This document shows, one piece after another, positions 1 through 64,000 of a DNA stretch of 64,000 bases. The notes under the pieces were generated by a model that worked only from the letters and a program-made list of their open reading frames with translations, was not told the DNA's origin and ran no database searches. The stretch lies in contig NZ_CP064908.1 in assembly GCF_015841355.1 (NCBI RefSeq), positions 2,976,001 through 3,040,000 on the forward strand, in the 5' to 3' direction. Numbering within the stretch: position 1 is the first letter of the stretch; every line of letters starts with the position of its first letter. Source of the stretch: Synechococcus sp. CBW1107 (lineage in GTDB: Bacteria > Cyanobacteriota > Cyanobacteriia > PCC-6307 > Cyanobiaceae). The translations under genes and the position numbers were made by a program.

Positions 1-320
1 GAGCTGTTCAGATCACCGTGCTTGGCATCGAGAATCAGCGGCAGCTCCAGCGGCACCAGTTCGCGCACTTCGCGCAGCAACTCGAGGCCGATCGGCCCGA
101 GGGCCTGGTAGAAGCCCAGGCTCGGCTTGTAGGCGCAGACGCTGTCGGAGGTGGCCTCGATCACCGCCTTGATCCAGCGGCGGGCCTGGGCCAGGAAGGA
201 CCCGCTGCCGGCGTTGTGGCGCGTCCAGGTCTGCAGCATCTCCGGATTGGGATCCAAGCCGGTGATCAGCAGCGACTGGCGGCTCGCCATCGCTTCGGTG
301 AGTTTGACGAAAAAGCTCAT
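1..320 (-). CDS. pyrF: Orotidine 5'-phosphate decarboxylase, N-terminal part (runs off window)
   Basis: The reverse strand from the ATG at 318-320 stays open to the window edge (106 codons). It reads a typical OMP decarboxylase start: the ITGLDPNPEM segment near residue 20, an AYKPSLGFYQ segment near residue 62 and a LDAKHGDL segment near residue 98. The last matches the family's catalytic D-x-K-x-x-D core (DAKHGD). The enzyme makes UMP from OMP in the cytosol as the last step of pyrimidine synthesis. The gene lies 49 bases downstream of sdhB on the same strand, so it may be co-transcribed with the sdh operon. The C-terminus is outside the window, so a fusion with orotate phosphoribosyltransferase, known in cyanobacteria, cannot be judged. 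Confidence 0.85.
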   Translation of the reverse strand, partial: MSFFVKLTEAMASRQSLLITGLDPNPEMLQTWTRHNAGSGSFLAQARRWIKAVIEATSDSVCAYKPSLGFYQALGPIGLELLREVRELVPLELPLILDAKHGDLNS

Positions 321-369
321 GGCGCCTGCCCCTGGGCCAGCATGGCAGTGCAGGCCACCCCCTGGTCTC

Positions 370-1116
370 TCAAGCCATGGCCTGATGGTTCATGCGGCTG
401 ATCAGTCTGGAGGGAATCTCCTTCGGGCAGACCGCCGAGCACTCCAGCTGGTTGCCGCAGACTCCGAAGCCTTCCGCATCCATCTGCTCGCGCATCCGCC
501 TGGAGCGCCGGGAGGCTTCCGGCTGGCCCTGGGGCAGAAGCTCGAGGTGGGCGAGCTTGGCCGCCACGAACAGGCTGGCGGAGGCATTCGGGCAGGCCGC
601 CACGCAGGCTCCGCAACCGATGCAGCTGGCGGCCTCGAACGCCTGTTCCGCCAGGTCCCGCCCCACCGGCAGGACATTGGCCTCCGGGGCGCTGCCGATG
701 TTCACCGACACATAGCCTCCGGCCATCAGCAGCCGATCGAGGGCGGAACGGTCCACGACCAGATCCTGGATCGGGGGGAAGGCACGGGCCCGCCAGGGCT
801 CGAGGGTGAGGGTCTGGCCATCGCTGAACTCGCGCAGGTAGAGCTGGCAGACGGTGGTGCCACTGCGGAGGCCATGGGCCTGCCCGTTGATCAGAAATCC
901 ACAGGAGCCGCAGATGCCCTCTCGGCAGTCGTGATCGAAGCTCACCGGCCGCTCACCCTCCAGCAGCAGCTGCTGGTTGAGCCGATCAAGGGCCTCCAGC
1001 AGGGAAAGATCGGGACTCAGGCCTGTGAGGTGGTGGTCGAGAAAGCGACCCCTGGGCTCATCCTGGCGCTGACGCCAGATCCGCAGGGTGAGGCTGAGGC
1101 TTGAGGAGCTGCTCAT
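370..1116 (-). CDS. sdhB: Succinate dehydrogenase iron-sulfur subunit
   Basis: This 248-aa protein is the electron-transfer subunit of complex II, passing electrons from the flavoprotein to the membrane cytochrome b. The [2Fe-2S] cluster motif CREGICGSCG is near residue 64 and a further Cys lies near residue 89. The C-terminal ferredoxin-like part has CIGCGACVAACP near residue 165, and CGNQLECSAVCP near residue 220 supplies the rest of the [4Fe-4S] and [3Fe-4S] ligands. The sequence resembles the non-classical (Bacteroidetes/actinobacterial) SdhB type rather than the mitochondrial type. Its ATG overlaps the sdhA stop by four bases (ATGA), which implies translational coupling and one operon, sdhC-sdhA-sdhB. 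Long open frames on the other strand are shadows. Confidence 0.93.
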   Translation of the reverse strand: MSSSSSLSLTLRIWRQRQDEPRGRFLDHHLTGLSPDLSLLEALDRLNQQLLLEGERPVSFDHDCREGICGSCGFLINGQAHGLRSGTTVCQLYLREFSDGQTLTLEPWRARAFPPIQDLVVDRSALDRLLMAGGYVSVNIGSAPEANVLPVGRDLAEQAFEAASCIGCGACVAACPNASASLFVAAKLAHLELLPQGQPEASRRSRRMREQMDAEGFGVCGNQLECSAVCPKEIPSRLISRMNHQAMA

Positions 1117-3023
1117 CGGTAACTCCTGGCCGTGGGGCTGATCGCACGGAAGTGAAGGGGTTCCTGGTGGCGGATGGGTGCGCCATCAGACCGCCATTCC
1201 CAGGCGGCGATGTGGCTGAACCCGGCGTCACGGCGCAGGGCTTCGCCGCTCTCGCTCTGGTGCTCCTCGCGGAAATGGGCGCCACACGACTCCTCCCGCG
1301 CCAGGGCATCGCGCAGCATCAGCTCGGCCAGCTCGAGGTAATCCTCCAGCTGGAGGGCCCTTTCCAGCTCGGGATCCAGTGGTGTTTCGGGATCGGGGAG
1401 CCGCAGGTCCTGATCGAAGCTTGCGCGCAGGGCCGCCACTCCCTCCAGGCCAGATCGCAGGCCAGCCGCCGAGCGGCTGATACCGCAGCTCTCGATCAGC
1501 AGGCCCCCCAGCAGGCGCCGCAGGTCCACCGCCAGCCTGCTACCTCCGATGGCCCGCAGGCCGGCGATGCGCTGGCGCACGCCCTCCACGGCGTCGCGGC
1601 AGGCGGGGTGATGGTGGGGCAGCGCGGGGTGTGGATGCTCAGCCAGCCAGGCCGGCACGGTGGCCGGGGCGATGAACAGCCCATCGGCCAGGCCCTGCAT
1701 CAGGGCACTGGCCCCGAGCCGGTTGGCACCGTGCTCGGAGAAGTTCGCCTCGCCGAGCACGAACAGCCCCGGGATCGTGCTCATCAGGTGGTAGTCGACC
1801 CAAAGCCCACCCATCGTGTAGTGGGGAGCGGGGTAGATGCGCATCGGTTCCCGGTAGGGGTCGACTCCGGTGATGCGCTCGTACATCGAGAAGAGGTTGC
1901 CGTAGCGGGCTTGGATCACCCCGCGGCCCTCCCGTTCGATCGCCTCCTCGAAATCCAGATAGATCGAGCGGCCGGCAGGCCCGACCCCATGGCCGGCCCC
2001 ACAGAGCTCACGGGCGCGTCTGGAGGCCACATCGCGGGGCACCAGGTTGCCGTAGCTGGGATAGAGCCGCTCGAGGAAATAATCCCGCTCCACCTCCGGC
2101 ACCTGATCGGGGGTGCGGTGGTCCCCGGCCCGCCGCGGCAGCCAGACCCGCCCGTCGTTGCGCAGGCTCTCGCTCATCAAGGTGAGCTTGCTCTGGTCGG
2201 GATCGCCGCTGGGGATGCAGGTGGGGTGAATCTGGGTGAAGCAGGGGTTCGCCATCAGGGCACCGCGGCGGTGGCAGCGCCAGAGGGCACTGGCGTTGGA
2301 GCGCACCGCGTTGGTGGAGCGGTGGAACACGTTGCTGTACCCACCGCTGGCCAGCAGCACGGCATCGGCCGTGTGGGTCTCGAGGGCGCCGCTGAGCCGG
2401 TGGCGGCAGATGGCTCCACGGGCCACACCATCGAGGCTGATCAGATCGAGCACATCCCGCTGGGGGCAGAGCTCCACCCGCCCGGCCTCCACCTGCCGCA
2501 ACAGGGCCTGGACCACGCCGTAGAGGAGCTGCTGGCCCGTCTGACCACGGGCGTAGAAGGTGCGGCTCACCTGGGAGCCGCCGAAGCTGCGGTTGGAGAG
2601 GGTGCCGCCATACTCACGGGCGAAGGGGACCCCCAGGGCCACGCACTGATCGATGATCGAGCCGCTGATCTCCGCCAGCCGGTGGCAGCCCAGCTCACGG
2701 GCGCGGAAATCACCGCCGCGCACCGTATCCCGGAACAATCGATCGACACTGTCGCCGTCGTTCTGATAGTTCCGGGCAGCATTGATACCCCCCTGGGCGG
2801 CCACGGAATGAGCCCGTCTGGGACTGTCGTGGTAGGTGAGCACCCTCACCCGATAGCCCTGCTCGGCAAGGCTGGCGGCGGCGGCCGCGCCCGCCAGGCC
2901 ACTGCCCACCACCAGCACCCGGTACCGGCGGCGGTTGGCGGGCGCGATCTGGGCCAACTCCTGACGGCGCCGGCCCCAGGCGTCAGCCACCGGGCCCGTC
3001 GGCAGCCGGGGTTCAAGCCGCAT
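1113..3023 (-). CDS. sdhA: Succinate dehydrogenase flavoprotein subunit
   Basis: A 636-aa FAD-containing catalytic subunit that oxidises succinate to fumarate. The N-terminal Rossmann fold has the dinucleotide motif GSGLAGAAAA near residue 41. HSVAAQGG near residue 72 carries the His expected to bind FAD covalently. HPTCIP near residue 266 and HYTMGG near residue 411 are conserved substrate-site segments, and EHGANRLGAS near residue 440 closes the FAD site. The NAARNYQNDGDS segment after the covalent His is typical of the SdhA found with five-helix cytochrome b subunits. The protein starts one base inside the sdhC stop (TGATG), so the three genes are tightly coupled. No truncation or missing key residue was seen. 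Confidence 0.94.
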   Translation of the reverse strand: MRLEPRLPTGPVADAWGRRRQELAQIAPANRRRYRVLVVGSGLAGAAAAASLAEQGYRVRVLTYHDSPRRAHSVAAQGGINAARNYQNDGDSVDRLFRDTVRGGDFRARELGCHRLAEISGSIIDQCVALGVPFAREYGGTLSNRSFGGSQVSRTFYARGQTGQQLLYGVVQALLRQVEAGRVELCPQRDVLDLISLDGVARGAICRHRLSGALETHTADAVLLASGGYSNVFHRSTNAVRSNASALWRCHRRGALMANPCFTQIHPTCIPSGDPDQSKLTLMSESLRNDGRVWLPRRAGDHRTPDQVPEVERDYFLERLYPSYGNLVPRDVASRRARELCGAGHGVGPAGRSIYLDFEEAIEREGRGVIQARYGNLFSMYERITGVDPYREPMRIYPAPHYTMGGLWVDYHLMSTIPGLFVLGEANFSEHGANRLGASALMQGLADGLFIAPATVPAWLAEHPHPALPHHHPACRDAVEGVRQRIAGLRAIGGSRLAVDLRRLLGGLLIESCGISRSAAGLRSGLEGVAALRASFDQDLRLPDPETPLDPELERALQLEDYLELAELMLRDALAREESCGAHFREEHQSESGEALRRDAGFSHIAAWEWRSDGAPIRHQEPLHFRAISPTARSYR

Positions 3024-3655
3024 CAGAACCCAGCCCCGGCCAGGGGTCCTGTGGCCCGCAGCGCCAGCGGCAGCAGGGCAAAGCCTCCGCCGATCACGGC
3101 AGCCAAGGCACGGCCGGCCAGGCGCAGCCCCATGGCGTTGCTCTCATCCAGCCAGCCGAGACTGCGGGCCAGGCTCTCGGCACCATGGAGCAGATGCAGA
3201 CCCAGGGCCACCCCCGCCAGGACGTAGAGCACCAGGGCCCAGGGGGAGGCGAGCGCCAGAGTCAGGGCCTGCCGCTCGAGCCCATCCCCAGGCCTTGGCC
3301 AGCGCAGCTGGGCAAGATGGACAGCCAGGAACAGCAACAGCACGGCTCCGCTGAATGGGGACCAGCGGCCAGCCAGAGCTGCCAGGGGCTGAGAACGCCG
3401 GCTGCGCCACTGGTCATAGGGAACCGCACCCCGGGCCCGCCGGTTGATGATCACGCGCTGGAGCGTGAGGCTCAGGTGGATGAGGGCGACCAGCGCCAGG
3501 CTGAGCTCCAGGGGCGGCAACCACCAAGCGTGATGCAGGGCCGTGGCGTAGCGCTCGAAGGCGGCCGGATCGACCAGCGCCAGGCTGGCTCCCAGTCCAT
3601 GGGCCAGAACGAACAGCATCAGACCTGCTGCCGAGATCGGGATTGCCTGGGCCAT
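3023..3655 (-). CDS. sdhC: Succinate dehydrogenase cytochrome b subunit, five-helix type
   Basis: This 210-aa membrane protein anchors complex II and should transfer electrons to quinone. Five hydrophobic segments are visible, at about residues 8-28, 48-68, 99-116, 134-157 and 178-199. This is the topology of type-B (di-heme) SdhC proteins such as the cytochrome b558 family. His residues at about 19, 60, 113, 154 and 157 are candidate heme ligands. It is the first gene of the operon; 98 to 130 bases upstream separate it from the divergent GAF-GGDEF gene, so the sdh promoter should lie in about 3656-3786. Sequence conservation in this subunit is low, so the assignment rests on topology and on its position directly before sdhA. 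Confidence 0.88.
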   Translation of the reverse strand: MAQAIPISAAGLMLFVLAHGLGASLALVDPAAFERYATALHHAWWLPPLELSLALVALIHLSLTLQRVIINRRARGAVPYDQWRSRRSQPLAALAGRWSPFSGAVLLLFLAVHLAQLRWPRPGDGLERQALTLALASPWALVLYVLAGVALGLHLLHGAESLARSLGWLDESNAMGLRLAGRALAAVIGGGFALLPLALRATGPLAGAGF

Positions 3656-3786
3656 GCCCGTGCCTGAGCTCCAGCCCGCACCATGTCAGGACCGGATCCT
3701 AGGGATGCAGCCCGGGGGGCCCGCAAGGACCCGGTGAATCGGTTCTGCCTACATTGCCATCAGGGTTGCGGGCTGACACGGACGAC

Positions 3787-4800
3787 ATGAACGAGACCTC
3801 AGGCGATCCGTCGGCCCGCTCCTACCCGGTCCCCGCCGATGAGGCCCTGCGCCTGAGGGAACTGCAACGTCATCAACTGCTCGATCATGCCGGTGATCAC
3901 CATTTCGATCGGATCGCCAAACTGGCGAGCGCCATCTTCGACATGCCCATCGCCCTGATCTCCCTGGTGGATCACGACCGGCAGTGGTTCCTCTCGAGGA
4001 AGGGTCTGGAGGTGACCGAGACCCCGCGGGAGGTGGCCTTCTGCGCCCACACCATCGCCAGTGACGAGGTGATGGTGGTGCCCGATGCCTTGCAGGACGG
4101 ACGCTTCAGCAGCAACCCCCTTGTGCTCTCCCCACCAGGAATCCGCTTTTACGCCGGGGCTCCCCTGCGCACCAAGGACGGTCACAACCTGGGCACGCTG
4201 TGCGTGATCGATCAGAAACCCAGGGAGTTCAGCCCGGAGCAGAAGCAGCAGTTGCGCATGCTGGCCGACCTGGTGATGCGCGAAATCGAATGGCGCCACG
4301 ACTCGAGCCTCTGTCCCGTGACGGGGCTCTCCAACCGCGGCGCACTGTTCAGTGTTGGGCAACGGGAGATGGATCAGGCCCGCAAGGCCGATGAACCCAT
4401 GGCCCTGATCTGTCTCGACATCGATAACTTCCGTCAGATCAACAACCGCTGGGGACATCCCGCCGGCGACCAGGTGCTGCTCGATTTCAGTCGTCTCTGC
4501 AAGGGGTTTCTGCGTGAACAGGATTTCATCGCCCGCCTCGGTGATGAGGAGTTCGTGATCCTGCTGATCGGCCAGGGAGGCGAGGAGGCCCTGCAGATGG
4601 CCGAGCAGATCCGCAACGCCACCAGCCGCATGACTGGCGTGTTCTCCGACTCCGGCTATCACCTGAGCATCAGCGGCGGAGTGTCGGCGCTCTCCCACGA
4701 CGACACCTGCTTCGGCGACCTGATGCAACGGGCTGAAAGGGCCCTGGAGCTGGCCAAGACCAATGGCCGCAACCAGGTTGCCTCCATGCTCAGACCATGA
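3787..4800 (+). CDS. GAF-GGDEF protein with degenerate active-site motif
   Basis: A GAF sensor domain (about residues 25-165) is followed by a GGDEF domain (about 170-337) that would make cyclic di-GMP from two GTP. The metal-binding LDIDNF with Asp at about 211 and 213 is present, as is the GHPAGD segment. The signature loop reads GDEEF at about 252-256 instead of GG(D/E)EF, replacing the second Gly with Asp. The product-inhibition site RxxD is intact as REQD at about 243-246, exactly five residues before the loop. The protein may therefore be an inactive c-di-GMP or GTP-binding sensor, or a weak cyclase. I chose the ATG at 3787; an in-frame TTG at 3754 would add eleven residues of low similarity. 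No signal peptide or membrane segment was seen. Confidence 0.85.
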   Translation: MNETSGDPSARSYPVPADEALRLRELQRHQLLDHAGDHHFDRIAKLASAIFDMPIALISLVDHDRQWFLSRKGLEVTETPREVAFCAHTIASDEVMVVPDALQDGRFSSNPLVLSPPGIRFYAGAPLRTKDGHNLGTLCVIDQKPREFSPEQKQQLRMLADLVMREIEWRHDSSLCPVTGLSNRGALFSVGQREMDQARKADEPMALICLDIDNFRQINNRWGHPAGDQVLLDFSRLCKGFLREQDFIARLGDEEFVILLIGQGGEEALQMAEQIRNATSRMTGVFSDSGYHLSISGGVSALSHDDTCFGDLMQRAERALELAKTNGRNQVASMLRP

Positions 4801-5250
4801 CGGCATGCGACGGCGCCAGCGACTGACCGCCTTGTGGAGCTAGATTGATTGGGTCAGGCTGAAGCCGGCGGGCCGCGCAGCTCGCACAGAGCCTGATCCA
4901 GCACCGTGTCAGCCCCTTCGCTTCCCGGGGCGGCCATCAGGTTCCCAGCGCCATCCGCCACAACGGTCCCCCAGGATCTGCGGGTGCAGCCCGGTGCAGA
5001 AACCATATCCAGATCACACCTGTTTTCCCATGACCATCACCTTTTCCCCGGCGGGTCTCCCGTCCACTGACCGGCCCACCAGGAGTGCCGCAGGCCAGCG
5101 AGGCGGCCACAAGACCCCAGGCTCCCAGCACCAGGCCCCCCCGAGCTGGGAGGACCTGCTCGGCCGCCGCTGATCCCACACGGCAGGATCCGGCCCAGGG
5201 CTGGCATCATCCCTGGAAGCGCGGAAACCTAAGCCCGCGCAACCACAGGC
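4801..5250. other. Intergenic region, no convincing gene
   Basis: This 450-bp GC-rich gap separates the GAF-GGDEF gene from the transglutaminase gene. A reverse-strand frame from a GTG at 5179 to 4937 reads a hydrophobic stretch ending in a Cys that vaguely resembles a lipoprotein signal, but the rest is Gly/Arg-rich without family character. I see no tRNA or clear hairpin terminator. The transglutaminase promoter presumably lies in its last 100 bases. Confidence 0.4.
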
Positions 5251-6132
5251 ATGCTGTTTGAGATCCACCACTCCATCCGGTTCCGCTATGAGCGGCCGGT
5301 GTTCCTCGAGCCGATGACCGTGCGGCTCAGTCCCCGCCAGGATGTGACCCAGCGGCTGATCTCCCATGACCTGACCGTGTCGGAGGCTCCGGCGGGTCAC
5401 AGCCTGATCATCGAACCCGATGGCACCGACGCCAGAGTGCTCTGGTTCAGCGACAAGCGTGAGCACCTGCACCTTCAGGTGCACTCCGTGGTGGAGACCC
5501 TGCGCTGCAATCCCTTCGACTGGATCCTCACCCACCCCCAGGCGCAGCGGCTGCCGGCGGCTTACCCCGCCGCCGAAGCGGTCTCCCTGGCTCCCAGCCG
5601 CTCCGAGCCGGCAAGCGGCGATCCCGGTTCCAGCCCCGTGGGCACCTGGGCGGCGGCGATAGCCGCCCAGGTGCAGCATTCCACCCCTGACTTTCTGACG
5701 CGACTGGCCGATGACATTCATCATGGCTTCCACCACATCGGCCGGCTGGACGGCGAGCCACTCAGCCCGGAGGACACCCTCTCCAGCCGCTGCGGCGCCT
5801 GCCGTGACACGGCGATGCTCTACGTGACGGCCTGCCGCAGCCAGGGGCTGGCAGCACGGTTTGTGAGTGGCTACTCCATGCATCACCCGCCTGAGGTGAG
5901 CGAGCACGAACTGCATGCCTGGGCCGAGGTTTATCTCCCGGGCGGTGGCTGGCGTGGCTACGACCCAAGCCTGGGGCTGGCGGTGGCCGACGGCCATGTC
6001 GCCCTGGCGGCATCGCCCGACCACCTGATGGCAGCACCCACCACGGGCACGTACCGGGGCACCGACGTGGGCTCCGAGCTGAGCTACACCATCGTCCTCA
6101 AGGTCTCGGACCCGGAAGAAGGACGCGGCTAG
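5251..6132 (+). CDS. Transglutaminase-like cysteine protease family protein
   Basis: This 293-aa protein starts with the beta-rich domain found at the N-terminus of bacterial transglutaminase-like proteins (about residues 1-85; the opening IHHSIRFRYERPV is typical). The papain-like core follows. The catalytic triad is visible as Cys184 in CGACRD, His222 in HAWAEVYLP and Asp238 in GYDPS. Family members are thought to act as peptidases or amide-bond enzymes, often encoded near ATP-grasp or alpha-E proteins; such partners are not seen here. There is no signal peptide, so it should be cytosolic. It ends tail-to-tail with the dehydratase gene, sharing the bases CTAG (6129-6132), so each gene's stop lies in the other. 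Confidence 0.88.
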   Translation: MLFEIHHSIRFRYERPVFLEPMTVRLSPRQDVTQRLISHDLTVSEAPAGHSLIIEPDGTDARVLWFSDKREHLHLQVHSVVETLRCNPFDWILTHPQAQRLPAAYPAAEAVSLAPSRSEPASGDPGSSPVGTWAAAIAAQVQHSTPDFLTRLADDIHHGFHHIGRLDGEPLSPEDTLSSRCGACRDTAMLYVTACRSQGLAARFVSGYSMHHPPEVSEHELHAWAEVYLPGGGWRGYDPSLGLAVADGHVALAASPDHLMAAPTTGTYRGTDVGSELSYTIVLKVSDPEEGRG

Positions 6133-6491
6133 CCAGCGGCATGGTCCCCAGCGGTGGAGGCCGGCGTGGTGTCGATGGCATCGAGCTTGGCGGCCAGCAC
6201 CACATCCGCCCGGGTCAGGCCATTCACCTTGTGGGTGTAGATGTCAGCCTCGGCACGGCCCCAGCCCAGGGAGAAATCGGCATGGTGACCGGCCGCCTCG
6301 CAGACCGCTCCGGCCCGGTTGATCCAGTCGAGCGCCGATTGGAAATCGGCAAACGACCAGCCTTTGTGGAGATGGTGGTGGTCGACCACCTGCCAGCCGT
6401 CCAGGCTGGGCAGAAGCTCCTCCAGCTCCCTGGTTGTGAGGGTGGGGGCCCCATCGCGGCAGGGCACGCAGCGCTCGTCGCTCAGTTCCAT
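6129..6491 (-). CDS. 4a-hydroxytetrahydrobiopterin (pterin-4a-carbinolamine) dehydratase
   Basis: A 120-aa PhhB/DCoH-family protein that dehydrates 4a-hydroxy-tetrahydropterin during pterin cofactor recycling. The core segment EAAGHHADFSLGW near residues 65-77, followed by YTHKVNGLTRAD near residue 85, matches the family's HHP(D/N) and THxxxGLTxxD blocks; Ala replaces the usual Pro after the two His. The ATG at 6491 is preferred because the family starts close to this point. An in-frame upstream extension to 6587 has no similarity. Cyanobacteria often keep this enzyme without phenylalanine hydroxylase, and none is seen nearby. Confidence 0.88.
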   Translation of the reverse strand: MELSDERCVPCRDGAPTLTTRELEELLPSLDGWQVVDHHHLHKGWSFADFQSALDWINRAGAVCEAAGHHADFSLGWGRAEADIYTHKVNGLTRADVVLAAKLDAIDTTPASTAGDHAAG

Positions 6492-6853
6492 GGCAGTGCG
6501 GATCAGAGCTCCAAGTCTGGCGAAGAAGGCGGAAACGCGCCGAACTAGGTATTTCCCCTCAGCAATCGAGCTGATTTCGGCTAACACTGGTGACGATATC
6601 TTTCAACTATCGGCAACTTGAACATCCAATGGTTGTGACAGTCCTACCAGAGACTGGTGAGAAGCTCCTTCTTGACTCCAGCGGCTGGATGGGTCGAGGG
6701 CAGCGATCACACAGCCCCCAACGGAGGCTTAGGGTGGTCTGTATCCGTGAGCCGCTGAATGCCGAATCGGTCTCGTGTCACGGATGTTCTGATCAACCCA
6801 GCGTCCAGACCAGGATCCGAACGATCCAATTCCACTGAAACAACCGGTTCTGA
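6492..6853. other. Intergenic region between divergent genes
   Basis: This 362-bp stretch lies upstream of both the dehydratase gene and the small DUF3136-like gene. It should hold both promoters. It is more AT-rich in 6540-6640, but I cannot place a confident -35/-10 pair. No RNA gene or hairpin was recognised. Confidence 0.4.
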
Positions 6854-7093
6854 ATGGCCATGACTGAAGCAGCCTCCCTGACGGTCGGCGAGCTTGAGGC
6901 GAACTATCACCTCTATTGCAAAGCCATGAAAATGTTGATCATGGAGGAGAGAACCTCGCAGGAAATTCAACGAACCGTGTGCTGGAGTCGACTGGAGACA
7001 CTGCACAATTGCCTGCCGAGCATGTACAAGGCACCTGATTATCTCTTCACTCTGCTGCGACGTGAGCATCTGCAGAAGAAGGAGGCGAAATAG
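6854..7093 (+). CDS. Small conserved picocyanobacterial protein, DUF3136-like
   Basis: This 79-aa protein consists of a helical segment, LTVGELEANYHLYCKAM, then a basic C-terminal half with RTVCWSRLETLHNCLP and a KAPDYLFTLLRREH ending. From memory the pattern matches DUF3136, a family of about 75 residues of unknown function reported mainly in marine and freshwater Synechococcus/Prochlorococcus. The ERTSQEIQRT segment could be part of a small DNA-binding helix-turn-helix, but that is inference. There is no signal or membrane segment. An in-frame ATG two codons into the protein is an equally possible start. Confidence 0.6.
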   Translation: MAMTEAASLTVGELEANYHLYCKAMKMLIMEERTSQEIQRTVCWSRLETLHNCLPSMYKAPDYLFTLLRREHLQKKEAK

Positions 7094-7148
7094 ACTGCTC
7101 TCATCGCCAGGCTTGTCAGCCTGACCAGGCTGTTGGAGGCTGATGAGC

Positions 7149-7757
7149 ATGAACCTCAGGCCTGAACGCATGACCATGGGAGCTCCCTGCCTGATCAGTG
7201 CCGTGCTGGTGGCGCTGCTGCCGTTCGCGGACCTGGGCCGTGCCCAGGCCCAGGAGGCGGCGCCCCGACAGGGCGATGCTGCGGATACCGCAACTCCGGA
7301 AACGCCGGCCAAAACCGTCGTTCCTGAAGCCTCTGATGCTCCGACAGCCAAGGAGAAGGAGTTGCTGGAGAAGATCCGCAAGCTGAAGGCCCCCCGCTGG
7401 CGCAGCTTCGGCTCCTGCCAGTACGACTGGACCTCCTGGCGCCTGAGTGGGAAGGGGGTACGCACCACCTCCTACCGCTGCGGTGACCCGCCGGTCACAG
7501 GCAACGTGGCGGTCTTCTGCCCGAGCCTGCGCATCAGCCGCCAGGTTGCCGATGCCGAGTGGGAGTCATGGCGGCTGCCGCTGAGCGTGGAGGAATCGGC
7601 AACCACAGGCGGCGAAGACCAGATGGTGGCCAATCTCTGCGCCAATGCCCGGCCTGTTCCGAACACCACCACGGAAGCCCCGGCCCAGCCTGGGGCCACC
7701 AGAAAACCGAAAGCCAGCCCCACCACAGCCAAGCCTGCTGGCAAGCCTGCACCATGA
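7149..7757 (+). CDS. Secreted hypothetical protein with Sec-type signal peptide
   Basis: The N-terminus has a basic start, a hydrophobic core (CLISAVLVALLPFADLG) and a likely cleavage site after RAQAQ at about residue 34. A low-complexity Ala/Thr/Pro linker, a small domain with four or more Cys (GSCQYDWTSWRL, SYRCGDPP, AVFCPS, NLCANA) and a Pro/Ala/Lys tail follow. The Cys pattern suggests disulfide bonds outside the cytosol. A GGAGG at 7135-7139 sits 9 bases before the ATG at 7149 but only 3 before the ATG at 7143, so I prefer 7149. No family is recognised. The gene is on the same strand as the DUF3136-like gene, 55 bases downstream. Confidence 0.65.
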   Translation: MNLRPERMTMGAPCLISAVLVALLPFADLGRAQAQEAAPRQGDAADTATPETPAKTVVPEASDAPTAKEKELLEKIRKLKAPRWRSFGSCQYDWTSWRLSGKGVRTTSYRCGDPPVTGNVAVFCPSLRISRQVADAEWESWRLPLSVEESATTGGEDQMVANLCANARPVPNTTTEAPAQPGATRKPKASPTTAKPAGKPAP

Positions 7758-8286
7758 GCCCTCTCGAGGGCTCAGAGCAGCCTGTCCAGGCCTCTGGGCG
7801 GCCGGTTTCAGTCAGCCCAGCGGCCCATGCAATCACTGGCTGGACAACCTGCTGAAACGAACGAACACGCCAAGCACAGGCCAGACGAACGAAACCACTC
7901 CATGTCGGCTGGTCAGTCTCGCCAATGCGAACACATGACCAAGCACCGATCGTGCAACAGCAGTACAGAGAGAAGGCTTCGGCCAAGAGATCCAACTCGT
8001 TGCAGGCTCGGAACACAACCAGTGGCAACCAGGCACATCCAAAGAGCTGGTACCGCATGGAGATCACGACCGACAAACCTGTCGAGAATCAGCCGGAGAC
8101 CTCCAGAAGAGCGAACAGGTCGAGGTAGGTCCTCAGCTCGTGCAACCTCACCGACGACAAGAAAGAGTGCTGCCAGGACGAGGTCTGGAATGATGACGGC
8201 AGCAGCCACGGCATGGAAGAGGCTGTTCGGTAAAGATCGCTGAACGCTACGCATCACTGAAGACGACTGGGACTACGACGAAACTC
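7758..8286. other. Intergenic region without recognisable gene
   Basis: Open frames on both strands here lack family character and contradict each other. The first part (7760-7860) is GC-rich and Gln/Pro-coding in translation, consistent with decayed or non-coding sequence. I saw no tRNA fold, CRISPR repeats or insertion-sequence ends. Confidence 0.35.
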
Positions 8287-8556
8287 CTACGCAACGATCA
8301 GGGGATTGTCAGACAGCCTTCCATCTCTGGCCCTGGGGCTGCCGGTAACCATCAACCTGGCAGTTTCATGATTGTCTGCCTGAATGATCCATAGCCCAGG
8401 AGCGCCATGAGGATCGAACGGCCTGCAACAGAACAGTGTTCCATTCTGCGCTTTCTCCTTGAACCAGGACAGCTGATTCAGATCATGCTCTGGGTGACTG
8501 TCCTTGTAGAGAGAGTCGTTTGACTGCAGAGTCACGACAATGGCATCGGCGATCAA
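8287..8556 (-). CDS. Possible YCII-like small protein
   Basis: This 89-aa reverse-strand frame reads a pattern like YciI/muconolactone-isomerase-type ferredoxin-fold proteins: a WFKEKAQNGTLFCCRPFDP strand-turn segment, then GLWIIQADNHETARLMVTGSP, where family members usually have a G-x-x-x-x-F-x-A-x-x-x-x-E/A-A block followed by DP. The function of most members is unknown. The conserved His/Asp pair of active YCII proteins is not clearly present. The call is tentative: it could be a decayed gene or a chance frame in the gap before the patatin gene. Confidence 0.35.
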   Translation of the reverse strand: MIADAIVVTLQSNDSLYKDSHPEHDLNQLSWFKEKAQNGTLFCCRPFDPHGAPGLWIIQADNHETARLMVTGSPRARDGRLSDNPLIVA

Positions 8557-8651
8557 TCACACCCTGCGGTGCTGCTTCTTCACTGGTCCCAGGTCGTCGA
8601 GGCTTCCTTCCCCTCTCAGGCTCGACATGCCAATCCTGAGAGGGGAAACAC

Positions 8652-9803
8652 ATGGCGTTGATCGTTGATTCAAAAGCTGAAGATCCAACAGGCCCCCGAT
8701 ACTGGACGCGATCTCGGCTGGGTGAGCATCTGCACCAACGTCGTCCAGGAATTCCGGTATCGTTGAGACGATTACCTCGTATCCAATCGAGACTTCTGCT
8801 CCCCCATGAACGTGATGTCAGCTTGAAGAGCCTGGGACTGGCCATGGGAAGCGGCGGAGCCAGGGGTTGGGCCCATATCGGCATTCTGCGTGCTCTGCAG
8901 GAAGAGAAGATCAAAATCGACTACATTTCGGGAGCGAGCATCGGAGCTTTGGTGGGAGCCATCTTCTGCGCCGGGGAACTTGATGATCTGGAAGACTTCG
9001 TCAGAGACCTGAGCTGGAAGGACATGCTGACCTACTTTGACATGGTCTTCCCCAGCAGTGGCCTTCTTGATGGCAACAAGGTCTACGACCTGTTGTCGGA
9101 TCACATGCAAGGACTGTTGATCGAGGAATCCGAGATTCCGTTCTGCTGTGTGGCGACCGATCTCATCAGAGGAAAGGAAGTTCTTCTGAAGTCAGGTTCC
9201 ATGGTGGACGCGGTGCGAGCCAGCATCTCGGTGCCGGGAATCTTCACGCCCTTCTGTCATGGTGACCTGTATCTCGGCGACGGCGGTATCGTCAATCCGG
9301 TTCCGGTCAACGTGGCCAGGGCAATGGGTGCTGAACTCGTGATCGCGGTGAATCTCAATCGCAACGATATCACTGATGGGCTCGAACACTTGTCCGGTGA
9401 TGAGCTCATCAAAGACGCAGGAAGATCGGATGATCACGGTCAGGGCGAGAACAACCAGCCGAGAAGAACTCCCGGTGAAGTTTCGAAGCGCCGCAAAGAG
9501 ACATTTTTAAAGAGTCTCAATGATCGGTATGAGAGCTTTCGGGATAGCATGCACGACAAAGTGGACCTGTGGCTCTCCAGCGATGATGCTTGTCCAAACA
9601 TCTTTGAAGTGATTGGTACCTCGCTGAATGTCATGGAACAGCAGGTCACGCGCAGCCGCCTGCAAACCCATGCTCCTGATCTGCTGATCGAGCCCCAGCT
9701 GGCTGAGTTCGCCATTTTTGACTTTCATAAGGCCGACAGAATCATTCACGCGGGCTACACCACGATGAAGCAGCAGATGCCATCCCTGAAGGAGCTGCTC
9801 TGA
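8652..9803 (+). CDS. Patatin-like phospholipase (RssA/NTE-type)
   Basis: A lipid acyl hydrolase with a Ser-Asp dyad. The oxyanion loop GSGGARG is at residues 66-72, the nucleophile elbow GASIG at 94-98 (Ser96) and the DGG motif at 210-212 (Asp210). The catalytic domain ends near residue 235. A charged insert (about 240-285) and a helical C-terminus follow. The first 55 residues before SLKSLGLAMG have no similarity, so the true start may be a TTG near 8822 instead of the ATG at 8652. The stop overlaps the next ATG by one base (TGATG), placing the gene in an operon with a degenerate AAA-like gene and an MscS channel, which suggests a membrane-stress or lipid role. Confidence 0.85.
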   Translation: MALIVDSKAEDPTGPRYWTRSRLGEHLHQRRPGIPVSLRRLPRIQSRLLLPHERDVSLKSLGLAMGSGGARGWAHIGILRALQEEKIKIDYISGASIGALVGAIFCAGELDDLEDFVRDLSWKDMLTYFDMVFPSSGLLDGNKVYDLLSDHMQGLLIEESEIPFCCVATDLIRGKEVLLKSGSMVDAVRASISVPGIFTPFCHGDLYLGDGGIVNPVPVNVARAMGAELVIAVNLNRNDITDGLEHLSGDELIKDAGRSDDHGQGENNQPRRTPGEVSKRRKETFLKSLNDRYESFRDSMHDKVDLWLSSDDACPNIFEVIGTSLNVMEQQVTRSRLQTHAPDLLIEPQLAEFAIFDFHKADRIIHAGYTTMKQQMPSLKELL

Positions 9804-11548
9804 TGGCTCGGCCATGGCTCAGCGCACTGCGTTCCGACCTGGATTCCTGGTTCCAGCGCAAGACGTCACAGCTGGTCGAAGAGCCGCTCCAGCCCCTGCC
9901 AAGGACTCAACGCTTCTCGCTGCTGCAGCGGATCGCTGCGCTGGATGCCCCACCATCCGTGCAGAGCTACGTGCACAAGGAGCTGACGGAAGCCATCACC
10001 GGCTGGCGCAACAATCCTGAGGCGGCCAATGTGATGGTCGTGCTCGGTCGACCGGTGGAGTCGGTGGCACCCGTGCTCGAAGCTGTGACGGCCGCATGGA
10101 TCGAGCCTTCCATTCCCTGGCATGCCTTGCTGCCCTGCCACCATCGACCTGTGGATCCTGCGGCCGTCTCCCTGAGGCTCACCGACGCACTGGAGAACTC
10201 CTTGCCAGCGTCCGATTCCGGGACAATCCTGGTGAGCCTGCCAAATCTCGATGGTAGCGCCCCTCCGAGTGGTGTAACTCAGGAGGTCCTGTGACCCTCT
10301 CCGGAGGGTGAACAGGAGCAGTCAGGGGATGACTGCTTGGAAGCTGATTGCGCAGCTCCATTGATCCATTATGAACCCTGATCGCTGAATTGGCAACTCA
10401 GCGATCGATGTGTTCTGTGTAGATCGAGGTAGAAGCTGGTGCGCTTCAGCTGATGGTTGCAGCCGGCTGGGCGTTCGGATCTGCATCGGTGAGCTCCAAG
10501 GGCTCTTCTGGCTCTGGGATCTTGGCCATGGTGGCCTCAGAGAAGAAGCGGCGACGCTCCAGCTGCCATTCCTCCTGCTGCTCCAGCAGCTGGCTGCCCA
10601 CCAGGCGCACGATCGCTGGATCATTGGGGAAGATGCCGACCACGTTGGTGCGGCGTTTGATCTCCTTGTTGAGGCGCTCGAGCGGGTTGGTGCTCCAGAC
10701 CTTGCGCCAGTGCTCCTGGGGGAAGTGCAGGAAGGCCAGCACGTCGTCCCGGGCGGCTTCCATCACGGGCACGGCGCCGGGGAACTGCTTGCGCAGCATC
10801 TCGGTGACCCGCTGCCAGTGGGCGCGCACCTGATCTGGAGCCTGGATCACGAACACCGCTTTCATGGCAGCGGCCACCATGTCCTGGCCGGCCTTGGGCA
10901 CATGGCTCAGCAGGTTGCGCAGGAAGTGCACCCGGCACCTCTGCCAGCTACTGCCCTGGAACATCCGCTTGATCGCTGCCGTCAGGCCCAGGTGGGCATC
11001 CGAGATCACCAGGCGGGTGCCGTCGAGGCCACGCTCCTTGAGTGAGCCCAGGAACTGACGCCAGAAGCCCTCCGCCTCGCTGTCGCCCACGGCAATGCCG
11101 AGAACTTCGCGGTAGCCGAGGGCATTGATGCCGATCGCCACCACCACCGCCCGCGACACCACCTGCATATTTCGGCCCAGGCGGCCGTGGAGGTAGGTGG
11201 CGTCGAGGTAGACGTAGGGAAAGCGGGCATGGTCAAGCGGCCGGCCCAGAAAGGCTTTCACCTGCTCATCGAGCCCCTGGCAGATGCGGCTCACCTCCGA
11301 TTTGGAGATGCCGCTGGCCCCGCCCAGCGCCTCCACCAGGGCGTCGACCTTGCGGGTGGAGATCCCGCCGGTGTAGGCCTCCATCACCACGGCGTAGAGC
11401 GCCTTGTCCACCCGGCGGCGTGGCTCCAGCCAGCTGGTGTCAGGCGACAGCGAAAACTGGTCCGGAGGCGACACGAAAACTGGTCCACCCCGTGGAGCGA
11501 GCCAGGCAGGACGACAAGGGCAGCGCAGGGGCGCCATCTCTGGAGCCG

Positions 11549-12844
11549 ATGGTTCTGGAGACAGCTGTGCAGACCCCTCAGGACGTGGAGGCGATGCGAC
11601 GGCTATCGGCAGCAGGTTGGGGCCGGAGGCGGATTGCTAAAGAACTGGGCTGTTCACCGGAGACGGTGCGCAAGTACCTGCGGCAGGGTGGCTGGCAGCC
11701 CTACGGGAAGCCCTGCCGCAACACGGTTCTCGATGGCCAACGGGAGTGGCTGCGGCAGCGGTTTATGGCCCACCGCGGCAATGCCGATGTGGTGCGGCAG
11801 GAGCTGGCCAGTGAGAAGGGAATCGAGGTGAGCCTGCGGACAGTGGAGCGTGCCGTGGAGCCGTGGCGGCGGGAGCTGCGCAACGCGGCCCTGGCGACGG
11901 TGCGGTTTGAGACCCCGCCGGGCCGGCAACTGCAGGCAGACTTTGGCCAGTGCCTGGTGAGCATTGGCGGCGAGCGGGTGCGGGTGCACCTGGCGGTGCT
12001 CACCCTGGGGTACTCGCGCCGGCTGCTGGTGCGGGCATTCCGCAGCGAGAAGCAGGACCACTGGCTCCAGGCCCTGGAGGAGGGTTTCCGCCACTGGGGC
12101 GGGGTACCGCAGGAGGTGCTGGTGGATAACGCCCGTGCGCTGGTGAGCCAGCACGATCCCGAGCGCAACATCCTGGTTTTTGCCGAGCGGCTGGAGGAGT
12201 TCGCCCGTTACTGGGGGTTCAAGCCCCGTGCCTGTCGGCCGTACCGGGCCAGAACCAAAGGCAAGGACGAGCGTGGGGTGGCGTACGTCAAGAGGAACGC
12301 CATCGCTGGGCGGGAGTTCAGCAGCTGGGCGGAGTTTGAGGCCCATCTGGTGCGCTGGACCCGCGAGGTGGCCGACCTGCGGGTGCACGGCACCACCGGC
12401 GAGGCGCCGCTGGACCGGTTTGTGCGGGCAGAAGCCCAGGCGTTGCAGCCGCTGGAGGCCAAGCCGTCGTTCCTGGCGGAGCGGGAGCTGGTGCGGATCG
12501 TGCACAGCGACTGCTGCGTGGAGGTGGAGGCGAACTGGTACTCGGCGCCGCAGGCGCTGATCCGTCAGCGGGTGAGCGTGCTGGTGCGCGATCAACAGGT
12601 ACTGATCCGCCACGGCGGCCGGATCGTCGCTGAGCACAGGCGCCAGCGGCCCGGTAGCCGCAGCCGCCAGGTGATCGACGGCCATTGGGAGGGCCTGCTG
12701 CCGCAACGGCAGCAGCGCGAGGCGGAGCGATCGCTGCGGGATGGCAACGCAAGACGTGATCAGGAGCAGCGCCCGGTCCGCAGCTCTGAACTGGCCCGGC
12801 CTCTGGCGGTTTATGCCGAGCTGATCGGGGAGGTGGCGGCATGA
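11549..12844 (+). CDS. istA: IS21 transposase IstA
   Basis: The 431-aa transposase of the IS21 element catalyses strand transfer together with IstB. An N-terminal helix-turn-helix (MRRLSAAGWGRRRIAKELG, about residues 11-45) would bind the terminal repeats. The DDE core has Asp in QADFGQ, Asp in EVLVDNARA and Glu in KGKDERGVAYVKRN. The C-terminal part with CCVEVEANWYSAP is the usual IstA beta domain. I chose the ATG at 11549; the frame is open upstream into the element's end and the host gene, but that extension covers the terminal repeats. The stop overlaps the istB start. Confidence 0.93.
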   Translation: MVLETAVQTPQDVEAMRRLSAAGWGRRRIAKELGCSPETVRKYLRQGGWQPYGKPCRNTVLDGQREWLRQRFMAHRGNADVVRQELASEKGIEVSLRTVERAVEPWRRELRNAALATVRFETPPGRQLQADFGQCLVSIGGERVRVHLAVLTLGYSRRLLVRAFRSEKQDHWLQALEEGFRHWGGVPQEVLVDNARALVSQHDPERNILVFAERLEEFARYWGFKPRACRPYRARTKGKDERGVAYVKRNAIAGREFSSWAEFEAHLVRWTREVADLRVHGTTGEAPLDRFVRAEAQALQPLEAKPSFLAERELVRIVHSDCCVEVEANWYSAPQALIRQRVSVLVRDQQVLIRHGGRIVAEHRRQRPGSRSRQVIDGHWEGLLPQRQQREAERSLRDGNARRDQEQRPVRSSELARPLAVYAELIGEVAA

Positions 12845-13707
12845 GTCCCACCAACCCACGCAACCGATCCACAGCGGCGATACCACCGGTACCGACCGAG
12901 GAGCTGGAGGCAATGCTCACCCGCCTACGGCTCCCAGCAATCCGCGACCGCCTCGATGCGCTGCTGGAGGAAGCGGCAAGGCGGGAGATGAACCTGCGCG
13001 AGGCCCTGGCCTGGCTGTGCGCGGCCGAGGTGGCACGCAAAGACCAGCTGCGGATGGAGATGGCGCTGCGGCTGGCGCGCTTCCCCTATGTGCGCACGCT
13101 GGAAGCGTTCGATTTCGAGGCCCAGCCGTCGATCGACCCGGCCCAGATCCGTGAGTTGGCCACCTGCCGCTGGGTGGCCAACGGCGACACCCTGCTGCTG
13201 CTCGGGCCGCCGGGTGTGGGCAAGACCCACCTGGCGGTGGCGCTGGGCCGGGAGGCGGTGCGTCTCGGTCACAGCGTCCAGTACGTCGGTGCCATGGAGC
13301 TGATCAGCGCCCTGGCCAAGGCCCAGGCGCAGCACGCCCTGGAGGGCCGGCTGACGCAGTACGCCAAAACCCGGCTGCTGATCATCGATGAGCTGGGCTA
13401 CCTGCCGCTGGAGCCGAACGCTGCGTACCTGTTCTTCCAGCTGATCTCCCGCTGCTACCAGCGCGGCAGCGTGCTGATCACCTCCAACCGCCCCGTCATG
13501 GAATGGGGCGAGGTGTTTGGCGATCAGGTGGTCGCCACAGCGATCCTCGACCGGCTGCTGCACCACAGCCACGTGCTGACGATCCGGGGCGACAGCTACC
13601 GGCTCAGGGAGAAGCGGCGCAGCGGCCTGATCCGCCCGCAGGCGGGCGGTTCCTCCTCACCGGACAGCGCTGGCCTACGGCCACCACCGCCCGGTGAGAA
13701 GGCCTAA
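12841..13707 (+). CDS. istB: IS21 helper ATPase IstB
   Basis: A 288-aa AAA+ ATPase of the DnaC/IstB type that assembles on target DNA and activates IstA. The Walker A motif GPPGVGKT is at residues 122-129 and the Walker B LLIIDELGY ends near Asp183. A sensor-like LITSNRPVMEWGEVF segment is at about 215-230. The C-terminal 35 residues are Pro/Gly/Ser-rich. The ATG overlaps the istA stop (ATGA), so the two are translationally coupled as in other IS21 elements. Confidence 0.93.
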   Translation: MSPTNPRNRSTAAIPPVPTEELEAMLTRLRLPAIRDRLDALLEEAARREMNLREALAWLCAAEVARKDQLRMEMALRLARFPYVRTLEAFDFEAQPSIDPAQIRELATCRWVANGDTLLLLGPPGVGKTHLAVALGREAVRLGHSVQYVGAMELISALAKAQAQHALEGRLTQYAKTRLLIIDELGYLPLEPNAAYLFFQLISRCYQRGSVLITSNRPVMEWGEVFGDQVVATAILDRLLHHSHVLTIRGDSYRLREKRRSGLIRPQAGGSSSPDSAGLRPPPPGEKA

Positions 13708-14983
13708 GGGGAACCCGGATCAAGCGGCACAGATGCCGCAGCCAACAACAACGACACGACACCCACCGATGAAACACCGATCCAAGGGCAGCCGTAAGGC
13801 CCCCATCAGCAAGCCATCAGGTGGACCAGTTTTCGTGTCGCCGGAGGACCAAAAGCGGATGTCGCTTGACAGCTGGGAAAGAAGCTGCCCTGCCGCAACC
13901 TGGGAATGGCCAGGCTGAGGTCGCCCACCTGGGTGGTGAGCAGCCGCTCCCGGTAGCCGTTGCGATGGGTGGAGCGCTGATCGGGGCAGCGCTCATGGAG
14001 TTGAGCGCCCGTGAGGGCAGAAACCTCGGCTTCCAGCAGGTCCTGGAAACCCCGGCGCACGATCTCTGGGATCAGGGCGCCAGCGGTGGTGCCCTCCATG
14101 AGCTGGCTCAGCTCGGAGGCGCCACTATGGGTGAGGGTCATGGTCTGTGTTCGGTTTGGTGGTAGTTCTCCGAACAGGGTCACAGACCGGCCCACCCATT
14201 GCCACAGCTGAAATCTGAGGGAGGTGAGCCGTCAGCCCCGGCTACGCCGGGGCTGATCCTCCTGAGTTACACCACTTGCTGGGACGCCGCTATCTCGATC
14301 AGTGTTTTCTGCGTTGCATCGATGGCTGGAGCGGTTTCACCCTCCTGCGTCAACTGATCCTGGAACGTCGGGACTGCTTCTGGCTGATGGGTTGCAACAG
14401 CTGGGCCTGGCAATTCCTTGACCATGTCAGCCAGATCAGCTCCTATGTCCCGACCGTCAGAACCTTGCCACCCCTCAGTGGGGCCGAGCTCAGGGACTGG
14501 CTTGCTCCTGTGGCCACGACTTTGGAGATCATCAAGCCCAATGAGTCCGCTCCAGTCCCTGCAGCAACCTGGGCCTCCGAGGCGGAAGGCGATGAGGTGG
14601 ACCTTTGGAGCCAGCTGGCGGAGCTCTCGTCCGGCAGTCATCGGATCGCCTCCGAGATCTGGGTGGAAAGTCTGCGGGTGCACCCTGATGGCGAAGGCAA
14701 GCAGCTGCATCCGACCAGGTATGCCTTACCCGATTTCCCCAGCCTGATGGATGAGGACCGCTACATCCTGCACAGTCTCTTGATTCACGGAAGGATCAGG
14801 AGGGAGCATCTGGCCTTCGGATTGAGTTTGCCCTGCCACCGGCTTCAGCCCCGCATCCAATGGCTCCTCGGGGAGGAACTGATCCGTGAATCAGCTGAAG
14901 AACTGTCGGTGAGACCTTGGCATTACCCCAGTCTCGTGAAGGAGATGGCCAACAGCAATCTCTTCACAGGAGAGCTCTGAGTG

Positions 14984-15892
14984 ATGACTCCGATCCAACA
15001 TTTCCTCATCCACTGCCATCCGTTGCTGCTGGTGAGCGAAGCACTTCTGCCAGCCCGGAGTCGGAGTGAATCCAGCGCGCAGAGGATTCTTGCTGATGTC
15101 ACGCTGAACAAGACCGTTGGTGCCATCGCCACAGTCCTGCTGGCGTACGGCGGGATTGTCCTGATTGAGAAACTGACCGGTTGGTTGTCCGAAAAGGTGG
15201 CACGCCGCTATCGGCTCCTGATCAAGCAATCTTTGCCGTTCCTGAAGGGGCTGATCCTGATCGTGACGGTGTCCCACCTTCTCGATCAATTTCTGAATCT
15301 CAACCAGAACAATCTTCTTGCCCTGACAGGGACTCTGGCTGTGGCACTGGGCTTCGCCTTCAAGGATTACGTGAGTTCGGTGATAGCTGGAGTTGTTTCC
15401 CTTTTCGAAGCGTCCTACCGAGTCGGCGACCGAGTCAGGATTGGCGAGCACTATGGCGAAGTTGTTGGTTACGGATTGCGGAGCCTTCAGCTTCTGACTC
15501 CTGATGATAATACGATCACGATTCCGCACAACCTTCTTTGGACTGATCCAATCTCCAATGCCAACAGTGGACATCTTGAAGCGCAGGTATCCACCGATGT
15601 CTATTTCGACCACTCGGTTGATATGGACCTGGTTGTCGACATTCTCTATCAGGCGGCCTACAGCAGTCAGTACACCCAGTTACGTTCTCCTGTTGTTGTA
15701 GTGATTACAGAACACCCCTGGGGTACACAGTTCAAGTTGAGGTCGTATCCCATTGATGCTCGTGATGAGTTCATCTACCGGACCGATCTGTTGAGGCGTG
15801 CAAAACGCGCTTTCGCCCATCACGACCTTGCCTATCCAAATCCCCAGCAAGTCCTGCTTCGGGCTTCAGAACCGTTGGAGAGGCTGACATGA
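14984..15892 (+). CDS. MscS-family mechanosensitive ion channel
   Basis: A 302-aa small-conductance mechanosensitive channel. Hydrophobic segments are at about residues 43-65, 82-102 and 110-140. The last is the Gly/Ala-rich pore helix (LALTGTLAVALGFAFKDYVSSVIAG), followed at once by the MscS beta domain FEASYRVGDRVRIGEHYGEVVGYGLRS and TIPHNLLWTDPISN. The C-terminal alpha/beta cage domain is present but short. It opens under membrane tension and releases solutes during hypo-osmotic shock. The ATG at 14984 follows the upstream stop by three bases; a GTG at 14981 is also possible. It is the last gene of the patatin/AAA-like/MscS operon, now separated from its promoter by IS256-A. Confidence 0.9.
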   Translation: MTPIQHFLIHCHPLLLVSEALLPARSRSESSAQRILADVTLNKTVGAIATVLLAYGGIVLIEKLTGWLSEKVARRYRLLIKQSLPFLKGLILIVTVSHLLDQFLNLNQNNLLALTGTLAVALGFAFKDYVSSVIAGVVSLFEASYRVGDRVRIGEHYGEVVGYGLRSLQLLTPDDNTITIPHNLLWTDPISNANSGHLEAQVSTDVYFDHSVDMDLVVDILYQAAYSSQYTQLRSPVVVVITEHPWGTQFKLRSYPIDARDEFIYRTDLLRRAKRAFAHHDLAYPNPQQVLLRASEPLERLT

Positions 15893-16531
15893 TGGCCGTG
15901 GCTCAGCCTGAGGTTGTCTGACGATTGAACAGGCACGTCTTGCAACGCGGCTTCGGGTGCGCTTGATGTCTGGACGGACCAGTCTGCTCCTTGGAAGGCT
16001 TCCATTCAATCTGTAGCAGCCAGTTCTGAGTTCATGTCGTAAGTCCAGAGAAGATCGAGGCGGCAGGATGTCCTGAATACCCTTCACTGACTGCACGATC
16101 AGCCCATCGCTGACCGTCTCTCCAGACATGTCGTTGCCATCCCCCGAGGGAACTGGAGTTCAGTGGAGTCCCTGCCTCAGGCTCAATCGTCTCAGGAATG
16201 CTGCAGATTCACGACCGATCCATCATCCTCCTGTGGATGCGGATCAGGACGTCAGCAGTATTTATCGTGGGTCAGCCAGCTGTGTGCTGTCTATAGCGTT
16301 GCGTCAGTCAATCATTAGACGCGATCAGCTGGCATCCTCGCTGGTTGAGGCATGTTGAAGTGTGCACCCATCGACCAGACTTCACTTGAAGCTGAAATCA
16401 GCCATTGGCTGACACCCGCACCACGATGGGCGCATGCAGCTGTACAGGTGGAGACGCGCTGAGTTTTATCATAAGGATCCAGTGGCTTCGCCAAGCCTCG
16501 ACAATTCATACGACTTGTTACTTTAAATATC
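15893..16531. other. Intergenic region without recognisable gene
   Basis: No frame in this 639-bp stretch has family character. The last 100 bases before the secreted-protein gene become AT-rich (16460-16531), which fits a promoter and leader. No hairpin with a T-run was noticed directly after the channel gene. Confidence 0.4.
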
Positions 16532-17182
16532 ATGGCCTTGACGATTCCCTTAAAGCTGATGCGCATAGGAAGTCTTCTCCTGACAGCAGTGCTGCCTCTG
16601 GCAGCAGGCGTTGCTGATGCGGCCCCGAATGGCACCTGGCTGTCACAGCCGCAGATCTGGTACTACAGCTCTACTCAGGCGCTGACAGACCTCATGGCTC
16701 AGATCCGTTATGAGAACTACAAGATTGTATTCTTAGATTATAGAAAGGTGTCTGATGAAATGCAACAGGAGGTTGCCTATGAAGCGCGCAGGCAAGGGCT
16801 GTTCCCAGTGGTCTGGGTGCAGTCTCCACAGTATCGCTCAATGAGCATACGGGATCTGGTTCATGCAGCCCGTCACGGAGATGGCATCCAGGTGGATGAT
16901 CATTTCTTTGCAAATTACAGCTTGACTGACTTTTACATGTTAAGACGACTGTACAATAAGCCTATATTCTGCAGCATTCAACCATTTCAGGTCGGCCGTG
17001 TTCCCGCGAATGGCTGTAATCAGCTTGATGTTCAATGTTATACACCACAAACGTTCCAAAGGTGCCTCAAGCTGGCAGATCAGCTGGGAGCCGTTGTCAG
17101 TCTTTCAACAATCAATACACTGGGTTTTCAGAAGTCTCTGGGAGGACGACGCTTTAATACTTTTCTCTGGCATGGCGAGTGA
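16532..17182 (+). CDS. Secreted protein of unknown function, conserved-looking
   Basis: This 216-aa protein has a signal peptide (MRIGSLLLTAVLPLAAGVADA, cleavage after ADA near residue 30). The mature part contains IWYYSSTQALTDLMAQIR, YKIVFLDYRKVSDEMQQEV, FPVVWVQSPQYRSMSIRDL, HGDGIQVDDHFF and KPIFCSIQPFQ. The alternating beta-strand/helix order, with aspartates at strand ends, suggests a TIM-barrel like those of glycoside-hydrolase-related proteins, but I cannot name a family. Start ATG 16532 or 16559; the latter begins just before the signal peptide core. The protein stands alone between gaps of 639 and 386 bases. Confidence 0.65.
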   Translation: MALTIPLKLMRIGSLLLTAVLPLAAGVADAAPNGTWLSQPQIWYYSSTQALTDLMAQIRYENYKIVFLDYRKVSDEMQQEVAYEARRQGLFPVVWVQSPQYRSMSIRDLVHAARHGDGIQVDDHFFANYSLTDFYMLRRLYNKPIFCSIQPFQVGRVPANGCNQLDVQCYTPQTFQRCLKLADQLGAVVSLSTINTLGFQKSLGGRRFNTFLWHGE

Positions 17183-17568
17183 TGTTGACCTGACACCCAT
17201 CAGATCAGTGCCCCAGCCTCCATGGGAGCCGACGTTGCTCTATCGCTCTTCATGACTGGCGGACTTCAGGAAAACAATTTCTTGGTCGTGCCGAATGCAG
17301 TCGGCGTGAATGGATCATCATGATTCATTTCTCTTCTGCCAATACGATAATCTGAGCACAAAGACAATGGACTCATTCGTCACGAATTCATTCCTGAACA
17401 GGCTGACCTGCACGACGTCAAGCTGAGCTCATGCGACTGCAGAATGGATTACTCACAAGATGACCCTGGCCGAATGGATGCTGTCCTAGCCCGTTACCTG
17501 ACCACAACTCATCAAATCGTTGAGGACTGAACTCAAGTCGAGTAAGGCCATCCAATTCAAGATGACGA
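17183..17568. other. Intergenic region between convergent genes
   Basis: This 386-bp stretch lies between two genes that end towards each other. I see no coding frame of substance and no strong terminator hairpin. Confidence 0.4.
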
Positions 17569-18167
17569 TCATGAAAGCACAAAGGGTTCGTTCAGGCTCT
17601 CAAGTGCAAGGATGCCTTCGTAGCGCTGGAGCAGGTTGCCGAGATGCTCACTGTCAAACTCGAACTGCATTTCTGAACGTAAGCGTTCAAACTGCAGAGC
17701 AATGTAGCGCCAACGCTTCTGTGCCAGAAGACCAGGGCCCACAGGCGGCAGAACCTTCCCCCATTCCATGGCAGCCCACTCGCGGTAGAGCTGGTCGATG
17801 TCCACCTGTCGGTCTGAGAACTCAGGATGATTCAGAGCCATCGCCAGGGAATTCTGTCCAAGGCTGATGGTCAGACACACCCTGCCGCGGTTGGACAGCT
17901 CCAGCATCTCAGGAAAATGCAGAAACGTACCTGCGATGTAGTCCTCCATGGTGAGCCTGATCAGCTCCCGGATGAATGCCTGTGCGGAAGGCTCAGCGCT
18001 TCGATACATCGCCAGGCCGATATCGAATGAGGTGGTGTAGTGCCTGGCTTCATCATGCAGGTGCCCCTGATTGATCTGATAGGCCAGAGGTTCATAATCA
18101 ACGTCCTCGGGTGATTCCAGCAAGTAGGACTCGACCTGCTTCAGATCAACATTGGAAATGTATCGAA

Positions 18168-19767
18168 GGTAGCGCCCCTCCGAGTGGTGTAACTCAGGAG
18201 GTCCTGTGACCCTCTCCGGAGGGTGAACAGGAGCAGTCAGGGGATGACTGCTTGGAAGCTGATTGCGCAGCTCCATTGATCCATTATGAACCCTGATCGC
18301 TGAATTGGCAACTCAGCGATCGATGTGTTCTGTGTAGATCGAGGTAGAAGCTGGTGCGCTTCAGCTGATGGTTGCAGCCGGCTGGGCGTTCGGATCTGCA
18401 TCGGTGAGCTCCAAGGGCTCTTCTGGCTCTGGGATCTTGGCCATGGTGGCCTCAGAGAAGAAGCGGCGACGCTCCAGCTGCCATTCCTCCTGCTGCTCCA
18501 GCAGCTGGCTGCCCACCAGGCGCACGATCGCTGGATCATTGGGGAAGATGCCGACCACGTTGGTGCGGCGTTTGATCTCCTTGTTGAGGCGCTCGAGCGG
18601 GTTGGTGCTCCAGACCTTGCGCCAGTGCTCCTGGGGGAAGTGCAGGAAGGCCAGCACGTCGTCCCGGGCGGCTTCCATCACGGGCACGGCGCCGGGGAAC
18701 TGCTTGCGCAGCATCTCGGTGACCCGCTGCCAGTGGGCGCGCACCTGATCTGGAGCCTGGATCACGAACACCGCTTTCATGGCAGCGGCCACCATGTCCT
18801 GGCCGGCCTTGGGCACATGGCTCAGCAGGTTGCGCAGGAAGTGCACCCGGCACCTCTGCCAGCTACTGCCCTGGAACATCCGCTTGATCGCTGCCGTCAG
18901 GCCCAGGTGGGCATCCGAGATCACCAGGCGGGTGCCGTCGAGGCCACGCTCCTTGAGTGAGCCCAGGAACTGACGCCAGAAGCCCTCCGCCTCGCTGTCG
19001 CCCACGGCAATGCCGAGAACTTCGCGGTAGCCGAGGGCATTGATGCCGATCGCCACCACCACCGCCCGCGACACCACCTGCATATTTCGGCCCAGGCGGC
19101 CGTGGAGGTAGGTGGCGTCGAGGTAGACGTAGGGAAAGCGGGCATGGTCAAGCGGCCGGCCCAGAAAGGCTTTCACCTGCTCATCGAGCCCCTGGCAGAT
19201 GCGGCTCACCTCCGATTTGGAGATGCCGCTGGCCCCGCCCAGCGCCTCCACCAGGGCGTCGACCTTGCGGGTGGAGATCCCGCCGGTGTAGGCCTCCATC
19301 ACCACGGCGTAGAGCGCCTTGTCCACCCGGCGGCGTGGCTCCAGCCAGCTGGGAAAGAAGCTGCCCTGCCGCAACCTGGGAATGGCCAGGCTGAGGTCGC
19401 CCACCTGGGTGGTGAGCAGCCGCTCCCGGTAGCCGTTGCGATGGGTGGAGCGCTGATCGGGGCAGCGCTCATGGAGTTGAGCGCCCGTGAGGGCAGAAAC
19501 CTCGGCTTCCAGCAGGTCCTGGAAACCCCGGCGCACGATCTCTGGGATCAGGGCGCCAGCGGTGGTGCCCTCCATGAGCTGGCTCAGCTCGGAGGCGCCA
19601 CTATGGGTGAGGGTCATGGTCTGTGTTCGGTTTGGTGGTAGTTCTCCGAACAGGGTCACAGACCGGCCCACCCATTGCCACAGCTGAAATCTGAGGGAGG
19701 TGAGCCGTCAGCCCCGGCTACGCCGGGGCTGATCCTCCTGAGTTACACCACTTGCTGGGACGCCGCT
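18168..19767 (-). mobile_element. IS256-family element copy B, intact
   Basis: Exactly 1600 bp with both tips and an 8-bp duplication, GTATCGAA. Inserted in the diiron oxygenase gene in the same orientation as that gene, so read-through of the host transcript enters the transposase in sense. Confidence 0.97.
18361..19671 (-). CDS. IS256-family (mutator-type) transposase
   Basis: The 436-aa DDE transposase of the element. The N-terminal region has THRNGYRERLL near residue 76 and a GDLSLAIPRLRQGSFFPS block. Catalytic residues are Asp185 in YVYLDATY, Asp253 in VISDAHLGL and Glu360 in STNPLERLNKEIKRR. CRVHFLRNLL near residue 275 is a mutator-family hallmark. The ATG at 19671 lies inside the AGCCCCGGC hairpin-proximal leader; the internal ATG 18 codons later (MTLTHSG) matches the usual family start better and gives 418 aa. 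Neither has a clear ribosome binding site. The C-terminal 25 residues are acidic and Pro-rich. Confidence 0.96.
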   Translation of the reverse strand: MGRSVTLFGELPPNRTQTMTLTHSGASELSQLMEGTTAGALIPEIVRRGFQDLLEAEVSALTGAQLHERCPDQRSTHRNGYRERLLTTQVGDLSLAIPRLRQGSFFPSWLEPRRRVDKALYAVVMEAYTGGISTRKVDALVEALGGASGISKSEVSRICQGLDEQVKAFLGRPLDHARFPYVYLDATYLHGRLGRNMQVVSRAVVVAIGINALGYREVLGIAVGDSEAEGFWRQFLGSLKERGLDGTRLVISDAHLGLTAAIKRMFQGSSWQRCRVHFLRNLLSHVPKAGQDMVAAAMKAVFVIQAPDQVRAHWQRVTEMLRKQFPGAVPVMEAARDDVLAFLHFPQEHWRKVWSTNPLERLNKEIKRRTNVVGIFPNDPAIVRLVGSQLLEQQEEWQLERRRFFSEATMAKIPEPEEPLELTDADPNAQPAATIS

Positions 19768-20541
19768 GTATCGAACCAACAACCACAGCCCTCCAAGGCC
19801 AAGGTCCTGAACCTGCTGCGCTGACAGGAAGCTGGATGCTTCTCCGATCAGAAAATTCAGCACCCGAAAGCGCCAGGCGCGTCCTTTGGCCTTCATCTCC
19901 GCCAGAAGCCGTGTCAGCCCATCTTTTTCCCGGAGAAGTGAGAGCACATGCTGATAGTCGCCAGGAAGGCGAGCGCTGTCATTGATTGCCTCCCAATCGT
20001 CAAGATCAAAGAAGGCAGCTTCCCCCCTGAAGAAGCCCGGGCACTCGAAAGTGTCCTTCGCTCCAGTTTCACGGCAGATCATGCTGTGAATCGTTCTGAA
20101 CGTCCAGATATGATCCATCTCCTCACTTGTCTCCTGGTGGAGAATCATGTAGTCATCGGAGAAGGGCAGGAAATACTTCTGCGCCGCCGTCATGTTGGAA
20201 ATGAGTGTCTGACATTCGCTGTTGGCGACCAGTTTGTAAAAGTTGGCGAAGAGGCAAGCTGAAAGTATCGCCAATTGTCGCCTGCTCAACGATTGAAGAT
20301 AGCTGCAGCGGCGCAGGGGCAGCGGCATCATGTCGGGGTGGGCATAGAGCCTGTCTCCCTTGATCCCCTGATGGTTCAAAGCGATACCAAGATGCTTCAG
20401 TTCCAGCGGTTGAGAATGAGCAGCCTGAAAGAGTCGATTCTGGACAGAGGCAAGCTTTCGATCAAGTACGATATAAGGATTCGGCGTCGGCTTCACTGTC
20501 GGCGAAAGAGTCATGTCTGGAAAACCTCTGTCTTCCATCAT

Positions 20542-21226
20542 GTTAGAGGGTCAAGTGCGATTCCACATCCAGCTTCGTATGCAACATTGCGAAATCATGG
20601 ATGTTATGTGGCCGTAGAACTCAAGGGTGAGATCAGCCAGCCATTTGATCCATGGCCGGTCCCCTAGGCGACACTCCGGCAGAGGGGCAAAACCAGTGCC
20701 CGATCTGGAGACTGCATCGGGGCCCGCGTATCAGCCCCACAGCTGACCGATGACCTGGCACACGACGTCTTGGCCTGCATGGGAGCATGCGTCGGAAACG
20801 CCCCCGGGTGCACGTTCGCTGTCACTGATGACCAGCCAGACGTCGTGCGTGGTGGAGCTTGGCCTACAGTCTCCTTAAGGTTGAGACCCAGGAGAGGATG
20901 GCCCACCAAGGGGCCACCAGGGGGCTCTGCTGCTACCGATCAACCCCCCGACTGAAGTCTCAACCATCAATCGGATGGTTGACGGCCTGTCCTCACCATC
21001 CCGGGCAGAAGGGAAGCACTTGTGCTGTCACCACCAAGAACCCCTGTCCAGTTTACTCATTGGTGAGGCACCAGACCATCTCGCTGGAGGGCCCTGCCGT
21101 CCTCACGCCAGATCGATGGCCCTGACGACTGTCGGGATCTCCACCTCGACCCTGATGGACTCCACCACCACCCCCTCTGCGGAGTGCCTCTGCTGACCAC
21201 CTGGTGACTCCACAAACCAGTGGTGT
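20542..21226. other. Intergenic region without recognisable gene
   Basis: This 685-bp stretch separates two broken genes that are read on the same (reverse) strand. Short frames on both strands lack family character. It should contain the promoter of the diiron oxygenase gene in about 20542-20640, where the sequence is relatively AT-rich. Confidence 0.4.
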
Positions 21227-21581
21227 TCAGGACACGCCGTTGGCTTTGAACCAGCCCTGAAGTCGACTCCAGCCGTCCGCAGCAGTTTCCGGCCGGTAAC
21301 TGGGGCGGTAGTCGGCATGGAAACCATGGGGAGCCTCCGGATAGATGACGATCTCACTGCGACCTCCTGCCGCCTTGAGGGCTGCCTGCATCCGCTCCGC
21401 CGTCTCCAGCGGGATGCTGTCATCCTTGCCGCCGTACAACCCCAGCACAGGGGCCTTGATCCTCGCCACCAGGTCCAGGGGATAGGAGGGCTGCTGGGGG
21501 GTGCTCACTCCAGCTAACCGCCCATACCAGGCCACTCCGGCTTTAGCGGCGTCCCAGCAAGTGGTGTAACTCAGGAGGATC

Positions 21582-21602
21582 AGCCCCGGCGTAGCCGGGG
21601 CT
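21582..21602 (+). terminator. Perfect 9-bp hairpin upstream of IS256 transposase
   Basis: AGCCCCGGC, a GTA loop and GCCGGGGCT form a perfect GC-rich stem-loop 37 bases inside the left tip, ahead of the transposase start. There is no T-run. It is present in every full copy. Such a hairpin could stop or hide read-through transcripts entering from the host gene and so hold transposase expression low; this role is inference. Confidence 0.55.
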
Positions 21603-21640
21603 GACGGCTCACCTCCCTCAGATTTCAGCTGTGGCAATGG

Positions 21641-22951
21641 GTGGGCCGGTCTGTGACCCTGTTCGGAGAACTACCACCAAACCGAACACAGACCATGACC
21701 CTCACCCATAGTGGCGCCTCCGAGCTGAGCCAGCTCATGGAGGGCACCACCGCTGGCGCCCTGATCCCAGAGATCGTGCGCCGGGGTTTCCAGGACCTGC
21801 TGGAAGCCGAGGTTTCTGCCCTCACGGGCGCTCAACTCCATGAGCGCTGCCCCGATCAGCGCTCCACCCATCGCAACGGCTACCGGGAGCGGCTGCTCAC
21901 CACCCAGGTGGGCGACCTCAGCCTGGCCATTCCCAGGTTGCGGCAGGGCAGCTTCTTTCCCAGCTGGCTGGAGCCACGCCGCCGGGTGGACAAGGCGCTC
22001 TACGCCGTGGTGATGGAGGCCTACACCGGCGGGATCTCCACCCGCAAGGTCGACGCCCTGGTGGAGGCGCTGGGCGGGGCCAGCGGCATCTCCAAATCGG
22101 AGGTGAGCCGCATCTGCCAGGGGCTCGATGAGCAGGTGAAAGCCTTTCTGGGCCGGCCGCTTGACCATGCCCGCTTTCCCTACGTCTACCTCGACGCCAC
22201 CTACCTCCACGGCCGCCTGGGCCGAAATATGCAGGTGGTGTCGCGGGCGGTGGTGGTGGCGATCGGCATCAATGCCCTCGGCTACCGCGAAGTTCTCGGC
22301 ATTGCCGTGGGCGACAGCGAGGCGGAGGGCTTCTGGCGTCAGTTCCTGGGCTCACTCAAGGAGCGTGGCCTCGACGGCACCCGCCTGGTGATCTCGGATG
22401 CCCACCTGGGCCTGACGGCAGCGATCAAGCGGATGTTCCAGGGCAGTAGCTGGCAGAGGTGCCGGGTGCACTTCCTGCGCAACCTGCTGAGCCATGTGCC
22501 CAAGGCCGGCCAGGACATGGTGGCCGCTGCCATGAAAGCGGTGTTCGTGATCCAGGCTCCAGATCAGGTGCGCGCCCACTGGCAGCGGGTCACCGAGATG
22601 CTGCGCAAGCAGTTCCCCGGCGCCGTGCCCGTGATGGAAGCCGCCCGGGACGACGTGCTGGCCTTCCTGCACTTCCCCCAGGAGCACTGGCGCAAGGTCT
22701 GGAGCACCAACCCGCTCGAGCGCCTCAACAAGGAGATCAAACGCCGCACCAACGTGGTCGGCATCTTCCCCAATGATCCAGCGATCGTGCGCCTGGTGGG
22801 CAGCCAGCTGCTGGAGCAGCAGGAGGAATGGCAGCTGGAGCGTCGCCGCTTCTTCTCTGAGGCCACCATGGCCAAGATCCCAGAGCCAGAAGAGCCCTTG
22901 GAGCTCACCGATGCAGATCCGAACGCCCAGCCGGCTGCAACCATCAGCTGA
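21641..22951 (+). CDS. IS256-family transposase (copy C)
   Basis: The translation is identical to that of copy B, with Asp185, Asp253 and Glu360 intact and full length 436 aa (418 from the internal ATG at 21695). Nothing distinguishes it from the other intact copies. Confidence 0.96.
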   Translation: MGRSVTLFGELPPNRTQTMTLTHSGASELSQLMEGTTAGALIPEIVRRGFQDLLEAEVSALTGAQLHERCPDQRSTHRNGYRERLLTTQVGDLSLAIPRLRQGSFFPSWLEPRRRVDKALYAVVMEAYTGGISTRKVDALVEALGGASGISKSEVSRICQGLDEQVKAFLGRPLDHARFPYVYLDATYLHGRLGRNMQVVSRAVVVAIGINALGYREVLGIAVGDSEAEGFWRQFLGSLKERGLDGTRLVISDAHLGLTAAIKRMFQGSSWQRCRVHFLRNLLSHVPKAGQDMVAAAMKAVFVIQAPDQVRAHWQRVTEMLRKQFPGAVPVMEAARDDVLAFLHFPQEHWRKVWSTNPLERLNKEIKRRTNVVGIFPNDPAIVRLVGSQLLEQQEEWQLERRRFFSEATMAKIPEPEEPLELTDADPNAQPAATIS

Positions 22952-22990
22952 AGCGCACCAGCTTCTACCTCGATCTACACAGAACACATC

Positions 22991-23017
22991 GATCGCTGAG
23001 TTGCCAATTCAGCGATC
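22991..23017 (+). terminator. Hairpin after IS256 transposase
   Basis: GATCGCTGA and TCAGCGATC form a perfect 9-bp stem with a 9-base loop, 40 bases after the transposase stop. No T-run follows, so it is at best a weak terminator or a transcript-stabilising structure. A second short stem, ACCCTC/GAGGGT, lies closer to the right tip. Confidence 0.4.
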
Positions 23018-23695
23018 AGGGTTCATAATGGATCAATGGAGCTGCGCAATCAGCTTCCAAGCAGTCATCCCCTGACTGCTCCTGTTCACCCTCCGGAGAG
23101 GGTCACAGGACCTCCTGAGTTACACCACTCGGAGGGGCGCTACCCCGGCTTTCAGGTTCGGGTTGTGGGCGGCATAGAGCCAGGTGATCCGTCCACCCCA
23201 GCAGAACCCGGTGATCCCAAGTCTCCTGCTGTCTCCTCCCCCCTCTCGCCCAGCCCAGGCAACGGTGGCATCGAGATCGTTCATCACCTGGGCATCGGGC
23301 ACCTTGGCCACCACAGGCCGGATCGAAGCGATATCAGGCAGCTTGGTGACATCGCCCTGCCGCTCGAACAGGCTCGGGGCGATGGCCAGATAGCCGAGGC
23401 GCGCCAATCGCCGGCACACATCCTGGATGTAGGCATGCACCCCGAAGATCTCCTGCACCACCAGCACCACGGCCAGGTTCGTGCCCGTGGCAGGTCTGGC
23501 GCGGTAGGCAGGGATCGTGCCTCCGTCCACTGGAATGCTTACGAAGCCTGCGGTCAGTCCACCTGAATCTGTGGTGATCGTGGCCGCTGAGATCGGACGG
23601 GCAGCCACAGCAAAACAAGCGGCGAGGGTGCCCAGCAGCAGCTCCCGGCGGCGGATGCCCTGCGGGGCTGCTGAATCGGATGGGGTCGAAGCCAT

Positions 23696-24582
23696 GTGGA
23701 GGGGATGCCATGTCACTCAGGCCGCCATTCTGTTGCCTTTGTCGAATGGGTTTCGCCAGCACGGCCCTACTCTCCCCCTCGCCAGCCAGTGCTCTTCTGA
23801 AGGCAGGCACCGTCATTCCCGATCGAGCCAAAGCTGCCTCCACCACTTGCTGCGTAGAGCTGGGCCGGGTGGCGGCACAAACCGCGGACGGCAAGTACCA
23901 AGGATGGCGCCGCTCCACGCTCCTGGCCGCATAGGTGGCGATGGTCGACTTGATTCCGGAAATGGATTCCATAAGCTCTCGTGGTAACCAGCAGAAGCGG
24001 CTGCTTCTGGCTCAGGGTGATCCAGAACTCTTCGAGTCCCACACGACGATCGGATGGATCCGCCCATCCACCATCCTGTGCTTGGAGGATCTTCTGGTCC
24101 TGCTGCTGGAGTCATTGGATCCGTTCTTGGACTGAACTCAGGATGTCCCTCCGACTGATGGATTTCCTTCCTCGAAGACCGGGTCTCAGCAGCCGAGCAG
24201 CTACCGCAGGACCTGATGGCTCAAGGCCATCGCTGGAAATTCTGCGTACCTGCACCTGAGGAGAGAGGGTGGAGGTCTCCATGTCCCCATGGCGCCTGAA
24301 GTTGTAGCGCTCCACCTGCAGGATCAGTGTTGGAGTCTGTGGATCAAAAGCAGGTCCTGGGCACGCAGCCACAGGGCTTGCCGGGTGGATGGAAGGGATA
24401 GACCCAGCGAAGGCGAGGAGTCGCAACCTGCGCCATCAGCACCACGCTGGGTCTACTTCTTCTGATTCAAGCGTAGTTTTAACTTACACATTACCATAAA
24501 ATATATCCACGCTTTTTCAGGCCTCAAGAATAGGTAAAGAAGATACTGATTTCCTCATTAGGAACCTAAATAATTTTTTTTC
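23696..24582. other. Long intergenic region with a composition boundary
   Basis: This 887-bp stretch runs from GC-rich backbone to AT-rich sequence; the change is sharp at about 24470. A reverse frame at 24426-24112 begins with a signal-like MRLLAFAGSIPSIHPASPVAAC and contains TPTLILQVERYNF, which might be a small decayed secreted protein, but I do not trust it. No IS end or RNA gene was recognised at the boundary. Confidence 0.4.
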
Positions 24583-26151
24583 CTAGCTAATAGATTTTTC
24601 TTTTACAGTCCTGGCATTGGCAGTCGGCGCGAAGAGTATGTCGCCAGTTACAGAGTAAGCCGCTTGATCGGCAGGGTTATTGCTCGAGAGTACATCTTTT
24701 GGGCGTTCACCCACAAGCGTGATTGTGCCTACATTATTTGGGTTAGAAGCACCATAGGGTGAAGCGTCAATCTGGCCAGATGAATTTGCATTTATTACTG
24801 TATTGCCCTGTACATCGGCGAAGATTGAGCCACCATCGTTGGGTCGAATGCCGCTTTGAGTTTTTAATTGAATACCAGTACCTTCCGATTGAAGAATAAG
24901 ATTATCATAGAGTGCAACCCTAATGAGAGAGTCTGCGTAAGACAGAATTTTGATGCCTTCGGCAGCCTGATTGCTTTGAACTGGATTACTCGCAAGTGTT
25001 GAAACCGTATTATTCGATACCAGCGCTTGGCTCACCACTGCATCAACACCAGCTATTAAGTAAATTCCATCTGCATCATTGCCATACGTAGTCACCTCAT
25101 TGCCGCTTATTTCGAGTTTACCAAAACTACCATTCCTGAGAGCGTTAACATAAATCCCATCTGACTCCAAGTTGTATTGGTTGCGAGAGTCACTGCCTAC
25201 GTCACCAGTCGTCAAGACGATGTTGTTATTGACGGTTGCTTGGCCAATAGATGCTCCATCAAGGCTGCTTAGATAAATCCCTTCGGAGAGAGGACCCGAT
25301 GTAATAATGTCATTGTCATTAATGATTGTGGCACCAATTGAACCCGTCTTCGAGGCCAAAATGCGAATCCCATGTGACAAGAAAGCTCCATCAGTACTGA
25401 CCTTATTCCCAGATATGTCGAGTTTGGCGAGATAACCATTGGAAACGACCACTTCAACACCAGCTGTTTGCGCACCGTTGACTTCAATCATATTATCGAT
25501 TATCTTGAGATCGCTGATCGAGGAGGTATTGGCTCGGCTCTCTGTCACAAGAATTCCGCGGTTGCTATCTCCAGTCACAGAAATGTTGTTACCTGAGATA
25601 GTATTGGTACTAGCACCTTCTAAAAAAATACCAGAACCACCATTGCCACTGATGACATTAGAAAAAGAACTATCATAACTTAGCCCTGTAATGGGATCCA
25701 TGAAAGCACCAATCATATTGTCTTGTGAGTTGGCCGTAATTAGTATCCCATTACCTGAATTGCCACTGTCGGTGACACCATCCAGCATCAGACCAATATA
25801 GTTGCTCTGAATCGTTATATTATTTGCATCAAGTGTAAGGCCGTTGCCACCAGCATCCATAATGGCAAATCCACTAATACTTGACCCTGCAGCATTCCCG
25901 CCACGGAAAGTTAGTCCACTTTCCCCATTGAAATCAATGCCAATGCTGGGCTCGCTCGTGTCTTGAATCAATCCACTGATCGATACCCGATCAGTAATCA
26001 CAGGGAGACTATCTAAAAGACTGATTGTTCCTCCAGCCAAGGCGGAGTCGAATCGGATTGAGTCAAATCCAGCCGTACTATTAGCATTACTAATTGCCCA
26101 CCTGAGACTGCCGACTCCTGAATCATCCAGATTGGTAACAAAGAACTCCAT
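24583..26151 (-). CDS. Right-handed parallel beta-helix repeat protein, leaderless
   Basis: This 522-aa protein is Asn/Ser/Gly-rich and starts directly with MEFFVTNLDDSGVGSLRWAI, the opening of many beta-helix and autotransporter-like adhesin repeats. From about residue 85 on, short rungs recur (SGNGILI, GNNISVTGDSNRGILVTES, SGNKVSTDGAFLSHGIRI, NNTVSTLASNP), as in PbH1/pectate-lyase-like folds. No signal peptide or membrane anchor is visible; leaderless beta-helix proteins are often type I secretion cargo. The gene is AT-rich compared with the backbone, suggesting transfer. IS256-D begins 97 bases upstream of its ATG and may have removed its original promoter. Adhesin or polysaccharide-binding roles are plausible but unproven. 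Confidence 0.7.
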   Translation of the reverse strand: MEFFVTNLDDSGVGSLRWAISNANSTAGFDSIRFDSALAGGTISLLDSLPVITDRVSISGLIQDTSEPSIGIDFNGESGLTFRGGNAAGSSISGFAIMDAGGNGLTLDANNITIQSNYIGLMLDGVTDSGNSGNGILITANSQDNMIGAFMDPITGLSYDSSFSNVISGNGGSGIFLEGASTNTISGNNISVTGDSNRGILVTESRANTSSISDLKIIDNMIEVNGAQTAGVEVVVSNGYLAKLDISGNKVSTDGAFLSHGIRILASKTGSIGATIINDNDIITSGPLSEGIYLSSLDGASIGQATVNNNIVLTTGDVGSDSRNQYNLESDGIYVNALRNGSFGKLEISGNEVTTYGNDADGIYLIAGVDAVVSQALVSNNTVSTLASNPVQSNQAAEGIKILSYADSLIRVALYDNLILQSEGTGIQLKTQSGIRPNDGGSIFADVQGNTVINANSSGQIDASPYGASNPNNVGTITLVGERPKDVLSSNNPADQAAYSVTGDILFAPTANARTVKEKSIS

Positions 26152-26344
26152 TTTACGGTGCTTGCACTCCCTCTATTCATAATTACACGTTGATGACAAG
26201 TGACGCAAGCCTGGGGGAAGTTGTCAATGTTCTTCATTAGTTGCAGAAAGCGGCGTCCCAGCAAGTGGTGTAACTCAGGAGGATCAGCCCCGGCGTAGCC
26301 GGGGCTGACGGCTCACCTCCCTCAGATTTCAGCTGTGGCAATGG

Positions 26345-27286
26345 GTGGGCCGGTCTGTGACCCTGTTCGGAGAACTACCACCAAACCGAACACAGACCAT
26401 GACCCTCACCCATAGTGGCGCCTCCGAGCTGAGCCAGCTCATGGAGGGCACCACCGCTGGCGCCCTGATCCCAGAGATCGTGCGCCGGGGTTTCCAGGAC
26501 CTGCTGGAAGCCGAGGTTTCTGCCCTCACGGGCGCTCAACTCCATGAGCGCTGCCCCGATCAGCGCTCCACCCATCGCAACGGCTACCGGGAGCGGCTGC
26601 TCACCACCCAGGTGGGCGACCTCAGCCTGGCCATTCCCAGGTTGCGGCAGGGCAGCTTCTTTCCCAGCTGGCTGGAGCCACGCCGCCGGGTGGACAAGGC
26701 GCTCTACGCCGTGGTGATGGAGGCCTACACCGGCGGGATCTCCACCCGCAAGGTCGACGCCCTGGTGGAGGCGCTGGGCGGGGCCAGCGGCATCTCCAAA
26801 TCGGAGGTGAGCCGCATCTGCCAGGGGCTCGATGAGCAGGTGAAAGCCTTTCTGGGCCGGCCGCTTGACCATGCCCGCTTTCCCTACGTCTACCTCGACG
26901 CCACCTACCTCCACGGCCGCCTGGGCCGAAATATGCAGGTGGTGTCGCGGGCGGTGGTGGTGGCGATCGGCATCAATGCCCTCGGCTACCGCGAAGTTCT
27001 CGGCATTGCCGTGGGCGACAGCGAGGCGGAGGGCTTCTGGCGTCAGTTCCTGGGCTCACTCAAGGAGCGTGGCCTCGACGGCACCCGCCTGGTGATCTCG
27101 GATGCCCACCTGGGCCTGACGGCAGCGATCAAGCGGATGTTCCAGGGCAGTAGCTGGCAGAGGTGCCGGGTGCACTTCCTGCGCAACCTGCTGAGCCATG
27201 TGCCCAAGGCCGGCCAGGACATGGTGGCCGCTGCCATGAAAGCGGTGTTCGTGATCCAGGCTCCAGATCAGGTGCGCGCCCGGTAG
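26345..27286 (+). pseudogene. Truncated IS256 transposase (copy D)
   Basis: Residues 1-312 are intact and then the frame runs into the tip of copy E and stops at a TAG formed there. Asp185 and Asp253 remain but Glu360 is lost, so it cannot catalyse transposition. It might still bind element ends and act as a dominant-negative inhibitor; that is inference. Confidence 0.92.
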
Positions 27287-28881
27287 CGCCCCTCCGAGTG
27301 GTGTAACTCAGGAGGTCCTGTGACCCTCTCCGGAGGGTGAACAGGAGCAGTCAGGGGATGACTGCTTGGAAGCTGATTGCGCAGCTCCATTGATCCATTA
27401 TGAACCCTGATCGCTGAATTGGCAACTCAGCGATCGATGTGTTCTGTGTAGATCGAGGTAGAAGCTGGTGCGCTTCAGCTGATGGTTGCAGCCGGCTGGG
27501 CGTTCGGATCTGCATCGGTGAGCTCCAAGGGCTCTTCTGGCTCTGGGATCTTGGCCATGGTGGCCTCAGAGAAGAAGCGGCGACGCTCCAGCTGCCATTC
27601 CTCCTGCTGCTCCAGCAGCTGGCTGCCCACCAGGCGCACGATCGCTGGATCATTGGGGAAGATGCCGACCACGTTGGTGCGGCGTTTGATCTCCTTGTTG
27701 AGGCGCTCGAGCGGGTTGGTGCTCCAGACCTTGCGCCAGTGCTCCTGGGGGAAGTGCAGGAAGGCCAGCACGTCGTCCCGGGCGGCTTCCATCACGGGCA
27801 CGGCGCCGGGGAACTGCTTGCGCAGCATCTCGGTGACCCGCTGCCAGTGGGCGCGCACCTGATCTGGAGCCTGGATCACGAACACCGCTTTCATGGCAGC
27901 GGCCACCATGTCCTGGCCGGCCTTGGGCACATGGCTCAGCAGGTTGCGCAGGAAGTGCACCCGGCACCTCTGCCAGCTACTGCCCTGGAACATCCGCTTG
28001 ATCGCTGCCGTCAGGCCCAGGTGGGCATCCGAGATCACCAGGCGGGTGCCGTCGAGGCCACGCTCCTTGAGTGAGCCCAGGAACTGACGCCAGAAGCCCT
28101 CCGCCTCGCTGTCGCCCACGGCAATGCCGAGAACTTCGCGGTAGCCGAGGGCATTGATGCCGATCGCCACCACCACCGCCCGCGACACCACCTGCATATT
28201 TCGGCCCAGGCGGCCGTGGAGGTAGGTGGCGTCGAGGTAGACGTAGGGAAAGCGGGCATGGTCAAGCGGCCGGCCCAGAAAGGCTTTCACCTGCTCATCG
28301 AGCCCCTGGCAGATGCGGCTCACCTCCGATTTGGAGATGCCGCTGGCCCCGCCCAGCGCCTCCACCAGGGCGTCGACCTTGCGGGTGGAGATCCCGCCGG
28401 TGTAGGCCTCCATCACCACGGCGTAGAGCGCCTTGTCCACCCGGCGGCGTGGCTCCAGCCAGCTGGGAAAGAAGCTGCCCTGCCGCAACCTGGGAATGGC
28501 CAGGCTGAGGTCGCCCACCTGGGTGGTGAGCAGCCGCTCCCGGTAGCCGTTGCGATGGGTGGAGCGCTGATCGGGGCAGCGCTCATGGAGTTGAGCGCCC
28601 GTGAGGGCAGAAACCTCGGCTTCCAGCAGGTCCTGGAAACCCCGGCGCACGATCTCTGGGATCAGGGCGCCAGCGGTGGTGCCCTCCATGAGCTGGCTCA
28701 GCTCGGAGGCGCCACTATGGGTGAGGGTCATGGTCTGTGTTCGGTTTGGTGGTAGTTCTCCGAACAGGGTCACAGACCGGCCCACCCATTGCCACAGCTG
28801 AAATCTGAGGGAGGTGAGCCGTCAGCCCCGGCTACGCCGGGGCTGATCCTCCTGAGTTACACCACTTGCTGGGACGCCGCT
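27282..28881 (-). mobile_element. IS256-family element copy E, intact, inside copy D
   Basis: A complete 1600-bp copy with both tips. The bordering octamers GCGCGCCC and CTTCTCTG differ, so no target duplication exists. An adjacent 274-bp deletion of copy D explains this. Confidence 0.95.
27475..28785 (-). CDS. IS256-family transposase (copy E)
   Basis: Full-length and identical in translation to the other intact copies, with the complete DDE triad. It is read towards copy D's truncated transposase, so the two could produce complementary transcripts. Confidence 0.95.
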   Translation of the reverse strand: MGRSVTLFGELPPNRTQTMTLTHSGASELSQLMEGTTAGALIPEIVRRGFQDLLEAEVSALTGAQLHERCPDQRSTHRNGYRERLLTTQVGDLSLAIPRLRQGSFFPSWLEPRRRVDKALYAVVMEAYTGGISTRKVDALVEALGGASGISKSEVSRICQGLDEQVKAFLGRPLDHARFPYVYLDATYLHGRLGRNMQVVSRAVVVAIGINALGYREVLGIAVGDSEAEGFWRQFLGSLKERGLDGTRLVISDAHLGLTAAIKRMFQGSSWQRCRVHFLRNLLSHVPKAGQDMVAAAMKAVFVIQAPDQVRAHWQRVTEMLRKQFPGAVPVMEAARDDVLAFLHFPQEHWRKVWSTNPLERLNKEIKRRTNVVGIFPNDPAIVRLVGSQLLEQQEEWQLERRRFFSEATMAKIPEPEEPLELTDADPNAQPAATIS

Positions 28882-29174
28882 CTTCTCTGAGGCCACCATG
28901 GCCAAGATCCCAGAGCCAGAAGAGCCCTTGGAGCTCACCGATGCAGATCCGAACGCCCAGCCGGCTGCAACCATCAGCTGAAGCGCACCAGCTTCTACCT
29001 CGATCTACACAGAACACATCGATCGCTGAGTTGCCAATTCAGCGATCAGGGTTCATAATGGATCAATGGAGCTGCGCAATCAGCTTCCAAGCAGTCATCC
29101 CCTGACTGCTCCTGTTCACCCTCCGGAGAGGGTCACAGGACCTCCTGAGTTACACCACTCGGAGGGGCGCTACC

Positions 29175-29425
29175 CCGAGATCAGGGCCACTCAGGCCGGC
29201 CGCCTGGATCACAGCGGCCAGCTTGTCGAGAGCGCTCCACTGCTCTGGCGGCTTGGTGGTGGCTGGCACGAGCTGACCCTGCTTCTGCCACTGGCTGCGC
29301 CAGTTGTAGAGGGTCTGGGTCGTGATCCCGGTAGAGCGGGCGATCTCGGCCACGCTCTCCCGGTTTGGCGGGCTCATGCGCTGGCGGACTTGGTCCCGCA
29401 CAGCGGTGTCATAGGTCGGTTTCAT
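29175..29425 (-). pseudogene. IS3-a orfA fragment (left-arm copy)
   Basis: The first 84 codons of the IS3-a orfA (MKPTYDTAVRDQVRQRMSPP onward, a helix-turn-helix region) remain; IS256-D cuts it at 29175. The IS3-a fragment itself spans 29175-29490. The complete gene is at 52641-53150. Confidence 0.85.
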
Positions 29426-29490
29426 GGTCGTCGGTTTGGCCCCCTGGTGGATGGGTCAGACCGAGCGGACAACTTTCCTGACGCAGGGGG

Positions 29491-29767
29491 ACCACGGTGA
29501 ACTTGTCGGCAGCGCTCCAGCCTTCTGGTTCCCTCTCGGATGCCGGCACCACTTCCCCCTGCAACCGCCAGGCCTTCCTCCATTTGTAGAGAGTGATCAC
29601 GTGGATGCCCATCTCTTCTGAAATCCGGGCCACGCTCTGCCTCTGGGGCGGGCTCATCCGCCTTCTCACATCAGCCTTGACGGCCTCGCTGTAACGACGC
29701 ATTGGTCATGTCCTCAAGCCCCCGGATGTACGAATGAAAGGGGGGACATCTTTCCTGAACCCGGGGG
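29491..29767 (-). pseudogene. IS3-b end with orfA fragment (left-arm copy)
   Basis: This is the duplicate of 52299-52575: the left tip of IS3-b and the first 70 codons of its orfA (start at 29702). The remaining part of IS3-b is absent in this arm because the duplication ends inside IS3-a. Confidence 0.8.
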
Positions 29768-30147
29768 TGCCGGCGCAACAAATTAGAATTCAACAAGATG
29801 CACGAGACGAAGTAAAGTATTAAACTGAATGTTAAAGACTTAACGTCGATAGTACTTACAAGCATCTAGCCTCATGTAATGCACTAGGCAAAAAGAATGG
29901 ACCGCGTATATCACTCGACATCCCAAAATAGCCTGCATTTTTTACCGGCAAGGCTTGGAATTCAGAGGCTGTCCGCTTAGCAAAGAATCGCTTAGCATCA
30001 CAAAACTTTAAATTAGACACACATCAACACATAACAGGGGGCATAGCTATAGATGTAACGCAATCTACACGTAGCGGCATGCAGGTCTAAGCATAATTTA
30101 CAGTATGAACGATTCGTAAATAAAAATGGAATTTGCTTGTGAAACAA
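29768..30147. other. AT-rich intergenic region
   Basis: 380 bp with no plausible coding frame, duplicated at 51919-52298. It lies after the stop of the 354-aa hypothetical gene and ends at the IS3-b tip. It contains short direct AT-rich runs but no clear hairpin terminator. Confidence 0.4.
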
Positions 30148-31212
30148 TTATGAAATTTGAACGTCATCTAAGAAATAAATAACTGAACGATCAACCCGAG
30201 ACGAATAAAAAAGCGTTTGGGAATAATCTAGATGATGCACAAGCATCGGCACAAGATCATGGTCACGATGCACGACTTTGTCAACTAATACAAATGTAGA
30301 GCCAAATTCAGATGAACAATACATAGAAGTTGTTGTATAATCTAGGCTGAATACACAAAGCCTGTTAGACTGAGAAAATTTGGAAGACAAGTCACAATGC
30401 TGTGAAGAAGCTAAGACCAAGCCTAATGATGGGTGAACTATGACTGATGCAGAAGGTGCAAATGACAATGAATTATCAATGGAGAAGAGAGAACGTCCAA
30501 GAACAAGAGTAGGCTTAGCCGAGCCCTTACAGGCAAATAGTCTAGATTCAACCCCACAACTCAAAGTTCTGATAGAAGAATCATTGGCAACAAGTGCAAC
30601 CGTATGATCACTGAACTCAATAGCATCAACAGGTGACAGGTACGGATAGTGAGATTGAAAAACAGAGATAGCATTGACTATTGCCGAACTGCAATTATAA
30701 CAGGATGATAATGGCGATGCAAGATTCCTTATAGATAGTACATCACGATAACTATGAAACGGAACACAAACTGAGGACAAGAAAGACTCGTTGAAGGCAT
30801 TATCATTAAGCAAAGGAGAACTATTCAAAGTAGACGCACCTAGCAAGTTAGCACGAGGTTTACAGAGTTTAAGTAATTGATTCCAATGACTAGAATTGCA
30901 ATTAATCTTAGCGCTAGTCACTTTGATACCCACAGAAGGGTCAAAATGTAAAACATACAAGAAAGGTTGAGTACTTTCAGGCTCGTCAGTTATAAAGAAT
31001 AGCTCACCATTGAGCGATGAACCAAGATAAACAAAGTAGTACGGAAGCACAAAGCGTGCATCAGAAAAAGATGATGTACAATAGACAAGAGTGCGAGAAG
31101 AAGTCGTAGTAAGAAGAACCCACAGTCCGGCAGAATTGATTGACTGATGGACAGCCAATATTTGCTGAGTCTCGCTGGCCCCTCCAGGGAGGGGAATAGA
31201 AAGCAAATTCAT
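30148..31212 (-). CDS. Hypothetical protein, 354 aa (left-arm copy)
   Basis: Identical in translation to the copy at 50854-51918, described there. It lies four bases beyond the sulfotransferase stop and is the last gene of the four-gene run. In this arm the first gene of that run is broken by IS256-F, which may reduce transcription of this gene unless the element supplies a promoter. Confidence 0.6.
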   Translation of the reverse strand: MNLLSIPLPGGASETQQILAVHQSINSAGLWVLLTTTSSRTLVYCTSSFSDARFVLPYYFVYLGSSLNGELFFITDEPESTQPFLYVLHFDPSVGIKVTSAKINCNSSHWNQLLKLCKPRANLLGASTLNSSPLLNDNAFNESFLSSVCVPFHSYRDVLSIRNLASPLSSCYNCSSAIVNAISVFQSHYPYLSPVDAIEFSDHTVALVANDSSIRTLSCGVESRLFACKGSAKPTLVLGRSLFSIDNSLSFAPSASVIVHPSLGLVLASSQHCDLSSKFSQSNRLCVFSLDYTTTSMYCSSEFGSTFVLVDKVVHRDHDLVPMLVHHLDYSQTLFYSSRVDRSVIYFLDDVQIS

Positions 31213-31216
31213 TCGT

Positions 31217-32200
31217 TCAAGCGTAGCCAAGTTGTGCTTCGATATCTAAGACTAGTTCAAGTATTGACTGATTCCAATCTTGTAAACGCGAAATAGCTTC
31301 CTCGCTACTAGACCTCTCCACGTAGTAGCGAGTAAAGTTTGAGCGATCATTTGAATTTAGGTAAGTCCTGACTTGTTCGAATGAATATTCCTTCCTGCGC
31401 ATCGGTCTAAATTCAGGATTAGTAATAAACTTTGGATCATTACCACATGGAGCCATACGGGGTCCAAAGAAGGCATACGGAGAATTCTCTGGATGGAGCA
31501 TTTCATCGATGCTTCGCTTGTCAGTCGACACTCCTAACCACTCGCAGATTTGAGGAAGTACTGAATGTGGCTCAGTTAGGATAGACTCACCCTTGACTGT
31601 AAGAAAATTGGACGGAGGTATAATCGAACGAAACTTCAATATGCTCTTATGAGTAGCATACCACATTAAAGCATAGTTATCTTTAACAAGTGGATGTCGG
31701 AGACTCTTACGCTCACCTTGATTTGAATCACGATGTTCAAAAAACTCCTTAAGTGACTTAGAAGAGCCTACGACACTCCGAGTAAGATGGATGAATTTGG
31801 CTTTGGGATAAAATTTGAAAAGTCTTATCATTCGATCAATTGATCGAGTATTTCCAGGCGATTTCTCAATACATAGCTTGGGTTCATGAGCCGCACACAA
31901 ATAATCAAACAATTCCTTAGTAGATAGAGATCTATGATTGGCAAGCCACATCCATGCACGACTGCAGGAAGCACTATTCTGAACCTGTTCATGAATCTGT
32001 GCAATTGCTCGTAGCAGTCCACTAGGAGCAAAACGAGATTGAGTAATATTAGATTTACTTGAAAGAACATGCTCTATATCATCGCGCCATAACAGATGCA
32101 ACTCCGGAAAGCAATAAAGCTGGGGATGCTGTCCAATTATAGACGAAACAACTGAAGAAAAGGAACGAGGGGGACTCAATAAGAAGATAGGCTCACTCAT
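31217..32200 (-). CDS. Sulfotransferase family protein (left-arm copy)
   Basis: Same protein as 49866-50849, which carries the full description. Start overlaps the end of the preceding gene by eight bases. All PAPS-binding motifs are present in this copy. Confidence 0.78.
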   Translation of the reverse strand: MSEPIFLLSPPRSFSSVVSSIIGQHPQLYCFPELHLLWRDDIEHVLSSKSNITQSRFAPSGLLRAIAQIHEQVQNSASCSRAWMWLANHRSLSTKELFDYLCAAHEPKLCIEKSPGNTRSIDRMIRLFKFYPKAKFIHLTRSVVGSSKSLKEFFEHRDSNQGERKSLRHPLVKDNYALMWYATHKSILKFRSIIPPSNFLTVKGESILTEPHSVLPQICEWLGVSTDKRSIDEMLHPENSPYAFFGPRMAPCGNDPKFITNPEFRPMRRKEYSFEQVRTYLNSNDRSNFTRYYVERSSSEEAISRLQDWNQSILELVLDIEAQLGYA

Positions 32201-32717
32201 GAGATTGAATATTAAAAAGGTTTCTCTTAAGAACGTTGTAACGATGCTGCATTCGGTCCTTCAGATTCTGAAGATCATTAATGAGTTCAGTAGAAAGAAT
32301 CAAATCAGATGACTCATCATTATGAAAAGAAGGATCAATTGGGTCAAATAAGAATTTAAATAACGCTACATGAGCATTTTCAGACTCCATCTCACTGAAG
32401 GGCTCCGCTACAAGCTCAGAACTTGATGGCTGAGGATCAAGCTGATGTTCAGCATCTTCGTCATCCGAAACATCAACGTAAGATTGATCGGCATCTTTTC
32501 GGGAAACTGAAACAATCTGAGTCAGTGTATTGTATTCTATACTGTTTTCTCGACCAGCAACAGTGCTGTCAAGATTAGCTCGCTCCATCAATACCTCAAG
32601 ACAAGAGTCGAAGGAATTAGCGGTCTGGTACTGCGTAGTTTCACTTTTATGAGCTTCATGAGATGAGTCGTCAACTGTTTTAGTTGTTAGAAAATTAAAA
32701 AGCGAGGAATTCTTCAT
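32193..32717 (-). CDS. Acidic hypothetical protein, 174 aa (left-arm copy)
   Basis: Same protein as 49349-49873. It is intact and lies 12 bases after the stop of the hydrolase gene that IS256-F disrupts. Confidence 0.55.
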   Translation of the reverse strand: MKNSSLFNFLTTKTVDDSSHEAHKSETTQYQTANSFDSCLEVLMERANLDSTVAGRENSIEYNTLTQIVSVSRKDADQSYVDVSDDEDAEHQLDPQPSSSELVAEPFSEMESENAHVALFKFLFDPIDPSFHNDESSDLILSTELINDLQNLKDRMQHRYNVLKRNLFNIQSHE

Positions 32718-33472
32718 TGTTAAGTCGGATTAATTTAACGAACTTAAGAGGGTGCTTGTTAGGGACTCGCTAGATAGCGACTTGTGCTTGGTGATAACGT
32801 TAGATAAATATAACTTGTTGAAGTCATCAAGCTTTTCTGAATCGAACGTCAAGCAATCATGTGACTTTAAGGGAGGCAAGGGCCTTGTGTCAATGACAAC
32901 TTGACTGGATATGACATCTTCTAACTTAGATGACTCCGTGAGCACACTAATATTGCTTAATCCAAGGAGGGTTGAATGGTATAGACACATTCTCGAATGT
33001 CGATCTTCAGCATGGATAAACATCTTAACATGACTTCTGGAAGTTCTTGCCCTGATCCCAGTCCAGGAAGAAGGAACATGCTGGTATGAATCAGCTGGTC
33101 CTGAAATGAGCAGCACGCCGTTGAGACTGTGATCTATAGCCATAACTGCGGCGTGCCCTGCTCCTTGACTATGACCAACAACTAGTGTGTGAGAAAGGAT
33201 CTCATGATCAGAAATTGAATTACCATGACGTTTCCTAACTTGTTCTAGAAAAGATCCCATGACTGAGTCCTCATAGGCAATCGAAAGTCTCGAATCCGAT
33301 ATTGATTGGCTACCATAAATTAACTCTCGACGGACCTGGAGCATACAATCTGAACTATAAAACTCAGAATTTAGTTTGGCGACAGTAGTAGAGACCGGAT
33401 AATCAACAGTGTAAAAGTCACTATTATGTGCCAAACATTGACTCAACCAGACATAATCGGAACTTCGGCGAA

Positions 33473-35072
33473 AGCGGCGTCCCAGCAAGTGGTGTAACTC
33501 AGGAGGATCAGCCCCGGCGTAGCCGGGGCTGACGGCTCACCTCCCTCAGATTTCAGCTGTGGCAATGGGTGGGCCGGTCTGTGACCCTGTTCGGAGAACT
33601 ACCACCAAACCGAACACAGACCATGACCCTCACCCATAGTGGCGCCTCCGAGCTGAGCCAGCTCATGGAGGGCACCACCGCTGGCGCCCTGATCCCAGAG
33701 ATCGTGCGCCGGGGTTTCCAGGACCTGCTGGAAGCCGAGGTTTCTGCCCTCACGGGCGCTCAACTCCATGAGCGCTGCCCCGATCAGCGCTCCACCCATC
33801 GCAACGGCTACCGGGAGCGGCTGCTCACCACCCAGGTGGGCGACCTCAGCCTGGCCATTCCCAGGTTGCGGCAGGGCAGCTTCTTTCCCAGCTGGCTGGA
33901 GCCACGCCGCCGGGTGGACAAGGCGCTCTACGCCGTGGTGATGGAGGCCTACACCGGCGGGATCTCCACCCGCAAGGTCGACGCCCTGGTGGAGGCGCTG
34001 GGCGGGGCCAGCGGCATCTCCAAATCGGAGGTGAGCCGCATCTGCCAGGGGCTCGATGAGCAGGTGAAAGCCTTTCTGGGCCGGCCGCTTGACCATGCCC
34101 GCTTTCCCTACGTCTACCTCGACGCCACCTACCTCCACGGCCGCCTGGGCCGAAATATGCAGGTGGTGTCGCGGGCGGTGGTGGTGGCGATCGGCATCAA
34201 TGCCCTCGGCTACCGCGAAGTTCTCGGCATTGCCGTGGGCGACAGCGAGGCGGAGGGCTTCTGGCGTCAGTTCCTGGGCTCACTCAAGGAGCGTGGCCTC
34301 GACGGCACCCGCCTGGTGATCTCGGATGCCCACCTGGGCCTGACGGCAGCGATCAAGCGGATGTTCCAGGGCAGTAGCTGGCAGAGGTGCCGGGTGCACT
34401 TCCTGCGCAACCTGCTGAGCCATGTGCCCAAGGCCGGCCAGGACATGGTGGCCGCTGCCATGAAAGCGGTGTTCGTGATCCAGGCTCCAGATCAGGTGCG
34501 CGCCCACTGGCAGCGGGTCACCGAGATGCTGCGCAAGCAGTTCCCCGGCGCCGTGCCCGTGATGGAAGCCGCCCGGGACGACGTGCTGGCCTTCCTGCAC
34601 TTCCCCCAGGAGCACTGGCGCAAGGTCTGGAGCACCAACCCGCTCGAGCGCCTCAACAAGGAGATCAAACGCCGCACCAACGTGGTCGGCATCTTCCCCA
34701 ATGATCCAGCGATCGTGCGCCTGGTGGGCAGCCAGCTGCTGGAGCAGCAGGAGGAATGGCAGCTGGAGCGTCGCCGCTTCTTCTCTGAGGCCACCATGGC
34801 CAAGATCCCAGAGCCAGAAGAGCCCTTGGAGCTCACCGATGCAGATCCGAACGCCCAGCCGGCTGCAACCATCAGCTGAAGCGCACCAGCTTCTACCTCG
34901 ATCTACACAGAACACATCGATCGCTGAGTTGCCAATTCAGCGATCAGGGTTCATAATGGATCAATGGAGCTGCGCAATCAGCTTCCAAGCAGTCATCCCC
35001 TGACTGCTCCTGTTCACCCTCCGGAGAGGGTCACAGGACCTCCTGAGTTACACCACTCGGAGGGGCGCTACC
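33473..35072 (+). mobile_element. IS256-family element copy F, intact
   Basis: 1600 bp, 8-bp duplication TCGGCGAA. It is present only in the left arm, so it inserted after the 7.8-kb segment was duplicated. Confidence 0.97.
33569..34879 (+). CDS. IS256-family transposase (copy F)
   Basis: Full length, DDE residues intact and translation identical to copies B, C, E and I. It is read opposite to the hydrolase gene it interrupts. Confidence 0.96.
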   Translation: MGRSVTLFGELPPNRTQTMTLTHSGASELSQLMEGTTAGALIPEIVRRGFQDLLEAEVSALTGAQLHERCPDQRSTHRNGYRERLLTTQVGDLSLAIPRLRQGSFFPSWLEPRRRVDKALYAVVMEAYTGGISTRKVDALVEALGGASGISKSEVSRICQGLDEQVKAFLGRPLDHARFPYVYLDATYLHGRLGRNMQVVSRAVVVAIGINALGYREVLGIAVGDSEAEGFWRQFLGSLKERGLDGTRLVISDAHLGLTAAIKRMFQGSSWQRCRVHFLRNLLSHVPKAGQDMVAAAMKAVFVIQAPDQVRAHWQRVTEMLRKQFPGAVPVMEAARDDVLAFLHFPQEHWRKVWSTNPLERLNKEIKRRTNVVGIFPNDPAIVRLVGSQLLEQQEEWQLERRRFFSEATMAKIPEPEEPLELTDADPNAQPAATIS

Positions 35073-35108
35073 TCGGCGAAAACTGCCGGGCAGAAAAAGA
35101 GTAAACAT

Positions 35109-36133
35109 AGAAACTGTTGATCAAAGATTAAGAATAAACCAGGATTGGTGGGGGCTCACCATTCGTGCTGACAATCAAACAAGTGGAACGGCGAGCTTCG
35201 CACAGACTTTTGGGAATGGAAATCGAGCAGTGGAAACGCCGAGGTGATGACTGGTGCTCAGAGAGCATGGCATGGCTGTGTGTGCCATAGTGCTGCATCA
35301 ATCGACTTCGGAGATGTACCGGGATGAGCACGCTAGGATCATCCAGTGATCAAGGCAGAGTCCAGCCACATTGATCATCCTGAATGACGCTTCTCTTAGG
35401 AATGTTGAAAATTGTTCAGATGAGGTTTCACTTATCAATTTATTGCGTCTGCTATTTGAAGTAATGCTGCACCCAAATTCGACAAGATAGGCCCAGACAA
35501 TAATTGTTGCATCCATATAGTTAGAGACAAATCACAATAGCGTTTAGCTAGGCTGACTTGAGTGGCTTTAAGTCATGCAGTTCAGCCGCCTTGACATACT
35601 ATTCATTATAGTCAAGTAATCTATTCATGATCGACTTGACGTATTTATACTTATGCAGCTAGGATAACCTCCATTCGCAATGACTAGCGCTCAAAGTAAT
35701 GATCACAGCAACCTAGTAATATACTGGGTAAGCGAGAGAGCTAAGGATTTGCTCCAGCCGAACAAGCGAGAAATACCAAAGTCAATCAATGGTGATTTTC
35801 AAACGGAAGTTTTAGTCTTTATTCTCTAAAGTAGAACCACCCCTTCATTCAGGGAGACAAGCATCGTCAAAGATTGATAATATAATGTAGCAATAAAAGG
35901 ATGATGAGACAGTCACGTTAATTTAGCTAGGAACGAACTGCTGGAAAGCAGTTTTCTCAGATTTTACTGGAAAAGTAATCCATGCAAATGAGAACCAATG
36001 AAAATTTCCTAATGATAACGCAAAAAGCTCAGATTCTCAGGCGCTATTTATGTCACCAATCCTCGACAAACATCTAGAGTTGACTACCACTGGTTGACGG
36101 TGCTAGGATTTTTTGGCTTAGAGATGCTCGACA
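35109..36133. promoter_or_regulatory. Long divergent intergenic region of the accessory cluster
   Basis: 1025 AT-rich bases between the divergent hydrolase and TPR genes, duplicated at 47541-48565. No credible gene is present; frames of 67-72 codons lack family character. The stretch 35591-35615 is an imperfect palindrome with TTGACATACTAT on one side and TATAGTCAA on the other, and TTGAC recurs at 35635 and 36094. TTGACG at 36094, with CTTAGA 17 bases later, is a possible promoter 11 to 40 bases before the TPR gene. This region probably holds both promoters and a regulator site. Confidence 0.4.
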
Positions 36134-37165
36134 ATGGCTGTGGTGCTTCCAGGTCACTTGAAATCAACCTTCAAGCAGGTGCGGTCCCTGATCGTTAAAG
36201 AGAAAAATTTTCCTGAGGCAAGAAGGATCTTGGCTGGAGTTCCTGATGGGGAACTCTATGCTCCATATCACGTAGCCATGGCTGCAATTGCTCGATCAGA
36301 AAGTGATGCTGCAGTTGCAATGGCTCACCTTGAAAAAGCACTTTCATTAACACCTGAAGACATTAGGTTGCTTTCTCGTATTGGTAAGCTGAGGCTTCAA
36401 GAAGGTAATAAACTTTTAGCACAAGAGTACGCAAACAGGGCTCTTCTACAGAAGCCGACCAAGAAGTCGGATGTAACTGCACTAGCATCATTCTTGCAAC
36501 AGCTCGGAGATGCTGATAACGCAGCTAAAATTCTACGTGAAGCAGTTCTTCAAAATCCTAACGACACAAAGCTACGCAGGATGCTTGCTATTGCTCAACT
36601 TCAGCTAGGACAGCTGGATGAATGCGAACGCAATCTTAATAACTGCTTGAGACTTGATCCGAAAAATCATTATTCACAAATTCTCCTTGGTGAAATTCTA
36701 ATCGCACAGGGTAATAAAGTGCGTGGTTTGGCAGTTCTTCGTTCAGCAGACAATGATGAATGTCCTTCAAAACTCAAAGAGCGCCTATCGATTGATGCGG
36801 CTGAATGCTATATAGATCTTGGTGAATACAGTGCTGCCAAGGATGAACTTACCCGAGTGCAAAGCAGCAACAGTCCTCGCTTTAACTATTGCTGGGGTAA
36901 GATTCAATATCAAGATAAAGATTATGAATTTGCATTGTCCAGCTTGATGGCTGCATCAAAGTCCATTGGACCGGATGGAGACTCGACCAATGCTCCAATT
37001 GTAGATCCTTCAAGCCTTACTAAAGAGGATCAGCAGAGTCGCTGTGAGCAGCTGATTCACGATTTGGCAGGAAAACTGGAAAAGTTGAAAACTACTGGAT
37101 ATGGATCATCTCAAAGCGGAGTGAATCAAAGTACTATGTTTGATGATAATGATGATGAATTCTAA
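36134..37165 (+). CDS. TPR-repeat protein (left-arm copy)
   Basis: This 343-aa protein is built almost wholly of tetratricopeptide-like helix pairs from about residue 20 to 290; AVAMAHLEKALSLTPEDIRL, AKILREAVLQNPNDTKL and DECERNLNNCLRLDPKNHY each end in the usual P-x-D/N. Such solenoids hold protein complexes together. The tail is polar and ends in DDNDDEF. No signal or membrane segment was seen, so it should be cytosolic. It begins the rightward operon and is followed after 35 bases by the HlyD-fusion gene, so it may be an adaptor of that exporter or of the sulfotransferases. The duplicate at 46509-47540 translates identically. Confidence 0.75.
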   Translation: MAVVLPGHLKSTFKQVRSLIVKEKNFPEARRILAGVPDGELYAPYHVAMAAIARSESDAAVAMAHLEKALSLTPEDIRLLSRIGKLRLQEGNKLLAQEYANRALLQKPTKKSDVTALASFLQQLGDADNAAKILREAVLQNPNDTKLRRMLAIAQLQLGQLDECERNLNNCLRLDPKNHYSQILLGEILIAQGNKVRGLAVLRSADNDECPSKLKERLSIDAAECYIDLGEYSAAKDELTRVQSSNSPRFNYCWGKIQYQDKDYEFALSSLMAASKSIGPDGDSTNAPIVDPSSLTKEDQQSRCEQLIHDLAGKLEKLKTTGYGSSQSGVNQSTMFDDNDDEF

Positions 37166-37200
37166 AGTATTTTGTACGCCCTAACCTTTCGTTTATTCCC

Positions 37201-39795
37201 ATGATAGTTGGTGATAGTTGTTATTACTCTATAAATCCATCAGTACGAACTTCTCCCCTAGTAGAAGGGCAATATCGTTTATATTTTGGTGACCGAACCA
37301 CTTCGTTTAAGTTGTCCGCATCTGAATGGGATGCCATTCTTAATGCTGATTCAAGTGGTGGTTCGGTCGACTTTCTTTTTTCTAATTGCAAGAACTTTTT
37401 TGATACATCTCGCGCAGATATTAAGCGAGATGAATATATTTCTTGGTTATGTGAAAAGGGAATATTGCTTCCAGTTGATCCTCATCATTTTGCGATAAAC
37501 TCAAATCCAGACTCATTGTCTTCGAATGGATCTACAAGTTCCTTATATCCACCGAATGGATCAAGAACAGAACGCAATAAGGTAACAACATCAAAGGAAG
37601 ATCGTAAAATTTTACTTTTAAGTTTTAATTGGATTACCTCCCGTGGACTTTTAAGACCTCCGAGAGCCTTAATCAGCCTGCAAGCCTGGCTTTTCCCTTT
37701 GACAGTAATACTGTTTATAGGTACTATATACAGTTTTTACTTTGGGGTAAAGCCACTAGCAGTCTTATTGTCACAAAGGTCTGATCCTCTGACAGGTTTG
37801 TCGCGCCTCTTGATCATGTTAATTGTGATTAACCTGATCAGTGTCATGATATCTATTCTTCTGTCATATTCTCTAAATATAGATGATCAAAAGTTATATC
37901 TTAGACTAAAATGGGGCTTTTTGCCTAGGTTAGCCAAAGAACAAAATAGCAAGGAAATCAAGCAACGAGCAACAAAGCTTGAAGAATTGATATTAGTTGC
38001 CCAACCACTGCTAGTACGTCTATATCTTGTTGTCTTTTCAATCCTGTATTTATATATTTATACCCCAATACCTGACAGCTCACCTTATTCTCGCCTCAAT
38101 ATTCTAGTTGCAATCATACAAGGCGCATTAGCTAGTATGATTATTTTGCTGATTCCAGTACGGAATACTCCAGGCAGAAGATTGCTTGAGTTCTTTGGGG
38201 TCATGCCTAAGAACTATCTCAAAATTTCAGTAAAGCGTACTTTTACAACATTATCTCATCTTTTTAAGGGAAAATTTAGTCAAATAACCTTGTCAAAGTC
38301 TGATATCAATAGCTTGCTTTTCCTAATTGCTTTATTAATAGCATTTACCATCAAAATGCTTATACTTTACAATATTCTTATACCAAACATATCCGCCGAG
38401 GTTCCTCAGTTTGCCGGTCATTGGACTGCATTAATAGTCCGGATTGCACTAACTGTTTTACTTATCCGCTTTTTATACCTAACTTTTTTTACCAAACTTA
38501 TAGCAAGCCGTTCTTCACATAAAACTGACGAGTTGTCTATACTTGCCAAACCAAAATCCTACACTTTGGGTACACCTGATCAATCATTGCCAAATCAATC
38601 TCTTGGTGCGGCAAATTCATTTCTTCATTCTTTGCACTTCGGTATTACAAGCTTTTTTAGCAGCAAATTTTTCCTAGCTTTTATCCTAATTATCATATTC
38701 TTGTTTCCATTCAGGGCATCTGTAACAGGTTCTGCAAATGTAACAGAAGGTGAATCTCTTGACATACGTTCTACGGAAACGGCAGTTGTTAAACAAATCT
38801 TTCAAGCTGGACCATCGTCGATTATCTTAAAAAATGGAACAAAGATACTTCAAATGTACTCACCAACATTAAGTTCTCAGCGTAGTCAGCAGATGCAACT
38901 CATTTCAAAATTGGATTCAGATATTCGAACTCAAAGGACACTTATTCAATCTATTCGCACGGGAAGCATTAAACTTGAAGGAGAGAATCGTGACGAGGAA
39001 CTCCAAAGCGCATATGCAATGGTTCAAAAAGTAAAGTCAAAGATTACATCCCTACAAAATCAGATTAAGATTCAGAATGGTCAAATAGTAAAGCTGAGAG
39101 GTTTAACAAAGTCTGGAGCAATCAGCGAATTTCAACTTCAAAACCTATTATCTTCTCAAGAAGCTCTTACAGGCGAATTAGAGGGTGCCAAAAGTGAGTT
39201 AACATCTGCTTTGGCAGATGTAACAATCGCCCAGAGAAAACAGAAAATTGATCAAGATGTAAATTCAGGAGAGCAACTATCCAAAGCTCTAGACGAATTA
39301 AGTTCAGCCGAAAGTAGCTTGAAAGTTGGCAAAATTGCATTGGAAGCTATAGAGGCTCGTATCAGTAAGCTCACGCTTGTAATGCCTTTTGATGGAGTCA
39401 TCAGTTCAAATACTAGAGCATTGTTGAACAGAACTGTCACACCAGGAGAGACAATATTAACCGTGAAAGCTCAGCCGCTTACTCAGACAAGCGCCTTGAT
39501 TCCTGAATATGATCGAGCACGAGTTCGTATTAACTTACCTTGTGTGCTGAGACTATATTCTGTTTCAGATCAGGAATTTAAGGGTACAGTTTCATCTATT
39601 AGTCCATCAACAGTTGAGCTTGATGGCCTACAATACGTTGAACTGCAGATTCAATTAGATGACAGTCTGCCTACAAATTTTATCGGATCAAAAGGTTATG
39701 CTAAAATTGATGTTGGCTATACCTGTATCCTTTTAAATCTCATATCTCCTATTACTAGGTTTATCAACGTGGATCTTTGGTCTCTCCTTCCCTAG
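37201..39795 (+). CDS. Membrane protein fused to an HlyD-type periplasmic adaptor
   Basis: 864 aa. Residues 1-100 form a soluble domain. Membrane segments lie at about 160-182, 203-224, 268-290, 300-320, 370-395 and 407-431, with a seventh at 489-507. After that comes an HlyD/membrane-fusion part: first lipoyl half near 530-555, a long coiled coil at 560-730, second lipoyl half LTLVMPFDGVISSNT near 735 and a beta-barrel to the end. The order matches M50 peptidase-HlyD fusions that export or process peptides, but I find no HExxH; YSLNIDDQKLYLRLKWGFLPRL occupies the place that follows HExxH in that family. It should span the inner membrane and reach into the periplasm. Translated start ATG 37201. 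The inverted copy at 45079 is cut at residue 463. Confidence 0.75.
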   Translation: MIVGDSCYYSINPSVRTSPLVEGQYRLYFGDRTTSFKLSASEWDAILNADSSGGSVDFLFSNCKNFFDTSRADIKRDEYISWLCEKGILLPVDPHHFAINSNPDSLSSNGSTSSLYPPNGSRTERNKVTTSKEDRKILLLSFNWITSRGLLRPPRALISLQAWLFPLTVILFIGTIYSFYFGVKPLAVLLSQRSDPLTGLSRLLIMLIVINLISVMISILLSYSLNIDDQKLYLRLKWGFLPRLAKEQNSKEIKQRATKLEELILVAQPLLVRLYLVVFSILYLYIYTPIPDSSPYSRLNILVAIIQGALASMIILLIPVRNTPGRRLLEFFGVMPKNYLKISVKRTFTTLSHLFKGKFSQITLSKSDINSLLFLIALLIAFTIKMLILYNILIPNISAEVPQFAGHWTALIVRIALTVLLIRFLYLTFFTKLIASRSSHKTDELSILAKPKSYTLGTPDQSLPNQSLGAANSFLHSLHFGITSFFSSKFFLAFILIIIFLFPFRASVTGSANVTEGESLDIRSTETAVVKQIFQAGPSSIILKNGTKILQMYSPTLSSQRSQQMQLISKLDSDIRTQRTLIQSIRTGSIKLEGENRDEELQSAYAMVQKVKSKITSLQNQIKIQNGQIVKLRGLTKSGAISEFQLQNLLSSQEALTGELEGAKSELTSALADVTIAQRKQKIDQDVNSGEQLSKALDELSSAESSLKVGKIALEAIEARISKLTLVMPFDGVISSNTRALLNRTVTPGETILTVKAQPLTQTSALIPEYDRARVRINLPCVLRLYSVSDQEFKGTVSSISPSTVELDGLQYVELQIQLDDSLPTNFIGSKGYAKIDVGYTCILLNLISPITRFINVDLWSLLP

Positions 39796-39802
39796 CCAAG
39801 TA

Positions 39803-40873
39803 ATGATTACCATCTATCCTGCATTACCGCATGCAAGTACGTTGCCAAACCCCATCGAATTTTATCGATTAAACTTTGTCATCAGTGCTCCTAGAGGTGG
39901 CGCAATATCATTCAGCAACAGAATGAATCAGTTGGGGCAGATTGGCCTTCCACATACTCACCTTCCTGTAAGAAGCGATTCTAACCACCTTAAACAAGTT
40001 AATTCTACTCTCGATCTTTACAGCATTGACGATGGCTTAATTCGTGCGTTGTCTGGAATTATCTATGGTGGCTTTGAAACCTATCAACTTGAAGCGGCGC
40101 ATCATGATCTCAGCATGATGTATTCAAGAGATACTTTTGGACAGGTTTATCAAAGGCTTTTGGCCAATAGCAGCTGCAATCTGTATGATCCTTCGTTCAG
40201 CTTAGCATTATTTCCTGATGAGATTCCCCGGTTAGAATCTAATTTCCCAGGTGCACGCTATATATATCTTTTTAGAGATCCTTATTTTTATGCTTCTTCA
40301 ATACTGACCACGATTCACGGCTTAGACTCACTTCTGATTTGGTGGTCAATTGCTAAGGAGTTTAATTCCAACATAGCACTGGATCCACTCATAATGTGGT
40401 GCTCGATCAATGAATCACTTCTTGTATCAAAGGAAAAACATCGTACGGCTAGCTCTGTGCACGTAATCCGCCACCCTGAAGCAATTGGTCGTTATTCACT
40501 TGAACGTTTTAATCAGTTCATCGGATCAGAATATGCAAGCTACCAGCCACCACTTTCTCGCTCTATCCCTAGCAATTTTGTAACCTTGCCTTTCATGCGA
40601 AGGATGTCCATGAGCACACGACTAAGTAAAATGACTTCTATAATATCAGAGACTACCATTTCACCGATACAAGATAAGACTTCTTGGTGGCTTGATATCA
40701 CCTTAGGTGGTGATCCATCGGCAAACTTATCTTATCATTCAAATCCAGGCGAAATAGTACCTGATTACTGGAAACAGATAATGCACAATTCTGAGTTGAT
40801 TGACCGCTGTGATAAACTATGTAGGGCTCTAGGGTTTACGCCCCTTTCCACAAGGCTGTCTACCAATCAATAG
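39803..40873 (+). CDS. Sulfotransferase-like protein, second type
   Basis: This 356-aa protein starts seven bases after the HlyD-fusion stop, so the two are in one operon. VISAPRGGAISF near residue 27 stands where sulfotransferases have the 5'-phosphosulfate loop (SxPRSG/F). ARYIYLFRDPYFYASS near residue 150 matches the 3'-phosphate loop with its R-D-P. Conservation is weaker than in the 327-aa enzyme, and the first loop lacks the usual Ser/Thr run, so activity is uncertain. It would transfer sulfate from PAPS to a hydroxyl or amine of a carbohydrate or protein. It lies outside the duplicated segment, so there is only one copy. Confidence 0.6.
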   Translation: MITIYPALPHASTLPNPIEFYRLNFVISAPRGGAISFSNRMNQLGQIGLPHTHLPVRSDSNHLKQVNSTLDLYSIDDGLIRALSGIIYGGFETYQLEAAHHDLSMMYSRDTFGQVYQRLLANSSCNLYDPSFSLALFPDEIPRLESNFPGARYIYLFRDPYFYASSILTTIHGLDSLLIWWSIAKEFNSNIALDPLIMWCSINESLLVSKEKHRTASSVHVIRHPEAIGRYSLERFNQFIGSEYASYQPPLSRSIPSNFVTLPFMRRMSMSTRLSKMTSIISETTISPIQDKTSWWLDITLGGDPSANLSYHSNPGEIVPDYWKQIMHNSELIDRCDKLCRALGFTPLSTRLSTNQ

Positions 40874-41044
40874 GTATTTCAGGGGTCTAGGGACATCACT
40901 CCACAACGGACTAGGGTTTCTGTCTCAGGAGGTTGATCAGTCGCCAATCGAAATGAGGTCGCTAAGGGTTGTGGTGCAACCCACCTACTTCGACCTAACG
41001 CCCCATGCATGGGTAAGTTAATGTCCGCCCGAGGCAGTGGTGCA
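40874..41044. other. Short intergenic stretch before IS256-G
   Basis: 171 bp without a gene. ATGCATGGGTAAG and a run of GGTGCAA-like words are seen, but nothing that I can interpret as an IS end or attachment site. Confidence 0.3.
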
Positions 41045-41794
41045 AGCGGCGTCCCAGCAAGTGGTGTAACTCAGGAGGATCAGCCCCGGCGTAGCCGGGG
41101 CTGACGGCTCACCTCCCTCAGATTTCAGCTGTGGCAATGGGTGGGCCGGTCTGTGACCCTGTTCGGAGAACTACCACCAAACCGAACACAGACCATGACC
41201 CTCACCCATAGTGGCGCCTCCGAGCTGAGCCAGCTCATGGAGGGCACCACCGCTGGCGCCCTGATCCCAGAGATCGTGCGCCGGGGTTTCCAGGACCTGC
41301 TGGAAGCCGAGGTTTCTGCCCTCACGGGCGCTCAACTCCATGAGCGCTGCCCCGATCAGCGCTCCACCCATCGCAACGGCTACCGGGAGCGGCTGCTCAC
41401 CACCCAGGTGGGCGACCTCAGCCTGGCCATTCCCAGGTTGCGGCAGGGCAGCTTCTTTCCCAGCTGGCTGGAGCCACGCCGCCGGGTGGACAAGGCGCTC
41501 TACGCCGTGGTGATGGAGGCCTACACCGGCGGGATCTCCACCCGCAAGGTCGACGCCCTGGTGGAGGCGCTGGGCGGGGCCAGCGGCATCTCCAAATCGG
41601 AGGTGAGCCGCATCTGCCAGGGGCTCGATGAGCAGGTGAAAGCCTTTCTGGGCCGGCCGCTTGACCATGCCCGCTTTCCCTACTGTCAGGCGACAGCGAA
41701 AACTGGTCCGGAGGCGACACGAAAACTGGTCCACCCCGTGGAGCGAGCCAGGCAGGACGACAAGGGCAGCGCAGGGGCGCCATCTCTGGAGCCG

Positions 41795-43090
41795 ATGGTT
41801 CTGGAGACAGCTGTGCAGACCCCTCAGGACGTGGAGGCGATGCGACGGCTATCGGCAGCAGGTTGGGGCCGGAGGCGGATTGCTAAAGAACTGGGCTGTT
41901 CACCGGAGACGGTGCGCAAGTACCTGCGGCAGGGTGGCTGGCAGCCCTACGGGAAGCCCTGCCGCAACACGGTTCTCGATGGCCAACGGGAGTGGCTGCG
42001 GCAGCGGTTTATGGCCCACCGCGGCAATGCCGATGTGGTGCGGCAGGAGCTGGCCAGTGAGAAGGGAATCGAGGTGAGCCTGCGGACAGTGGAGCGTGCC
42101 GTGGAGCCGTGGCGGCGGGAGCTGCGCAACGCGGCCCTGGCGACGGTGCGGTTTGAGACCCCGCCGGGCCGGCAACTGCAGGCAGACTTTGGCCAGTGCC
42201 TGGTGAGCATTGGCGGCGAGCGGGTGCGGGTGCACCTGGCGGTGCTCACCCTGGGGTACTCGCGCCGGCTGCTGGTGCGGGCATTCCGCAGCGAGAAGCA
42301 GGACCACTGGCTCCAGGCCCTGGAGGAGGGTTTCCGCCACTGGGGCGGGGTACCGCAGGAGGTGCTGGTGGATAACGCCCGTGCGCTGGTGAGCCAGCAC
42401 GATCCCGAGCGCAACATCCTGGTTTTTGCCGAGCGGCTGGAGGAGTTCGCCCGTTACTGGGGGTTCAAGCCCCGTGCCTGTCGGCCGTACCGGGCCAGAA
42501 CCAAAGGCAAGGACGAGCGTGGGGTGGCGTACGTCAAGAGGAACGCCATCGCTGGGCGGGAGTTCAGCAGCTGGGCGGAGTTTGAGGCCCATCTGGTGCG
42601 CTGGACCCGCGAGGTGGCCGACCTGCGGGTGCACGGCACCACCGGCGAGGCGCCGCTGGACCGGTTTGTGCGGGCAGAAGCCCAGGCGTTGCAGCCGCTG
42701 GAGGCCAAGCCGTCGTTCCTGGCGGAGCGGGAGCTGGTGCGGATCGTGCACAGCGACTGCTGCGTGGAGGTGGAGGCGAACTGGTACTCGGCGCCGCAGG
42801 CGCTGATCCGTCAGCGGGTGAGCGTGCTGGTGCGCGATCAACAGGTACTGATCCGCCACGGCGGCCGGATCGTCGCTGAGCACAGGCGCCAGCGGCCCGG
42901 TAGCCGCAGCCGCCAGGTGATCGACGGCCATTGGGAGGGCCTGCTGCCGCAACGGCAGCAGCGCGAGGCGGAGCGATCGCTGCGGGATGGCAACGCAAGA
43001 CGTGATCAGGAGCAGCGCCCGGTCCGCAGCTCTGAACTGGCCCGGCCTCTGGCGGTTTATGCCGAGCTGATCGGGGAGGTGGCGGCATGA
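41795..43090 (+). CDS. istA: IS21 transposase IstA (copy 2)
   Basis: Translation identical to copy 1 over 431 aa. In this copy the frame is also open upstream through the element end into the IS256 transposase start at 41141, so a fusion protein with an IS256 N-terminal domain could be made by read-through. Confidence 0.93.
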   Translation: MVLETAVQTPQDVEAMRRLSAAGWGRRRIAKELGCSPETVRKYLRQGGWQPYGKPCRNTVLDGQREWLRQRFMAHRGNADVVRQELASEKGIEVSLRTVERAVEPWRRELRNAALATVRFETPPGRQLQADFGQCLVSIGGERVRVHLAVLTLGYSRRLLVRAFRSEKQDHWLQALEEGFRHWGGVPQEVLVDNARALVSQHDPERNILVFAERLEEFARYWGFKPRACRPYRARTKGKDERGVAYVKRNAIAGREFSSWAEFEAHLVRWTREVADLRVHGTTGEAPLDRFVRAEAQALQPLEAKPSFLAERELVRIVHSDCCVEVEANWYSAPQALIRQRVSVLVRDQQVLIRHGGRIVAEHRRQRPGSRSRQVIDGHWEGLLPQRQQREAERSLRDGNARRDQEQRPVRSSELARPLAVYAELIGEVAA

Positions 43091-43953
43091 GTCCCACCAA
43101 CCCACGCAACCGATCCACAGCGGCGATACCACCGGTACCGACCGAGGAGCTGGAGGCAATGCTCACCCGCCTACGGCTCCCAGCAATCCGCGACCGCCTC
43201 GATGCGCTGCTGGAGGAAGCGGCAAGGCGGGAGATGAACCTGCGCGAGGCCCTGGCCTGGCTGTGCGCGGCCGAGGTGGCACGCAAAGACCAGCTGCGGA
43301 TGGAGATGGCGCTGCGGCTGGCGCGCTTCCCCTATGTGCGCACGCTGGAAGCGTTCGATTTCGAGGCCCAGCCGTCGATCGACCCGGCCCAGATCCGTGA
43401 GTTGGCCACCTGCCGCTGGGTGGCCAACGGCGACACCCTGCTGCTGCTCGGGCCGCCGGGTGTGGGCAAGACCCACCTGGCGGTGGCGCTGGGCCGGGAG
43501 GCGGTGCGTCTCGGTCACAGCGTCCAGTACGTCGGTGCCATGGAGCTGATCAGCGCCCTGGCCAAGGCCCAGGCGCAGCACGCCCTGGAGGGCCGGCTGA
43601 CGCAGTACGCCAAAACCCGGCTGCTGATCATCGATGAGCTGGGCTACCTGCCGCTGGAGCCGAACGCTGCGTACCTGTTCTTCCAGCTGATCTCCCGCTG
43701 CTACCAGCGCGGCAGCGTGCTGATCACCTCCAACCGCCCCGTCATGGAATGGGGCGAGGTGTTTGGCGATCAGGTGGTCGCCACAGCGATCCTCGACCGG
43801 CTGCTGCACCACAGCCACGTGCTGACGATCCGGGGCGACAGCTACCGGCTCAGGGAGAAGCGGCGCAGCGGCCTGATCCGCCCGCAGGCGGGCGGTTCCT
43901 CCTCACCGGACAGCGCTGGCCTACGGCCACCACCGCCCGGTGAGAAGGCCTAA
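43087..43953 (+). CDS. istB: IS21 helper ATPase IstB (copy 2)
   Basis: Identical in translation to copy 1, with intact Walker A and B and ATGA coupling to istA. Confidence 0.93.
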   Translation: MSPTNPRNRSTAAIPPVPTEELEAMLTRLRLPAIRDRLDALLEEAARREMNLREALAWLCAAEVARKDQLRMEMALRLARFPYVRTLEAFDFEAQPSIDPAQIRELATCRWVANGDTLLLLGPPGVGKTHLAVALGREAVRLGHSVQYVGAMELISALAKAQAQHALEGRLTQYAKTRLLIIDELGYLPLEPNAAYLFFQLISRCYQRGSVLITSNRPVMEWGEVFGDQVVATAILDRLLHHSHVLTIRGDSYRLREKRRSGLIRPQAGGSSSPDSAGLRPPPPGEKA

Positions 43954-45078
43954 GGGGAACCCGGATCAAGCGGCACAGATGCCGCAGCCAACAACAACGA
44001 CACGACACCCACCGATGAAACACCGATCCAAGGGCAGCCGTAAGGCCCCCATCAGCAAGCCATCAGGTGGACCAGTTTTCGTGTCGCCGGAGGACCAAAA
44101 GCGGATGTCGCTTGACACCTACGTCTACCTCGACGCCACCTACCTCCACGGCCGCCTGGGCCGAAATATGCAGGTGGTGTCGCGGGCGGTGGTGGTGGCG
44201 ATCGGCATCAATGCCCTCGGCTACCGCGAAGTTCTCGGCATTGCCGTGGGCGACAGCGAGGCGGAGGGCTTCTGGCGTCAGTTCCTGGGCTCACTCAAGG
44301 AGCGTGGCCTCGACGGCACCCGCCTGGTGATCTCGGATGCCCACCTGGGCCTGACGGCAGCGATCAAGCGGATGTTCCAGGGCAGTAGCTGGCAGAGGTG
44401 CCGGGTGCACTTCCTGCGCAACCTGCTGAGCCATGTGCCCAAGGCCGGCCAGGACATGGTGGCCGCTGCCATGAAAGCGGTGTTCGTGATCCAGGCTCCA
44501 GATCAGGTGCGCGCCCACTGGCAGCGGGTCACCGAGATGCTGCGCAAGCAGTTCCCCGGCGCCGTGCCCGTGATGGAAGCCGCCCGGGACGACGTGCTGG
44601 CCTTCCTGCACTTCCCCCAGGAGCACTGGCGCAAGGTCTGGAGCACCAACCCGCTCGAGCGCCTCAACAAGGAGATCAAACGCCGCACCAACGTGGTCGG
44701 CATCTTCCCCAATGATCCAGCGATCGTGCGCCTGGTGGGCAGCCAGCTGCTGGAGCAGCAGGAGGAATGGCAGCTGGAGCGTCGCCGCTTCTTCTCTGAG
44801 GCCACCATGGCCAAGATCCCAGAGCCAGAAGAGCCCTTGGAGCTCACCGATGCAGATCCGAACGCCCAGCCGGCTGCAACCATCAGCTGAAGCGCACCAG
44901 CTTCTACCTCGATCTACACAGAACACATCGATCGCTGAGTTGCCAATTCAGCGATCAGGGTTCATAATGGATCAATGGAGCTGCGCAATCAGCTTCCAAG
45001 CAGTCATCCCCTGACTGCTCCTGTTCACCCTCCGGAGAGGGTCACAGGACCTCCTGAGTTACACCACTCGGAGGGGCG

Positions 45079-46473
45079 CTACCGCAATGATTGATCAGGT
45101 GTACCCAAAGTGTAGGATTTTGGTTTGGCAAGTATAGACAACTCGTCAGTTTTATGTGAAGAACGGCTTGCTATAAGTTTGGTAAAAAAAGTTAGGTATA
45201 AAAAGCGGATAAGTAAAACAGTTAGTGCAATCCGGACTATTAATGCAGTCCAATGACCGGCAAACTGAGGAACCTCGGCGGATATGTTTGGTATAAGAAT
45301 ATTGTAAAGTATAAGCATTTTGATGGTAAATGCTATTAATAAAGCAATTAGGAAAAGCAAGCTATTGATATCAGACTTTGACAAGGTTATTTGACTAAAT
45401 TTTCCCTTAAAAAGATGAGATAATGTTGTAAAAGTACGCTTTACTGAAATTTTGAGATAGTTCTTAGGCATGACCCCAAAGAACTCAAGCAATCTTCTGC
45501 CTGGAGTATTCCGTACTGGAATCAGCAAAATAATCATACTAGCTAATGCGCCTTGTATGATTGCAACTAGAATATTGAGGCGAGAATAAGGTGAGCTGTC
45601 AGGTATTGGGGTATAAATATATAAATACAGGATTGAAAAGACAACAAGATATAGACGTACTAGCAGTGGTTGGGCAACTAATATCAATTCTTCAAGCTTT
45701 GTTGCTCGTTGCTTGATTTCCTTGCTATTTTGTTCTTTGGCTAACCTAGGCAAAAAGCCCCATTTTAGTCTAAGATATAACTTTTGATCATCTATATTTA
45801 GAGAATATGACAGAAGAATAGATATCATGACACTGATCAGGTTAATCACAATTAACATGATCAAGAGGCGCGACAAACCTGTCAGAGGATCAGACCTTTG
45901 TGACAATAAGACTGCTAGTGGCTTTACCCCAAAGTAAAAACTGTATATAGTACCTATAAACAGTATTACTGTCAAAGGGAAAAGCCAGGCTTGCAGGCTG
46001 ATTAAGGCTCTCGGAGGTCTTAAAAGTCCACGGGAGGTAATCCAATTAAAACTTAAAAGTAAAATTTTACGATCTTCCTTTGATGTTGTTACCTTATTGC
46101 GTTCTGTTCTTGATCCATTCGGTGGATATAAGGAACTTGTAGATCCATTCGAAGACAATGAGTCTGGATTTGAGTTTATCGCAAAATGATGAGGATCAAC
46201 TGGAAGCAATATTCCCTTTTCACATAACCAAGAAATATATTCATCTCGCTTAATATCTGCGCGAGATGTATCAAAAAAGTTCTTGCAATTAGAAAAAAGA
46301 AAGTCGACCGAACCACCACTTGAATCAGCATTAAGAATGGCATCCCATTCAGATGCGGACAACTTAAACGAAGTGGTTCGGTCACCAAAATATAAACGAT
46401 ATTGCCCTTCTACTAGGGGAGAAGTTCGTACTGATGGATTTATAGAGTAATAACAACTATCACCAACTATCAT
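45079..46473 (-). pseudogene. HlyD-fusion gene, truncated by IS256-G (right-arm copy)
   Basis: Residues 1-463 match the full gene at 37201, then IS256-G begins and a TAG at its tip ends the frame after one changed residue. The six-helix membrane part is complete, while the last membrane segment and the whole HlyD adaptor are missing. It might yield a stable membrane protein that competes with the full protein, or nothing. Upstream it keeps the same spacing to the TPR gene; the one base that differs between arms is in this spacer (46496). Confidence 0.88.
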
Positions 46474-46508
46474 GGGAATAAACGAAAGGTTAGGGAGTAC
46501 AAAATACT

Positions 46509-47540
46509 TTAGAATTCATCATCATTATCATCAAACATAGTACTTTGATTCACTCCGCTTTGAGATGATCCATATCCAGTAGTTTTCAACTTTTCCAGTT
46601 TTCCTGCCAAATCGTGAATCAGCTGCTCACAGCGACTCTGCTGATCCTCTTTAGTAAGGCTTGAAGGATCTACAATTGGAGCATTGGTCGAGTCTCCATC
46701 CGGTCCAATGGACTTTGATGCAGCCATCAAGCTGGACAATGCAAATTCATAATCTTTATCTTGATATTGAATCTTACCCCAGCAATAGTTAAAGCGAGGA
46801 CTGTTGCTGCTTTGCACTCGGGTAAGTTCATCCTTGGCAGCACTGTATTCACCAAGATCTATATAGCATTCAGCCGCATCAATCGATAGGCGCTCTTTGA
46901 GTTTTGAAGGACATTCATCATTGTCTGCTGAACGAAGAACTGCCAAACCACGCACTTTATTACCCTGTGCGATTAGAATTTCACCAAGGAGAATTTGTGA
47001 ATAATGATTTTTCGGATCAAGTCTCAAGCAGTTATTAAGATTGCGTTCGCATTCATCCAGCTGTCCTAGCTGAAGTTGAGCAATAGCAAGCATCCTGCGT
47101 AGCTTTGTGTCGTTAGGATTTTGAAGAACTGCTTCACGTAGAATTTTAGCTGCGTTATCAGCATCTCCGAGCTGTTGCAAGAATGATGCTAGTGCAGTTA
47201 CATCCGACTTCTTGGTCGGCTTCTGTAGAAGAGCCCTGTTTGCGTACTCTTGTGCTAAAAGTTTATTACCTTCTTGAAGCCTCAGCTTACCAATACGAGA
47301 AAGCAACCTAATGTCTTCAGGTGTTAATGAAAGTGCTTTTTCAAGGTGAGCCATTGCAACTGCAGCATCACTTTCTGATCGAGCAATTGCAGCCATGGCT
47401 ACGTGATATGGAGCATAGAGTTCCCCATCAGGAACTCCAGCCAAGATCCTTCTTGCCTCAGGAAAATTTTTCTCTTTAACGATCAGGGACCGCACCTGCT
47501 TGAAGGTTGATTTCAAGTGACCTGGAAGCACCACAGCCAT
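46509..47540 (-). CDS. TPR-repeat protein (right-arm copy)
   Basis: Same 343-aa protein as at 36134-37165. Here it is followed by a truncated partner gene, so any complex with the HlyD fusion would need the other arm's product. Confidence 0.75.
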   Translation of the reverse strand: MAVVLPGHLKSTFKQVRSLIVKEKNFPEARRILAGVPDGELYAPYHVAMAAIARSESDAAVAMAHLEKALSLTPEDIRLLSRIGKLRLQEGNKLLAQEYANRALLQKPTKKSDVTALASFLQQLGDADNAAKILREAVLQNPNDTKLRRMLAIAQLQLGQLDECERNLNNCLRLDPKNHYSQILLGEILIAQGNKVRGLAVLRSADNDECPSKLKERLSIDAAECYIDLGEYSAAKDELTRVQSSNSPRFNYCWGKIQYQDKDYEFALSSLMAASKSIGPDGDSTNAPIVDPSSLTKEDQQSRCEQLIHDLAGKLEKLKTTGYGSSQSGVNQSTMFDDNDDEF

Positions 47541-48565
47541 TGTCGAGCATCTCTAAGCCAAAAAATCCTAGCACCGTCAACCAGTGGTAGTCAACTCTAG
47601 ATGTTTGTCGAGGATTGGTGACATAAATAGCGCCTGAGAATCTGAGCTTTTTGCGTTATCATTAGGAAATTTTCATTGGTTCTCATTTGCATGGATTACT
47701 TTTCCAGTAAAATCTGAGAAAACTGCTTTCCAGCAGTTCGTTCCTAGCTAAATTAACGTGACTGTCTCATCATCCTTTTATTGCTACATTATATTATCAA
47801 TCTTTGACGATGCTTGTCTCCCTGAATGAAGGGGTGGTTCTACTTTAGAGAATAAAGACTAAAACTTCCGTTTGAAAATCACCATTGATTGACTTTGGTA
47901 TTTCTCGCTTGTTCGGCTGGAGCAAATCCTTAGCTCTCTCGCTTACCCAGTATATTACTAGGTTGCTGTGATCATTACTTTGAGCGCTAGTCATTGCGAA
48001 TGGAGGTTATCCTAGCTGCATAAGTATAAATACGTCAAGTCGATCATGAATAGATTACTTGACTATAATGAATAGTATGTCAAGGCGGCTGAACTGCATG
48101 ACTTAAAGCCACTCAAGTCAGCCTAGCTAAACGCTATTGTGATTTGTCTCTAACTATATGGATGCAACAATTATTGTCTGGGCCTATCTTGTCGAATTTG
48201 GGTGCAGCATTACTTCAAATAGCAGACGCAATAAATTGATAAGTGAAACCTCATCTGAACAATTTTCAACATTCCTAAGAGAAGCGTCATTCAGGATGAT
48301 CAATGTGGCTGGACTCTGCCTTGATCACTGGATGATCCTAGCGTGCTCATCCCGGTACATCTCCGAAGTCGATTGATGCAGCACTATGGCACACACAGCC
48401 ATGCCATGCTCTCTGAGCACCAGTCATCACCTCGGCGTTTCCACTGCTCGATTTCCATTCCCAAAAGTCTGTGCGAAGCTCGCCGTTCCACTTGTTTGAT
48501 TGTCAGCACGAATGGTGAGCCCCCACCAATCCTGGTTTATTCTTAATCTTTGATCAACAGTTTCT
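47541..48565. promoter_or_regulatory. Long divergent intergenic region (right-arm copy)
   Basis: Inverted duplicate of 35109-36133; the imperfect TTGAC palindrome maps to 48059-48083. In this arm the region still drives both gene runs directly, since IS256-F is absent. Confidence 0.4.
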
Positions 48566-49336
48566 ATGTTTACTCTTTTTCTGCCCGGCAGTTTTCGCCG
48601 AAGTTCCGATTATGTCTGGTTGAGTCAATGTTTGGCACATAATAGTGACTTTTACACTGTTGATTATCCGGTCTCTACTACTGTCGCCAAACTAAATTCT
48701 GAGTTTTATAGTTCAGATTGTATGCTCCAGGTCCGTCGAGAGTTAATTTATGGTAGCCAATCAATATCGGATTCGAGACTTTCGATTGCCTATGAGGACT
48801 CAGTCATGGGATCTTTTCTAGAACAAGTTAGGAAACGTCATGGTAATTCAATTTCTGATCATGAGATCCTTTCTCACACACTAGTTGTTGGTCATAGTCA
48901 AGGAGCAGGGCACGCCGCAGTTATGGCTATAGATCACAGTCTCAACGGCGTGCTGCTCATTTCAGGACCAGCTGATTCATACCAGCATGTTCCTTCTTCC
49001 TGGACTGGGATCAGGGCAAGAACTTCCAGAAGTCATGTTAAGATGTTTATCCATGCTGAAGATCGACATTCGAGAATGTGTCTATACCATTCAACCCTCC
49101 TTGGATTAAGCAATATTAGTGTGCTCACGGAGTCATCTAAGTTAGAAGATGTCATATCCAGTCAAGTTGTCATTGACACAAGGCCCTTGCCTCCCTTAAA
49201 GTCACATGATTGCTTGACGTTCGATTCAGAAAAGCTTGATGACTTCAACAAGTTATATTTATCTAACGTTATCACCAAGCACAAGTCGCTATCTAGCGAG
49301 TCCCTAACAAGCACCCTCTTAAGTTCGTTAAATTAA
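48566..49336 (+). CDS. Alpha/beta hydrolase-like protein (intact copy)
   Basis: This 256-aa protein opens with MFTLFLPGSF and has the nucleophile elbow GHSQG at residues 109-113 (Ser111), preceded by the strand HTLVV and followed by AGHAAVMA, as in alpha/beta hydrolases. After the next strand (NGVLLISGP) an Asp in IHAEDRH and a His in KSHDCL could complete the triad. It has no signal peptide. Such proteins include esterases and thioesterases; the substrate is unknown. It heads a run of four genes with spacings of 12, -8 and 4 bases, so all four are probably one transcript. It is AT-rich like the rest of the cluster. Confidence 0.65.
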   Translation: MFTLFLPGSFRRSSDYVWLSQCLAHNSDFYTVDYPVSTTVAKLNSEFYSSDCMLQVRRELIYGSQSISDSRLSIAYEDSVMGSFLEQVRKRHGNSISDHEILSHTLVVGHSQGAGHAAVMAIDHSLNGVLLISGPADSYQHVPSSWTGIRARTSRSHVKMFIHAEDRHSRMCLYHSTLLGLSNISVLTESSKLEDVISSQVVIDTRPLPPLKSHDCLTFDSEKLDDFNKLYLSNVITKHKSLSSESLTSTLLSSLN

Positions 49337-49348
49337 TCCGACTTAACA

Positions 49349-49873
49349 ATGAAGAATTCCTCGCTTTTTAATTTTCTAACAACTAAAACAGTTGACGACT
49401 CATCTCATGAAGCTCATAAAAGTGAAACTACGCAGTACCAGACCGCTAATTCCTTCGACTCTTGTCTTGAGGTATTGATGGAGCGAGCTAATCTTGACAG
49501 CACTGTTGCTGGTCGAGAAAACAGTATAGAATACAATACACTGACTCAGATTGTTTCAGTTTCCCGAAAAGATGCCGATCAATCTTACGTTGATGTTTCG
49601 GATGACGAAGATGCTGAACATCAGCTTGATCCTCAGCCATCAAGTTCTGAGCTTGTAGCGGAGCCCTTCAGTGAGATGGAGTCTGAAAATGCTCATGTAG
49701 CGTTATTTAAATTCTTATTTGACCCAATTGATCCTTCTTTTCATAATGATGAGTCATCTGATTTGATTCTTTCTACTGAACTCATTAATGATCTTCAGAA
49801 TCTGAAGGACCGAATGCAGCATCGTTACAACGTTCTTAAGAGAAACCTTTTTAATATTCAATCTCATGAGTGA
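49349..49873 (+). CDS. Acidic hypothetical protein, 174 aa
   Basis: The protein is rich in Ser, Asp and Glu (DVSDDEDAEHQLDPQPSSS near residues 85-100), with a more ordered C-terminal third (ALFKFLFDP, then a helix LINDLQNLKDRMQHRYNVLKR). No family is recognised. The layout, with a disordered acidic N-terminus and an amphipathic C-terminal helix, could suit a chaperone or scaffold, or a cargo protein; I cannot choose. Its last eight bases overlap the sulfotransferase start, showing coupled translation. Confidence 0.55.
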   Translation: MKNSSLFNFLTTKTVDDSSHEAHKSETTQYQTANSFDSCLEVLMERANLDSTVAGRENSIEYNTLTQIVSVSRKDADQSYVDVSDDEDAEHQLDPQPSSSELVAEPFSEMESENAHVALFKFLFDPIDPSFHNDESSDLILSTELINDLQNLKDRMQHRYNVLKRNLFNIQSHE

Positions 49874-50849
49874 GCCTATCTTCTTATTGAGTCCCCCTCG
49901 TTCCTTTTCTTCAGTTGTTTCGTCTATAATTGGACAGCATCCCCAGCTTTATTGCTTTCCGGAGTTGCATCTGTTATGGCGCGATGATATAGAGCATGTT
50001 CTTTCAAGTAAATCTAATATTACTCAATCTCGTTTTGCTCCTAGTGGACTGCTACGAGCAATTGCACAGATTCATGAACAGGTTCAGAATAGTGCTTCCT
50101 GCAGTCGTGCATGGATGTGGCTTGCCAATCATAGATCTCTATCTACTAAGGAATTGTTTGATTATTTGTGTGCGGCTCATGAACCCAAGCTATGTATTGA
50201 GAAATCGCCTGGAAATACTCGATCAATTGATCGAATGATAAGACTTTTCAAATTTTATCCCAAAGCCAAATTCATCCATCTTACTCGGAGTGTCGTAGGC
50301 TCTTCTAAGTCACTTAAGGAGTTTTTTGAACATCGTGATTCAAATCAAGGTGAGCGTAAGAGTCTCCGACATCCACTTGTTAAAGATAACTATGCTTTAA
50401 TGTGGTATGCTACTCATAAGAGCATATTGAAGTTTCGTTCGATTATACCTCCGTCCAATTTTCTTACAGTCAAGGGTGAGTCTATCCTAACTGAGCCACA
50501 TTCAGTACTTCCTCAAATCTGCGAGTGGTTAGGAGTGTCGACTGACAAGCGAAGCATCGATGAAATGCTCCATCCAGAGAATTCTCCGTATGCCTTCTTT
50601 GGACCCCGTATGGCTCCATGTGGTAATGATCCAAAGTTTATTACTAATCCTGAATTTAGACCGATGCGCAGGAAGGAATATTCATTCGAACAAGTCAGGA
50701 CTTACCTAAATTCAAATGATCGCTCAAACTTTACTCGCTACTACGTGGAGAGGTCTAGTAGCGAGGAAGCTATTTCGCGTTTACAAGATTGGAATCAGTC
50801 AATACTTGAACTAGTCTTAGATATCGAAGCACAACTTGGCTACGCTTGA
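49866..50849 (+). CDS. Sulfotransferase family protein
   Basis: A 327-aa enzyme expected to transfer sulfate from PAPS. The 5'-phosphosulfate loop is FLLSPPRSFSSVVS at residues 6-19, and the 3'-phosphate loop is KFIHLTRSVVGSSKS at 135-149 (Arg141 and the following serines). CIEKSPGN near residue 110 is the block that often precedes the acceptor site. No signal or membrane anchor is visible, so it acts in the cytosol. Bacterial members of this type modify cell-surface glycans, lipids or peptides. It lies between the acidic protein and the 354-aa protein. Together with the second sulfotransferase-like gene in the divergent operon it suggests that sulfation is central to the cluster. Confidence 0.8.
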   Translation: MSEPIFLLSPPRSFSSVVSSIIGQHPQLYCFPELHLLWRDDIEHVLSSKSNITQSRFAPSGLLRAIAQIHEQVQNSASCSRAWMWLANHRSLSTKELFDYLCAAHEPKLCIEKSPGNTRSIDRMIRLFKFYPKAKFIHLTRSVVGSSKSLKEFFEHRDSNQGERKSLRHPLVKDNYALMWYATHKSILKFRSIIPPSNFLTVKGESILTEPHSVLPQICEWLGVSTDKRSIDEMLHPENSPYAFFGPRMAPCGNDPKFITNPEFRPMRRKEYSFEQVRTYLNSNDRSNFTRYYVERSSSEEAISRLQDWNQSILELVLDIEAQLGYA

Positions 50850-50853
50850 ACGA

Positions 50854-51918
50854 ATGAATTTGCTTTCTATTCCCCTCCCTGGAGGGGCCAGCGAGACTCA
50901 GCAAATATTGGCTGTCCATCAGTCAATCAATTCTGCCGGACTGTGGGTTCTTCTTACTACGACTTCTTCTCGCACTCTTGTCTATTGTACATCATCTTTT
51001 TCTGATGCACGCTTTGTGCTTCCGTACTACTTTGTTTATCTTGGTTCATCGCTCAATGGTGAGCTATTCTTTATAACTGACGAGCCTGAAAGTACTCAAC
51101 CTTTCTTGTATGTTTTACATTTTGACCCTTCTGTGGGTATCAAAGTGACTAGCGCTAAGATTAATTGCAATTCTAGTCATTGGAATCAATTACTTAAACT
51201 CTGTAAACCTCGTGCTAACTTGCTAGGTGCGTCTACTTTGAATAGTTCTCCTTTGCTTAATGATAATGCCTTCAACGAGTCTTTCTTGTCCTCAGTTTGT
51301 GTTCCGTTTCATAGTTATCGTGATGTACTATCTATAAGGAATCTTGCATCGCCATTATCATCCTGTTATAATTGCAGTTCGGCAATAGTCAATGCTATCT
51401 CTGTTTTTCAATCTCACTATCCGTACCTGTCACCTGTTGATGCTATTGAGTTCAGTGATCATACGGTTGCACTTGTTGCCAATGATTCTTCTATCAGAAC
51501 TTTGAGTTGTGGGGTTGAATCTAGACTATTTGCCTGTAAGGGCTCGGCTAAGCCTACTCTTGTTCTTGGACGTTCTCTCTTCTCCATTGATAATTCATTG
51601 TCATTTGCACCTTCTGCATCAGTCATAGTTCACCCATCATTAGGCTTGGTCTTAGCTTCTTCACAGCATTGTGACTTGTCTTCCAAATTTTCTCAGTCTA
51701 ACAGGCTTTGTGTATTCAGCCTAGATTATACAACAACTTCTATGTATTGTTCATCTGAATTTGGCTCTACATTTGTATTAGTTGACAAAGTCGTGCATCG
51801 TGACCATGATCTTGTGCCGATGCTTGTGCATCATCTAGATTATTCCCAAACGCTTTTTTATTCGTCTCGGGTTGATCGTTCAGTTATTTATTTCTTAGAT
51901 GACGTTCAAATTTCATAA
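50854..51918 (+). CDS. Hypothetical protein, 354 aa, beta-rich
   Basis: Ser/Leu/Val-rich with many short predicted beta strands (LWVLLTTTSSRTLVYCTSS, YFVYLGSSLNGELFFITDE, PTLVLGRSLFSID, SASVIVHPSLGLVLASSQH). The spacing suggests a beta-propeller or beta-sandwich, but no repeat signature is clear. Ten or so Cys are scattered. I chose the ATG at 50854; a TTG at 50836 would overlap the sulfotransferase by 14 bases. No signal peptide is seen. As the last gene of the run it could be a binding protein for the product; the function is unknown. Confidence 0.6.
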   Translation: MNLLSIPLPGGASETQQILAVHQSINSAGLWVLLTTTSSRTLVYCTSSFSDARFVLPYYFVYLGSSLNGELFFITDEPESTQPFLYVLHFDPSVGIKVTSAKINCNSSHWNQLLKLCKPRANLLGASTLNSSPLLNDNAFNESFLSSVCVPFHSYRDVLSIRNLASPLSSCYNCSSAIVNAISVFQSHYPYLSPVDAIEFSDHTVALVANDSSIRTLSCGVESRLFACKGSAKPTLVLGRSLFSIDNSLSFAPSASVIVHPSLGLVLASSQHCDLSSKFSQSNRLCVFSLDYTTTSMYCSSEFGSTFVLVDKVVHRDHDLVPMLVHHLDYSQTLFYSSRVDRSVIYFLDDVQIS

Positions 51919-52298
51919 TTGTTTCACAAGCAAATTCCATTTTTATTTACGAATCGTTCATACTGTAAATTATGCTTAGACCTGCATGCCGCTACGTGTA
52001 GATTGCGTTACATCTATAGCTATGCCCCCTGTTATGTGTTGATGTGTGTCTAATTTAAAGTTTTGTGATGCTAAGCGATTCTTTGCTAAGCGGACAGCCT
52101 CTGAATTCCAAGCCTTGCCGGTAAAAAATGCAGGCTATTTTGGGATGTCGAGTGATATACGCGGTCCATTCTTTTTGCCTAGTGCATTACATGAGGCTAG
52201 ATGCTTGTAAGTACTATCGACGTTAAGTCTTTAACATTCAGTTTAATACTTTACTTCGTCTCGTGCATCTTGTTGAATTCTAATTTGTTGCGCCGGCA
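51919..52298. other. AT-rich intergenic region (right-arm copy)
   Basis: Inverted duplicate of 29768-30147, between the 354-aa gene and the left tip of IS3-b. Nothing was recognised in it. Confidence 0.4.
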
Positions 52299-52640
52299 CC
52301 CCCGGGTTCAGGAAAGATGTCCCCCCTTTCATTCGTACATCCGGGGGCTTGAGGACATGACCAATGCGTCGTTACAGCGAGGCCGTCAAGGCTGATGTGA
52401 GAAGGCGGATGAGCCCGCCCCAGAGGCAGAGCGTGGCCCGGATTTCAGAAGAGATGGGCATCCACGTGATCACTCTCTACAAATGGAGGAAGGCCTGGCG
52501 GTTGCAGGGGGAAGTGGTGCCGGCATCCGAGAGGGAACCAGAAGGCTGGAGCGCTGCCGACAAGTTCACCGTGGTCCCCCTGCGTCAGGAAAGTTGTCCG
52601 CTCGGTCTGACCCATCCACCAGGGGGCCAAACCGACGACC

Positions 52641-53150
52641 ATGAAACCGACCTATGACACCGCTGTGCGGGACCAAGTCCGCCAGCGCATGAGCCCGCCA
52701 AACCGGGAGAGCGTGGCCGAGATCGCCCGCTCTACCGGGATCACGACCCAGACCCTCTACAACTGGCGCAGCCAGTGGCAGAAGCAGGGTCAGCTCGTGC
52801 CAGCCACCACCAAGCCGCCAGAGCAGTGGAGCGCTCTCGACAAGCTGGCCGCTGTGATCCAGGCGGCCGGCCTGAGTGGCCCTGATCTCGGGGCCTTCTG
52901 CCGTGAGCGGGGCCTCTACCCCAAACAGCTTGCCCGCTGGCGGCAGGCCGCCGAGGATGCCAATGGCCCCAGCGCTCCGAGCATGGCTGATCAGCGAGAA
53001 CTTCAGCGTAAGAATCAGGAGCTGATTCGCCAGAATCGCCGCTTACAACGCGAATTGGAGAAGAAGGAGAAGGCTCTCTCGGAGGCGGCAACACTGCTGA
53101 TGCTCTCAAAAAAGCTCGATCAGCTGTGGCCACGGGACGAGGAACAATGA
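52641..53150 (+). CDS. IS3-a OrfA, DNA-binding transposase subunit
   Basis: 169 aa. An N-terminal helix-turn-helix (RESVAEIARSTGITTQTLYNW, about residues 20-42) binds the element ends. A second HTH-like block, GAFCRERGLYPKQLARWRQ, is near residue 83, and a coiled coil (LQRKNQELIRQNRRLQRELEKKEKAL) at 117-150 allows oligomers. The frame passes through the slippery heptamer at 53108-53114 near its end. The arm boundary of the inverted duplication (52891) falls at residue 84. Confidence 0.9.
   Translation: MKPTYDTAVRDQVRQRMSPPNRESVAEIARSTGITTQTLYNWRSQWQKQGQLVPATTKPPEQWSALDKLAAVIQAAGLSGPDLGAFCRERGLYPKQLARWRQAAEDANGPSAPSMADQRELQRKNQELIRQNRRLQRELEKKEKALSEAATLLMLSKKLDQLWPRDEEQ
53108..53114 (+). promoter_or_regulatory. 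-1 ribosomal frameshift site A_AAA_AAG in IS3-a
   Basis: The heptamer AAAAAAG lies in the zero frame of orfA as tcA AAA AAG, and orfB is open in the -1 frame from this point. This is the classical IS3-family signal for making the OrfAB fusion transposase. I did not find a clear downstream stem-loop. Confidence 0.75.
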
Positions 53151-54205
53151 TCCCGCCAGAGGATAGAAGTCAGCTGATGGAATTGTTCCGAGAAGGTCTC
53201 AAAGAAGGGGCTTCTGCCACGGCGATTGCAGATCTGATCGGTATCTGCTCACGCACGTTACGGCGCTGGGGCATTGCGTTCCAGACACATGGATTCAGCC
53301 AGGATCGCCGCAAAGGCTCTCCACGGAATGTGGCGCACCGATTCACACCAGAAGAGCGGCAGCGCTTAATTCACATCGTCAACGATCCGCGATTCGCGGA
53401 CCTCACTCCCGCCCAGATCGTGGCCATCCTTGCCGAGGAGCGAATCTATGTGGGTTCAGAGTCCACGATTTACCGCATCATGCGGCAAGAGGGTCTGCTG
53501 AACCACCGTGGCAGAACCCGCCTGCCGCGTGAGCCCAGGGAGGTTCCGGTGTTGGAAGCAACGGGCATCCATCAAGTACTGGCCTGGGATATCACCCTCC
53601 TCCCCGGCCCCGTGAAGGGGCAGTTCTATTACCTCTACATGGTGATGGATGTATGGAGCCGGCGCATCCTCGGCGCAGAGGTGCATGAGCATGAATGTAG
53701 CGAGTTGGCCAGCGCATTCTTTGATCGTGTCTGCCGCGATGAAGGGATCAGCAAGGAGACTGCTGCGGTCCTGCACTCGGACAATGGCGCCCCCATGCGC
53801 TCATTCACTCTGGCGGCCAAGATGGCGGAGCTGGGGGTGTCGCTTTCGTTCTCGAGGCCACGCGTCAGCAATGACAACGCCTATGCCGAGTCGTGGTTCC
53901 GCACGATGAAATACCACCAGAGTTATCCGCTCAGGCGATTCCGGGATCTGCTTTCGGTGAAAGCCTGGGTGGATGGCTTTGTCGAGTGGTACAACGCTGA
54001 GCACCGGCACAGCGGCATCAAGTACGTGACGCCCAATCAGCGCCATTACGGCCAGGCTGACGCGATCTGCGCCATCCGCCAACAGACCTATGAGGAAGCT
54101 CGGCAGAGGCATCCTCAGCGCTGGAGCCGGCCACCCCGCAACTGGTTACAGCCACAGGTTGTGAGCATCAACCATCCGCGACCGCAGAAACCTGTGGCTG
54201 CTTGA
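53126..54205 (+). CDS. IS3-a OrfB, DDE transposase catalytic part
   Basis: 359 aa, normally made as a -1 fusion with OrfA. A helix-turn-helix (IADLIGICSRTLRRWGIAF) opens the protein, an HTH_21-like LTPAQIVAILAEERIYVGSESTIYR region follows at about 95-125, and the integrase core comes next. The DDE residues are Asp in LAWDITLLPG, Asp in LHSDNGAPM and Glu in NDNAYAESWFRTMKY. VDGFVEWYNAEHRHSGI is the usual family ending. A separate GTG at 53126 or ATG at 53147 could start free OrfB. It is intact and looks active. Confidence 0.9.
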   Translation: MATGRGTMIPPEDRSQLMELFREGLKEGASATAIADLIGICSRTLRRWGIAFQTHGFSQDRRKGSPRNVAHRFTPEERQRLIHIVNDPRFADLTPAQIVAILAEERIYVGSESTIYRIMRQEGLLNHRGRTRLPREPREVPVLEATGIHQVLAWDITLLPGPVKGQFYYLYMVMDVWSRRILGAEVHEHECSELASAFFDRVCRDEGISKETAAVLHSDNGAPMRSFTLAAKMAELGVSLSFSRPRVSNDNAYAESWFRTMKYHQSYPLRRFRDLLSVKAWVDGFVEWYNAEHRHSGIKYVTPNQRHYGQADAICAIRQQTYEEARQRHPQRWSRPPRNWLQPQVVSINHPRPQKPVAA

Positions 54206-54889
54206 CCCTCAACAATCTAGGCCCCCGTGGCTGTCCGATGGCGCCCCTCCAAGGGCGCGATCGGCAACAGCCGCGATCAGGGGCCGGACGCCCCAACCCC
54301 GACCGAAGACAGCCATCGATGACAACAACACCCCGGCCGTGCGGCCCCTGAACCTCAACTCGCAGTACAGTCCATCTCGGTGCTCAGCTCAGCACCCCGA
54401 GCGGACAACTTCCCTGATAGGTCCCGGGTGCTCGAGACCGCTGGCCTCAACGCCACCGAGCTCAGTGCCTACTGCCGTGAGCGGGGGCTGTTTCCTGAGC
54501 AGGTGAGCCGTTGGCGGCAGGCAGCCCAGGATGCCAACGCCAAGCCGCTGCTGACGATGGCCGAGCAGAAGGAGCTCGAAAGGCTCCGAGCCCAGGACCA
54601 GCGCGAGATCAAGGCCCTCAAGAAGGAGCTGCAGCGCAAGGAGAAGGCCCTGGCGGAGGCGGCGGCATTGCTGGTGCTGCGAAAAAAGTGGGAGGCCTTC
54701 TGCTCGGAGGACGCGGAAGGCTGACGTGCGCCGCGCACCGGCGGAAGGTGATCGAGCTGATCGGCGAGGCGAATGCCGCTGGTGCCGGCCTGGTGAGTGT
54801 CTGCGGTGAGATCGGCATCTGCCTGCGTACCCTCAAACGCTGGCGGAAGGCCTTTCTGGGTGATGGGGACGGTGTGAGGTGGTTGGCTT

Positions 54890-55789
54890 TTACTGGACCA
54901 ATACGGGCTCAGTGATCGTTAACTCTGAGCGGGATGGGTCAGTTGTTGTCTCAGTATAGACCACATAGGGAGTTCTGCCTCCCAGTGATCGGTGAGGTCT
55001 TACATGGCAGTACCTCCAGAGAAAGCGAGCGAGGCTGATCTCCGCATCCCAGCCATCCTCATAGGCCCTGATATACACCTCCTCGTACTTGACTGTTCGC
55101 CACAGGCGTTCCACCAGGATGTTGTCAAAACAGCGCTTCCGACCTGACCAGCTGATCTTGATCTTTTCCTTTCGAAGCCGCTCCACGAAGTCTGACGAGG
55201 TGAACTGACAGCCTTGGTCGGAGTGGAAGACACTGGGCTTGCGGCCACTCCCCAGGGCCATCTCCAGGGCTTCCAGGCAGAACTCCGTGTCAAGGCTGTT
55301 GGACAGCCTCCAGCTGAGCACATGACGTGAGTAAAGATCGATGATGGCCACCAGGTAGAGGAAGCCCTTCCGCAGAGGGATGTAGGTGATATCGGTTGCC
55401 CAGATCTCATCCGGTGCCTTGATCTCCTCCAGGTCCACAAGGCACGGAAATCGTTCCGCTGGATCGACGGGAATGGTCGTCCTGGATTTTGGGTAGACAG
55501 CCCGTAACCCCATGCGCCGCATGAGGAGTCGTACCCGGTCACGCCCCACCTTGATCCCGTCGGCGGCCAGGTAGTCGACCATGCGGCGGCTGCCGGAAGC
55601 AGGATCTTCCAGATACCAGGCATCAATCCTGGCCATGATTCTGAGAGTGTCGGCTCTGACCGGCGCCGGCCTGTAGTAGAGGGTGGATTTCGGGAGTCCA
55701 AGCAGCTCACACTGTCGCCGAACCGAGAGCTGTGGATGGTGCTGATCAACCAGTCTGCGTAATTCATGGACGGTCGAGCAGCTGAGACT
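54890..55789 (-). CDS. IS3-c OrfB, DDE transposase catalytic part
   Basis: About 299 codons, open from near the A-run at 55789-55796. VHELRRLVDQHHPQLSVRRQ and LGLPKSTLYYRPAP form the N-terminal helical part; a first ATG is at 55636 (MARIDAWYLED). The core has Asp in EIWATDITYIPL, Asp in FHSDQGCQFTS and Glu in NILVERLWRTVKYEEVY, so the triad is complete. It belongs to a different IS3 subgroup from a and b. The frame is +1 relative to orfA, not the expected -1, so expression of a fusion needs slippage on the eight-A run, or this copy has lost one base. Confidence 0.85.
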   Translation of the reverse strand, partial: SLSCSTVHELRRLVDQHHPQLSVRRQCELLGLPKSTLYYRPAPVRADTLRIMARIDAWYLEDPASGSRRMVDYLAADGIKVGRDRVRLLMRRMGLRAVYPKSRTTIPVDPAERFPCLVDLEEIKAPDEIWATDITYIPLRKGFLYLVAIIDLYSRHVLSWRLSNSLDTEFCLEALEMALGSGRKPSVFHSDQGCQFTSSDFVERLRKEKIKISWSGRKRCFDNILVERLWRTVKYEEVYIRAYEDGWDAEISLARFLWRYCHVRPHRSLGGRTPYVVYTETTTDPSRSELTITEPVLVQ

Positions 55790-56060
55790 TTTTTTTAAGC
55801 CACTCCAACTCCATCTTGAGCTTGCCGATTTCCTGAAAGAGTTCAGCCTCTCTGGCTTGTTGATCTCCTTTCTCTTTGTCCTTTCTGCCTCTGCTGAACA
55901 GATCGGCAGCGCCCTCCAGAAGTTGCTTTTTCCACTGACTCACCTGGATTGGGTGGATGGCGTGGTCAGCAGCGATCTCTTGAAGGGTCTTACGGCCGGA
56001 GATGGCCTCCATGGCCACACGGGCCTTGAACTCGGGACTGTGGGTTCTGCGCTTGCTCAT
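55764..56060 (-). CDS. IS3-c OrfA, DNA-binding subunit
   Basis: 98 aa starting MSKRRTHSPEFKARVAMEAI, the standard OrfA opening. The helix-turn-helix LQEIAADHAIHPIQVSQWKKQLLEGA is at about residues 23-48 and a leucine-rich coiled coil (AELFQEIGKLKMELEWLKKK) lies near the end. The ATG at 56060 is followed 17 bases upstream by the end of IS21, so the native promoter of IS3-c has been displaced. Confidence 0.9.
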   Translation of the reverse strand: MSKRRTHSPEFKARVAMEAISGRKTLQEIAADHAIHPIQVSQWKKQLLEGAADLFSRGRKDKEKGDQQAREAELFQEIGKLKMELEWLKKKSQLLDRP

Positions 56061-56192
56061 CGGTGGGGAACCCCGGGTCGGTGTCAGGCGACAGCGAAAA
56101 CTGGTCCGGAGGCGACACGAAAACTGGTCCACCCCGTGGAGCGAGCCAGGCAGGACGACAAGGGCAGCGCAGGGGCGCCATCTCTGGAGCCG

Positions 56193-57488
56193 ATGGTTCT
56201 GGAGACAGCTGTGCAGACCCCTCAGGACGTGGAGGCGATGCGACGGCTATCGGCAGCAGGTTGGGGCCGGAGGCGGATTGCTAAAGAACTGGGCTGTTCA
56301 CCGGAGACGGTGCGCAAGTACCTGCGGCAGGGTGGCTGGCAGCCCTACGGGAAGCCCTGCCGCAACACGGTTCTCGATGGCCAACGGGAGTGGCTGCGGC
56401 AGCGGTTTATGGCCCACCGCGGCAATGCCGATGTGGTGCGGCAGGAGCTGGCCAGTGAGAAGGGAATCGAGGTGAGCCTGCGGACAGTGGAGCGTGCCGT
56501 GGAGCCGTGGCGGCGGGAGCTGCGCAACGCGGCCCTGGCGACGGTGCGGTTTGAGACCCCGCCGGGCCGGCAACTGCAGGCAGACTTTGGCCAGTGCCTG
56601 GTGAGCATTGGCGGCGAGCGGGTGCGGGTGCACCTGGCGGTGCTCACCCTGGGGTACTCGCGCCGGCTGCTGGTGCGGGCATTCCGCAGCGAGAAGCAGG
56701 ACCACTGGCTCCAGGCCCTGGAGGAGGGTTTCCGCCACTGGGGCGGGGTACCGCAGGAGGTGCTGGTGGATAACGCCCGTGCGCTGGTGAGCCAGCACGA
56801 TCCCGAGCGCAACATCCTGGTTTTTGCCGAGCGGCTGGAGGAGTTCGCCCGTTACTGGGGGTTCAAGCCCCGTGCCTGTCGGCCGTACCGGGCCAGAACC
56901 AAAGGCAAGGACGAGCGTGGGGTGGCGTACGTCAAGAGGAACGCCATCGCTGGGCGGGAGTTCAGCAGCTGGGCGGAGTTTGAGGCCCATCTGGTGCGCT
57001 GGACCCGCGAGGTGGCCGACCTGCGGGTGCACGGCACCACCGGCGAGGCGCCGCTGGACCGGTTTGTGCGGGCAGAAGCCCAGGCGTTGCAGCCGCTGGA
57101 GGCCAAGCCGTCGTTCCTGGCGGAGCGGGAGCTGGTGCGGATCGTGCACAGCGACTGCTGCGTGGAGGTGGAGGCGAACTGGTACTCGGCGCCGCAGGCG
57201 CTGATCCGTCAGCGGGTGAGCGTGCTGGTGCGCGATCAACAGGTACTGATCCGCCACGGCGGCCGGATCGTCGCTGAGCACAGGCGCCAGCGGCCCGGTA
57301 GCCGCAGCCGCCAGGTGATCGACGGCCATTGGGAGGGCCTGCTGCCGCAACGGCAGCAGCGCGAGGCGGAGCGATCGCTGCGGGATGGCAACGCAAGACG
57401 TGATCAGGAGCAGCGCCCGGTCCGCAGCTCTGAACTGGCCCGGCCTCTGGCGGTTTATGCCGAGCTGATCGGGGAGGTGGCGGCATGA
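56193..57488 (+). CDS. istA: IS21 transposase IstA (copy 3)
   Basis: Translation identical to the other two copies. The open frame continues upstream into IS3-c sequence to 55857, which I treat as chance. Confidence 0.93.
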   Translation: MVLETAVQTPQDVEAMRRLSAAGWGRRRIAKELGCSPETVRKYLRQGGWQPYGKPCRNTVLDGQREWLRQRFMAHRGNADVVRQELASEKGIEVSLRTVERAVEPWRRELRNAALATVRFETPPGRQLQADFGQCLVSIGGERVRVHLAVLTLGYSRRLLVRAFRSEKQDHWLQALEEGFRHWGGVPQEVLVDNARALVSQHDPERNILVFAERLEEFARYWGFKPRACRPYRARTKGKDERGVAYVKRNAIAGREFSSWAEFEAHLVRWTREVADLRVHGTTGEAPLDRFVRAEAQALQPLEAKPSFLAERELVRIVHSDCCVEVEANWYSAPQALIRQRVSVLVRDQQVLIRHGGRIVAEHRRQRPGSRSRQVIDGHWEGLLPQRQQREAERSLRDGNARRDQEQRPVRSSELARPLAVYAELIGEVAA

Positions 57489-58351
57489 GTCCCACCAACC
57501 CACGCAACCGATCCACAGCGGCGATACCACCGGTACCGACCGAGGAGCTGGAGGCAATGCTCACCCGCCTACGGCTCCCAGCAATCCGCGACCGCCTCGA
57601 TGCGCTGCTGGAGGAAGCGGCAAGGCGGGAGATGAACCTGCGCGAGGCCCTGGCCTGGCTGTGCGCGGCCGAGGTGGCACGCAAAGACCAGCTGCGGATG
57701 GAGATGGCGCTGCGGCTGGCGCGCTTCCCCTATGTGCGCACGCTGGAAGCGTTCGATTTCGAGGCCCAGCCGTCGATCGACCCGGCCCAGATCCGTGAGT
57801 TGGCCACCTGCCGCTGGGTGGCCAACGGCGACACCCTGCTGCTGCTCGGGCCGCCGGGTGTGGGCAAGACCCACCTGGCGGTGGCGCTGGGCCGGGAGGC
57901 GGTGCGTCTCGGTCACAGCGTCCAGTACGTCGGTGCCATGGAGCTGATCAGCGCCCTGGCCAAGGCCCAGGCGCAGCACGCCCTGGAGGGCCGGCTGACG
58001 CAGTACGCCAAAACCCGGCTGCTGATCATCGATGAGCTGGGCTACCTGCCGCTGGAGCCGAACGCTGCGTACCTGTTCTTCCAGCTGATCTCCCGCTGCT
58101 ACCAGCGCGGCAGCGTGCTGATCACCTCCAACCGCCCCGTCATGGAATGGGGCGAGGTGTTTGGCGATCAGGTGGTCGCCACAGCGATCCTCGACCGGCT
58201 GCTGCACCACAGCCACGTGCTGACGATCCGGGGCGACAGCTACCGGCTCAGGGAGAAGCGGCGCAGCGGCCTGATCCGCCCGCAGGCGGGCGGTTCCTCC
58301 TCACCGGACAGCGCTGGCCTACGGCCACCACCGCCCGGTGAGAAGGCCTAA
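57485..58351 (+). CDS. istB: IS21 helper ATPase IstB (copy 3)
   Basis: Identical in translation to copies 1 and 2, full length with intact nucleotide-binding motifs. Confidence 0.93.
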   Translation: MSPTNPRNRSTAAIPPVPTEELEAMLTRLRLPAIRDRLDALLEEAARREMNLREALAWLCAAEVARKDQLRMEMALRLARFPYVRTLEAFDFEAQPSIDPAQIRELATCRWVANGDTLLLLGPPGVGKTHLAVALGREAVRLGHSVQYVGAMELISALAKAQAQHALEGRLTQYAKTRLLIIDELGYLPLEPNAAYLFFQLISRCYQRGSVLITSNRPVMEWGEVFGDQVVATAILDRLLHHSHVLTIRGDSYRLREKRRSGLIRPQAGGSSSPDSAGLRPPPPGEKA

Positions 58352-59581
58352 GGGGAACCCGGATCAAGCGGCACAGATGCCGCAGCCAACAACAACGACA
58401 CGACACCCACCGATGAAACACCGATCCAAGGGCAGCCGTAAGGCCCCCATCAGCAAGCCATCAGGTGGACCAGTTTTCGTGTCGCCGGAGGACCAAAAGC
58501 GGATGTCGCTTGACAGTCGGGGCGGTGCCCCGCCTCAGAGGTTAACGATGGCCCTGGTCCAGAAAACCCCGACCCCCTCAGTGAGGACCGCCGTAAAGGC
58601 AGTCCTCGCCTGGTCGTTCACCGTCTGAGTGAGGAGGAGCGCCAGCGGATCCTGCTGACGTGCAACCAGCCGGAGTACACCTCGCTGCCGCCGGGTCAGA
58701 TCGTGCCGGCGCTGGCGGATCAGGGCCTCTACATCGGCTCCGAGAGCAGCTTCTATCGGGTCTTGCACCAGGCAGGGCAGTGCCACCGACGTGGGCGGGC
58801 CCGGCTGCCGCAGGAACCGCGCTCCGTGCCGCGCCTCAGGGCGGATGGCCCAAACCGGGTTTGGAGCTGGGATATCAGCTTTTTGCCGACCACGGTGCGG
58901 GGTGTGTGGCTGTATCTCTATCTGGTGGTCGACGTCTGGAGTCGCAAGGTGGTGGCCTGGGATGTGGCCGAGGTGGAGTCGGCTGAGATCGCGGCGGATC
59001 TGGTGCAGCGGGCCTGTCTCAAGGAGCGCTACCGGGGGCCCAGCGGCTTTGGCCGCCGTCAGGGCCACCAGCCCCTGGTCCTCCACGCCGACAACGGCAA
59101 CGCCATGCGCGGAGCCACGCTGGAATCACGCCTGGAGGAAATGGGAGTGCTCAGATCCTTCTCCAGGCCGAGAGTCTCCAATGACAACCCCTACTCGGAA
59201 TCCTTGTTCCGAACGGTCAAGTACCGGCCCGACTACCCGAGCCGGCCCTTTGCCGGCAAAGACGAGGCGTGCGAGTGGGTGGCGGCCTTTGTGGATTGGT
59301 ACAACCACCGGCACCACCGCAGTGGCATCAATTTCGTGACGCCCCACCAGCGCCACAGTGGAGCCGCGAAGGCAATTTGCCAACAGCGAGCCGAGGTCTA
59401 CGAGAAGGCCCGTCACTCCCATCCAAGACGCTGGAGCCGAAGCACCCGCTGCTGGCGTCAATCCGAAGAAGTGTGGATCAACAAGCCACCAGAAGAAGAC
59501 CCAATACCGATCCTGGCGCTACTCTTAATCCAGGCCGCCTGAGTGGCAGCGAAGGAGTGACACCTTCCCTGAAAGTCACCG

Positions 59582-60115
59582 CTCCAGGGCAACTCCGCAG
59601 ACTCTGATTGTGCGAAGACCCTTCCGCTGGTGGACATCAGCCTTGAAGTCCTTGTACACAGGTCGCATCAATCGATCCCATCTGACACCCGTGTAGTTAC
59701 AAGGTTCGGGAATTCGGGTTGTCCTCTTTTTGATAGAGGGGGGAAAGTGCCGACTTTGAAGAAGTTTCATGGTCCTCACCATAAGTTTTATTCTTAGAAC
59801 TCTTTGGTCTGTCGTTAGCTTTTCTGTGATCAGACTTGCTTATGCCTTTCGGCCGTTAAATGCTGTTTCCTGAAAAGTGGTCTTTATTATTCTTAATTAA
59901 TACTAGCTTTAATGTTGCAATCCAGTGCTCTTTTTTGCCTGGACTCGCACGCCTAGTGCTTGTTAAGATATGAGTCCTAAACTATCACTAGCACACCTCA
60001 AACATATCGTGCAGCTTTATGTGTTGGAATGCTGACCTTATCGTTGTCATGCAGGTCCCCGGATGGTGCCAAGTACAGCGTGCTGGGTCATTTCCAGCAG
60101 CATGCGCGTCGATTT
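59582..60115. other. AT-rich intergenic region
   Basis: 534 bp between the right end of IS3-b and IS256-H. It is AT-rich with many stops in all frames except the short frame noted at 60029. No RNA gene or inverted repeat was recognised. Confidence 0.4.
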
Positions 60116-60785
60116 GGTAGCGCCCCTCCGAGTGGTGTAACTCAGGAGGTCCTGTGACCCTCTCCGGAGGGTGAACAGGAGCAGTCAGGGGATGACTGCT
60201 TGGAAGCTGATTGCGCAGCTCCATTGATCCATTATGAACCCTGATCGCTGAATTGGCAACTCAGCGATCGATGTGTTCTGTGTAGATCGAGGTAGAAGCT
60301 GGTGCGCTTCAGCTGATGGTTGCAGCCGGCTGGGCGTTCGGATCTGCATCGGTGAGCTCCAAGGGCTCTTCTGGCTCTGGGATCTTGGCCATGGTGGCCT
60401 CAGAGAAGAAGCGGCGACGCTCCAGCTGCCATTCCTCCTGCTGCTCCAGCAGCTGGCTGCCCACCAGGCGCACGATCGCTGGATCATTGGGGAAGATGCC
60501 GACCACGTTGGTGCGGCGTTTGATCTCCTTGTTGAGGCGCTCGAGCGGGTTGGTGCTCCAGACCTTGCGCCAGTGCTCCTGGGGGAAGTGCAGGAAGGCC
60601 AGCACGTCGTCCCGGGCGGCTTCCATCACGGGCACGGCGCCGGGGAACTGCTTGCGCAGCATCTCGGTGACCCGCTGCCAGTGGGCGCGCACCTGATCTG
60701 GAGCCTGGATCACGAACACCGCTTTCATGGCAGCGGCCACCATGTCCTGGCCGGCCTTGGGCACATGGCTCAGCAGGTTGCGCAG

Positions 60786-62385
60786 AGCGGCGTCCCAGCA
60801 AGTGGTGTAACTCAGGAGGATCAGCCCCGGCGTAGCCGGGGCTGACGGCTCACCTCCCTCAGATTTCAGCTGTGGCAATGGGTGGGCCGGTCTGTGACCC
60901 TGTTCGGAGAACTACCACCAAACCGAACACAGACCATGACCCTCACCCATAGTGGCGCCTCCGAGCTGAGCCAGCTCATGGAGGGCACCACCGCTGGCGC
61001 CCTGATCCCAGAGATCGTGCGCCGGGGTTTCCAGGACCTGCTGGAAGCCGAGGTTTCTGCCCTCACGGGCGCTCAACTCCATGAGCGCTGCCCCGATCAG
61101 CGCTCCACCCATCGCAACGGCTACCGGGAGCGGCTGCTCACCACCCAGGTGGGCGACCTCAGCCTGGCCATTCCCAGGTTGCGGCAGGGCAGCTTCTTTC
61201 CCAGCTGGCTGGAGCCACGCCGCCGGGTGGACAAGGCGCTCTACGCCGTGGTGATGGAGGCCTACACCGGCGGGATCTCCACCCGCAAGGTCGACGCCCT
61301 GGTGGAGGCGCTGGGCGGGGCCAGCGGCATCTCCAAATCGGAGGTGAGCCGCATCTGCCAGGGGCTCGATGAGCAGGTGAAAGCCTTTCTGGGCCGGCCG
61401 CTTGACCATGCCCGCTTTCCCTACGTCTACCTCGACGCCACCTACCTCCACGGCCGCCTGGGCCGAAATATGCAGGTGGTGTCGCGGGCGGTGGTGGTGG
61501 CGATCGGCATCAATGCCCTCGGCTACCGCGAAGTTCTCGGCATTGCCGTGGGCGACAGCGAGGCGGAGGGCTTCTGGCGTCAGTTCCTGGGCTCACTCAA
61601 GGAGCGTGGCCTCGACGGCACCCGCCTGGTGATCTCGGATGCCCACCTGGGCCTGACGGCAGCGATCAAGCGGATGTTCCAGGGCAGTAGCTGGCAGAGG
61701 TGCCGGGTGCACTTCCTGCGCAACCTGCTGAGCCATGTGCCCAAGGCCGGCCAGGACATGGTGGCCGCTGCCATGAAAGCGGTGTTCGTGATCCAGGCTC
61801 CAGATCAGGTGCGCGCCCACTGGCAGCGGGTCACCGAGATGCTGCGCAAGCAGTTCCCCGGCGCCGTGCCCGTGATGGAAGCCGCCCGGGACGACGTGCT
61901 GGCCTTCCTGCACTTCCCCCAGGAGCACTGGCGCAAGGTCTGGAGCACCAACCCGCTCGAGCGCCTCAACAAGGAGATCAAACGCCGCACCAACGTGGTC
62001 GGCATCTTCCCCAATGATCCAGCGATCGTGCGCCTGGTGGGCAGCCAGCTGCTGGAGCAGCAGGAGGAATGGCAGCTGGAGCGTCGCCGCTTCTTCTCTG
62101 AGGCCACCATGGCCAAGATCCCAGAGCCAGAAGAGCCCTTGGAGCTCACCGATGCAGATCCGAACGCCCAGCCGGCTGCAACCATCAGCTGAAGCGCACC
62201 AGCTTCTACCTCGATCTACACAGAACACATCGATCGCTGAGTTGCCAATTCAGCGATCAGGGTTCATAATGGATCAATGGAGCTGCGCAATCAGCTTCCA
62301 AGCAGTCATCCCCTGACTGCTCCTGTTCACCCTCCGGAGAGGGTCACAGGACCTCCTGAGTTACACCACTCGGAGGGGCGCTACC
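60786..62385 (+). mobile_element. IS256-family element copy I, intact, inside copy H
   Basis: 1600 bp, with 8-bp duplication TTGCGCAG at 60778-60785 and 62386-62393. Opposite in orientation to its host copy. The clean duplication shows that this element can insert into itself, unlike elements with strong target immunity. Confidence 0.97.
60882..62192 (+). CDS. IS256-family transposase (copy I)
   Basis: Full length, identical translation to the other intact copies, DDE complete. Confidence 0.96.
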   Translation: MGRSVTLFGELPPNRTQTMTLTHSGASELSQLMEGTTAGALIPEIVRRGFQDLLEAEVSALTGAQLHERCPDQRSTHRNGYRERLLTTQVGDLSLAIPRLRQGSFFPSWLEPRRRVDKALYAVVMEAYTGGISTRKVDALVEALGGASGISKSEVSRICQGLDEQVKAFLGRPLDHARFPYVYLDATYLHGRLGRNMQVVSRAVVVAIGINALGYREVLGIAVGDSEAEGFWRQFLGSLKERGLDGTRLVISDAHLGLTAAIKRMFQGSSWQRCRVHFLRNLLSHVPKAGQDMVAAAMKAVFVIQAPDQVRAHWQRVTEMLRKQFPGAVPVMEAARDDVLAFLHFPQEHWRKVWSTNPLERLNKEIKRRTNVVGIFPNDPAIVRLVGSQLLEQQEEWQLERRRFFSEATMAKIPEPEEPLELTDADPNAQPAATIS

Positions 62386-63485
62386 TTGCGCAGGAAGTGC
62401 ACCCGGCACCTCTGCCAGCTACTGCCCTGGAACATCCGCTTGATCGCTGCCGTCAGGCCCAGGTGGGCATCCGAGATCACCAGGCGGGTGCCGTCGAGGC
62501 CACGCTCCTTGAGTGAGCCCAGGAACTGACGCCAGAAGCCCTCCGCCTCGCTGTCGCCCACGGCAATGCCGAGAACTTCGCGGTAGCCGAGGGCATTGAT
62601 GCCGATCGCCACCACCACCGCCCGCGACACCACCTGCATATTTCGGCCCAGGCGGCCGTGGAGGTAGGTGGCGTCGAGGTAGACGTAGGGAAAGCGGGCA
62701 TGGTCAAGCGGCCGGCCCAGAAAGGCTTTCACCTGCTCATCGAGCCCCTGGCAGATGCGGCTCACCTCCGATTTGGAGATGCCGCTGGCCCCGCCCAGCG
62801 CCTCCACCAGGGCGTCGACCTTGCGGGTGGAGATCCCGCCGGTGTAGGCCTCCATCACCACGGCGTAGAGCGCCTTGTCCACCCGGCGGCGTGGCTCCAG
62901 CCAGCTGGGAAAGAAGCTGCCCTGCCGCAACCTGGGAATGGCCAGGCTGAGGTCGCCCACCTGGGTGGTGAGCAGCCGCTCCCGGTAGCCGTTGCGATGG
63001 GTGGAGCGCTGATCGGGGCAGCGCTCATGGAGTTGAGCGCCCGTGAGGGCAGAAACCTCGGCTTCCAGCAGGTCCTGGAAACCCCGGCGCACGATCTCTG
63101 GGATCAGGGCGCCAGCGGTGGTGCCCTCCATGAGCTGGCTCAGCTCGGAGGCGCCACTATGGGTGAGGGTCATGGTCTGTGTTCGGTTTGGTGGTAGTTC
63201 TCCGAACAGGGTCACAGACCGGCCCACCCATTGCCACAGCTGAAATCTGAGGGAGGTGAGCCGTCAGCCCCGGCTACGCCGGGGCTGATCCTCCTGAGTT
63301 ACACCACTTGCTGGGACGCCGCTGTCGATTTGAAGATGCTGCTGCTCACAGGTCCATTCAGCCGGCCACCCTGTTCGATTCCTGAAACACTATGCAAGCG
63401 ATCATGGCTTGAATAATTTATGTAATATTTACTACATATGTGAAGAGGTGTATCAACCTGTCCATCTGATGACTTGACCTTTAAG

Positions 63486-63770
63486 ATGACGACAGGCCAA
63501 GGCCTTATGTTAATTGACTTATTATCCATGTCCTCAGATCAGCACACTTTTCAATCTGCTACTGAACCTGTTAAGTTTCCAGCTTGCCTCTCTCTTGTGG
63601 ACGGCTATTTTGCCAACTGTCAGCTGGTTTACCAACACAACAAGGAAATTGGCGCCTCTCAAGAAGAGGTATTGAGCGTTCCCAGTGAGCTCTCTAAAGA
63701 GTTTCAAAAACTTTCACCGACTATTAAAAACCTTGGCAGGGCTTTCGAGCTTGGCTTGTTGCACGATTGA
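63486..63770 (+). CDS. Hypothetical small protein
   Basis: Up to 94 aa from the ATG at 63486; ATGs at 63507 and 63528 are equally possible and none has a clear ribosome binding site. The likely core is MSSDQHTFQSATEPVKFPAC, then LSLVDGYFANCQLVYQHNKE and a helical end with EELSVPSE-like and KEFQKLSPTIKNLGRAFELG segments. It is soluble, with no signal. No family is recognised. Base composition is intermediate between backbone and cluster. Confidence 0.4.
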   Translation: MTTGQGLMLIDLLSMSSDQHTFQSATEPVKFPACLSLVDGYFANCQLVYQHNKEIGASQEEVLSVPSELSKEFQKLSPTIKNLGRAFELGLLHD

Positions 63771-64000
63771 ACTTCATTTGATTTGTATTATCTGCTCTTT
63801 TGCTTGACCCCATTCCTGAATGCGTATTGAAGTCGTAAGCCAAGGTTATACGACCTATTGACGCTGACGAGTCTCCCTTGAAGGGCCCGATTCTATGTAT
63901 ATAATCTTATACTTTATTCTAACTTCATGATAATAAAATATTATAATTTATTGGCTACTGAGAAATAAGGCAGTCTCTGCTGTCTTTCATAATCATCTTT
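63771..64000. other. AT-rich end of window
   Basis: 230 bases, very AT-rich from 63895 on, with no gene recognised. The stretch AAGGGCCCG near 63882 and the TATATAATC-like words after it might be promoter sequence for a gene beyond the window. Confidence 0.3.

Follow-up and report, generated by a model that had tools for sequence, protein, structure and literature searches.

The window (the whole stretch of DNA analyzed here, 64,000 nucleotides from Synechococcus sp. CBW1107) carries on its plus strand an ORF of 864 aa with an ATG start (37201–39795), in which an HlyD_3 match and homology to M50 peptidases point to a pseudo-M50–HlyD fusion. Directly 5′ of this gene lies one for a TPR protein (36134–37165, plus strand; Pfam), and the 3′ neighbor (39803–40873, plus strand) encodes a 356-aa protein that is weakly sulfotransferase-like (PF13469, E 0.0027, below the cut-off) and also present in the genomes G031, G164, and G422. 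A divergent operon of four genes occupies the minus strand. It encodes a BPSS1187-family or alpha/beta-hydrolase-like protein (32730–33488; the NF047580 match, below its cut-off, was taken on the second copy described hereafter, the first copy having weak hydrolase matches), a 174-aa acidic protein with no family assigned (32193–32717; examined on its identical second copy, with relatives again in G031, G164, and G422), a 327-aa sulfotransferase (31217–32200; PF13469, Pfam), and a 360-aa protein likewise without an assigned family (30148–31230).

Much of this island is present twice. The fusion gene recurs as a second copy in inverted orientation (45079–46473, minus strand), which a Mutator-type insertion sequence (IS) cuts past approximately residue 463. 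With it come second copies of the TPR gene (46509–47540, minus strand) and of the four-gene divergent operon (48566–51918, plus strand), where 29173–33473 matches 52893–48593 at 100%. A Mutator-type IS (33473–35073, no strand assigned), which we take to belong to the IS256 family, sits between the two divergent operons of the first copy and is missing at that site in the second.

The fusion protein can be divided into three parts, all encoded on the plus strand: a soluble N-terminal part (residues 1–154, 37201–37662; hhalign), a membrane part (residues 155–509, 37663–38727; hydropathy, charge, hhalign, and dN/dS), and a predicted HlyD-type periplasmic adaptor domain (38728–39792; Pfam and NCBIfam), whose C-terminal end is RFINVDLWSLLP. 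Hydropathy places six M50-derived helices across approximately residues 155–433 and a seventh (anchor) helix at 488–509, with limits drawn by hand. HlyD_3 (PF13437) matches residues 728–821 with 31.3 bits (cut-off 22.2), HlyD_D23 falls slightly under its Pfam cut-off (28.9 vs 30), and the NCBIfam models TIGR01843 (566–821) and TIGR01730 (674–813) give sub-cut-off matches as well. The even-numbered loops (2, 4, and 6) have 9, 9, and 4 Lys and Arg, the odd-numbered ones (1, 3, and 5) 2, 1, and 0; the positive charges thus lie in the predicted cytoplasmic loops, and the HlyD part is accordingly placed in the periplasm. An earlier note on this DNA had likened the order of soluble N-terminus, six-helix membrane part, and HlyD adaptor to that of M50–HlyD fusions, and Pfam, hydropathy, and hhalign agree on it.

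The same note had seen no HExxH anywhere in the protein, which a motif scan of all 864 aa confirms: HExxH, HE, HxxxH, and HxxE are all absent. Its seven His residues (95, 96, 353, 407, 440, 476, and 479) are scattered, and with neither HxxxH nor HxxE present, an unusual metal site could be ruled out too. Peptidase_M50 (PF02163, Pfam) does not match the fusion even at E ≤ 1, a PDB search with it returned nothing at E ≤ 1, and AlphaFold without an alignment gave a pLDDT of 43 both for the full protein and for its first 101 residues.

Might the membrane part be an unrelated transporter whose likeness to M50 is due to chance hydrophobicity? The missing Pfam M50 match would fit this, as would an identity of merely ~11% between the fusion family and true M50 proteins in the profile alignment. 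However, the profile comparison with M50 that the earlier note had proposed came out positive. A profile of 14 fusion-family rows (L064 and L065 omitted) aligned by hhalign with one of seven HExxH M50 proteins at 99.4% (E 5e-22) and a score of 168 over 340 columns; 60 column shuffles that preserve composition scored no higher than 22, and the profile read in reverse scored 17. The likeness is colinear through the N-terminal domain and the membrane part, and in the second M50 motif, Pro is found in 20/20 family members and Gly and Tyr in 16/20 each. At the profile level, the score as set against the shuffles speaks against the transporter identity, to which we give next to no chance. A three-row profile including the window's fusion reached 97.6% (E 3e-12). 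In the reverse direction, the HExxH profile retrieved family members from G048, G106, G067, G042, and G049 (E 3e-14 to 3e-7), the window's own fusion not being recovered at E ≤ 1e-6. On this profile evidence, the N-terminus and membrane part of the fusion are homologous to M50 site-2 proteases.

The alignments also locate the lost active site. The HELGH of true M50 proteins falls on S214–S218 (SVMIS; 37840–37854, plus strand), and the conserved M50 segment YGG.V.E.G...P aligns just past these residues, in line with the earlier suggestion that residues 223–246 resemble the part following HExxH. The second motif, NPLxxFDGY, reads IPVRNTPGR, with Pro324 (38170–38172, plus strand) in place of the Asp that provides the third metal ligand, so this ligand, too, is missing. 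With HELGH aligned to S214–S218 and the Asp to P324, all three metal ligands are lost in the window's fusion, and the idea of a pseudo-protease, first put forward in the earlier note, is thereby upheld at sequence level. Further toward the N-terminus, residues 9–92 align by hhalign with the N-terminal domain, also soluble, of true M50 proteins; this domain may be PqqD-like. The Pfam PqqD model matched weakly (E 0.032) in one of the eight family members scanned and was absent from the window's protein and from both true M50 proteins scanned.

The loss of the motif extends well beyond this gene. HExxH is found in none of 20 fusion-family members and the Asp in 12 of them, whereas all 33 proteins of a comparison set, which had been prefiltered for HExxH and a length of ≥350 aa, have the Asp. 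Left out of that set were L101, L102, and L127 (with the motif but shorter) and L106, L110, and L122 (without the motif, but too short to cover its position), while G156 and G399, being true HELGH proteins, were excluded from the family counts. A tree separates the 20 from the 33 with an ultrafast bootstrap of 100 on a branch of 1.40; it omits the frameshifted G164 protein, the truncated window copy, and L064 and L065. The latter two (L064:6109-7761 and L065:6741-8414) are relatives without any membrane core. When 47 ORF rows, some of them one gene retrieved twice, were scored against both profiles, seven lay nearer the family profile, all without HExxH, and 37 nearer the M50 profile, all with HExxH; three were too short for the site. 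A sequencing error or one-off decay of the motif is ruled out by its absence from 20/20 relatives, and the alignments support a pseudo-protease state for the whole clade and not for this gene alone.

A phylum search of 292 genomes yielded, beyond the class, HExxH proteins or a 145-aa ORF in G657 that stops short of the site; plasmid and phage searches gave no family member, and a search of genome contigs with the fusion gave a weak HlyD match alone. Most simply, the zinc site would have been lost a single time at the base of the cyanobacterial clade. Between the window's fusion and that of G031, dN/dS is 0.116 over the whole protein, 0.089 in the membrane part (residues 131–510), and 0.079 in the HlyD part. 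As judged by substitution ratios, the membrane part is under continued purifying selection.

What lies beside the fusion in other genomes gives a hint of its role. A PF13469 sulfotransferase occurs within 10 kb in 10/18 genomes; with three added by BLAST likeness, the count becomes 13/21, leaving eight in which none was found at that distance. PKS or NRPS genes lie within ~13 kb in 12/21 genomes, and the nine in which an acyltransferase-domain search found no PKS within 13 kb include the window's genome and four Gloeobacter-type genomes. Among 300 genomes of the window's taxonomic family, all eight fusion carriers are among the nine with a PfaA-like PKS type at E<1e-85, a cut-off picked post hoc with the list already seen; the window genome's own match is a fragment. 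The association (Fisher 6e-15; with 29 genomes, at a laxer cut-off of E 1e-70, 3e-9) assumes that both counts cover the identical 300 genomes and uses a PKS query taken from the neighbor of a family member (G286). In G586, the PKS is present, and the fusion gene is absent from its 19-kb contig. A TPR relative adjoins the fusion or lies one gene off in at least 8/21 genomes, where neighbors were chosen as the longest nonoverlapping ORFs, so that some genes in GC-rich genomes stay hidden; an ORF in G048, TPR by eye, was missed in this way and left uncounted.

G422 has the same seven genes as the window, all as complete ORFs, and of the ORFs in the 42 kb viewed, the fusion alone exceeds two predicted membrane helices (by crude hydropathy on the longest nonoverlapping ORFs). 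Among its scanned neighbors, we found no ABC, RND, MFS, or TolC gene, but a GDT1-type cation antiporter alone, and the exporter complex is thus incomplete on paper. In G128, an AcrB-type RND pump with its own HlyD adaptor is found next to a relative without the M50 core, suggesting that a separate pump may be needed.

Taking these observations together, we lean toward a pseudo-protease that acts as an inner-membrane platform holding a periplasmic HlyD ring and would thereby export the product of the neighboring pathway. Because the cutting site is lost and the gene neighbors often appear to be of the sulfated-lipid/polyketide kind, the fusion probably helps to export the cluster product and no longer cuts proteins. 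Its M50 membrane core, which still has the soluble domain normal for M50 proteins at the N-terminus and carries an HlyD adaptor at the C-terminus, has lost its zinc site. The dead core may then press the periplasmic HlyD ring onto a TolC-type channel, and together with the cytoplasmic N-terminal domain, it could bind or pass on the pathway product, probably a sulfated polyketide-type lipid or lipopeptide. The earlier proposal that the protein may serve purely as a scaffold for export would fit the intact and selected membrane part, the periplasmic placement of HlyD, and the biosynthetic neighbors. A bolder version holds that, in this clade, the S2P fold was turned into a nonenzymatic exporter base that moves a sulfated polyketide or lipopeptide outward as one polypeptide, without a dedicated ABC, RND, or MFS pump; a cytosolic domain that recognizes the substrate, the dead protease core, and the HlyD adaptor would be united in it. 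We consider this rather unlikely, the more so as the AcrB pump in G128 stands beside a coreless relative.

The cargo could also be a different one. If the fusion exported a ribosomally made sulfated peptide, a PqqD-like domain would grip the leader of a substrate such as the 174-aa acidic protein. The alignment of the N-terminal part with its soluble counterpart in true M50 proteins, the weak PqqD match in one relative (E 0.032), the frequent sulfotransferases beside the fusion, and the retention of the 174-aa protein in G031, G164, and G422 all suit this idea. Yet the matches listed for the neighbors scanned include no radical SAM, LanM, YcaO, or ATP-grasp protein, the P450 in G085 that has the RiPP P450 ApyO as its best match stays far under the cut-off, and linkage is strongest for PKS and NRPS genes, leaving the peptide a slim chance. 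Pseudo-proteases may, moreover, regulate active intramembrane proteases instead of serving in export, a role for which iRhoms (PMC3149277) and the plant protein EGY3 (PMC10978774) provide precedents. We regard this as very improbable here: At E ≤ 1e-6, a search of the window's genome turned up no M50 protein of this kind with HExxH (8 of the 15 first-look candidates were scored), so that an active close relative for the fusion to regulate is not apparent, and the HlyD domain and biosynthetic linkage favor export.

A further explanation concerns the strain rather than the family, namely that the fusion is a mere passenger on a foreign, IS-shattered island, functionless in this strain and becoming a pseudogene. 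The gene has a GC content of 0.375 vs 0.663 in the window's first 8 kb and is absent from all eight congeners sampled. The Mutator-type IS that cuts the second copy also truncates the pathway's PKS, of which a fragment lies elsewhere in the genome, and the fusion copy of G164 is frameshifted. With the pathway broken by insertion elements, the window's copy may indeed be idle. Against this, the ORF of the first copy is complete, as are the TPR and downstream ORFs, and the dN/dS of 0.116 is low, although past selection counts in it as well. The same seven genes being complete in G422, at most the window's copy would be idle, not the family, and for this strain, we hold the passenger explanation possible but doubtful.

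Selected, single-clade bacterial S2P pseudoproteases would mean that the fold of an intramembrane protease was kept for a noncutting use. Being fused to HlyD and linked to sulfotransferase and PKS genes, these proteins give a handle on both M50–HlyD function and cyanobacterial product export, making the role of the poorly known M50–HlyD proteins and the exit route of polyketide- or lipid-type products approachable, and the fusion sequence can serve as a marker for mining such clusters. We found no description of such a pseudo-M50–HlyD family in the open-licence literature, and M50, S2P, and site-2 do not occur in the main text of a review on metallopeptidase pseudoenzymes (PMC11266112).

Several known systems share features with the fusion. 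EGY3 is not known to have an HlyD domain or a biosynthetic cluster. Like the fusion, this protein is an M50/S2P homolog without HExxH retained in a nonproteolytic role; unlike it, EGY3 belongs to the plant chloroplast, where it stabilizes other proteins (PMC10978774). iRhoms are likewise without key catalytic residues and act as inhibitors of rhomboid signaling (PMC3149277). The C39-like domain of HlyB is inactive and binds substrate. It is a peptidase-like part inside a secretion machine (PMC11026475), a trait that the fusion would share, but it belongs to an unrelated peptidase family and is attached to an ABC transporter, whereas the fusion's core is attached to an adaptor. Ordinary HlyD-type adaptors are simply anchored. 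They share the C-terminal adaptor domain (PF13437) with the fusion and work with an ABC, RND, or MFS pump (PMC8277102).

Closest in architecture are M50–HlyD fusions on plasmids of Azospirillum, Magnetospirillum, Pseudosulfitobacter, and Thalassospira (L067–L070), which have the same order of soluble domain, M50, and adaptor-like part. Their annotation reads biotin/lipoyl-binding in two cases, HlyD in one, and site-2 protease in one. They retain HExxH and the Asp, whereas the window family is without metal ligands. Each of the four has further adaptor/HlyD genes next to it; for three of them, the stretch includes a TolC gene, and for three, large LEPR-XLL or M10 proteins are encoded nearby, partners that the window family lacks as far as it was scanned. 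Stand-alone M50 proteins of cyanobacteria (e.g., L061:6869-8305) have N-terminal and membrane parts like those of the fusion (hhalign); that of L061 has HELGH and FDGY, and HlyD is encoded there by a separate gene (8340–9884).

The open reading frame at 37201-39795 on the forward strand, described in an earlier note as an M50-HlyD-like fusion without HExxH and perhaps a pseudo-protease, was found with exactly these coordinates and encodes 864 residues. Its C-terminal third is an HlyD adaptor (PF13437, 31.3 bits against a cut-off of 22.2). Hydropathy predicts six helices at about 155-433 and a seventh at 488-509, and the positive-inside charge pattern indicates a cytoplasmic N-terminus and a periplasmic HlyD part. 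The soluble N-terminal domain is taken here to be PqqD-like; the Pfam PqqD model matches it weakly in one relative and not in the window protein. The absence of the protease motif was borne out, as HExxH, HE, HxxxH, and HxxE are all missing throughout the protein. Most full-length family members carry a C-terminal RFxxVExWSWxP motif. Two relatives consist of the ends only, retaining both the N-terminal domain and the HlyD adaptor but not the membrane core (L064:6109-7761, 550 residues, and L065:6741-8414, 557 residues); next to the latter lie genes for an AcrB pump and a further HlyD protein.

The M50 (site-2 protease) ancestry of the membrane part is readable from the profiles of the relatives, not from the window sequence by itself, for which Pfam gives no M50 match even at E<=1. 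A class-wide profile search of 388 genomes yielded matches in 19, of which G156 and G399 were rejected as carriers since their proteins are true HELGH proteins. For the HExxH relative of G399, the named plasmid matches come from Calothrix and Nostoc, in agreement with a cyanobacterial placement of the genomes. The family is present in the other 17 genomes, in G031, and in G422, G566, and G621, the last three from 300 genomes of the window's taxonomic family, giving 21 genomes. Comparing a 14-member family profile with seven HExxH M50 proteins, over the N-terminal and membrane parts only, gave a probability of 99.4%, an E value of 5e-22, and a score of 168 over 340 columns, where 60 column shuffles reached at most 22 and the reversed profile 17. 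A three-row profile containing the window protein also matched M50 (97.6%, E 3e-12). Conversely, the HExxH profile recovered family members in five of 194 genomes (E 3e-14 to 3e-7); the window's own fusion gene was not recovered in this search at E<=1e-6. Family and M50 proteins align colinearly, from their soluble N-terminal domain across most of the core. The M50 profile comparison proposed earlier is thus positive, and it establishes, at the level of sequence, that the membrane part descends from M50.

In the alignment, the HELGH position corresponds to S214-S218 of the window protein and the Asp of NPLxxFDGY to P324, so that the second-motif ligand, which the earlier note had suggested checking, is gone as well. 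Among 20 family members, the first His site is occupied by S (11), A (6), T, G, or V (one each), the Glu site most commonly by K (9), and the second His site most commonly by Q (12); any of the three HExxH residues is in place in 0/20. The Asp of the second motif is retained in 12/20, and present in 33/33 comparison M50 proteins, a set selected for having HExxH. A maximum-likelihood tree splits the 20 family members from the 33 HExxH proteins with a bootstrap of 100 and a branch of 1.40, the pattern that one loss would leave. When 47 open reading frame rows, drawn from the loci of the HExxH profile search and of a phylum-wide search, were scored locally, seven were closer to the family profile, all without HExxH, and 37 closer to M50, all with it; the remaining three were too short to reach the site. 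The lost ligands and the separate clade are thus shown from sequence. Plant EGY3 (PMC10978774) offers a precedent for a dead site-2 protease that is retained for nonproteolytic work, and the C39-like domain of HlyB (PMC11026475) one for a peptidase-like domain inside a secretion machine.

Pairwise Nei-Gojobori estimates show the signature of selection on the coding sequence of the fusion. Between the window and G031 proteins (95.5% identical), dN/dS is 0.116 overall; the membrane part alone gives 0.089, the HlyD part 0.079, and the first 130 residues 0.40. The dead core is thus constrained about as strongly as the adaptor. Close pairs among G048 (presumably Gloeobacter violaceus), G067, and G106 give 0.06 to 0.12, and their pairs with G081 give 0.37. 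A frameshift splits the G164 fusion gene (L048:7019-9614), whose neighbors are complete open reading frames; this reflects either early decay or an assembly error.

The sequenced neighborhoods link the fusion to a recurrent set of genes. In the window, a TPR gene lies upstream and a weakly sulfotransferase-like gene of 356 residues downstream, and four proteins are specified by a divergent operon: a BPSS1187-like hydrolase, a 174-residue acidic protein, a sulfotransferase, and a 360-residue protein. Relatives of all seven genes occur in one stretch of G422 (L083) with no element seen between them. TPR relatives adjoin the fusion or stand one gene off in at least 8/21 genomes, and a sulfotransferase (PF13469) lies within 10 kb in 10/18, or in 13/21 after adding three genomes by BLAST likeness. 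PKS or NRPS genes occur within about 13 kb in 12/21 genomes (G031, G085, G164, G248, G286, G324, G378, G403, G416, G422, G566, and G621). A PKS was not found at that distance in the other nine, including the window's own and four Gloeobacter-type genomes, the NRPS search being unsystematic; these four carry sulfotransferase genes, as well as TauD and sulfatase genes where the gene calls resolve them. The PKS gene adjoins the fusion or a split-off HlyD gene in G286, G324, G416, and G085, with a C-terminal PPTase domain in G085 and G286. In G378 (L060), NRPS genes flank the fusion and TPR genes on both sides, and one ends in PCP-sulfotransferase-thioesterase, which may serve sulfotransferase-assisted chain release. 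At the G248 locus (L058:12027-16942), the fusion is accompanied by genes for a chlorinating-enzyme homolog (below cut-off), a PhyH-like protein, and additional sulfotransferase-like proteins, making a halogenated sulfated lipid pathway possible. The c3 family (about 440-550 residues, e.g., L052:1527-2876 and L083:403-1860) lies near the fusion or PKS in many loci; three scanned members had no Pfam match.

The link to PKS holds genome-wide. The fusion occurs in 8/300 genomes of the window's taxonomic family, and the G286 PKS, itself the neighbor of a family member, matches 29/300 at E<=1e-70, including all eight carriers (Fisher p 3e-9, assuming the same 300 genomes for both counts). At E<1e-85, a cut picked once the list was seen, with the ketosynthase aligned from query residue 2-27 on, nine genomes remain, namely the eight carriers and G586 (p 6e-15). 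The best model for the scanned PKS proteins is PfaA or a related type I PKS, below cut-off.

Mechanistically, the HlyD ring would extend toward a TolC-like channel, borne by a seven-helix base derived from M50. Of the open reading frames in the 42 kb of G422 that were viewed, the fusion alone is predicted to have more than two membrane helices, and a GDT1 cation antiporter is the only transporter family among the neighbors scanned there. In G128, by contrast, a relative without the M50 core lies beside an RND pump of the AcrB type, which has an HlyD adaptor of its own. Either a pump from elsewhere would join the fusion, or the core itself would pass the product. Alphaproteobacterial plasmid M50-HlyD fusions (L067-L070) differ in that they have HExxH and separate adaptor genes in their loci; TolC is found in three of the four, as are large LEPR-XLL or M10 proteins, and the gene lists for the stretches viewed contain no ABC gene.

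In the window's genome, the PKS match is a truncated fragment with a PfaA-like ketosynthase (C1:83164-84573, equal to L137:10165-11574), which over its first 453 residues shares 98.5% identity with the 1099-residue PKS of G164, from another genus; it is the pathway's remnant. An acyltransferase-domain search of this genome (E<=1e-10) gave a FabD-sized 346-residue frame as its sole match. The fragment is cut by a copy of the 1.6-kb Mutator-type insertion sequence (IS), of the IS256 family, that recurs many times in the window (e.g., 18166-19767, 21545-23144, 27282-28883, 33473-35073, and 60786-62386). Some copies are in turn interrupted by a 2.4-kb IS21-type element (11438-13871, 41684-44117, and 56082-58515); Pfam identifies Transposase_mut and IstB_IS21. 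That the Mutator-type IS is present in numerous nearly identical copies and fragments points to a recent expansion. The island itself is duplicated in inverse orientation, 29173-33473 and 35073-38590 matching 52893-48593 and 48601-45084 at 99.97-100% identity. Copy 1 has a whole fusion gene and the IS between the operons; in copy 2 the IS cuts off the fusion gene, and the site that is split in copy 1 is preserved empty (the matching blocks overlap there by 9 bases). The fusion gene is found in 0/8 congeners, and its GC content is 0.375 versus 0.663 in the window's first 8 kb. Together with the fragmented PKS, the duplication, and the IS cuts, this looks like a transferred cluster since broken up. 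Elsewhere in the window, at 8652-9803 and 24583-26151, lie genes for a phospholipase resembling patatin (RssA-like, with a score below cut-off) and for a parallel beta-helix/NosD-like protein.
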